The translations under genes were made by a program, and so were the position numbers. Shown piece after piece: positions 1 to 32,110 of a DNA stretch of 32,110 nt; position 1 is the stretch's first letter, and each line of letters starts with the position of its first letter. This DNA is from Methanoregula sp. (GTDB lineage: Archaea > Halobacteriota > Methanomicrobia > Methanomicrobiales > Methanospirillaceae), in NCBI GenBank assembly GCA_026394605.1, contig JAPKXY010000046.1, forward strand, positions 1 to 32,110, given 5' to 3'. Under the pieces are notes generated by a model, which ran no database searches, had not been told where the DNA came from, and saw only the letters and a list, made by a program, of their open reading frames with translations.

Positions 1-422
1 TCAGGGTCGAGCCCGCTTCCCGATGCGGTGACGAGATCGACGGGTATCGGTTGGGTATTTGCGGGGTCGGCCGCACGGAAGGCTTCAACGCGGGCTTTTA
101 CCGCGTCCTTAAGTGCGGGATTTGCGGGCCCGAGGTTCGAGCCGGACGAGGCGCTGGCATTGTAGGGCACCGGGGATGTTGCAGACGGCCGGCCCCAGAA
201 GTATTTTGGCGAGGCAAACGGCTGACCGATCAGCGCCGAACCGGCAACCTTCCCGTCATGTTCCATGAAATTCCCGTTTGCCTGGACGGGGAAGATCAGC
301 TGTGCGACGCCCGTGATGACCAGCGGGTAGAGAACACCCGTGAGAAGGGTGAGTAGGACAAAGATCATGACCGCGGGCCTGAGCTGTTTCCGGAGGATTG
401 ATGGAAGGGGTTCAGACATCAT
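1..422 (-). CDS. kdpC: Potassium-transporting ATPase subunit KdpC, C-terminus beyond window
   Basis: KdpC is the small membrane-anchored subunit of the high-affinity K+ pump KdpFABC and stabilises the KdpA-KdpB complex. I translated the frame by hand from 422 leftward. It begins with tandem ATGs (MMSEPLPS), has one membrane helix at about residues 17-40, then the family motifs [19 protein letters not shown], a Ser/Asn-rich [11 protein letters not shown] and [13 protein letters not shown]. About 140 of the usual ~190 residues are visible, and the 3' end lies off the left edge. No kdpB or kdpA lies upstream: the 600 bases before the start are non-coding. This gene is therefore promoter-proximal or alone, unlike the usual A-B-C order. 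The start has no clear ribosome binding site. Confidence 0.93.
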
Positions 423-1002
423 GTCCAGCGTTCCCAGGATCTGATAGGACCCACTTGTCGTCCTGATTGTACACGCACGTGGACTAATACAACTACCTGA
501 CAAACGCCCTGAACCGGATGCTCCTTGGCGTTTGACAAAGTATACTGAATACCGGGATGCAACGTCAATCTGGATCTGCTCAGGATAACCATGAGATTAA
601 TTGTGGGATACATGACACGAACGGACTTCTGATGACCCCGGACTTTTATCGGTAATCCGGAACAGTGGAACGAATAAATTCCAGGAATTTTTTTAATTGC
701 CACAGGAAAAAATCTCACCGACAATTTGTAAATTTTTTTTTTTTTTTTGAATTTTTGGATATTGTATGACCGGAAAAATGTTGGATTTTCCCGGTTGCCT
801 CAATGAATCAAATCAGGCTGACTGTAAAAAAGATGGTATCCGGCCTAAACAACGAACGTTTTGTCGAATAAGCTCCAAAAAATTGGGATGGTTATCTCCA
901 AAGAGGGTTAACCTTCTAGAAGAAGTTCTAGTCAATCGAACCTTTTGAAAAAATACGCAACAACCGACACGTGAATGCCGGAAATTTCATTCTAATTCAT
1001 CA
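423..1002. other. Long intergenic region between kdpC and rpl12
   Basis: I see no convincing gene here. Apart from the kdpC promoter region it holds a short palindrome AAATTCC-A-GGAATTT near 677-691 followed by a T run, and a run of 16 Ts at 733-748 on the plus strand. It also holds a 6-bp hairpin CTAGAA/TTCTAG at about 916-931. The small open frames (419-724 minus, 766-948 plus) have no recognisable domain. The T runs look like archaeal terminators for plus-strand transcripts, but no matching plus-strand gene is visible. Confidence 0.5.
498..548 (-). promoter_or_regulatory. Putative kdpC promoter with inverted-repeat operator
   Basis: Positions 498-508 read TGACAAACGCC and 527-537 read GGCGTTTGACA. 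These arms form an inverted repeat with one mismatch and an 18-base centre. Directly upstream of it on the minus strand is a TATA-like AGTATACT at about 538-546. Transcription would start near 515, inside the repeat, which is a standard place for an archaeal repressor. That this is a kdp control site is inference from position. Confidence 0.4.
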
Positions 1003-1018
1003 GAATAAAAAGAAAAGA
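1003..1018 (-). terminator. Oligo-T terminator after rpl12
   Basis: On the minus strand, T-rich runs (TTTTCTTTTTATT-like) begin about ten bases after the rpl12 stop. This fits archaeal oligo-T termination of the ribosomal protein operon. Confidence 0.55.
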
Positions 1019-1024
1019 GAGAGG

Positions 1025-1336
1025 TTACCCGAACAGGGCGCCGAGCCCTGCCATGCCGCTCTCTTCGTCTTCTTTCTTGTGCTCTTCCTTGTGCTCTTCC
1101 TTTGCCGGAGCTGCTGCTGCATGTGCTGCTGCTGCAGGGGCTGCGGCTGCTACCGGAGCGATGGCTGCCTTGCTGATGGCCTCCTCAATATTTACGCCAT
1201 CGAGTGCGGCAACGAGCGCCTTTACACGGGATTCATCAACTGCTGTACCTGCGGCGGCAAGGACTGCCTTCACGCCGTTCTCATCGACCTTCCTGCCTGC
1301 CTTGTGCAGGAGAAGTGCTGCATAGATATATTCCAT
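1025..1336 (-). CDS. rpl12: Ribosomal protein L12 (P1-type, archaeal)
   Basis: This is the P-stalk protein of the large subunit; dimers bind the L10 spine and recruit translational GTPases. The 103-residue length is normal. The N-terminal dimerisation domain ([15 protein letters not shown], residues 1-60) is followed by an Ala-rich hinge (about 61-80), a Glu/Lys-rich segment, and the conserved C-terminal GLGALFG tail that contacts elongation factors. It is the last gene of the rpl11-rpl1-rpl10-rpl12 operon, 27 bases after rpl10. The long plus-strand frames opposite it are antisense shadows of the repetitive Ala/Glu codons. Confidence 0.97.
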
Positions 1337-1363
1337 CTCATTTCACCTCGTTTTTGTTTAATT

Positions 1364-2212
1364 TCACTTGACGATGCTTTTCAACGCAATGCTTTCCTTC
1401 TGAGCTTTACCGATAATCGCATCAATTGCATCTTTTTCATAGATGCATGCCTCGACTGCAAGCCCCCGCGCCTCCCTGACCGCCTTTGTCAGGATCATGG
1501 CGATTGTATCCTTTGTCGGGATTGCGGCATTGAGCGAGAGGTTGAATGCCTGCTGTCCGGCGAGCTGGATCTGCGCAAGGATTGCGGTTTCATCGATCGC
1601 GAGCACTGACGGTTCATACACATCACCCTGGTAGAACGCTGCCTGGAGGGCAAGCCCGACGTCCATCGGCTTGATGTTCAGCTTGATCATCACGTCCGCG
1701 ACCTTGGGAGAAATGACCGCACCTTTCTTCACGATCGTCCTGGTCTCACGGATCTTCACCTTGCCGCCCTCGATCGCTGCCGGGATGCCCGCCTGCTGGA
1801 GCTCGCCTACGATCGGCCCGGGCTTGAAACTGGTCGGACCCTTCTCGACCACGATATCCTGCGGGGCAGTCTCACCTGCTTTTGCCGCCATCTTGGTCTT
1901 GGTCTTCTCCAGCTGCTTAAAAAGCCTGAACGGGTTGTCGTTTGAGAAGATCATCGCGGAGTGGCCGGAGACGTATTTTGAGAGCCCCGTCACCTTCCCG
2001 CCCATCTCGCCGAGCGCATGCGCAATAAGCGTGTTCCGTGTCACCCTGATGACTGCTTTGCCCCGCAGGTTACGCCGGATCTGCTGCACCTGCGCCGCGG
2101 GGATGCCGTACATGTCGACAAGCCCGACAAGCGTGTACTTGCCCGCGTTCTTCTTGATCTCGTCGACCTCGTCTTTTTTCCATGCCGGCAGGTGCCGCGT
2201 GTAGAGTGCCAT
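1364..2212 (-). CDS. rpl10: Ribosomal protein L10 (P0), short form
   Basis: This is the base of the ribosomal P stalk: it binds 23S rRNA with L11 and carries the L12 dimers. The N-terminus (ALYTRHLPAWKKDEVDEIK) and the segment QQIRRNLRGKAVIRVTRNTL at about residues 42-61 are typical of archaeal P0. It is 282 residues long and ends just after the helical L12-binding spine (KAQKESIALKSIVK). It has none of the Ala-rich hinge and acidic FG tail that end longer archaeal P0 proteins, and I cannot tell from this window whether that is normal for the order. The start codon directly abuts the rpl1 stop, suggesting translational coupling. Confidence 0.95.
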   Translation of the reverse strand: MALYTRHLPAWKKDEVDEIKKNAGKYTLVGLVDMYGIPAAQVQQIRRNLRGKAVIRVTRNTLIAHALGEMGGKVTGLSKYVSGHSAMIFSNDNPFRLFKQLEKTKTKMAAKAGETAPQDIVVEKGPTSFKPGPIVGELQQAGIPAAIEGGKVKIRETRTIVKKGAVISPKVADVMIKLNIKPMDVGLALQAAFYQGDVYEPSVLAIDETAILAQIQLAGQQAFNLSLNAAIPTKDTIAMILTKAVREARGLAVEACIYEKDAIDAIIGKAQKESIALKSIVK

Positions 2213-2857
2213 TTACACCAGCCTCACGGGAGGACCCATCGTGGTCTTGACGTAGATCGAGCGGATGTTCAACGGACCCTGCTCGAGGACAGACTCAATC
2301 CTCTTTACGATCGTCTCGATATTCTCTGCGACCTGCTCCGGTTTCATTGTCGTGGACCCCACCTTGGTGGAAAACACTGTCTTGTCCTTGGTGCGGATCT
2401 TCACGGAGTTTCTCAGACGCTCCACGATCGGACGGATATCCATCCCGCCGGTGATCGGCATCGGCATCCTGCCCCGCGGGCCGAGCCGGGGACCTAAAAA
2501 CCTGCCGACCTGCGGCATGACTCCCGTCTCTGCAAGGAAAAACCGGTACTGTTCGGCGATCTTGCGTGCCTCACGCGGTGCGCCCCCCAGTCGCTCAATC
2601 TCTTCAGGGCCTAAAATCAGATCAACCTTCGCATCCTTTGCCTGGGTGACAATGTCCCCCTTCCCCAGCACGCAGATCCCGACATTTTCGCCGGTGCCAT
2701 TGGGGAGAAGAATCGTCTCGTCAATACGATTTTTCGGCTGCGCCATGTCGATATTCTTGAGATTGATGGTGATATCTATACTCTCAGAGAACTTACGTTT
2801 TGGCGCCTTCTCAAGAGCCGTTTTTACGGCTTCCAGAATTTTGGCCTTTTCAACCAT
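2213..2857 (-). CDS. rpl1: Ribosomal protein L1
   Basis: This is the L1-stalk protein, which moves deacylated tRNA out of the E site. In methanogens such as Methanococcus it also represses its own operon by binding mRNA. The 214-residue length is standard. The signature around residues 114-136 (GVMPQVGRFLGPRLGPRGRM) is the L1 family motif. It is the second gene of the operon, 52 bases after rpl11, and its stop abuts the rpl10 start. Whether it binds a site in this operon's leader cannot be seen directly; a stem-loop before rpl11 is listed separately. Confidence 0.97.
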   Translation of the reverse strand: MVEKAKILEAVKTALEKAPKRKFSESIDITINLKNIDMAQPKNRIDETILLPNGTGENVGICVLGKGDIVTQAKDAKVDLILGPEEIERLGGAPREARKIAEQYRFFLAETGVMPQVGRFLGPRLGPRGRMPMPITGGMDIRPIVERLRNSVKIRTKDKTVFSTKVGSTTMKPEQVAENIETIVKRIESVLEQGPLNIRSIYVKTTMGPPVRLV

Positions 2858-2909
2858 CAGCTACCTCCATAGTTCGCGACCTTTCGATCTTCTATGGGTT
2901 ATTCACAAA

Positions 2910-3386
2910 CTAGTTTGCGAGCGCGCTGTCGTACTTGCCCTCGTTGATTAAGGCAATGACTTCTTTTGGTGCCTTGCCGTCAACGGTGACGCCCAGACTC
3001 ACACAGGTGCCAAGGACCTCTTTTACCGCGGTCTTCAGCTCGTAGGAGAGCATGCCGTCCAGTTTCATTCTGGCAATCCTGACAGCGGCCTCAAATGGTA
3101 GGTTACCTACCACCTTGACGTTGGGCTCTGCGGATCCTTTCTCGATACCAGCCTCTTTTTTGATGAGCGCCGTTGTGGGCGGGACGCCCACCGTGACGGT
3201 GAACTGCTTCTTGTCGTCGACCTCGACCCTGACAGGCACCTGCATGCCATTGAATGTGCCGGTCTTCTTGTTGATCTCATCAACGACTGCTTTCACGTTG
3301 ATACCGAGTGGTCCGAGTGCAGGCCCCAGGGGGGGGCCTGCGGTCGCCTTTCCGCCGGGTACTAAAACCTCAACCACTTCTGCCAT
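2910..3386 (-). CDS. rpl11: Ribosomal protein L11
   Basis: L11 binds the GTPase-associated region of 23S rRNA with the P stalk. The 158 residues include the N-terminal Pro/Gly-rich motif ([20 protein letters not shown], about residues 9-28) that forms the switch near the factor site, and the C-terminal RNA-binding domain. The ATG at 3384-3386 is preceded by GGTGGA as a weak ribosome binding site. It is the first gene of the rpl11-rpl1-rpl10-rpl12 operon and has its own promoter. Confidence 0.97.
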
Positions 3387-3389
3387 AAT

Positions 3390-3441
3390 ATGTCCACCAT
3401 GCCGTCCCGTGTAACGGGCATCTGGCGTGGATTTGTATAGG
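3390..3441 (-). promoter_or_regulatory. rpl11 promoter and structured leader
   Basis: On the minus strand a TATA-like CTATACAAAT lies at 3431-3440, placing a transcription start near 3408-3412. The sequence around and before the ATG can fold. CCCGT (3406-3410) pairs with ACGGG (3414-3418) across a 3-base loop. The flanks 3397-3403 and 3424-3430 pair in 6 of 7 positions. The outer stem is only transcribed if the start lies upstream of 3430, so its role as RNA is uncertain. Confidence 0.4.
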
Positions 3442-3484
3442 TCTACGTTGCAGGACTTAAACGTGTTGTGTGAAATGAGGTTTT

Positions 3485-3494
3485 AAAAAAAAAA
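3485..3494 (-). terminator. Oligo-T terminator after spt5
   Basis: A run of ten Ts on the minus strand begins about 20 bases after the spt5 stop. It separates the dtdA-ftsZ-secE-spt5 unit from the rpl11 promoter. Confidence 0.65.
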
Positions 3495-3513
3495 GTACCG
3501 GGGTTACAACCGG

Positions 3514-4068
3514 TCACTTATAATCCGAGGCTTTCTCAACCACACGGACATTGTCGCCGCGGACAGTAATGGGGATAGGCACAACGCTCTCGTAGAGCTC
3601 GACCGTGATCTCTTCTTTTGCGGAGTCGACACGCTTGACCACGGCTTTTTCACCCTTGAACGGTCCGGCGATCATCTCGACAATTGTCCCCTCCTCAATC
3701 CCGCTCACCACCGGTTTGGGCACGAGGAAGTGCGCCACTTCGGCAAGTAACATCGAGCTCTTCTCTCCTTCATCCTTGCCTTTGCGTACGACCGCGCGCG
3801 CATGGGGGATCTTCTCAACGAGCTGCTCGATCCGGTTCAGCTTCTCCGGCGTCTCGATGAGGACGTAGCCCTGCAGCTCGTTGGGTACGATCACGGCGGT
3901 CACGTTGATATCGGTAGCCTTGCTGTCGATTGCCTTTTTTATACTGTCGGCAACCGTCCGCTCCTGCTTGGAGGTGGTCTTGATCGCAAAAATCCGGTTA
4001 TCAGACACCTCAGCAGGAAGTTCGGGAGCCGGTGCCGGCGCCGCGGCGCCGGGAGTCTGTTCTGTCAT
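3514..4068 (-). CDS. spt5: Transcription elongation factor Spt5 (NusG-like)
   Basis: Spt5 binds the RNA polymerase clamp, usually with Spt4, and raises processivity. The NGN domain spans about residues 25-115 (RIFAIKTTSKQERTVADSI, then ELQGYVLIETP). The KOW domain is near the C-terminus (EEGTIVEMIAGPFKGEKAVV, about 125-144). At 184 residues it is longer than many archaeal Spt5 proteins because of an Ala/Pro-rich N-terminal leader of roughly 22 residues. No later in-frame ATG precedes the NGN domain, so the leader is probably translated. It lies 11 bases after secE, the common archaeal secE-spt5 pairing. Confidence 0.95.
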   Translation of the reverse strand: MTEQTPGAAAPAPAPELPAEVSDNRIFAIKTTSKQERTVADSIKKAIDSKATDINVTAVIVPNELQGYVLIETPEKLNRIEQLVEKIPHARAVVRKGKDEGEKSSMLLAEVAHFLVPKPVVSGIEEGTIVEMIAGPFKGEKAVVKRVDSAKEEITVELYESVVPIPITVRGDNVRVVEKASDYK

Positions 4069-4079
4069 AGTGATCAGTA

Positions 4080-4286
4080 TCAGAACCCCAGCAGCTTCTG
4101 ATGCTCGAAAAAGATGTAGAGGAGGAACCCGATCAGCCCGATGAGGAGAACCCCTGCGGCAGCGACAATCGCAATCTTGGAAAATTCTTCGCGGGTGGGT
4201 GTGCGCGCAAGTTTCAGGACCCGCAGGTATTTCCTGAAAAACTCCTCCTGGACGTTAACTTTGAATTCAGGTTTTGATATCTCCAT
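4080..4286 (-). CDS. secE: Preprotein translocase subunit SecE (Sec61 gamma type)
   Basis: SecE clamps the two halves of the SecY channel. It is a 68-residue protein with a basic amphipathic N-terminal half (FFRKYLRVLKLARTPTREEF) lying along the membrane face and a single membrane helix at about residues 42-62 (IAIVAAAGVLLIGLIGFLLY), as expected for the one-helix archaeal form. It sits between ftsZ (6 bases upstream) and spt5 (11 bases downstream). Confidence 0.93.
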   Translation of the reverse strand: MEISKPEFKVNVQEEFFRKYLRVLKLARTPTREEFSKIAIVAAAGVLLIGLIGFLLYIFFEHQKLLGF

Positions 4287-4292
4287 ATGTAC

Positions 4293-5285
4293 TCACTTGA
4301 GAAAATCGATCTCAAACTGTTTCTGGACTTTTGGGGTAAGTTTCTCGCTCCTTCCATATATCTGTGGCGACCGTACGCCGGTCACCACCAGCAGTGTGCG
4401 CATCTTGTTCTGCATCGCGGGATCGATCTGTGCACCCCAGATGATCCGTGCGTTCGGGTCGACACGGTTGTAAACTTCCTGTATGACGCCCTCCGCCTCT
4501 TCCATCGTCATGTCAGGACCACCGACAACATTGACAAGCGCTGCAGTGGCGCCGGAAATGTCCACGTCCAGCAGCGGCGACCGGATCGCCTTTTTCACCG
4601 AGTCTGCCGCCATCGTGATCAGCTCGGTGATCCCTTTGACTGCACGCATGAGCACCTCGTCCGCCACCTTGAACGCTGCGTAGAGGGGCAGCTTTGGTAC
4701 GACCTCAAGCAGCCGGTCATTAGGCACCACAATGACCGTGTCTGCCACATCCCGCAGGCGTTCAAGACCTGCTTCCGCGTTCTCCATGCGGATGGCACCT
4801 TCCGCATTGAACGGCAGGGTAACGATCGCGATCGTCAGCGCTCCCTCTTCGCGGGCGGCTTTTGCTATCACTGGCGCACAGCCGGTGCCGGTGCCGCCGC
4901 CGAGCCCTACGGTAATGAATACCATGTCGCAGCCGGAAACCGCCCCGCGGATCTCCTGTTCGTTCTCGAGAGCCGCCTCTTCACCGATCTGGGGGATGGA
5001 ACCGGCGCCCAAGCCTCGCGTGCGCTGCCTGCCGATCAGGATACGCTGATCGGCATGGGTGCGGGCCAGGTGCTGTGCATCCGTGTTGATCGCGATCATG
5101 CGGGCGCCGTGGATCCCCTCTTCCATCATGCGGGTAATCGTGTTCGAGCCGCTGCCCCCGCAGCCGATTACGGTGATCTCGGTTTTGAGCTCGGCCAGAA
5201 TCTGGTCAAGGTCTTCATTATTCTGAGCGACGGGCGTCTTGTCGTCCCGCGCCTTGGTGAGTGCCTCTTCAACTATCGACCTCAT
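4293..5285 (-). CDS. ftsZ: Cell division protein FtsZ lacking the T7 loop region
   Basis: This is a tubulin-like GTPase forming the division ring. The nucleotide pocket is intact: GCGGSGSN (about residues 41-48), NTDAQ, GLGAGS and the tubulin signature GLGGGTGTG. The C-terminal half also looks normal ([27 protein letters not shown]). After ELIT (residue 224), however, the chain jumps straight to [15 protein letters not shown]. In FtsZ generally, and in Methanocaldococcus FtsZ1 as I recall it, about 33 residues lie here, including the NxDFADV T7 loop whose aspartates complete the GTPase site of the next subunit. The length of 330 instead of about 363 matches one in-frame loss of 99 bases. The start overlaps the dtdA stop by 4 bases. 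Either a real variant or an assembly error. Confidence 0.93.
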
Positions 5286-6595
5286 GTAATGTTCTCCAAT
5301 CCCGGGATGTGGATTCTGATCTCACTGGTACAGGACACCATTGCCGGTGTGACCACCCTGCCGCTGACCTCGACTGCCTGCCCCGCGGCCAGTGCCTTAT
5401 ACAGGGGTCCTGCCGGCACCCCCAGCATGCGTGCTTTTTGGGGGTCAAACCGGACTTTCTGTAGGATCAGGTGATCGCCGTCCCGTGCTGTGATCTCTTT
5501 AATACGTATGATTTTTACGCACAATGTATTTAAATCGTTTATTATTCGGGATGTATACTCTGCATACGTGATGAAAACCGGAAGCGGGCGATTATCGGTG
5601 CCGGACAGGTGAATAACTGGCAATCCATCGAGCCCCTGCAGAAACGCATGCTCGTCCGCCTTCAGGGTTTCAGACAAAAGGACCGTATCGATGTGTGCCG
5701 TTTCCAGCTGCCCTCCGCGTTCCATGGCGTGGACATGGCAACGGGCGCCGGCTGAAAAGGTGCCTGCCAGAACCCGGGCAGCACGATATGTCTCCCACGG
5801 GAGAGTGCCTGTATCTGAAAGCTCGGTTTCGGTAAGACGGACGATTCCGAGGGCATCCAGACGTTCAGTGAGACGATGCAGCTCCTCTTTTGTGAGTGCC
5901 TTTTTGTCAATGTATGCTGCAACCGCCCGGCTTGTTACAAGCATCATGCGGATCATCATATCGTCCAGCGAACCGACCTCGCGGGAGTGGGCGATGTGCC
6001 CGAACGCACCGCGCGAGGTGAGTGCAATTTCCGTCTGGCGGGCTGCATAATGGTTTCCTCCAAAACCGATGAGTGGAATGGCATCGGACGGAGTTGCAGC
6101 AAGCACGCTCTGCGCCACTGCCCGTCCCGCCACTTCGTCAACCCATTCCTTCTCCGTGCTGCCGATCTCGACAAAGAACGAAGGATGACGCAGGTCGGTC
6201 GGCCCGTGATGGGTGACCTCATACGATACCCGGTAATTGGCAGGGCATCGCACCGCGAGCTCCCGCAGCACTGCCTGCATCATCGCCGGTGCCGCCGGTG
6301 GGAGCGATCGTGGTCTGCCGCCCAGCTCCACCTCCCGCAGGTTGCCGGTTACGTGCACCGTCAGCACAGGCACCGGGTTGATACTCGCGTGACGCGAGAG
6401 AAAGATGATGATATCGGCACTGAGCCCGGCATCAACCCCGTCAGCATGGATGAGCCTGCTCTCAACCTCATGAAACTCGTAAATACGCCCGGTCTTCCTG
6501 ACGTCTTCACGGGACTCGTCAAGCAGCACCTCAATGCGCTTCCTGATATTGACGCCGGCTCTGTCCTGCGCGGAGTTGATGAGGGCAACCTTCAT
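5282..6595 (-). CDS. dtdA: D-aminoacyl-tRNA deacylase, archaeal GEK1 type
   Basis: It hydrolyses D-amino acids from mischarged tRNAs using zinc. I chose the ATG at 6595 ([20 protein letters not shown]), giving 437 residues, the usual family length; the upstream extension to 6673 looks non-coding. Family motifs include [20 protein letters not shown] (about residues 159-178) and [17 protein letters not shown] (about 208-224), with the conserved histidines and glutamates. It is the first gene of the dtdA-ftsZ-secE-spt5 unit. A TATA-like GCTTATTC at about 6622-6630 suggests a nearly leaderless transcript. The 3' end overlaps ftsZ by 4 bases. Confidence 0.92.
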
Positions 6596-6739
6596 TGAGA
6601 GTAGTTTGGGCAGATGCCAGAATAAGCGTACCTGATGCACGAGGGTTAGAACAACATGTGCTTTTTTGCGCATGGCGTGCTGCTATGCCCACTAAACGAT
6701 CAGTAAACACCATAAAGAAGTACACAAAATAGTGTTACC

Positions 6740-6916
6740 ATGAACAAACAGAAGATTGCAGAGATATTCAAAGAGGCAGGAATCGAGAACGAGATCAAGT
6801 GCCCGCAGGCGTTTGCGATTGCACAGAAACACAAGATCTCAAAGAAGGCGGTTGGTGATTACTGCAACAGCCACAACATCAAGATCCGCGCCTGCCAGTT
6901 AGGCTGCTTCAGATGA
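6740..6916 (+). CDS. Small four-cysteine protein coupled to moeA
   Basis: This is a 58-residue protein with ATG at 6740 and TGA at 6914-6916 that overlaps the moeA ATG by 4 bases (ATGA), so the two are translationally coupled. The middle (CPQAFAIAQKHKIS, then VGDYCNSHNIKI) reads like a helix-turn-helix or winged-helix segment. Cysteines are at 21, 42, 52 and 56, with a C-terminal CQLGCF. I do not recognise a named family. The cysteines could bind zinc or an Fe-S cluster, and the position suggests a role linked to molybdenum or tungsten cofactor supply. Both ideas are inference. Confidence 0.85.
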   Translation: MNKQKIAEIFKEAGIENEIKCPQAFAIAQKHKISKKAVGDYCNSHNIKIRACQLGCFR

Positions 6917-8118
6917 GCATTTTCCTAAAAGTCGTGCCGGTACCAGAGGCTATTGCCGCTGTTTTGCGGATCGCCCGACACCCTGTGAATGAGACCGTCA
7001 CGCTGGAAGGAGCGGGTGGTCGTGTGCTCGCCGAAGACGTGCGTGCAGACGCCGATATCCCCGGCTTTGACCGGACAGTTGTGGACGGGTTCGCGGTTCG
7101 GGCTTCGGATACTACCGGTGCCGGTGAAGCGATCCCGGCGATGCTGCGCGTTAAAGGCAGGGTCGAAATGGGCAGCGCGGCACCCGCACCGATCCGCCCT
7201 GGTGAATCGATCTATGTACCTACAGGTGCTGTACTGCCCGTCGGAGCGAATGCAGTGGTTATGGTCGAGAACACCGAAATGGCAGGCGGTGAAGTGCTGA
7301 TTAAGAAACCGGCGGCGCACGGGGAGAATGTCCTTCTGCATGACGAGGATTTCTCCCGAACTGACCTGGTGCTCGCCAGGGGAAGGCGGCTTTTTGCGCA
7401 GGAGATCGGCATGCTTGCCGCGGTGGGGTGCAATAACGTCCCGGTCTTCGGAATACCGATTATCGGTGTAATCTCAACAGGTAACGAGCTCGTGCCGGTG
7501 ACCCGGGTCCCGGATTCAGGGCAGGTGCGGGACAGCAACTCTTTCATGATCGGGGCGTTTGTGAGGGAGCACGGGTGCACGCCGAAGTATTATGGCGTTG
7601 TCAGGGATGACCGCAATGCCCTCCGTGCAACCTTCAGGCGGGCAGTCGCCGAGTGCAACGCAGTCCTTATCTCCGGGGGCAGCTCAAAGGACGAAAGGGA
7701 TATGGCTGCCTCCCTGATAACCGAACTGGGCGAGGTGATCATTCACGGTATTGCAATCGCGCCGGGTAAACCCACGATCATCGGGCGTGCCGGCACAACG
7801 CCCGTCATCGGGCTCCCCGGACATCCGGCATCGGCATTCATCGTCCTTGTCGCGATCGTCCGCCACCTGCTCAATGCGATGACAGGCGATGCACATCCCA
7901 GAGAGATGAGAGTACCTGCACGACTCTCGCAGAACGTCCCCTCGCCCAAGGGCAGGGAGGATTATGTCCGGGTGCGGCTGGATGCTGGTGTGGCGACCCC
8001 ACTGTTTGGCAAGTCCGGGCTGCTCAACACGCTGGTGAAAAGCAACGGCGTTATCCGCATCCCGGCAGAGAGTGAGGGGCTTGAAGCCGGCGCAGAGGTT
8101 GAGGTGTGGCTGTGGTGA
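6913..8118 (+). CDS. moeA: Molybdopterin molybdenumtransferase MoeA
   Basis: MoeA inserts molybdate or tungstate into adenylylated molybdopterin. It is 401 residues, normal for the family. Visible motifs are DRTVVDGFAV (about residues 54-63), PTGAVLPVGANAVV, VISTGNEL near 190-197, SGGSSKDERD near 254-263, and GLPGHPASAF near 300-309. Domain IV fills the last 75 residues. Methanogens need this cofactor for formylmethanofuran and formate dehydrogenases. The gene is coupled upstream to the small Cys protein and downstream to a second moeA by overlapping codons. Confidence 0.95.
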   Translation: MSIFLKVVPVPEAIAAVLRIARHPVNETVTLEGAGGRVLAEDVRADADIPGFDRTVVDGFAVRASDTTGAGEAIPAMLRVKGRVEMGSAAPAPIRPGESIYVPTGAVLPVGANAVVMVENTEMAGGEVLIKKPAAHGENVLLHDEDFSRTDLVLARGRRLFAQEIGMLAAVGCNNVPVFGIPIIGVISTGNELVPVTRVPDSGQVRDSNSFMIGAFVREHGCTPKYYGVVRDDRNALRATFRRAVAECNAVLISGGSSKDERDMAASLITELGEVIIHGIAIAPGKPTIIGRAGTTPVIGLPGHPASAFIVLVAIVRHLLNAMTGDAHPREMRVPARLSQNVPSPKGREDYVRVRLDAGVATPLFGKSGLLNTLVKSNGVIRIPAESEGLEAGAEVEVWLW

Positions 8119-9968
8119 AGAGGTACCTCAGGGTCACGTCTCTGGACACGGTGCACGACATATTACACAAGGAGTTTGCGTGCACGCCATCAGTTGAACA
8201 GGTGCAGCTTGAGGATGCGGCCGGGCGGATCACTGCCGCCCCCGTTTTCGCACGCTACTCGGTGCCTGAGATCCACCTTGCCGCAATGGACGGTATTGCA
8301 GTGAATAGCGAGGATACGGCAGGGGCAGGTGAGCAGCGCCCGGTGACGCTCCCGCATGCGGTGCGGGTAAACACGGGCAATATTGTCCCGCCAGCATACG
8401 ACGCGGTGATTATGATCGAGGACGTGTGGATCGACGGTGACCGGTTCACGATCCGGAAATCCGCCGCTCCATGGCAGCACGTCCGCCCGGCAGGTGAGGA
8501 TATTGCGGAGTCTGAGATGGTGCTTCCTTCACGGCACCGGATCCGTCCCCACGAGCTGGGTGCGCTCGCAGCATATGGAATAACCGAAATTGACGTGCTT
8601 GCCGTCCAAGTCGGGCTGATCCCGACAGGCAGCGAACTGGTGGCGCACGGGCAGCTCCCCGCACCGGGGCAGGTGGTGGAGAGCAACACAGTGATGGCAG
8701 CGGCGATGCTCTCTGAACTGGGCGCCACCTGCACGCGGTACCCGATGGTGAAAGACGACCCTGCACTCATCCGCGATACGGTACAGCGTGCGGTGGCGGC
8801 AAACGACATTGTCATCATCTCAGCCGGTTCATCAGCAGGCACGCGGGACTTCACCGCTGATGTCATCGCGGAGCTTGGCGAAGTGCTCGTCCACGGGATC
8901 TCGATCAAGCCGGGCAAGCCGGCAATTATCGGGAGGGTTGCCGGAAAGCCGGTGATCGGGATGCCGGGCTACCCGCTCTCGGCGCTCACGGTTGTGCGCG
9001 AGATCGCGGCACCGCTGCTCTCGCGCTACGGGCTTCCTATACCGGAACCTGAGACCATCGAAGCGCAGATTACCTCCACGATCCACAAGGAGATCGGCAC
9101 CGATGAGTTCGTGCTCTGTGCGCTCGGCAGGGTCGGTGACCGCTGGGTGGTCTCACCCCAGTCCCGCGGTGCCGGTGTGCAGATGAGCGCGGTGCGGGCA
9201 AACGCGTACTTGAACGTGCCTGCAAATATGGAAGGCTATGAAGCAGGCGAGTGTGTGCCGGTCCGGCGTATGGTGGGGCAGCGCGAGGCGGAACAGGCGC
9301 TGCTTATTACCGGCAGCCACGACCCGGTGATCGATTATCTCTCCGACATTATGAGCCGGAAAGGTATCGACCTCCACTCCACGCATGCCGGCAGCATGGG
9401 CGGCATCCTTGCGTTAAAGAAGGATGAGTGTCATGCGGCGCCCATGCACCTGCTCGCTCCTGACGGGAGCTACAACACGGAATACCTGAAGAAATTTTTG
9501 CCGGGCGAGGATCTTATTCTGCTCTGCGTAGCGGGCAGGCAGCAGGGGGTTGTTTCACGGGACGGCATCACGTTCGGTGAGCTCCCCACACACACGTTCA
9601 TCAACCGGCAGAAGGGTTCCGGTACCCGGATGCTGCTCGACTTTGAGCTGAAAAAAGTAGGGATTGACCCCCCATGCATCCACGGTTACGAGCGCGAGGT
9701 GACCACGCACCTTGCCGTGGCACTTGCGGTGAAATCCGGCGAGGCTGAAGCGGGTATGTGCGTGTATAGCGCTGCACGGGCGCTTGGCCTTTCGTTCGTT
9801 GCGGTGGCACAGGAGCGGTACGAGCTCGCGATCCGTAAGAAATATCTCAAAGATACAAGGGTGGCAGCGCTCTGCGACACCATCGCTTCCCCTGATTTTA
9901 AGGAAATTCTGGGCCGGCTGGGGGGCTACGATACGAAGGAAACAGGCGTGTGGCACGTACTGCCATGA
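8106..9968 (+). CDS. MoeA fused to a periplasmic-binding-protein-like domain
   Basis: Residues 1 to about 395 are a second MoeA (AAMDGIAVNSEDT, GSSAGTRDF, GMPGYPLSAL). From about residue 398 a LysR-substrate-binding/PBP-like domain follows (LLITGSHDPVIDYLSDIM, HLLAPDGSYN, GSGTRMLLDFELKKVGI, ending GGYDTKETGVWHVLP). This fusion is known in archaea and some bacteria, where the extra domain is presumed to sense molybdate, tungstate or a cofactor intermediate. GTG at 8106, 8112 and 8115 are all possible starts. I favour 8115, which gives a GTGA overlap with moeA and a GAGGTG ribosome binding site at 8101-8106. Two paralogues in one operon may separate Mo from W insertion (inference). Confidence 0.93.
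   Translation: MAVVKRYLRVTSLDTVHDILHKEFACTPSVEQVQLEDAAGRITAAPVFARYSVPEIHLAAMDGIAVNSEDTAGAGEQRPVTLPHAVRVNTGNIVPPAYDAVIMIEDVWIDGDRFTIRKSAAPWQHVRPAGEDIAESEMVLPSRHRIRPHELGALAAYGITEIDVLAVQVGLIPTGSELVAHGQLPAPGQVVESNTVMAAAMLSELGATCTRYPMVKDDPALIRDTVQRAVAANDIVIISAGSSAGTRDFTADVIAELGEVLVHGISIKPGKPAIIGRVAGKPVIGMPGYPLSALTVVREIAAPLLSRYGLPIPEPETIEAQITSTIHKEIGTDEFVLCALGRVGDRWVVSPQSRGAGVQMSAVRANAYLNVPANMEGYEAGECVPVRRMVGQREAEQALLITGSHDPVIDYLSDIMSRKGIDLHSTHAGSMGGILALKKDECHAAPMHLLAPDGSYNTEYLKKFLPGEDLILLCVAGRQQGVVSRDGITFGELPTHTFINRQKGSGTRMLLDFELKKVGIDPPCIHGYEREVTTHLAVALAVKSGEAEAGMCVYSAARALGLSFVAVAQERYELAIRKKYLKDTRVAALCDTIASPDFKEILGRLGGYDTKETGVWHVLP
9920..9968 (+). repeat. Direct repeat copy 1 (3' end of moeA fusion)
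   Basis: The last 49 bases of the moeA fusion recur at 12181-12229. The first 20 bases are identical and 43 of 49 match overall by hand alignment. This is the copy inside the intact gene. Confidence 0.8.
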
Positions 9969-10038
9969 ACACTCACTGCATGGTGTCTTCTCCAGCGGGT
10001 ACAGAGAATTCGGGGGAAATCATCATATTAATATTACA

Positions 10039-10083
10039 ATGAACCAATATGAGCACATATCAAGGATGAGTGCGGTGGTATAA
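10039..10083 (+). other. Possible short upstream open frame
   Basis: A 14-codon frame (MNQYEHISRMSAVV) begins at an ATG at 10039 and stops two bases before the GTG start of the REC-PAS gene. An AT-rich TATA-like block (CATATTAATATTAC) lies at about 10024-10037. If transcription starts upstream of 10039 this could be a leader peptide or coupling frame. If the TATA block is the promoter, it would not be fully transcribed. Confidence 0.25.
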
Positions 10084-10085
10084 AG

Positions 10086-11891
10086 GTGGCTGTCAATGAT
10101 GCAATATCCCTCTTGGTTGTTGACGATGAAGCCAACATTCTTATGGCGTTCCAGAACTATCTGGAAAAAGATCCCGAGTTCACCGTCACGATATGTCCAA
10201 GCGCAGAAGAGGCACTGGAACTACTCGCTACACACCAATTCGATGTGATCATTTCAGACGTTGCAATGCCGAATATGGACGGCATTGCCTTTCTTCGCGA
10301 AGTCCGTGCCCGTGACAGCCCCGCCATCTTTGTCGTGATAACAGGAAAACGCCTCGCCCATATTGCGATCGATGCTATTAACGCAGGTGCGGATTACTAT
10401 GTCCAGAAGGGCAGCGATTTTCTGCAGGATATCAAAAAACTGCTGGACTATGTTCGCGTTGCCGTCCCCAAACAGCGTGCTCTGAGAGAGCTGCAGAACA
10501 AGAGTGATGTCTTCCAATCCAAAATGGGCAACCAGACCGACATTTTCTGCCAGTTCTCACCAGATGGTACCATTAAGCTTGCCAACACCCTGTACTCTCA
10601 GTTTATCGGGGCAACGGAGGAAGCGGTTCCCGGTAGCAACTTTTTTTTCCTTGTTCCTGATGCTGAGCGCACCACGGTCCTCAACCATCTAAAGACGCTC
10701 TCCCCCGCGCTTCCCGGCATAATTCTCGAACACCATGTAGTAACCGGTGACGGATCCTCCCGGCTGCTCCAGTGGCACTATCAGATTATTCCCGGAGACA
10801 ATGGGCGCATCGCGGGATACCAGGCTTCCGGTAGGGAGACTGACAACATTGTGCGTATTGGCATGGAAAAACCAGTTGCATCCGTGCAGCGGCCACAGGA
10901 ACCGGTATCCCCGAAAAAAGGGACGGTAATCATTAACAAGGCACCGGTAATCAAATCAGAACCTGCCCCTACCCCTGCACCAACTCCTGCAGGGCCGCCT
11001 TCAGCCGATGCCACACCCAATGACCGCAGGATGATCGATGAAACTATCAACGGGCTCGATAACCCGGTCTTTGCTATCGATAAAAACGGGGTGGTGATCG
11101 CATGGAACAATGCAATCGAGCAGTTAACCGGCATTGAGAAAAAATCCATTATCGGCCGGGGCAATTATGCGTACTCGCTGCCCTTTTACGGTAAGCCTGT
11201 CCCGATGCTGATCGACTATATCTTCAGCCCGCCCACCAGCTCACGCCCGGGAAGTGTCGAGTTTAAAAGAATGGGTGACACATACATTGGCGACACGGAA
11301 AATATCATGATTAAGGGCAAACCCATGCTCCTGTGGGGCAAGGTCACTGCTGCATATAATGCGAAAGGTTCACTCATTGCAGCGGTTGAATTCATCACCG
11401 TTGCTGAACCCGAGAGGAAAGGGCGAGTGGAGGACGAAAAATATATCGGCGGTATATCAAGCCTTACGCTCAAGGTTTCCGCCGGAGACGGGCTGAGCGG
11501 CTCCATTGTGGGTGCAATAGGGGCGAATTCGGGTGGCTATGGTATCTACGCGACCACAACGCGGGTGTTTGTGATCTACAACCCTGAACTCGATGTTGCA
11601 AATCCCTATGCTGTCAAGTTCGGCACGTTCATCATGAGCGAATTCTTCGGGACTCTGATCGATACAAGCCCGCGTTCTATCGCTTCCCTTGAACAGTCCC
11701 ATATTTTTGAAGCGGCCAAAGACACTCTTGCTGCCATTGAACTCAAGAAGCCGGTGATGCTCTCCGGATTCGTAACGTTCCGGACAAAAACCAGCGGGTC
11801 GCTCCGGGTCTACATCGACCATAAGAAGTCATATGTCCAGATAGAGGAACTGATGAAGGCATTCTCGCCGGAAATCGTTCGTATCGATTGA
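10086..11891 (+). CDS. Response regulator with two PAS domains and an uncharacterised C-terminal domain
   Basis: This 601-residue protein starts at GTG. A receiver domain (about residues 7-125) has the acidic pair in LLVVDDEAN, phosphoacceptor D58 in IISDVAMPNMDG, and the lysine in VITGK. A PAS domain follows at about 150-260, then a Pro/Ala-rich linker (APTPAPTPAGPP, about 294-312), then a second PAS at about 317-440 (GLDNPVFAIDKNGVVIAWNN). No histidine kinase or DNA-binding domain is present. The last ~150 residues (GGYGIYATTTRVFVIYNPEL to SPEIVRID) are a mixed alpha/beta domain I cannot name, possibly PH-like. The gene sits between two copies of the moeA-fusion 3' end. Confidence 0.85.
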   Translation: MAVNDAISLLVVDDEANILMAFQNYLEKDPEFTVTICPSAEEALELLATHQFDVIISDVAMPNMDGIAFLREVRARDSPAIFVVITGKRLAHIAIDAINAGADYYVQKGSDFLQDIKKLLDYVRVAVPKQRALRELQNKSDVFQSKMGNQTDIFCQFSPDGTIKLANTLYSQFIGATEEAVPGSNFFFLVPDAERTTVLNHLKTLSPALPGIILEHHVVTGDGSSRLLQWHYQIIPGDNGRIAGYQASGRETDNIVRIGMEKPVASVQRPQEPVSPKKGTVIINKAPVIKSEPAPTPAPTPAGPPSADATPNDRRMIDETINGLDNPVFAIDKNGVVIAWNNAIEQLTGIEKKSIIGRGNYAYSLPFYGKPVPMLIDYIFSPPTSSRPGSVEFKRMGDTYIGDTENIMIKGKPMLLWGKVTAAYNAKGSLIAAVEFITVAEPERKGRVEDEKYIGGISSLTLKVSAGDGLSGSIVGAIGANSGGYGIYATTTRVFVIYNPELDVANPYAVKFGTFIMSEFFGTLIDTSPRSIASLEQSHIFEAAKDTLAAIELKKPVMLSGFVTFRTKTSGSLRVYIDHKKSYVQIEELMKAFSPEIVRID

Positions 11892-12180
11892 GTTTCTGGT
11901 TGTATTCCTTGTGTAAAACTTTTTTAAAATTGTAACGTGAGCACCGGTAATCTTCCTGCTCCTGTTTTAACCCTGTGTTCTGGCTTACCGCCACCAGTTG
12001 CAGTTCGGTCCTCTTTTCGATTGCATACCGGAGACCTGACCGCCCGATACCGGAACCTGTTGCACAACGGTGCGGCATCTGGTCCCCCCGCTCTGCGGCA
12101 TTTCGTTGAGTGTCATACCGCGAACCTCCAAACCCGTACATGCCCGCATTTCTGTCATTTACGAAAATCCCTTCGGGTCC
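11892..12180. other. Intergenic stretch after REC-PAS gene
   Basis: There is a T run (TTTTTT) near 11921-11926, a likely terminator for the REC-PAS gene. The remainder up to the SLOG stop (12159) has no supported gene, and the small open frames across it are unremarkable. It ends at the moeA-tail remnant. Confidence 0.4.
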
Positions 12181-12641
12181 GGGGGGCTACGATACGAAGG
12201 TGACAGGCGAGCGGCGCGCACTGCCATGACCACCGTCTCCTCGGGTGTTGCACATTTGAAAACGCCCTCAATATCCCAGGTTTTGTAGCCGAAGACCGGC
12301 TTTTTGAGTTTTAACGCGATCGCAATCTCGGAAAGCGTGCCATACTTCCCCCCGATCGCGATCACCGCATCTGCAGACTGGACCAGCACAACGTTGCGGG
12401 AATAACCCATGGCGGTTCTTACACGGACATCGAGATACGGGTTGCCATCCCCCATATCGGGGAGGATGCCCACAGTTCTCCCATCCTGCTCCTTTGCCCC
12501 TTTGCACGCCGCCTCCATCACGCCCCCCATGCCGCCGCAGATGATGATCTCGTGGTTTGCTGCAATCAGGTAGCCTACATCCTGCGCCGCTGTGTATTCC
12601 TCCGGCGAGCAGTCACCGGCGCCGATCACTGCGATCTGCAT
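12159..12641 (-). CDS. SLOG/lysine-decarboxylase-like Rossmann nucleotide-binding protein
   Basis: This is a 160-residue protein of the TIGR00725-like group of the SLOG superfamily. Start ATG 12641 (MQIAVIGAGDCSPEEY) has GGAG just upstream, so I prefer it to 12665. The signature ICGGMGGVMEAACKGA (about residues 34-49) and the GGKYGTLSEIA motif (about 95-105) form the nucleotide-sugar or phosphate pocket. The precise ligand is not known from sequence. The C-terminal ~22 residues (ARLSPSYRSPPDPKGFS region) are encoded antisense to the moeA-tail copy and do not look like a conserved family end. Confidence 0.85.
   Translation of the reverse strand: MQIAVIGAGDCSPEEYTAAQDVGYLIAANHEIIICGGMGGVMEAACKGAKEQDGRTVGILPDMGDGNPYLDVRVRTAMGYSRNVVLVQSADAVIAIGGKYGTLSEIAIALKLKKPVFGYKTWDIEGVFKCATPEETVVMAVRAARLSPSYRSPPDPKGFS
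12181..12229 (+). pseudogene. Orphan copy of the moeA-fusion 3' end
   Basis: In the plus frame this reads GGYDTKVTGERRALP and a TGA stop, matching the genuine moeA-fusion end GGYDTKETGVWHVLP. At DNA level 43 of 49 positions match 9920-9968. Upstream of 12181 similarity fades (NPFGS versus ILGRL). It is entirely antisense to the 3' end of the SLOG gene. The copy is either the scar of a tandem duplication or the mark of an insertion carrying the REC-PAS gene. Confidence 0.75.
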
Positions 12642-12718
12642 ACTACTCCATCGGGGAGCAGACATAAAGAGCTGCCCGATCAGGCCACGATAATTACTTT
12701 GTCCAGTGGCACCAACAT

Positions 12719-12763
12719 TTTTTAATACACTCGGGCATCCCGTCCAGCATACAGAGGGATTAC
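12719..12763 (+). promoter_or_regulatory. ileS promoter and ribosome binding site
   Basis: A TATA-like TTTTTAATACAC lies at about 12719-12730. GAGGGA at 12754-12759 is spaced 4 bases from the GTG at 12764 and fixes that start. Confidence 0.5.
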
Positions 12764-15700
12764 GTGAAGGAAGTCACCGCCAACTTTGACTTAAAAGGCA
12801 TCGAGCACGGGGTGAGAGTATACTGGCGCACCAACGACACCTATGCGAAAGTAAAAGAACTGCGCAAGTATGGCAGACCGTTCTTTTTTGTCGATGGCCC
12901 GCCGTATACCACCGGGAACATCCATCTCGGCACTGCGTGGAACAAGATCATCAAAGACAGCATCCTCCGGTATTACCGGATGAACGGTAGGGATGTAATT
13001 GACCGTGCGGGTTATGATATGCACGGGCTGCCCATTGAAGTCAAGGTGGAAAAAGAGCTGGGTTTTACGTCCAAAAAAGACATCGAGACGTTCGGCATCC
13101 AGCCGTTCATCGAAAAGTGCCGGGAGTTCGCCATCAGGAACAAACTGCTCATGGACGACCAGTTCGCAAACCTCGGTGTCTGGCTCGACTTTGCCAACGC
13201 CTACCAGACTGTAGAACCCCAGTACATCGAGGCGGCGTGGTGGACGCTCGCCCGCGCTGATGAGAAGGGGATGCTGGAACGCGGGTACCGGGTCGTGAAC
13301 TGGTGCCCCCGGTGCGAGACGGCAATTGCTGATGCTGAGGTGGAGTACTGGGACGAGACCGACCCCTCGATCTTTGTCAAGTTCCCGCTCAAAAGAGAGG
13401 AGAATGAATACCTCGTCATCTGGACGACGACGCCATGGACACTGCCGGCAAACGTTGCTGTTGCAGTTTCAAAGGACTTCATCTACGCAAAGGTCAGGGC
13501 AGTCAAGGACGACAACGAGGAGATCCTCTGGATTGCTGATGACCTTGTTGAGAGCGTGCTTAAGAAAGGGCGGTACAAGGATTACACGGTACTTGACCGG
13601 CAGCCCGGCTCCATGCTTCTGGGCCGGGAGTACGACTCCCCGCTCGCAGATTTCGTCCCGCTCCAGAAGGAGATCCGGCACCGTGTCGTACCCGCAGAGT
13701 TTGTCGCTATGGAGAACACCGGCATGGTACACATCGCCCCCGGGCACGGGTGGGACGACTTCGTGCTGGGTGCACGGGAAGGACTCGCCGTCGTCTGCCC
13801 GGTGGATGGCGCCGGGTGCTTCAAGGACGAAGCGGGGAGATTTGCCGGTATGTTCGTCAAGGATGCGGATGCGGACGTGCTCGCAGCACTTGGCGACAAC
13901 CTGATGGCAAAAACATCAGTCGTCCACCGGTACGGGCACTGCTGGCGCTGCAAGACCCCGATCATCTACCGTGCCACCTCCCAGTGGTTCATCAAGGCGG
14001 CGGAGATGCGCGACAGGATGCTTGACGAGGTCGCGGCGGTCACGTGGTATCCCGAGTGGGCGGGCAGCGCCCGGTTCTACGACTGGATCAAGGAAGCCCG
14101 TGACTGGTGCATCTCACGCCAGCGGTACTGGGGCATCCCAATCCCGGTCTGGGTCTGCCCTAAATGCGATACGTATCGCGTTTTTGGTTCGATTAAAAAC
14201 CTCGAACAGGAGAGCGGCAAACCCCTCAGGGATCCCCACCGCCCGTATGTGGACAGCATAACTGTCCCCTGCACCTGCGGCGGGACGATGAAGCGGGTGG
14301 AAGACATCTTCGATGTCTGGTTCGATTCGGCAGTTGCATCGTGGGCGACACTCGGGTATCCGGGGAACACGAAGGAATTCGAAAAGCTCTGGCCTGCAGA
14401 GTTCATAACCGAGGGGCAGGACCAGACACGGGGCTGGTTCTACTCTCAGCTGGGTGCGAGCACGGTCGCGTTCGGGAAAGCACCCTACAAAAGCGTGCTC
14501 ATGCATGGATTCGCGCTCGATGCCGAGGGCAAGAAGATGTCCAAGAGTTTTGGGAACGTTGTCACGCCCGAGGAGGTCATTGCAAAGGTTGGCGTGGATG
14601 TGCTCCGGCTCTACGTGCTCTCTTCCTCAGCCCCGTGGGACGACCTGAAGTTCAACTGGGAGGGTGTCTCGACCATCAACCGTGCGGCAAACATCCTCTG
14701 GAACGTGTACCGGTTCCCGCTTCCGTACATGATCCTTGACAGATTTGAACCGGCGTCCGCTGGCGGCGTCTGGGACGGAAGTTACGTTGCGTTACATATC
14801 AACACCATGCCGGACGAGGACCGCTGGATTATTTCCCGGATGAACTCGCTTGCAGTGCAGGTGAACGCTGCGATGAGGGAGTACCAGCTCCACCATGCGA
14901 CGCGGGCGCTTACGGCCTTTATCCTTGAAGACCTTTCGCGCTGGTACGTCCAGCTCGTCCGCCCCCGCATGTGGCTTGAGGGAGAATCCGCAAGCAAGGT
15001 CTTTGCCTACGAGACGATGTACTTCGTGCTGCGCCGGCTGATGGGACTCCTTGCGCCATTTGCCCCACACCTTACAGAAGAGATTTACGCAAACCTCCGG
15101 TGCCCACACGATCCGGAGAGTGTGCACATGCTTGACTGGTTCTCAGGCGATGCAACCCTCGTGAACGCGGAACTTGAGGCCGCGATGGAAAGTGTCCGCT
15201 CGTTTGACGACGCGGTGGCAAACGCACGTCAGGCGGGGAAGCGCAAGCTCCGGTGGCCGGTTGCGGAAGTCGTTGTCATCACTGGTTCGGAGCGGGTGGC
15301 AACCGCGGTCAGCCGGTTGAACACGGTCTGTATGGACCGTGCCAATGCACGGAAGGTCACTGTTGTGACAGGCATGTGGGACCGGGTCCGGTGGCAGGCG
15401 GTGCCGGTGATGAAGGCGCTCGGGCCCGCGTTTGGCAGGAACTCCCCGAAGGTCAAGGCGCTCATTGAAGCAGCTGACGGCTCGAATCTCAAAAAGGAGA
15501 TCGAAGCGGGCATGACGGTAACCCTCACGGATGCCTCGGGCAGCTACGATGTCGGTGCGCAGCATGTCACATTTGCCGAGAAGATGCCGGAGAACGTCTT
15601 CTCCGCTCCGATGCAGGACGCGACTGTGTACGTGGACGTTCAGCTGACAGAGGAACTCAGGAGAGAGGGCTATACCCGGGAAGTGATCCGCAGGATTCAG

Positions 15701-15976
15701 GAGATGCGCCGTCAGCTCGATCTTGCGGTGGAAGATTTCATTAAAGTAGAGGTATTGATTAATGATTTTGAGGTCTTTTCCCTACTCAATCAACAGAAAG
15801 TTGGATTGGAAATTGTAGAGAAAATAATTGCGGAAGAGGTCCGAGCGATAACTCCCCACGGGGCCCTTTTTTCGTTTTTAAAACCAGGGGAAAAGATGAG
15901 AGATCATGAACAAAAAACAGAATGGGATGTGGAGGGCGTGCAGATGACGATTGGGGTCTCACGCGCCGGGGATTAA
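12764..15976 (+). CDS. ileS: Isoleucyl-tRNA synthetase
   Basis: It charges tRNA-Ile and edits misactivated valine. The 1070-residue class I enzyme starts at GTG 12764. The HIGH motif variant HLGT is at residues 54-57 within PPYTTGNIHLGTAW, the editing domain (CP1) lies at about 200-400 (TTPWTLPANVAVAV), and KMSKS is at about 591-595. A zinc-site set appears as CPKCDTY and CTCGGTM. The anticodon-binding helical domain fills 640-830, with a long C-terminal extension after it. The 3' end overlaps the convergent Thg1-like gene by 18 bases. Confidence 0.97.
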   Translation: MKEVTANFDLKGIEHGVRVYWRTNDTYAKVKELRKYGRPFFFVDGPPYTTGNIHLGTAWNKIIKDSILRYYRMNGRDVIDRAGYDMHGLPIEVKVEKELGFTSKKDIETFGIQPFIEKCREFAIRNKLLMDDQFANLGVWLDFANAYQTVEPQYIEAAWWTLARADEKGMLERGYRVVNWCPRCETAIADAEVEYWDETDPSIFVKFPLKREENEYLVIWTTTPWTLPANVAVAVSKDFIYAKVRAVKDDNEEILWIADDLVESVLKKGRYKDYTVLDRQPGSMLLGREYDSPLADFVPLQKEIRHRVVPAEFVAMENTGMVHIAPGHGWDDFVLGAREGLAVVCPVDGAGCFKDEAGRFAGMFVKDADADVLAALGDNLMAKTSVVHRYGHCWRCKTPIIYRATSQWFIKAAEMRDRMLDEVAAVTWYPEWAGSARFYDWIKEARDWCISRQRYWGIPIPVWVCPKCDTYRVFGSIKNLEQESGKPLRDPHRPYVDSITVPCTCGGTMKRVEDIFDVWFDSAVASWATLGYPGNTKEFEKLWPAEFITEGQDQTRGWFYSQLGASTVAFGKAPYKSVLMHGFALDAEGKKMSKSFGNVVTPEEVIAKVGVDVLRLYVLSSSAPWDDLKFNWEGVSTINRAANILWNVYRFPLPYMILDRFEPASAGGVWDGSYVALHINTMPDEDRWIISRMNSLAVQVNAAMREYQLHHATRALTAFILEDLSRWYVQLVRPRMWLEGESASKVFAYETMYFVLRRLMGLLAPFAPHLTEEIYANLRCPHDPESVHMLDWFSGDATLVNAELEAAMESVRSFDDAVANARQAGKRKLRWPVAEVVVITGSERVATAVSRLNTVCMDRANARKVTVVTGMWDRVRWQAVPVMKALGPAFGRNSPKVKALIEAADGSNLKKEIEAGMTVTLTDASGSYDVGAQHVTFAEKMPENVFSAPMQDATVYVDVQLTEELRREGYTREVIRRIQEMRRQLDLAVEDFIKVEVLINDFEVFSLLNQQKVGLEIVEKIIAEEVRAITPHGALFSFLKPGEKMRDHEQKTEWDVEGVQMTIGVSRAGD

Positions 15977-16690
15977 CGATCGTAAGAATTTCTGCCCTTC
16001 TGGCGAGGAGAAGAGGGGCAGATTGTTGTCGATGGTGACGCTGGTTCGTATCGCTTTTACTTTTTCTTTTGTCATGGGATTGAACCCTTCCTTTTCTGCG
16101 GTTTTTTTGTATACAAGAACGCCCCGGCGCTGCCACGCCGGTGTCCTTGCGAGGTTGACGCCCCGGGCGTGCATCAGCTCGTGCATCTCGGGAGACGGCA
16201 TGCCCTTCAGCCGGGCTGCCGCCTGCCGGGGTTTCATGCCATCCGAAATGAGCGCCTGCTGGCAGTAGGCGTTCAGGTGATTGCGCCATGCCTCATCCTG
16301 CCGGTGTACGAGGTACCCGACCGCATACGCGGGCGTCGCGGGGATAACCCGGGAGTCAAAGGCGACCGGTTCGGCGCATTCCAGCGCAAGGGTGAGCGCA
16401 CTTGCTGCAAACGAGGCGGCGACAGAGTCGATCTTTTCCACTCTTCCCGAGAACGGGAGTTTTGTGATATACAGGCTGATCTCATCGGAGAACGTGAATG
16501 CAAACTCAGGGGAGAGCCCGCTGTCGGCAACAAGGGAGCGGCAGACTGCAGACATCGCATGGGAGAACCGAACATCGAATGGTTTTACAAACCCGAGCAT
16601 GTGGGCGAGCCGGTGGAACGCCCTGCCGTCAAGGCGTACAATGACCGGGGGGACAGTAGTGATCGCTGCAAAGAGTTCGCGGTTTTCCAT
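15959..16690 (-). CDS. tRNA(His) guanylyltransferase Thg1-like protein
   Basis: Thg1-family enzymes add nucleotides in the 3'-5' direction; archaeal members mainly repair or complete the 5' end of tRNAs. The 243-residue protein has the metal-binding aspartates in VRLDGRAFH (D21) and FTFSDEIS (D69), a fold shared with polymerase palm domains. The downstream segment GVNLARTPAWQRRGVLVYKK is typical of the family's C-terminal part. It is convergent with ileS, with an 18-base overlap of coding ends. Confidence 0.9.
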   Translation of the reverse strand: MENRELFAAITTVPPVIVRLDGRAFHRLAHMLGFVKPFDVRFSHAMSAVCRSLVADSGLSPEFAFTFSDEISLYITKLPFSGRVEKIDSVAASFAASALTLALECAEPVAFDSRVIPATPAYAVGYLVHRQDEAWRNHLNAYCQQALISDGMKPRQAAARLKGMPSPEMHELMHARGVNLARTPAWQRRGVLVYKKTAEKEGFNPMTKEKVKAIRTSVTIDNNLPLFSSPEGQKFLRSLIPGA

Positions 16691-16753
16691 ACGGCAACCA
16701 GAGCGGTCGGGAGAAAAAAAAAAGAGGCGGAGTATCGTGCCTGCCGGTAAAAC

Positions 16754-17017
16754 TTACTCCATCGGCGCTGCCGAGGTGAATGCTCCGGGCAGGTGGCGGA
16801 TCAGGACGATATCGTCAATCGCGCTGATGATGCGGTACGGGATCTTTATGCCCTTGAAGTTTTTCAAATCAACCAGCTGATCGTTTACTTTGCCGACGAC
16901 GATCGCTTCCATTTTCTTCTGGTCCACATCCATGATGACATCCTCGACTTCCCCGACAAACATGCCCTTGTCAGTGTAGATCAGAAGCCCGAACAGCTCT
17001 GTAATCTGGGTCTGCAT
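16754..17017 (-). CDS. PRC-barrel domain protein
   Basis: The 87-residue protein is essentially one PRC-barrel (ELFGLLIYTDKGMFVGEVED at residues 7-26, then IKIPYRIISAIDDIVLI). PRC-barrels are small beta-barrels found in photosynthetic reaction centre H subunits, RimM and many archaeal short proteins; the archaeal role is poorly defined and sometimes linked to CdvB or FtsZ-type division. It is divergent from the site-2 protease gene and shares the 17032-17046 promoter region. Confidence 0.85.
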   Translation of the reverse strand: MQTQITELFGLLIYTDKGMFVGEVEDVIMDVDQKKMEAIVVGKVNDQLVDLKNFKGIKIPYRIISAIDDIVLIRHLPGAFTSAAPME

Positions 17018-17031
17018 CGCTATCAGATGAA

Positions 17032-17046
17032 AGTATATACTATAAT
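17032..17046. promoter_or_regulatory. Shared divergent TATA region
   Basis: AGTATATACT at 17032-17041 is a perfect palindrome, followed by ATAATGG. It lies about 30 bases before the site-2 protease ATG and about 15-25 before the PRC-barrel ATG on the other strand. Both transcripts would be nearly leaderless. Confidence 0.45.
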
Positions 17047-17070
17047 GGTTAAAAAGATAATCCTTTCATA

Positions 17071-18204
17071 ATGAACGGGTCGTTTCGGATCGGGCGTATT
17101 TTTGGCATTCCTGTCCTGATACACTTCACGTTTCTTTTAGTAATCCCGCTCTTTGCCTTTATCATCGCGAGCCAGATCGTTACGACGGCAGATCTCGTCG
17201 CCGAGATCTACACCGTCCCCATTGACATGTCACTCATCACCGCCGGATACATGCCGTACGTGCTCGGGACGGTAATTTCGTTCGGGCTCTTCGCGGGCGT
17301 GCTTGTCCATGAGCTCGCCCATTCACTCGTTGCACGGCAGAGCGGGATCAGGATCAACAGCATTACGCTGCTTATTTTCGGCGGTGTCGCATCCATGGAG
17401 GAGGCGCTCCCCGACCCGTTCGTGGAGCTTCCGATGGCGCTCATCGGCCCGGTGACGAGCCTTTTTGTCGGGCTTGTGTGCAGCGGGCTGGTCTACCTGA
17501 CCGGTTCGATCGTAAAGGATCCCGGTGCCGGGGGTCTTTTTATCTTTATGTTCGGTTACCTTGGCGTGCTCAATATCATCCTGTTCGCCTTCAACCTGCT
17601 GCCCGCGTTCCCCATGGACGGCGGCAGGGTGCTGAGAGCGTGGCTGGCGAAAAGGATGCCCCTGCACCGCGCCACGCGGATCGCTGCGGATGTCGGCAAG
17701 GGCTTTGCGGTCGTCTTCGGGCTCATCGGAATCGTCTTTTTGAACCCGCTGCTGCTCATCATCGCGTTCTTCATCTACACCGGCGCGAGCCAAGAGACCG
17801 TTGCGGTGAAGTACAGCGTGCTCCTGCAGGATATAAAGGTGGGAAGTATCATGAGCGCTCCCGTGATGACGGTGGCACCCACACTTCCGGTCACCAGGGT
17901 TATCGAGATGATGTATGCAACCAAACACCTCGGTTTCCCGGTTGTCGACCATGACATGCTTGTCGGGATGGTGACGGTTGCGGATGTGCAGAAGATGTCA
18001 CCGATCGACCGCGACGCGATGCAGGTGCGGGACGTGATGAGCCGGAACGTGGTCGTGGTGTCACCAGACACGCCGGTGACCGATGTACTCCGGATCATGT
18101 CGGCAAAAGACATCGGGCGGGTGCCGGTGGCCGATACCGGGAAGCTGGTCGGAATCGTGACACGCACGGACATTCTCAAGGTCGTCGAGTTAAAAGAAAT
18201 GTAA
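17071..18204 (+). CDS. Site-2 protease family (M50) metalloprotease with CBS pair
   Basis: This is an intramembrane zinc protease. Hydrophobic segments fill residues 12-35 and 60-240. The zinc motif is HELAH at 80-84 (VLVHELAHSLVARQSG), and the third ligand is D183 in NLLPAFPMDGGRVLRAW. Two CBS motifs follow at about 258-377 (VGSIMSAPVMTVAPTL, then VRDVMSRNVVVVSPDT), probably sensing adenosine nucleotides and gating activity. This S2P-CBS architecture is common in archaea. The substrate is unknown. The start at 17071 lies about 30 bases downstream of a TATA box. Confidence 0.92.
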   Translation: MNGSFRIGRIFGIPVLIHFTFLLVIPLFAFIIASQIVTTADLVAEIYTVPIDMSLITAGYMPYVLGTVISFGLFAGVLVHELAHSLVARQSGIRINSITLLIFGGVASMEEALPDPFVELPMALIGPVTSLFVGLVCSGLVYLTGSIVKDPGAGGLFIFMFGYLGVLNIILFAFNLLPAFPMDGGRVLRAWLAKRMPLHRATRIAADVGKGFAVVFGLIGIVFLNPLLLIIAFFIYTGASQETVAVKYSVLLQDIKVGSIMSAPVMTVAPTLPVTRVIEMMYATKHLGFPVVDHDMLVGMVTVADVQKMSPIDRDAMQVRDVMSRNVVVVSPDTPVTDVLRIMSAKDIGRVPVADTGKLVGIVTRTDILKVVELKEM

Positions 18205-18280
18205 CTCCGCGGGCAGTTACTGCAATTGAGCGGGCAGCACGCAGTCCAATCATTTTATTCCAGAGATCGGGAAACACCCC

Positions 18281-18295
18281 GAATCTTTATACCAT
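18281..18295 (+). promoter_or_regulatory. Promoter of flavin reductase-like gene
   Basis: A TATA-like ATCTTTATACC at about 18281-18291 would start transcription near 18315, giving a leader of about 30 bases and supporting the ATG at 18344 rather than one further upstream. Confidence 0.4.
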
Positions 18296-18343
18296 CCTGC
18301 AGACAAGTTGGGAGTGACTCAAAACACAGCCGGTGAAATACCT

Positions 18344-18910
18344 ATGGAAAAAGTCAGTATTCCTTCCAATTTCTTCATCCCCATGCCGGTTATGCTGGTG
18401 GGGACTCTGGTCAACGGAAAAGCAAATTTCATGACCGCAGGGTGGTGCTCCCGGGCAAATGCGAACCCGCCGATGATACTCTGCGGCATCAATAAGGCTC
18501 ACTTCACATCACAGGGAATCAGAGATACAAGGACATTCTCGCTTAATATCCCGTCCTCTGATCTTGTGGAGAAGACCGATTATTGCGGACTGGTGTCCGG
18601 AAAAACTGTGGACAAGGCAAAGATCTTTGACGTATTCTATGGAGCGCTCAGGACCGCGCCGATGATCAGGGAATGCCCCGTCAACCTTGAATGCCGGCTT
18701 ATCCAGACCGTAGAACTGCCAACGAACTATCTCTTTATTGGTGAGATTGCCGGGGCGTTTGCCGGGGCGGCGTTCATCAAAGACGGGAAACCCGATTTCA
18801 GGGCAATCGACCCGCTGCTGCTGACGATGCCCGACAACAGCTACTGGAAGCTGGGGGAATATATCGGGAACGCGTGGGGGATCGGAGCGAAGCTGAAGAA
18901 GGGAGGGTAA
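18344..18910 (+). CDS. Flavin reductase-like FMN-binding protein
   Basis: The 188-residue split-barrel flavoprotein belongs to the flavin reductase/flavoredoxin group. I chose ATG 18344 (MEKVSIPSNFFIPMPVMLVG), which has GGTGA eight bases upstream. The phosphate-binding stretch FMTAGWCSRANANPPMILCG (about residues 29-48) and SLNIPSSDLVEKTDYCGLVSG (about 67-87) are characteristic. Family members in methanogens carry electrons or bind FMN, but the partner is not evident from the neighbours. Confidence 0.88.
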   Translation: MEKVSIPSNFFIPMPVMLVGTLVNGKANFMTAGWCSRANANPPMILCGINKAHFTSQGIRDTRTFSLNIPSSDLVEKTDYCGLVSGKTVDKAKIFDVFYGALRTAPMIRECPVNLECRLIQTVELPTNYLFIGEIAGAFAGAAFIKDGKPDFRAIDPLLLTMPDNSYWKLGEYIGNAWGIGAKLKKGG

Positions 18911-18915
18911 ACCCT

Positions 18916-20559
18916 TTAAATTTTGATCAGGGGATCAACCGGTGAACGGCCTGCCACTGCCCTGAATGCCTCAAATGTGTTAAACGGCCGCTTTGCGATC
19001 ACTGCCGCTACCTTTTTCCTGCCGATGCCCGGCAGCCATTTCAATGCAGACGCCGGCAGGGTGTTGATATCTATTGGTACCGGTAAGGCAGTAACCGACC
19101 TCATGCCCCAGTCAACAATCGCAACATCGAGCACGGTCCTGACAGGAAGCTGGAGCGGGATGCCAACAAGGAGAGGATACGATCCCATCTGCCGCCCGAA
19201 CGAGAGGGCGCCGGAGGCTTCAATCTGGACATCACTGAGCACCGTGCCCTGAGGGAATACCCGTTTGAGCATGGGGAAGTCAATCTTCTTCCGTACATAC
19301 TCCTTGAATGCCCTGAACCTGCGGTCGTATTGGCCGAGTGTGTTCTTCATATATGCCGGGGTGCCCGGGAACGGCATTACCTGCCTGATGTTCACCCGCC
19401 GGACTTCAAGCCCGCTGTCGATTATCCGCGAAAGAAACTGTTCGTTGAGGTCATAGGTGCGGTTCGTTTCGCCTTCAAGCCCGCAGACAAAGTTCAATCC
19501 CGGGAGGAGCTCCGGGATACCATCCCTTCGAATTCCACCCACCTCGTTCACGATCTCAATAGCGCGAAATACCTCATCCGGCAGCGCCTTGAGGTTGTTT
19601 GCAGCCACGACAGCGGGATCGGCGGTCTCCATCCCGAACGCGGCGACATCTCCTGCCGTATGGTACCGGATGATTGCCCGCAGCGCCTCGCGGGCTTCCT
19701 CTTCGTGCCGGGCAATGGTCGCCGGGTTGGTATTGTCGATGTGAAGGGTTTTGAGCTCCGGTGCCGCGTTCCGGATTGATGAAAAAAGGTTCTCGACCAG
19801 ATCCGGGCGGGGGGCAGGGTACTCTCCATTCCCTGCGCCATATACCAGAATATCCGGCTGGCGCCCGACACGGAAATGGCGGGCACCGTGCCGGTACAGC
19901 GCTCTGACCTCTGCAGCGATGCCTTCAGTGCTCCGGTATTTCGGGCTGCCGTAGAACGGCTCGGTGCAGAACGAGCAGCCGCCCTCGGCGCCATGGGGGC
20001 AACCCCGTGCGGTCTCGAGTTCGCACATGACAAACGGGTAGCCGGGGTGCTGTTCGATAATCCCGCTGCCCGCCACGCTCCACGGGTCAGTGCGTGCATA
20101 ATCGAGCCTCCCCTCGGCCTTGGTGCCATTGAGGTACTCGTCGAGCGCGATGGCTGGTTCATTGGGAAGCATCGCATCAAACCCGCTGATCGCGTGCCTG
20201 ACCGCCATCTGCCCACCCTGCGGCGAGTACCCGAACCTGATCGGGCCGCCGATCAGTTTTTTCGGGTGCCGGAGCGCCGAGCCGACCTGCTGGATCTCGG
20301 TGAGCGTCGCCGGTGTGCCGCCAAGGTACTTTCCCGGCACCGTTGCACCGGCGATCATCACCACAAGTTCCGCAGTACCGAGCGCATTGATATGCGCCGG
20401 ATCTGTCCGCAGCTGGTCAATGGTGAGGTACCGGACTGTGTACGAATGCTCTGCGAGCACACCGGCTACGGTGCGGATGTACGGGGAGATGTACGGCGGG
20501 ACGCCAAGGCAGGCGGGCTCGTCCACGTACCCGTCGAGGATAACCGCCTCAGCACTCAT
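18916..20559 (-). CDS. Radical SAM protein with C-terminal helix-hairpin-helix
   Basis: This 547-residue archaeal radical SAM protein has an N-terminal cobalamin-binding-like Rossmann region (about 1-170). Next comes a cluster motif spaced C187-x7-C195-x2-C198 (RGCPHGAEGGCSFC), a longer first gap than the classical CxxxCxxC. After the barrel, residues about 500-540 form an HhH nucleic-acid-binding motif (LKWLPGIGRKKVAAVIAKRP). That combination suggests modification of a nucleic acid, perhaps tRNA or rRNA, but the reaction is unknown. Its start overlaps the mptE end by 11 bases. Confidence 0.88.
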   Translation of the reverse strand: MSAEAVILDGYVDEPACLGVPPYISPYIRTVAGVLAEHSYTVRYLTIDQLRTDPAHINALGTAELVVMIAGATVPGKYLGGTPATLTEIQQVGSALRHPKKLIGGPIRFGYSPQGGQMAVRHAISGFDAMLPNEPAIALDEYLNGTKAEGRLDYARTDPWSVAGSGIIEQHPGYPFVMCELETARGCPHGAEGGCSFCTEPFYGSPKYRSTEGIAAEVRALYRHGARHFRVGRQPDILVYGAGNGEYPAPRPDLVENLFSSIRNAAPELKTLHIDNTNPATIARHEEEAREALRAIIRYHTAGDVAAFGMETADPAVVAANNLKALPDEVFRAIEIVNEVGGIRRDGIPELLPGLNFVCGLEGETNRTYDLNEQFLSRIIDSGLEVRRVNIRQVMPFPGTPAYMKNTLGQYDRRFRAFKEYVRKKIDFPMLKRVFPQGTVLSDVQIEASGALSFGRQMGSYPLLVGIPLQLPVRTVLDVAIVDWGMRSVTALPVPIDINTLPASALKWLPGIGRKKVAAVIAKRPFNTFEAFRAVAGRSPVDPLIKI

Positions 20560-21169
20560 GCCCGATCAGCCCGAGCAGGTGTTTTGCCCAGAACAGTTTT
20601 CCCCGCTTTATCGGGTCGACGCTCGTATCATCGAGATCAAAGCCGATGATCGTAATCCCGTTTGCGCCAAGCTCATCGGCGGCAAAGACCGCACGGTCGC
20701 CATCCGAGAACCCGCCGAAATTGTGCACATGTGGGAGCGGCACTGCCTGCGTAGTGGCGACCACGGGCCCGGGGAAGCGTGGCACCCAGTGGCGCAGCAG
20801 CGGCATGTTGTCGCCATGCGCATGGACAACGATGACCGTGCCTTCACGGTTCATATCAATGAACCGGTCGGTCGCCCCGTCAAGGTCGGAAAAGATCGCA
20901 TCGGGCTGGACTCTGTAATCGCAGAGCACCTCCGCAGCTGCGTCCGCAGCAAAGACCGGGCCAGTGATTTTTCCAAGCTCGTTCTTCAGGCACGGGGCGT
21001 TGCCACAGACAGTGACGTGCCGCCCGTTGCAGAGCGATGCGAGGAGCGGGAGATCGTCGCGGGGCAGCAGCGATGCGAGGAGGTGCGCTGCCTCCTCATC
21101 GAGTGCCCGGTCAAAGCCGAAATAGTCGAGGATGGCGAGGTAGTGGGGCTCCCAGTCTGCAAACCGCAT
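20549..21169 (-). CDS. mptE: 6-hydroxymethyl-7,8-dihydropterin pyrophosphokinase MptE
   Basis: It transfers pyrophosphate from ATP to hydroxymethyl-dihydropterin in tetrahydromethanopterin synthesis, the archaeal counterpart of FolK. ATG 21169 (MRFADWEPHY) gives 206 residues. The start is one base after the upstream stop and has GAGG before it; the open frame extending to 21421 is only antisense-free overlap with the upstream gene. DUF115-type motifs are VCGNAPCLKNEL, FSDLDG and VHAHGDN, the acidic residues probably binding Mg-ATP. It is the middle gene of a three-gene minus-strand unit. Confidence 0.9.
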   Translation of the reverse strand: MRFADWEPHYLAILDYFGFDRALDEEAAHLLASLLPRDDLPLLASLCNGRHVTVCGNAPCLKNELGKITGPVFAADAAAEVLCDYRVQPDAIFSDLDGATDRFIDMNREGTVIVVHAHGDNMPLLRHWVPRFPGPVVATTQAVPLPHVHNFGGFSDGDRAVFAADELGANGITIIGFDLDDTSVDPIKRGKLFWAKHLLGLIGHEC

Positions 21170-21170
21170 C

Positions 21171-22628
21171 CTATGTTCCCTCGTTCTCGAGCCCGACAAG
21201 GGTCTTGAACTTCTGGAGGATAGGGGCAATCGCGATGTTGAGGAGATCGGCTTTCTGCTCAACCCTGCCAAAGTAGTGGAGGGGGAGGGTTGCGGCTGCC
21301 ATGTTCGGGTGCCCGCCGGCATCCCCGATGTCCCCGAATGCCTCGGCAAGCGCATTACCGATGTGGAGCCTGATGTCGCGGTTGCGTGCCGAGACCACGA
21401 TCGCGGTGTCGGTGATGCCATACACCAGTACCGTGTTTACGCCCTCGAGCGTGATCAGGAGATCTGCTGCCTGCGGGAGCGCATCGCGGTTCATCACGTA
21501 CCCCACATTGGAGAAGAGGTATCCGCTGTTAACCTGGCGGTTGACAATCGCCTTGCCCAACACATCGATCGTTTCCTGAGAAAGCGACGGCGACATGATC
21601 TTGTCCAGCAGATCGGCATCGGTGAGCGGGAGCAAAAATCCCGCGTAGTTGAGGTCCTGCGGGGTGGTATTGCGCCTGAAGTCCCTGGTGTCGGTCCGGA
21701 TGCCGTAGAGTAGTGCCGTCGCCACGCGTTTTTCGACCGGTATGTCGAGTTCCTGCAGGTACTGGGTGAGGATACTTGACGTTGCCCCGACACCAGGGCG
21801 GATGTCGATAAAGGTGGCGGGGGATTTGGCGTGTTTGTCGTCCTTGTGGTGGTCGATGATGATGTGGATCTTTGTCCCCTGGGGGAGATCGTTGTTGGCG
21901 CCTGGCGCCGGGCTGTCAACGAGCGCGAGGTAGTTGCACTTTGCGAGCGCTTCGGGGGTCAGGTGCTCCATTTTGATGTCGAGTAAATTGACAAATGTCC
22001 GGTTTTCCTGGTGCCCGATGTTGCCTTCGTAGAATATGCGGGTCGTGAGGGATCTCGGGTTTGCATGTTTTGCAATCGCAGACAGCGCCATGGCACTTGC
22101 GATAGCGTCAGGATCCGGGTTCTGGTGGGTGATGATGCCCAGCGTTCCCTCCCATCCGGCAAGAAGCGTAAAGAGCCTTTGTGAGATCCGGCTCACGTGC
22201 TGCTTTTTGATCTGGTGGATCGCCGCCTTTGCAACCACTTCCTGCGGGTAGAGCACGAACTCGGCACCCGCAGCCGTGAGCTTTGACCCCCCCACGGGAT
22301 CGATCGCCCGGGCGATCACCTGCGCCGACGGGTACCGCTTCCGGATCGTGCTGACCGCTGCAAGATTTGCCGCCGCATCGCTCGTCATCACGAACGCAAC
22401 GTCGGGTTCCGGCAGCCCCACCAGCATGTCGGGAGCTGCAACGTCCCGCACATACGCGTCGTACTTCTGGTCGCGGAGGCTGCGGACACGCTGCTCATCG
22501 CGGTCGACCACGACTACGTGCTCGTTCTCTTTTGCCAGTTCAAGGATGATGTTGTAGCCGGTCGTCCCGCAGCCGAAAATGTGGTACCGGATCTGACCCT
22601 GCGGCGAAAAGGGCGCTGCATCAGGCAT
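21171..22628 (-). CDS. DHH-family phosphoesterase fused to an RCK/TrkA-N domain
   Basis: The 485-residue protein has an N-terminal Rossmann domain with GCGTTG at 19-24 and VDRDEQRV at 41-48, as in TrkA-N. It is followed by a DHH phosphoesterase with HQNPDPDA (168-175), DHH at 259-261 and a DHHA1 domain with AGGHPNMAAA near 438. DHH enzymes with these motifs cleave nanoRNA or cyclic di-AMP, and the RCK part should bind a nucleotide. The archaeal RCK-DHH group is widespread; c-di-AMP or pAp as substrate is inference. It is the first gene of the unit with mptE. A TATA-like TTAATATGAT lies near 22652-22661. Confidence 0.92.
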   Translation of the reverse strand: MPDAAPFSPQGQIRYHIFGCGTTGYNIILELAKENEHVVVVDRDEQRVRSLRDQKYDAYVRDVAAPDMLVGLPEPDVAFVMTSDAAANLAAVSTIRKRYPSAQVIARAIDPVGGSKLTAAGAEFVLYPQEVVAKAAIHQIKKQHVSRISQRLFTLLAGWEGTLGIITHQNPDPDAIASAMALSAIAKHANPRSLTTRIFYEGNIGHQENRTFVNLLDIKMEHLTPEALAKCNYLALVDSPAPGANNDLPQGTKIHIIIDHHKDDKHAKSPATFIDIRPGVGATSSILTQYLQELDIPVEKRVATALLYGIRTDTRDFRRNTTPQDLNYAGFLLPLTDADLLDKIMSPSLSQETIDVLGKAIVNRQVNSGYLFSNVGYVMNRDALPQAADLLITLEGVNTVLVYGITDTAIVVSARNRDIRLHIGNALAEAFGDIGDAGGHPNMAAATLPLHYFGRVEQKADLLNIAIAPILQKFKTLVGLENEGT

Positions 22629-22754
22629 GTAAGAAAGATGTCGGCGTCCATCATATTAAGGGATTGCAGAAGTTGCAGAAGATGGCAGGGAGAAAAGAGA
22701 ATCTCTGCTCGAAACCTTTATTCAGGATAGGTAACCACATTATTAGGTCTAAGT

Positions 22755-22827
22755 GGGTCTGTAGCTTAGTTGGCATAGCGGCGGACTCTTAATCCGCAGG
22801 TCAAGGGTTCAAATCCCTTCAGGCCCG
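22755..22827 (+). tRNA. tRNA-Lys (anticodon CUU)
   Basis: The sequence folds into a cloverleaf: acceptor GGGTCTG (22755-22761) pairs with CAGGCCC (22820-22826), and G22827 is the discriminator. The anticodon stem GCGGA/TCCGC encloses loop CTCTTAA, so the anticodon is CTT (Lys). The T stem AAGGG/CCCTT encloses TTCAAAT. CCA is not encoded and no intron is present. A TATA-like CTTTATT near 22716 lies about 38 bases upstream. Confidence 0.95.
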
Positions 22828-22844
22828 TTTTTTTTGATTTTTTT
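22828..22844 (+). terminator. Oligo-T terminator after tRNA-Lys
   Basis: Two runs of 8 and 7 Ts directly follow the tRNA. Confidence 0.7.
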
Positions 22845-22966
22845 CTGCTTTCAAAGATTTATTCTTAACAAACCCGAACCATAATCTTGATGTACGTACA
22901 TCGTAGTATATCGGAAAAAATTTGCAAGAACTGATAGAATTGATCATCAAACAGAGGTTGAAACGA

Positions 22967-23539
22967 ATGGATCTCAAAGGCAGCAAAACGGAAAAAAATG
23001 TGATGGCCGCATTTGCCGGCGAATCACAGGCACGGACACGGTACAGCTTCTTTGCAAGCGCAGCAAAAAAGGAAGGGTACGAACAGGTCGGGGCAGTCTT
23101 CCAGCAGACCTCCGATGAGGAAAAAGAACATGCCAAGCTCTTCTTCAAGCAGTTAAACGGCGGAAACGTGGAGATCACGGCCGCATATCCCGCCGGGGTA
23201 ATAGGGTCAACAAAGGAGAACCTCAGGGCTGCCGCAGAGGGTGAGAAGCACGAATGGGGCGAGCTGTACCCCGGCTTTGCATCGGTTGCGGAAAAAGAGG
23301 GCTTTGGAGAGGTTGCCCGCCTGTTCAGGCAGGTCGGCAAGGTCGAGGCGTACCATGAACGCCGATATGCTAAGCTGCTGGCAAATTTAGAAAAAGACGA
23401 GGTCTTCAAAAAAGACACTCCGGCCAAGTGGTACTGTCGGAACTGCGGCTATGTCCATGACGGCAAATCCGCCCCCATGAAATGCCCGGTCTGCGATCAC
23501 CCGCAGGCGTATTTTGAACTGTGGGGAGAGAACTATTAA
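22967..23539 (+). CDS. rbr: Rubrerythrin
   Basis: This is a di-iron peroxidase that protects anaerobes from hydrogen peroxide. ATG 22967 (MDLKGSKTEKNVMAAFAGES) gives 190 residues and has AGAGGTT upstream, preferred over the TTG at 22922. The ferritin-like bundle has the iron ligands in FAGESQARTRYSFF, SDEEKEHAK and KVEAYHERRY. The C-terminal rubredoxin domain binds a single iron through CRNCGY and CPVCDHP. A T7 run just after the stop is the likely terminator. Confidence 0.95.
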   Translation: MDLKGSKTEKNVMAAFAGESQARTRYSFFASAAKKEGYEQVGAVFQQTSDEEKEHAKLFFKQLNGGNVEITAAYPAGVIGSTKENLRAAAEGEKHEWGELYPGFASVAEKEGFGEVARLFRQVGKVEAYHERRYAKLLANLEKDEVFKKDTPAKWYCRNCGYVHDGKSAPMKCPVCDHPQAYFELWGENY

Positions 23540-23544
23540 TCCCC

Positions 23545-23551
23545 TTTTTTT
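23545..23551 (+). terminator. T-run terminator after rubrerythrin
   Basis: Seven Ts begin six bases after the stop codon. Confidence 0.5.
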
Positions 23552-23669
23552 CCCGCCGGCAATGAATGTCCTCCAGTTTGTGTGCGATGCCCGCGCCGGC
23601 AGCATATGACAACGCTGGAAGGTCAAAGGATAACCCGCGGGAAATTCAAAATCAAAAAAGTGTTTCTGG

Positions 23670-23891
23670 TTATTTTTTCTTCGCCGTTTTCTCATCATGA
23701 TGGATGAGCCGGCACATGTTGACGCACTCCCAGTTCTCGGGCAGGAATTTTCCGTCCTGGCCCTGCTTCATGACCGCGTGGCGTTTCTCGCCGCATACAA
23801 GGCATTCCATCAGGCCGGTCTTTTCATCGACCAGTTTCATCACTTTCTTTGTCATTCTCTTAATCTCGTCCTGCTGTGGTGATAAAGCCAT
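23670..23891 (-). CDS. Small Cys4 zinc-ribbon-like protein
   Basis: This is a 73-residue protein from ATG 23891 (MALSPQQDEIKRMTKKVMKL). A CLVCGEKRH knuckle and a WECVNMC knuckle with H nearby form a probable zinc site. Both ends are Lys-rich. I do not know the family. It is divergent from the restriction-methylation gene and lies at the border of the accessory island. Confidence 0.7.
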   Translation of the reverse strand: MALSPQQDEIKRMTKKVMKLVDEKTGLMECLVCGEKRHAVMKQGQDGKFLPENWECVNMCRLIHHDEKTAKKK

Positions 23892-24005
23892 GGAATGGAA
23901 ACAAGGACGGGGACTGGTTATCCGGCACCTTGCGAAGGATTCAACCAAAACCTGTATGCTCTGGTTTCAACAAATATTTCGTCTCGTACCACAACACTCA
24001 TCTTA

Positions 24006-27000
24006 ATGGCAGCGCCTGAAGCAGTCCGTGACCTTGTCCAACGGTACGATTTCAACAAGCCGGTGTATCATAAAGGACAGAAGAACGAGACCGAGCTGCG
24101 GCGCGAATTCCTCGACCCGTTCTTCCGTGCACTCGGCTGGGACATAGACAACAATAAGGGATACTCGGAGGCATACAAAGAGGTCGCCCACGAAGACCCG
24201 ATCCGCATCCGGGGGCAGATGAAGTTTATCGATTACTCGTTCCGTGTTGGTGGGGCACGGAAGTTCATCTGTGAGGCAAAGAAACCATCTGTCCCGATCA
24301 AGGATGATCTTGACGCGGCGCTCCAGCTCCGCAGATACGCATGGAATGCCAAACTGAAACTGTCAATCCTGACGAACTTCGAGGAGTTCGCGGTCTACGA
24401 CTGCAATGTACCGATCCGAAAAGAGGACACTGCTGCAACCGCCCGGATCGTATTCATCACCTTTCATGACTATCTGGAACGCTGGGATACGATCGCTTCT
24501 GTATTTTCACCTGACGCGGTCCAGAAAGGGTCGTACGACAAATACGTTGCAACAGCTGGAGAAAAGCACGGGACGGCAGGTGTTGACGAGAAGTTTTTAG
24601 AGGACATCGAGGACTGGCGCCTTAAGCTTGCCCGGAACATCGCGCTGCGCAATCCCGCACTTACCGTTGATGATCTCAACACCGCTGTCCAGCTGATCAT
24701 CGACCGGATCATCTTCCTGCGGATCTGCGAGGACAGGGGGATCGAGAAATACGAGACTCTCCATGCCATTGCCAATGGCGAACAGGTCTATGCCCGTATC
24801 TGTAACCTGTTCCGTTCTGCTGATGACAAGTACAATTCCGGACTGTTCTATTTTTCAAAAGAACCTGGGCGCGATGAGATGCCGGATGTTCTTTCCCTGT
24901 CGCTTGTTATTGATGATGCCGTTTTAAAACACATCATCCACCGACTCTACTATCCCGAGAGCCAGTACGAGTTTTATGTGATCCCGGTCGAGATCCTCGG
25001 ACAGGTCTACGAGCAGTTCCTCGGCAAGGTGATCCGTCTCACGGCATCGCACCGTGCAGACGTTGATGATAAGCCCGAAGTGCGCAAGGCGGGCGGGGTC
25101 TTCTATACCCCTTCGTATATCGTTGACTACATCGTGGAAAAGACCGTAGGTGAGCTGCTGAAAAGAAAATCGCCCCGCGAGGTTGCATCCCTGCGAATAT
25201 GTGATCCGGCGTGCGGATCGGGATCGTTCCTGCTCGGAGCATACAAGTACCTGCTCAACTGGCACCGTGACTGGTATATCGAAAAACTTGTTCCTGTCTT
25301 AAAAGACCATCCTGCAACATCACCGGAAGTCCGGGCGCTCCTGCCGGAGCCGGCTGCCTCAGGAAAAGCGGCAAAGAAGGAGAGCATATACGAGCTGCCG
25401 GTCTACAAGGCAGGAAACGGCGATGCTTCGAAACTGCGCAGTGACTGGAAGCTGACGACTGCGGAACGCAAACGCATTCTCTTAAACAACATTTACGGCG
25501 TGGACATCGACACGCAGGCGGTTGAGGTGACAAAACTCTCGCTGCTCTTAAAAGTCCTTGAGGAGGAGAGCGAGGAGAATGTATCAAAGCAGCTTAAGCT
25601 CACAGCCGAGCGGGCGCTCCCGTCCCTGCACCATAACATCCGGTGCGGCAACTCGCTCGTCGCGCCGGACTACTTCGATTACAAACAGGCGCACCCGTTC
25701 AACATGGAGGAGAGAAAGCGCGTCAACGCGTTTGACTGGAAATCCGAGTTCCCGCACGTGATGGCGGCGGGCGGCTTTGACGCGGTGATCGGCAACCAGC
25801 CGTACGTCCGGCAGGAGTCGTTAAAAGAGCAGAAGGAGTACTTCCAGTCCCGGTACGCGGTCTACCAGGGAACCGCAGACCTGTACGCGTACTTCATCGA
25901 GAAGGGCATCTCGCTCCTGCGCCCCGGCGGCATCTTCTCGTACATCGTGGCGAACAAGTGGATGCGGGCGAACTACGGCAAACCGCTCCGGAAGTTCCTG
26001 CTCACCAAGCAGATCGAGGAGGTCGTGGACTTCGGTGACCTGCCGGTTTTTAAGGACGCAACCACCTACCCCTGCATCCTACGGGTATCAAATGCACAAC
26101 CGTCCCGCGAGTTCTGCGTTTCGAAGGTGGACACGCTCGACTTCCCCGATCTCGCGGAGTATGTCACGGCCCACCGGCACCCGATCGACCAGAAATCGCT
26201 CACGGACGGCGGCTGGACGCTCGGCGACAAGCGGACGGAGAGTTTATTGAAGAAGTTGCAGAGTGTGGGGAGGCCGCTGGAAGAGTACGTGATGGGGGAG
26301 TTATACAGCGGTATAAAAACTGGTTTTGATAGAGCATATGTAATTGATGAAAAGACGAAAAATAAATTGATTGAAGAAGATTCCAAAAGTGCTGAGGTAA
26401 TCAAACCTTACCTCGCTGGTAGAGATATTAAAAGATATCATCCTCTTCCTGAAGGAAAATTTCTAATTTTCATTCCTTGGCATTTTCCTTTACATAATGA
26501 TCCATCCATAAACTGTGCATCAAAAAGTGCAGAAAATGAATTTAAAAAACAGTATCCTGCTATTTACAACCATTTATTACAATTTAAGGAGCAATTGCAA
26601 AATCGCAATCCCACTGAAACGGGAGTAAGATATGAATGGTACGCTTTACAAAGATTTGGTTCAAATTATTCTTCTGAATTTGAAAAACCAAAAATAGTGT
26701 ATGTAAAATTTCAAGTGAAACCTTCATTTACTTTTGATCAGGGTGTCCATTATCCAAACACCGCAATTTTTTCAATTGTGAGAAAAGATTTACCCTTATT
26801 AGGAATCCTTAATTCAAAATTGGGTTGGTTCCTTATCTCCAATTATTGTACACAAATTCAGAATGGCTACCAACTCATTTTCCAATATCTCGGAAAGATT
26901 CCCATCTACACTCCAGACTTCGACAAGCTTGCGGACAAAGCCCGGCACGACAGGATGGTCGCGCTCGTCACGCAGATGCTCTCACTGCACCAGTATTTGC

Positions 27001-27134
27001 AGAAGGCGAAGACGGATCAGGAGCGCCGGCTCGTGCAGCAGGAGATCGAGGCGACGGACGTGAAGATCGATGCGCTGGTGTATGAGCTGTACGGGCTGAC
27101 GGCGGAGGAGCGAAGTATCGTCGAGGAGAGTTAA
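24006..27134 (+). CDS. Type IIG-like restriction-methylation protein
   Basis: A single 1042-residue chain carries nuclease, methyltransferase and specificity parts. The N-terminal HsdR-like nuclease has D76 and E90-A-K92 (KFIDYSF ... FICEAKK). The adenine methyltransferase motif I is DPACGSGSF at about 400, and motif IV is NQPY at about 597 instead of the usual NPPY. Residues about 761-960 are the specificity region, and the tail carries a helical segment (LHQYLQKAKTDQERRLVQQE). ATG 24006 fits a TATA-like CAAATATTT near 23970 and a nearly leaderless message. DNA for residues 761-960 is strikingly AT-rich while both flanks are GC-rich. The last ~65 codons are repeated downstream. Confidence 0.93.
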   Translation: MAAPEAVRDLVQRYDFNKPVYHKGQKNETELRREFLDPFFRALGWDIDNNKGYSEAYKEVAHEDPIRIRGQMKFIDYSFRVGGARKFICEAKKPSVPIKDDLDAALQLRRYAWNAKLKLSILTNFEEFAVYDCNVPIRKEDTAATARIVFITFHDYLERWDTIASVFSPDAVQKGSYDKYVATAGEKHGTAGVDEKFLEDIEDWRLKLARNIALRNPALTVDDLNTAVQLIIDRIIFLRICEDRGIEKYETLHAIANGEQVYARICNLFRSADDKYNSGLFYFSKEPGRDEMPDVLSLSLVIDDAVLKHIIHRLYYPESQYEFYVIPVEILGQVYEQFLGKVIRLTASHRADVDDKPEVRKAGGVFYTPSYIVDYIVEKTVGELLKRKSPREVASLRICDPACGSGSFLLGAYKYLLNWHRDWYIEKLVPVLKDHPATSPEVRALLPEPAASGKAAKKESIYELPVYKAGNGDASKLRSDWKLTTAERKRILLNNIYGVDIDTQAVEVTKLSLLLKVLEEESEENVSKQLKLTAERALPSLHHNIRCGNSLVAPDYFDYKQAHPFNMEERKRVNAFDWKSEFPHVMAAGGFDAVIGNQPYVRQESLKEQKEYFQSRYAVYQGTADLYAYFIEKGISLLRPGGIFSYIVANKWMRANYGKPLRKFLLTKQIEEVVDFGDLPVFKDATTYPCILRVSNAQPSREFCVSKVDTLDFPDLAEYVTAHRHPIDQKSLTDGGWTLGDKRTESLLKKLQSVGRPLEEYVMGELYSGIKTGFDRAYVIDEKTKNKLIEEDSKSAEVIKPYLAGRDIKRYHPLPEGKFLIFIPWHFPLHNDPSINCASKSAENEFKKQYPAIYNHLLQFKEQLQNRNPTETGVRYEWYALQRFGSNYSSEFEKPKIVYVKFQVKPSFTFDQGVHYPNTAIFSIVRKDLPLLGILNSKLGWFLISNYCTQIQNGYQLIFQYLGKIPIYTPDFDKLADKARHDRMVALVTQMLSLHQYLQKAKTDQERRLVQQEIEATDVKIDALVYELYGLTAEERSIVEES
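26935..27134 (+). repeat. RM-tail repeat, copy A (within intact gene)
   Basis: This is the reference copy: DKLADKARHDRMVALVTQML to the stop. Parts of it recur at 28040-28320, 28817-28860, 30105-30363 and 31022-31052. Confidence 0.85.
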
Positions 27135-27146
27135 TTTTAATAATAG

Positions 27147-27959
27147 ATGAGAAAACAAACAGGTGCGGGATATATGGTACATGAAAAATTTCCGAATGAG
27201 ATAGTTCTTCAAATTCAATCATTGTTTAAGCAATATTATGGACCTAATGAAATTTATTCATCTTTGTTGAATCAAGTGCAGTCATTGGAGGGTATTAACT
27301 CATATTTACAGAAAATATCCAAATTCGAAAAAAATAAAATGGATGATGCCATTGCCGAAATGCGGTTTGCCTCGCTATTTTACTTATGTGGTTTCAAAGT
27401 CACTCTGATACCAGTATCAAATGAGAAAGGGGAGGAAAGACCCGATTTGGAAATTGTTGACAATTCGATCAATGGGCTTGTGGAAGTTAAACACATCGCA
27501 TCAAAGGATTTTGATAAAAAATTGCTAACTTCAGACTTAAAAACTGATGACGAATGTCTTGAAAAATATGGGGATTTTAAAAAAAGTTTACAATCTATCT
27601 GGGATGTTGTTTTCGATAAATTGGACCAACTTCATAAATATTCTCAAAATAAAAAATGCAATACGTTCGTCATAGCCATATGGAATTCCGTAGATGAAAT
27701 TGAGGAACTTGAAGCTCAATTTTCAGCTCCATCGATCGCATCACATATTGCAGAATTGAACCGGTACGCCACGGATATTCTTTTAATTTATGGAAGTAAT
27801 TCGAGATACAACACTTATTTTCATGCAATTCCACTTTATCGCAAATCAAATGTAATCAACCCAGAATTGATTCAAGAAATAGAGAGAAAATCTCGTGATG
27901 AAATCTTTGGCACACATCGTATTTCGTTACATGAATTGTTAAAATCAAAAAATATCTAA
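27147..27959 (+). CDS. PD-(D/E)XK nuclease-like protein, unrecognised family
   Basis: This is a 270-residue soluble protein encoded by AT-rich DNA. After a helical N-terminus it shows a restriction-fold pattern: E71 in a helix (DDAIAEMRFASLFYLCGF), then beta strands, RPDLEI with D100, and VEVKHI with E113 and K115 (D-x12-E-x-K). The C-terminal half is mixed alpha/beta (TFVIAIWNSVDEIEELEAQF). No named family is recognised. It begins 12 bases after the restriction-methylation stop and ends before RM-tail copy B, so it sits as cargo between two tails. ATG 27174 is an alternative start. A nuclease role in defence is inference. Confidence 0.8.
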   Translation: MRKQTGAGYMVHEKFPNEIVLQIQSLFKQYYGPNEIYSSLLNQVQSLEGINSYLQKISKFEKNKMDDAIAEMRFASLFYLCGFKVTLIPVSNEKGEERPDLEIVDNSINGLVEVKHIASKDFDKKLLTSDLKTDDECLEKYGDFKKSLQSIWDVVFDKLDQLHKYSQNKKCNTFVIAIWNSVDEIEELEAQFSAPSIASHIAELNRYATDILLIYGSNSRYNTYFHAIPLYRKSNVINPELIQEIERKSRDEIFGTHRISLHELLKSKNI

Positions 27960-28039
27960 AAGTAACAAATTTTTTGAAAAAATTGGTTGACTCCTTTGAT
28001 GGTACAACAATTTCTAGATTACATGTTCCAGAAACTCAC

Positions 28040-28320
28040 ACAAAGATCTTGCCGATATCATTCGCCATGACTGCATGGTCGCGCTCGTCACACAGATGTT
28101 GGAATCAGTCCCTGTCCTGATGGTCAGAAACAGATTTCGAGAAGAACTCATCAGAGTTCTTCGCTGTCTCCACTGATACCTGCCGCAGGCTAAAACGTAT
28201 CAGGAGCGCCGACTCGTGCAGCAAGAGATCGAGGCGACGGATGTGAAGATCGATGCGCTGGTGTACGAGCTGTACGGATTGACAGGAGAGGAGATTGATG
28301 TGGTGGAGGAAAGTCACTGA
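28040..28320 (+). repeat. RM-tail repeat, copy B, with palindromic insert
   Basis: The plus frame reads KDLADIIRHDCMVALVTQML, then about 22 inserted codons, then LH-stop-YLPQAKTYQERRLVQQE through VDALVYELYGL-like codons to GEEIDVVEESH and TGA. The restriction-methylation gene has the same text without the insert. A premature stop (CAG to TGA) shows it is not a functional tail. Its final TGA (28318-28320) overlaps the ATG of the HEPN gene. Confidence 0.88.
28103..28162 (+). repeat. Paired-hairpin palindromic element P1 (in copy B)
   Basis: Hairpin 1 covers 28103-28136, with 11 of 15 positions pairing around a TGAT loop. Hairpin 2 has arms GAAGAACTC (28141-28149) and GAGTTCTTC (28154-28162) around ATCA. 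The element is absent from copy A and lies at the same site as P2 in copy D. Confidence 0.75.
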
Positions 28321-28811
28321 TGGCGAAAAAGACAAGACCACCTATCTACGAACCACCAAAAAACGCTCATAATATGCTTTTAATGGCAAAAAGTGATTTG
28401 AGCATTGCACGAGCTGGAAAAAAATCAGATCAAACTCGGTATGAAACACTTTGCACTTCGTGTCAGCAAGCTATCGAAAAATCTTTCAAAGCATTGATGA
28501 TACATCACAATATCCCATATCCCCCAGAACACCCAATTGATCATCTTATAACGTACATGGAAAATAAAAAAATCGTTTTACCCAACGATATCAAAACGTC
28601 TGCACTTGCGGTTGTAACGATTGAAGGAGGCTTTTCGTTTCCATTTAGATTTCCCCTGTCATTCGGAACAGAAGTATCCCTTTCAGAATATGCAGGAAAT
28701 CGAAGATATTCGATTTCCGATGAGGGTGAACCAGATGAGCAAGAATATAAAAATGTTCTATCGCGGGTAGAAACCGTTGTGAATTGGGTTGAGCAACAAA
28801 TTCAGAAGTAA
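28320..28811 (+). CDS. HEPN domain protein
   Basis: The 163-residue protein has the HEPN signature helix (YETLCTSCQQAIEKSFKALM, about residues 41-60). It also has YAGNRRYSIS near the C-terminus, where many HEPN proteins carry their RY motif, followed by the last long helix. HEPN proteins are RNA-cleaving toxins or nucleotide-binding partners of MNT nucleotidyltransferases. No MNT gene is adjacent, and no clear Rx4-6H motif is visible, so activity is uncertain. The ATG overlaps the stop of RM-tail copy B (TGATG). The coding DNA is AT-rich compared with that tail. Confidence 0.82.
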   Translation: MAKKTRPPIYEPPKNAHNMLLMAKSDLSIARAGKKSDQTRYETLCTSCQQAIEKSFKALMIHHNIPYPPEHPIDHLITYMENKKIVLPNDIKTSALAVVTIEGGFSFPFRFPLSFGTEVSLSEYAGNRRYSISDEGEPDEQEYKNVLSRVETVVNWVEQQIQK

Positions 28812-28816
28812 GAATA

Positions 28817-28860
28817 AAGGACTGACTGAGGAGGAGATTGCAGTGGTGGAGGAAAAATAG
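28817..28860 (+). repeat. RM-tail repeat, copy C (last codons only)
   Basis: GLTEEEIAVVEEK and a TAG stop, directly after the HEPN stop, match the last 13-14 codons of the other tails (copy B: GLTGEEIDVVEESH). Confidence 0.75.
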
Positions 28861-28885
28861 AAATTACAAGTGTTTTCCATAATTC

Positions 28886-29980
28886 CTATTCCCAATCGAA
28901 TTTTGTTAATGCCAAGCGATTCTGTACATCAAGAAAAGCAATTCGTATTTCATCCAACAGATGAAATATTGACCTCATTGTTGTGAGGTTTTCCAAGTTG
29001 GGTCTTGTAGACAACAGTGCGATATTTACATGTAAAAGAGATATTGCAGCATTTTGACCCGGATCTGCCATTCCCAATGTGCTTGGTCCAGCTTGAATAA
29101 TATCGCCGTTTGGAGTACCTAATTTAAAATAAAGTCCTTTTGACGAGTTTGCATGAACGGAATGACTTGCCATTCGATAAAATGGTAAGAGATGATCCAG
29201 ATGAGCTTTTTCAACGATATCATGGAATTTTGGGTTTGGATTATTAAGAGCGTGAGCTGCCCAACCATTTGATTCTTTAAACTCTTTTTTAAATCGTTTG
29301 ATTAGTTTAGAATAAATTTCCTTATTCCGTTGAATTTCTTCTTGTGAAATATGAACATATCCCAATCTTTCAACATATTTTTGGTATTCTCTTATGGATT
29401 TACATGATTCAATGTATTGATGAAGCAGATACCGTTCTGCAACATCATTCCCACGCTCCTTAATGAAAATACATATCACAGCTATCTCATTAAGGGTTCG
29501 CCATCTGGCATTTGCACCATCTGCATATCCACTTTTCATCAAAGTGAGAACTTCCTGTGCAACAAGACAAGCCCGACCGTGTAATCGAATCAAGCATTCA
29601 AATACAAAGTCTTTATTTTCAGCGGCAGTTGGACGATTCTCTTTATTAAACGATTGCCCAATTTCTATCGATTGAAGAATAAAAAATTCCAATAGATCAA
29701 ACGGTTTTTCCCATCGTTCATTCAATCTTTTTTCAAATTCATTCTTCCAAGAACGGTGATTGTTGATCTTTTCAGGCAGTTCGTTAATTCTTTTATTAAA
29801 TTGTTCTTCACCAGCAATTTTGCAACATTCATGAATTATTTTCCCTATTGTCTCATCGAAATTTTCTGAGTAATCGATGCTGACTCCAAGTTTAGCTAAA
29901 TCATCAATTGTTTCTTTGAGTATTTTTTTAGTATTATCATCAACTTGTGAAGGATTGTCTGCATTTTTCATTTTAATCAC
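28886..29980 (-). CDS. DUF5677-like protein
   Basis: This 364-residue, mostly helical protein is encoded by AT-rich DNA on the opposite strand from its neighbours. The central block (GRACLVAQEVLTLMKSGYADGANARWRTLNEIAVI, in part) resembles DUF5677, a family frequent near defence genes. A later YRMASHSVHAN at about residue 268 holds Arg and His spaced as in HEPN-like RNases, which is only suggestive. No signal peptide or clear membrane helix is visible. ATG 29971 is an alternative start. It is flanked by RM-tail copies C and D. Confidence 0.78.
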   Translation of the reverse strand: MIKMKNADNPSQVDDNTKKILKETIDDLAKLGVSIDYSENFDETIGKIIHECCKIAGEEQFNKRINELPEKINNHRSWKNEFEKRLNERWEKPFDLLEFFILQSIEIGQSFNKENRPTAAENKDFVFECLIRLHGRACLVAQEVLTLMKSGYADGANARWRTLNEIAVICIFIKERGNDVAERYLLHQYIESCKSIREYQKYVERLGYVHISQEEIQRNKEIYSKLIKRFKKEFKESNGWAAHALNNPNPKFHDIVEKAHLDHLLPFYRMASHSVHANSSKGLYFKLGTPNGDIIQAGPSTLGMADPGQNAAISLLHVNIALLSTRPNLENLTTMRSIFHLLDEIRIAFLDVQNRLALTKFDWE

Positions 29981-30104
29981 ATCGGCATGTTTTGAATTTC
30001 ACATTTGGGAATATCGATAAATTGACTTATGGATTTACGGGCTATGTAGATTGAAAGTGATCCAATTCAATATAATTTTCCAACGGCTTCGCTAATGTCA
30101 CAAA

Positions 30105-30363
30105 GTTTGAGAAGATAGTCGCGCTTGTCACGCAGATGCTCTCAATCCGTTTCTGGCCATCAGGCCGGAGACGGATTCGAGAAGAACTCGCAAGAGTTCT
30201 TCGCTGATTGCACGAATATTTACAGAAGGCCAAGACCGATCAGGAGCGCCGGCTCGTGCAGCAGGAGATCGAAGCGACGGATGTGAAGATCGATGCGCTG
30301 GTGTATGAGCTGTACGGACTGATAGAGGAGGAGATTGAGGTTGTGGAAGCGAGTTCTGCCTAA
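30105..30363 (+). repeat. RM-tail repeat, copy D, with palindromic insert
   Basis: The frame reads FEKIVALVTQMLS, then an insert of about 62 bases, then LHEYLQKAKTDQERRLVQQE and onward to GLIEEEIEVVEASSA and TAA. Upstream of VALVTQML it differs from copy A (FANVTKFEKI instead of DKARHDRM), suggesting origin from another allele of the restriction-methylation gene. Confidence 0.88.
30144..30202 (+). repeat. Paired-hairpin palindromic element P2 (in copy D)
   Basis: Hairpin 1 covers 30144-30177: 15-base arms pair fully if two G-T wobbles are allowed, around an ATCA loop. Hairpin 2 has arms GAAGAACTC (30181-30189) and GAGTTCTTC (30194-30202) around GCAA. It sits at the same point of the tail as P1. 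Confidence 0.8.
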
Positions 30364-30402
30364 GAGGCAGAGCGAGCTGGAGAAGAAATTAATAATTTCT
30401 TC
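30355..30402 (+). repeat. Palindromic element P3 at the stop of copy D
   Basis: TCTGCCT (30355-30361) and AGGCAGA (30365-30371) enclose AAG, and the tail's TAA stop lies inside this hairpin. Ten bases on, GAAGAAATT (30382-30390) pairs with AATTTCTTC (30394-30402). The second hairpin matches hairpin 2 of P1 and P2 with compensating changes in its inner three pairs. Confidence 0.75.
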
Positions 30403-30409
30403 GATGGAG

Positions 30410-30475
30410 GTCACACACTGACCATCAAGGCCGCGTGTGGCTGGAGAAGATCCCGCAGGGATATTCGATGTCCAG
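30410..30475 (+). repeat. Palindromic element P4
   Basis: An imperfect hairpin with an ATCA-containing loop (about 30410-30440) precedes GAAGATCCC (30446-30454) pairing in 8 of 9 positions with GGGATATTC (30458-30466). CTGGA (30441-30445) pairs with TCCAG (30471-30475) outside it. The same GAGAAGA...TTCGATG frame lies 64 bases earlier in P3. Confidence 0.65.
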
Positions 30476-30559
30476 CCGCTAACCTCATCGGCAAACCTAT
30501 AACCATCCACAGAAGAGATAAACCAGAGAGCACAAAACAAAAGGAATAGGATCAGCACT

Positions 30560-30793
30560 ATGGATCAGATGAGCTATCGGGTTCTGCTCAGGAAAGAACC
30601 GGAAGGCGGGTATACCGCAATCGTTCCCACGCTTCCTGGCTGCGTCACGTTCGGCGACACCATTGAAGAAGCCATCGCAATGGCAAAAGAGGCGATCGAG
30701 CTTTACCTCGAAAGCCTCAAAGCTCACGGAGAGGAGATCCCGACCGAAGAAGGTGTCCTCGAATATACAGTCATGGTAAAGGCACATGCCTAA
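30560..30793 (+). CDS. hicB: HicB-like antitoxin
   Basis: The 77-residue protein has the HicB partial RNase-H fold (GGYTAIVPTLPGCVTFGDTI, then EAIAMAKEAIELYLESL). It neutralises the HicA mRNA interferase. No C-terminal DNA-binding domain is present, so autoregulation would need another factor. AGGAATAGGA lies upstream, and ATG 30569 is a second possible start. It overlaps hicA by 8 bases in antitoxin-first order. It is the third cargo unit in the island, after RM-tail copy D. Confidence 0.9.
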   Translation: MDQMSYRVLLRKEPEGGYTAIVPTLPGCVTFGDTIEEAIAMAKEAIELYLESLKAHGEEIPTEEGVLEYTVMVKAHA

Positions 30794-31010
30794 ACTCCCA
30801 CGGCTGACACCGCAGAAAATCATAAAAATTCTAAAGAGCCGGGGCTTTGTCCTTGACCGGACAAAGGGAAGCCATCATATCTTTTTTCATCCTGAATCAA
30901 AACGGCGTGCGGTTGTCCCGGTACACCGGAAGGATCTACCAGTCGGGACGCTCATCGAGATCCTGAAACAGGCCGGGATCGACAGAGACGATTTTAAGGA
31001 TCTCCTGTAA
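30786..31010 (+). CDS. hicA: HicA-like toxin (mRNA interferase)
   Basis: The 74-residue double-stranded-RNA-binding-fold toxin has the catalytic histidine in the motif TKGSHHIFFHP (about residues 26-36) and VPVHRKDLPVGTL following. It cleaves mRNA in a translation-independent manner when HicB is lost. It is co-translated with hicB and followed within 12 bases by RM-tail fragment E. Confidence 0.9.
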   Translation: MPKLPRLTPQKIIKILKSRGFVLDRTKGSHHIFFHPESKRRAVVPVHRKDLPVGTLIEILKQAGIDRDDFKDLL

Positions 31011-31021
31011 AATATTCTCAT

Positions 31022-31052
31022 GCTCGTGCAACAGAAGATCGAGGCGACGGAC
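31022..31052 (+). repeat. RM-tail repeat, fragment E
   Basis: Thirty-one bases match 27029-27059 of the restriction-methylation gene (LVQQEIEATD-coding) with about three mismatches. It stands alone after hicA with no open frame. Confidence 0.75.
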
Positions 31053-31093
31053 TTTTACAGCCTGAGTACTCTCCGGATCGCGGATTGTGTTTC

Positions 31094-31345
31094 TTAGGAA
31101 ATATCTTTCTTCACGTCTGGCAGCTTCCGGAAATCCTGAAGTAAAGCCGGTTCATCGGGCACTGTTGAAAGTAAGAACGCAGCGAGCGGGCGTTTGAATG
31201 CTGATGAAAGCCGCTCGACTTTACGTAAAGGTAAGATAACAGGACCCTGACCATCGCACCATTTTCGCACAACATGTTCAGGTGTTTCAATCCGTTTGGC
31301 AATATCTGCTACAGGCCACAGATTATAGAGAGTGTTTTGTGATAA
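31094..31345 (-). pseudogene. Remnant of an XRE/ImmA-IrrE-type regulator-protease gene
   Basis: By hand translation the minus frame from about 31345 reads NLWPVADIAKRIETPEHVVR, then KWCDGQGP, then KVERLSSAFKRPLAAFLL, then PALLQDFRKLPDVKKDIS and a stop. This is the N-terminal helix-turn-helix part and linker of the XRE-ImmA/IrrE family (typical text: AKRL, W..G...P...L.KL...KRPLA.F, DFR.LP). No start codon is evident and the HExxH peptidase domain is missing, so it is a truncated relic. A strong TATA-like TTATATAAAT at 31421-31430 may be its old promoter. Confidence 0.65.
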
Positions 31346-31680
31346 TCTATTAAGAGATAACCCGGATGAGAGAGAAAGTGAACACCCGATGGGGATTAGT
31401 CAGTTAAATTGGTATAGTTATTATATAAATTTAGAATATATGACGGCAACTGTTTCCTTTGAAGCGAGGAAAACTGCCCCGGTCAACCTAATATCCACCT
31501 TCGGAAAAAGTGGGGCTTAAAAGCCCGCTATTTTGCAGGTTTTTATCCGATAATACATGGGTATTATAGCAAAAGAACCGTTTTAACCAGTATTTTCCGT
31601 GGGCGTGGACACCATTTCCATTCGAAACCTGTTCCGACCCTTGTACCGGATCCACTGTCACCGACGGTAGAGGTACGACA
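31346..31680. other. Gene-poor stretch with TATA-like box and hairpin
   Basis: I see no supported protein gene. TTATATAAAT at 31421-31430 is a strong TATA-like site usable in either direction. On the plus strand a hairpin GGGCTT-AA-AAGCCC (31513-31526) followed by T-rich sequence lies about 60-70 bases beyond the start it would specify, so a small RNA is possible. The rest is AT-rich without clear pattern. Confidence 0.35.
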
Positions 31681-31766
31681 GAGATGCCTAAGGTATCTCC
31701 GGGTCTCCATTCTCCGACTCCCGTGAGGAGGGAGTGGATTGAGAAGACGTCGAAGGCATCTTCGAC
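31681..31766 (+). repeat. Palindromic element P5 in the 3' end of the right-edge gene
   Basis: GAGATGCC (31681-31688) pairs with GGTATCTC (31692-31699) around TAA, with one wobble. An imperfect middle hairpin is centred near 31723. Then comes GAGAAGACG (31741-31749) with CATCTTCGA, containing the perfect GTCGAAG/CTTCGAC hairpin (31749-31766). The order matches P3 and P4: a TAA-loop hairpin, then a GAGAAGA...TCTTCG hairpin. Confidence 0.6.
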
Positions 31767-32110
31767 TGTTGCTTTTTCAGCACCTCAAGGGGGTTGATGA
31801 TGATATGTTGCCCGGTCTTCCACTTCTCCTTATCATAATGGGGGTTGACGTACCCCTCCACGACATTGAACCCGAGCTCCCCGACTACATCGTGGAGAAT
31901 GTAGAAGCGCCGCCACGCCCGCTCGTTCTGCGTCCGCACCCAGAGCTCGCGCAGCACGAATTCCGGCATCGGGAGATTGCGAAGAGCCTCAATCTCATCA
32001 GGAAAAAATTTTTCAGCCGGCGTCTTGTCATCGATGGAGTACCGTACCTTTTTCACTTTCACAACTGCAATCACCGCGTCGCGGAAGATGAACGCATCAA
32101 ACGGAAATTC
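31688..32110 (-). CDS. Nuclease-like hypothetical protein, N-terminus beyond window
   Basis: The frame is open through the right edge: EFPFDAFIFRDAVIAVVKVKK precedes the GTG at 32074, so the true start is off-window. The text FDAFIFRD...VVKVKKVRY followed by FPDEIEALRNLPMP and VLRELWVRTQ resembles archaeal PD-(D/E)XK-type proteins that read FD...(Q/E)VK. Here the Q/E position appears to be K, so activity is doubtful. The last ~25 residues (Ser/Pro-rich, KMPSTSSQSTPSSRESENGD) and the stop are encoded by palindromic element P5. Confidence 0.65.
   Translation of the reverse strand, partial: EFPFDAFIFRDAVIAVVKVKKVRYSIDDKTPAEKFFPDEIEALRNLPMPEFVLRELWVRTQNERAWRRFYILHDVVGELGFNVVEGYVNPHYDKEKWKTGQHIIINPLEVLKKQQSKMPSTSSQSTPSSRESENGDPEIP

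Follow-up and report, generated by a model that had tools for sequence, protein, structure and literature searches.

How a regulator gene came to lie between two convergent genes that both end in the same short stretch of DNA, leaving each of them whole, is the question raised by a locus of Methanoregula sp. The locus sits in a window of 32,110 nt, the entire stretch of DNA analysed here, which is one whole contig (C42) of a 60-contig, metagenome-type assembly that is 91.67% complete. On the plus strand, moeA2 (8106-9968) encodes MoeA fused to a C-terminal PBP-like domain (Pfam MoeA_N, MoCF_biosynth, MoeA_C and PBP_like). It is followed on the same strand by a 601-aa gene, here called REC-PAS (10086-11891), for a response-regulator receiver with two PAS-like regions (Pfam Response_reg, PAS and PAS_4; homologs); a Pfam search gave no match for the C-terminal part of this protein. 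Convergent to moeA2, on the minus strand, is a 168-aa SLOG cluster4 gene (LDcluster4; 12159-12665; PF18306, E 1.5e-43). The intergenic stretch behind it (12666-12763) aligns with its counterpart in congener G014 (79% over 81 nt), shows no sign of insertion, and leads to the right-hand synteny anchor on the plus strand (12764-15976), which is named isoleucyl-tRNA synthetase, ileS, by its position and family (Pfam class I tRNA synthetase; synteny).

The end of moeA2 recurs as the end of the SLOG gene

Comparison of the window with itself indicated that 9920-9972 recurs as a direct repeat at 12181-12233, with 46 of 53 bases identical (86.8%, E 4e-11). A sequence-only reading of this DNA had already claimed that the end of the moeA fusion recurs at 12181-12229; that repeat is real, and the match runs on to the 53-nt limits given here. 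Similarity beyond the 49 bases first noticed is possible, being firm from 12181 and weak back to 12158 or 12146. When aligned in frame, the repeat takes a 71-nt form, 9898-9968 on the moeA side (T1, plus strand, firm core 9920-9972) and 12159-12229 on the SLOG side (T2, minus strand, firm core 12181-12233), in which 54 of 71 bases agree; the next-best place in the window on either strand reaches 33 of 71. The repeat alignment scored 84, a value reached by none of 200 dinucleotide-preserving shuffles of 9700-10085 (maximum 41), and a search of all 60 contigs with 9890-9975 as query (E≤0.001) returned the T1 and T2 places only. The two copies differ at 7 of the 53 core positions, and their longest exactly identical run is 20 bases.

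The second copy is coding sequence. It had been described as GGYDTKVTGERRALP and a stop with nothing coding in front, which is true of the plus strand, where the peptide is present and no moeA coding sequence lies ahead of it, but the copy is not idle on the minus strand, where it forms the 3' end of the SLOG gene with the stop at 12159-12161.

The site is empty and the two genes overlap in relatives

We searched 108 genomes of the family and matched SLOG in 80 and the C-terminal part of moeA2 in 100. Pairs were counted from the best matches for 93 of the 100 moeA2-matching genomes, of which 77 had both genes, 55 had them on the same contig and 49 had them within 5 kb. In 43 of these 49 pairs the matches overlap, in five they are 4-10 nt apart, and in the window genome they are 2196 nt apart. 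The two genes lie on different contigs in 22 further genomes and far apart on one contig in six, which offer no comparable junction. The orthologous site is thus empty in all 48 of the other neighbouring pairs, and with at most 10 nt between matches these pairs bear out the proposal that the ancestral moeA fusion ran straight into the convergent SLOG gene. What is unusual in the window genome is only the separation of the pair; both host genes match their families well there. The gene order ftsZ, dtdA, moeA1, moeA2, SLOG, ileS, thg1 is common to many of the relatives' loci that were fetched.

In every one of the 22 relatives' junctions that were read, the 3' ends of moeA2 and SLOG overlap, by 29-89 nt as measured to the first SLOG stop: 71 nt in 13 junctions, 35 nt in three, 29 nt in three, and 38, 62 and 89 nt in one each. 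Only one copy of the repeat is present at the empty site: G013, G015 and G016 each gave one match (DNA search, E≤0.01), and the junctions of G011 and G014, missed by that search, proved single when read directly. The synteny check that the sequence-only reading had set, namely relatives with moeA2 beside SLOG, no REC-PAS gene between them and a single tail, was therefore passed. These relatives are different species, each represented by one genome, with about 66-89% nucleotide identity to the window over longer segments.

To delimit what was doubled, we used a profile of five congener junctions (G011 and G013-G016). The window matched columns 36-612 of this profile on the moeA side and columns 520-1019 on the SLOG side, so its two halves tile a single junction, of which up to 93 columns are doubled, and everything else in the insert is new. 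The 53-nt core is the sure minimum of the doubled stretch, and the 93 columns are its maximum. Taken with the empty site in the other pairs, this supports the earlier suggestions that a 2.2-kb segment with the regulator gene came between later and that a tail was left with both gene ends.

The copies have since diverged. Of the 14 changes in T2, 12 fall within the first 22 of its 71 positions, which leaves the position of its left edge uncertain, so that perhaps fewer than 71 nt were doubled. In its core, T2 differs from the majority ancestor by two substitutions, at positions 43 and 52 of the 71, both silent in SLOG and both altering moeA, as would be expected if T2 now serves SLOG only. The shift in constraint is not a clean one, as T1 has five changes, three of which alter moeA and three of which alter SLOG. 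Relative to the same ancestor, T1 and T2 have no derived base in common within the core, which makes the insertion event look old and its traces faded; outside the core there is one such base (position 8), also found in G011.

The insert carries a regulator gene of distinct composition

The insert (9973-12157) matches the congener junction profile at its edges only, with the left edge at 9973-9977 and the right edge between 12145 and 12180. It is also distinct in composition: REC-PAS has a GC of 0.51 and a GC3 of 0.58, compared to 0.57-0.61 and 0.63-0.76 in the eleven other genes listed for 4293-22628, and GC is 0.42 in the leader (9969-10085) and 0.52 in the downstream stretch (11892-12157). 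An Eco57I-like gene elsewhere in the window shares the REC-PAS level (GC 0.51), and its own neighbours are lower, at 0.33-0.39. Shuffle-tested alignment and the junction profile revealed no other moeA2 or SLOG remnants in the insert. Rfam at gathering scores had no match in 9800-12800, and a scan for consensus promoters and terminators, designed for bacterial promoters and applied here to an archaeal host, returned counts no higher than in shuffles.

At E≤1e-60, REC-PAS had no match in any of seven congeners, with up to seven candidates scored per genome, and weaker matches were found elsewhere in congeners G012, G013 and G014. Among 232 genomes of the order, 16 have homologs at this threshold, namely the window genome and 15 others that all belong to one genus (g11) of the same family. 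At E≤1e-30, seven of 392 genomes drawn from the phylum had a match, five of them in g11 and one in g16, the seventh being the window genome itself. REC-PAS is 37-49% identical to 11 full-length homologs, which suggests either an unsampled source or an old gene. A homolog lies at the 5' side of SLOG, and divergent from it, in G035, G038 and G066; in G046 and G033, it lies between dtdA and ileS, and SLOG was not found there. The homologs in five genomes of another genus are thus at the very same locus, a coincidence of place that a simple or random insertion leaves unexplained.

We considered several known kinds of element. REC-PAS is the only ORF of the insert with Pfam matches, five further ORFs of 88-132 aa having none, and no transposase gene was found in it; the 1.2-kb flanks of REC-PAS share no inverted match that could represent terminal inverted repeats. 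The insert does not belong with transposons or insertion sequences on these grounds. Nor does it resemble an integrase-borne element at a gene 3' end, given that no integrase match was found in the insert (an integrase may have been lost) and that the sole tRNA found in the window lies at 22754-22828, away from the site. There is also little sign that the REC-PAS family is itself mobile: direct repeats bracket two of the 18 REC-PAS genes with enough flank, out of 19 examined.

One insertion probably doubled the overlap

We consider it likely that one insertion doubled the moeA2/SLOG overlap and kept both genes whole. In the ancestor, moeA2 and SLOG would have been convergent with overlapping 3' ends, the 71-nt form corresponding to the last 22 moeA2 codons and the stop and, read on the opposite strand, to the end of SLOG. 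A segment of some 2.2 kb that held REC-PAS with its own flanks would then have inserted in the overlap and doubled roughly 53-93 bp of its target. With one copy retained by each gene, neither protein would have been cut, and the overlap would have dissolved. The most likely route would be offset single-strand breaks in the overlap, followed by filling in of both sides and joining of the foreign DNA. The survival of both repeat copies would be explained by the tail being coding sequence of two overlapping genes: an insertion without doubling would truncate at least one gene, and it may be mainly the doubled outcome that could be kept. What we infer from the layout, known with the insert from a single genome, is that there was one event, that the break was of this kind and that selection retained both copies. 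The congener tree is poorly resolved at the position of the window.

Single-crossover integration would be a different route to the same product. Circular DNA with REC-PAS and a copy of the moeA/SLOG junction would have recombined and left the junction on both sides. The same layout would result, insertion of a circle was put forward for Arabidopsis genes that have genic direct repeats on either side (PMC2869330, in the portion available), and REC-PAS does adjoin SLOG in G035, G038 and G066. We nevertheless judge this route improbable. The common stretch is short, at most about 93 columns; the moeA2 match and SLOG lie on different contigs in all three of those genomes; and the dtdA-SLOG-REC-PAS stretch of G035 and G038 has no moeA2, so that no donor is seen with the junction next to REC-PAS. 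An imported SLOG flank, which the 97% identity of T2 to G016 over 60 nt had suggested, was dropped, as the SLOG gene is 76-91% identical to five congeners by segment, an ordinary level with no sign of import. Sequence this old would look alike after offset breaks and after a crossover with a circle.

Less probable again is a tandem duplication of a tail-SLOG-REC-PAS block followed by loss of the first SLOG and the second REC-PAS. Such a history would account for order and strand, REC-PAS being divergent and 5' of SLOG in G035, G038 and G066, and the window REC-PAS groups weakly with the locus-linked homologs in the tree (78/80). We disfavour it because the expected remnants were not found, though faded ones could be missed: the best alignment to SLOG between T1 and REC-PAS had a score reached by 30 of 200 shuffles, and that to REC-PAS between SLOG and ileS by 12 of 200. 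Moreover, the short SLOG/ileS spacer can be aligned with its counterpart in G014, a genome in which REC-PAS had no match at E≤1e-60, and no REC-PAS homolog at this threshold is present among the ORFs in the congeners' SLOG-ileS gaps.

Finally, an assembly chimera, in which sequences lying apart in the cell's genome were joined into one contig, might be suspected from a 60-contig, incomplete assembly and a layout seen once, but it is very unlikely, since each repeat copy fits its own gene and the copies differ as described, their 20-base exact run being short for an assembler to join on.

Other bracketed genes in the family

Direct repeats between 1.2-kb flanks were found for 10 of 428 ORFs (at least 150 aa, 58 loci) and inverted repeats for one of 428. 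This sample is not random, as the window alone gives four of the ten and the loci include some chosen for REC-PAS or SLOG, some of them mutually overlapping; two of the ten (L049) are apparently paralogs. Several individual cases were observed. A 94-nt repeat holding the SLOG start and the SLOG/ileS spacer (L033 8225-8317 and 10649-10742, 78%) flanks a phosphorylase-like gene that lies between SLOG and ileS in G013. A REC-PAS-type gene of G047 lies between the copies of a 520-nt repeat (L100 4091-4604 and 6331-6844, 90%) that overlaps the neighbouring genes, which we take to be ribosomal stalk protein genes; the 3' end of the bracketed gene itself recurs upstream (2731-3021 and 5975-6265, 88%). 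A gene 3' end, presumably that of Spt5, recurs 0.84 kb downstream in G059 (L106 6154-6273 and 6993-7114, 92%), and the copies of a 323-nt repeat without a long open frame (L044 3-323 and 1579-1901, 83%) enclose a 182-aa ORF in G044. The SLOG/ileS spacer in 17 loci from relatives is filled by differing kinds of ORF and ranges from about 0.1 to over 8 kb, and it looks like an insertion hotspot.

Tails of an Eco57I-like gene form array-like series

The 3' end of the Eco57I-like restriction-modification gene (23895-27134) recurs in the window without the gene, always on the same strand. Tail copies lie at 26953-27131, 28136-28314 and 30176-30354, with fragments at 28819-28855 and 31022-31052, and the genes among them, which are defence-like, are a 270-aa ORF without Pfam match, HEPN, DUF5677 and a HicB-like/HicA pair. 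Array-like series in which the tail alternates with other genes were also seen in relatives (L158 6138-13672, L159 7311-10898, L160 3638-10519 and L162 1330-3225; also L161, L163, L164 and L165). Their cargo includes RhuM in L158 and Schlafen AlbA_2 in L159, both by Pfam, and HicA in L158; L159 also has a PIN match below cut-off; similar ORFs elsewhere were judged by eye. Tail DNA had matches at E≤1e-5 in 45 of the 108 family genomes, at least some of them at intact genes. Some orphan tail copies contain an inserted hairpin stretch (window 28100-28175 and 30140-30205; L159 near 10640-10740; also L160, L163 and L164). The DNA fold z-scores of the two inserted stretches in the window are -2.3 and -3.9, compared to 0.1 for the gene's own tail, which lacks the insertion.

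We tentatively raise the possibility, which we hold to be doubtful, that this family has repeatedly gained genes by insertion with doubling of the end of a neighbouring gene, with the arrays of Eco57I-like tails and defence-like genes as the accumulated product and with cassettes later shuffled through recombination between tails. If so, the moeA/REC-PAS case would be a single-step instance of such gain.

Comparison with known systems

The two host genes belong to known families, SLOG cluster4 (PF18306) and MoeA with a PBP-like domain (PF12727), and the window genes match both well. A search of titles and abstract openings, with most subscription journals outside its scope, returned no description of a convergent overlap doubled by insertion. 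The closest parallel is insertion with long target duplication, described in Helicobacter pylori strains (Nobusato et al., 2000, as cited in PMC1643837 and PMC3031569) and, according to the available portions of the latter two, frequently associated with restriction-modification genes. As in those cases, comparison of related genomes revealed an extra gene together with a long direct duplication of its target: the insert is absent from the orthologous site in 48 of 48 relatives, the flanking direct repeat is long (87% identity over 53 nt, with an extent of up to 93 columns possible), and it is single at the empty site. The present case departs from what is described in those portions in several ways: its host is an archaeon, the extra gene encodes a regulator and not a restriction-modification function, the target is a coding overlap between convergent genes, and the genomes compared belong to different species and not to strains of one. 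The transposed genes of Arabidopsis are similar in that they lie between direct repeats whose sequence, mostly genic, is that of the target site itself; circle formation and insertion were proposed for them. They differ in being from a plant, and no gene overlap is mentioned in the available part of that source (PMC2869330).

The doubling of a common stretch would mean that a tightly packed, overlapping gene pair can be separated without breaking either member, and the case, along with the other genes found between repeats, would make it possible to count how often such insertions occur in one archaeal family and what they target. With its enzymology still putative, the window case appears to work like insertion with long target duplication; it would be an archaeal member with a coding overlap as target, and an example from outside the bacterial restriction-modification genes to which the available accounts tie such insertions.
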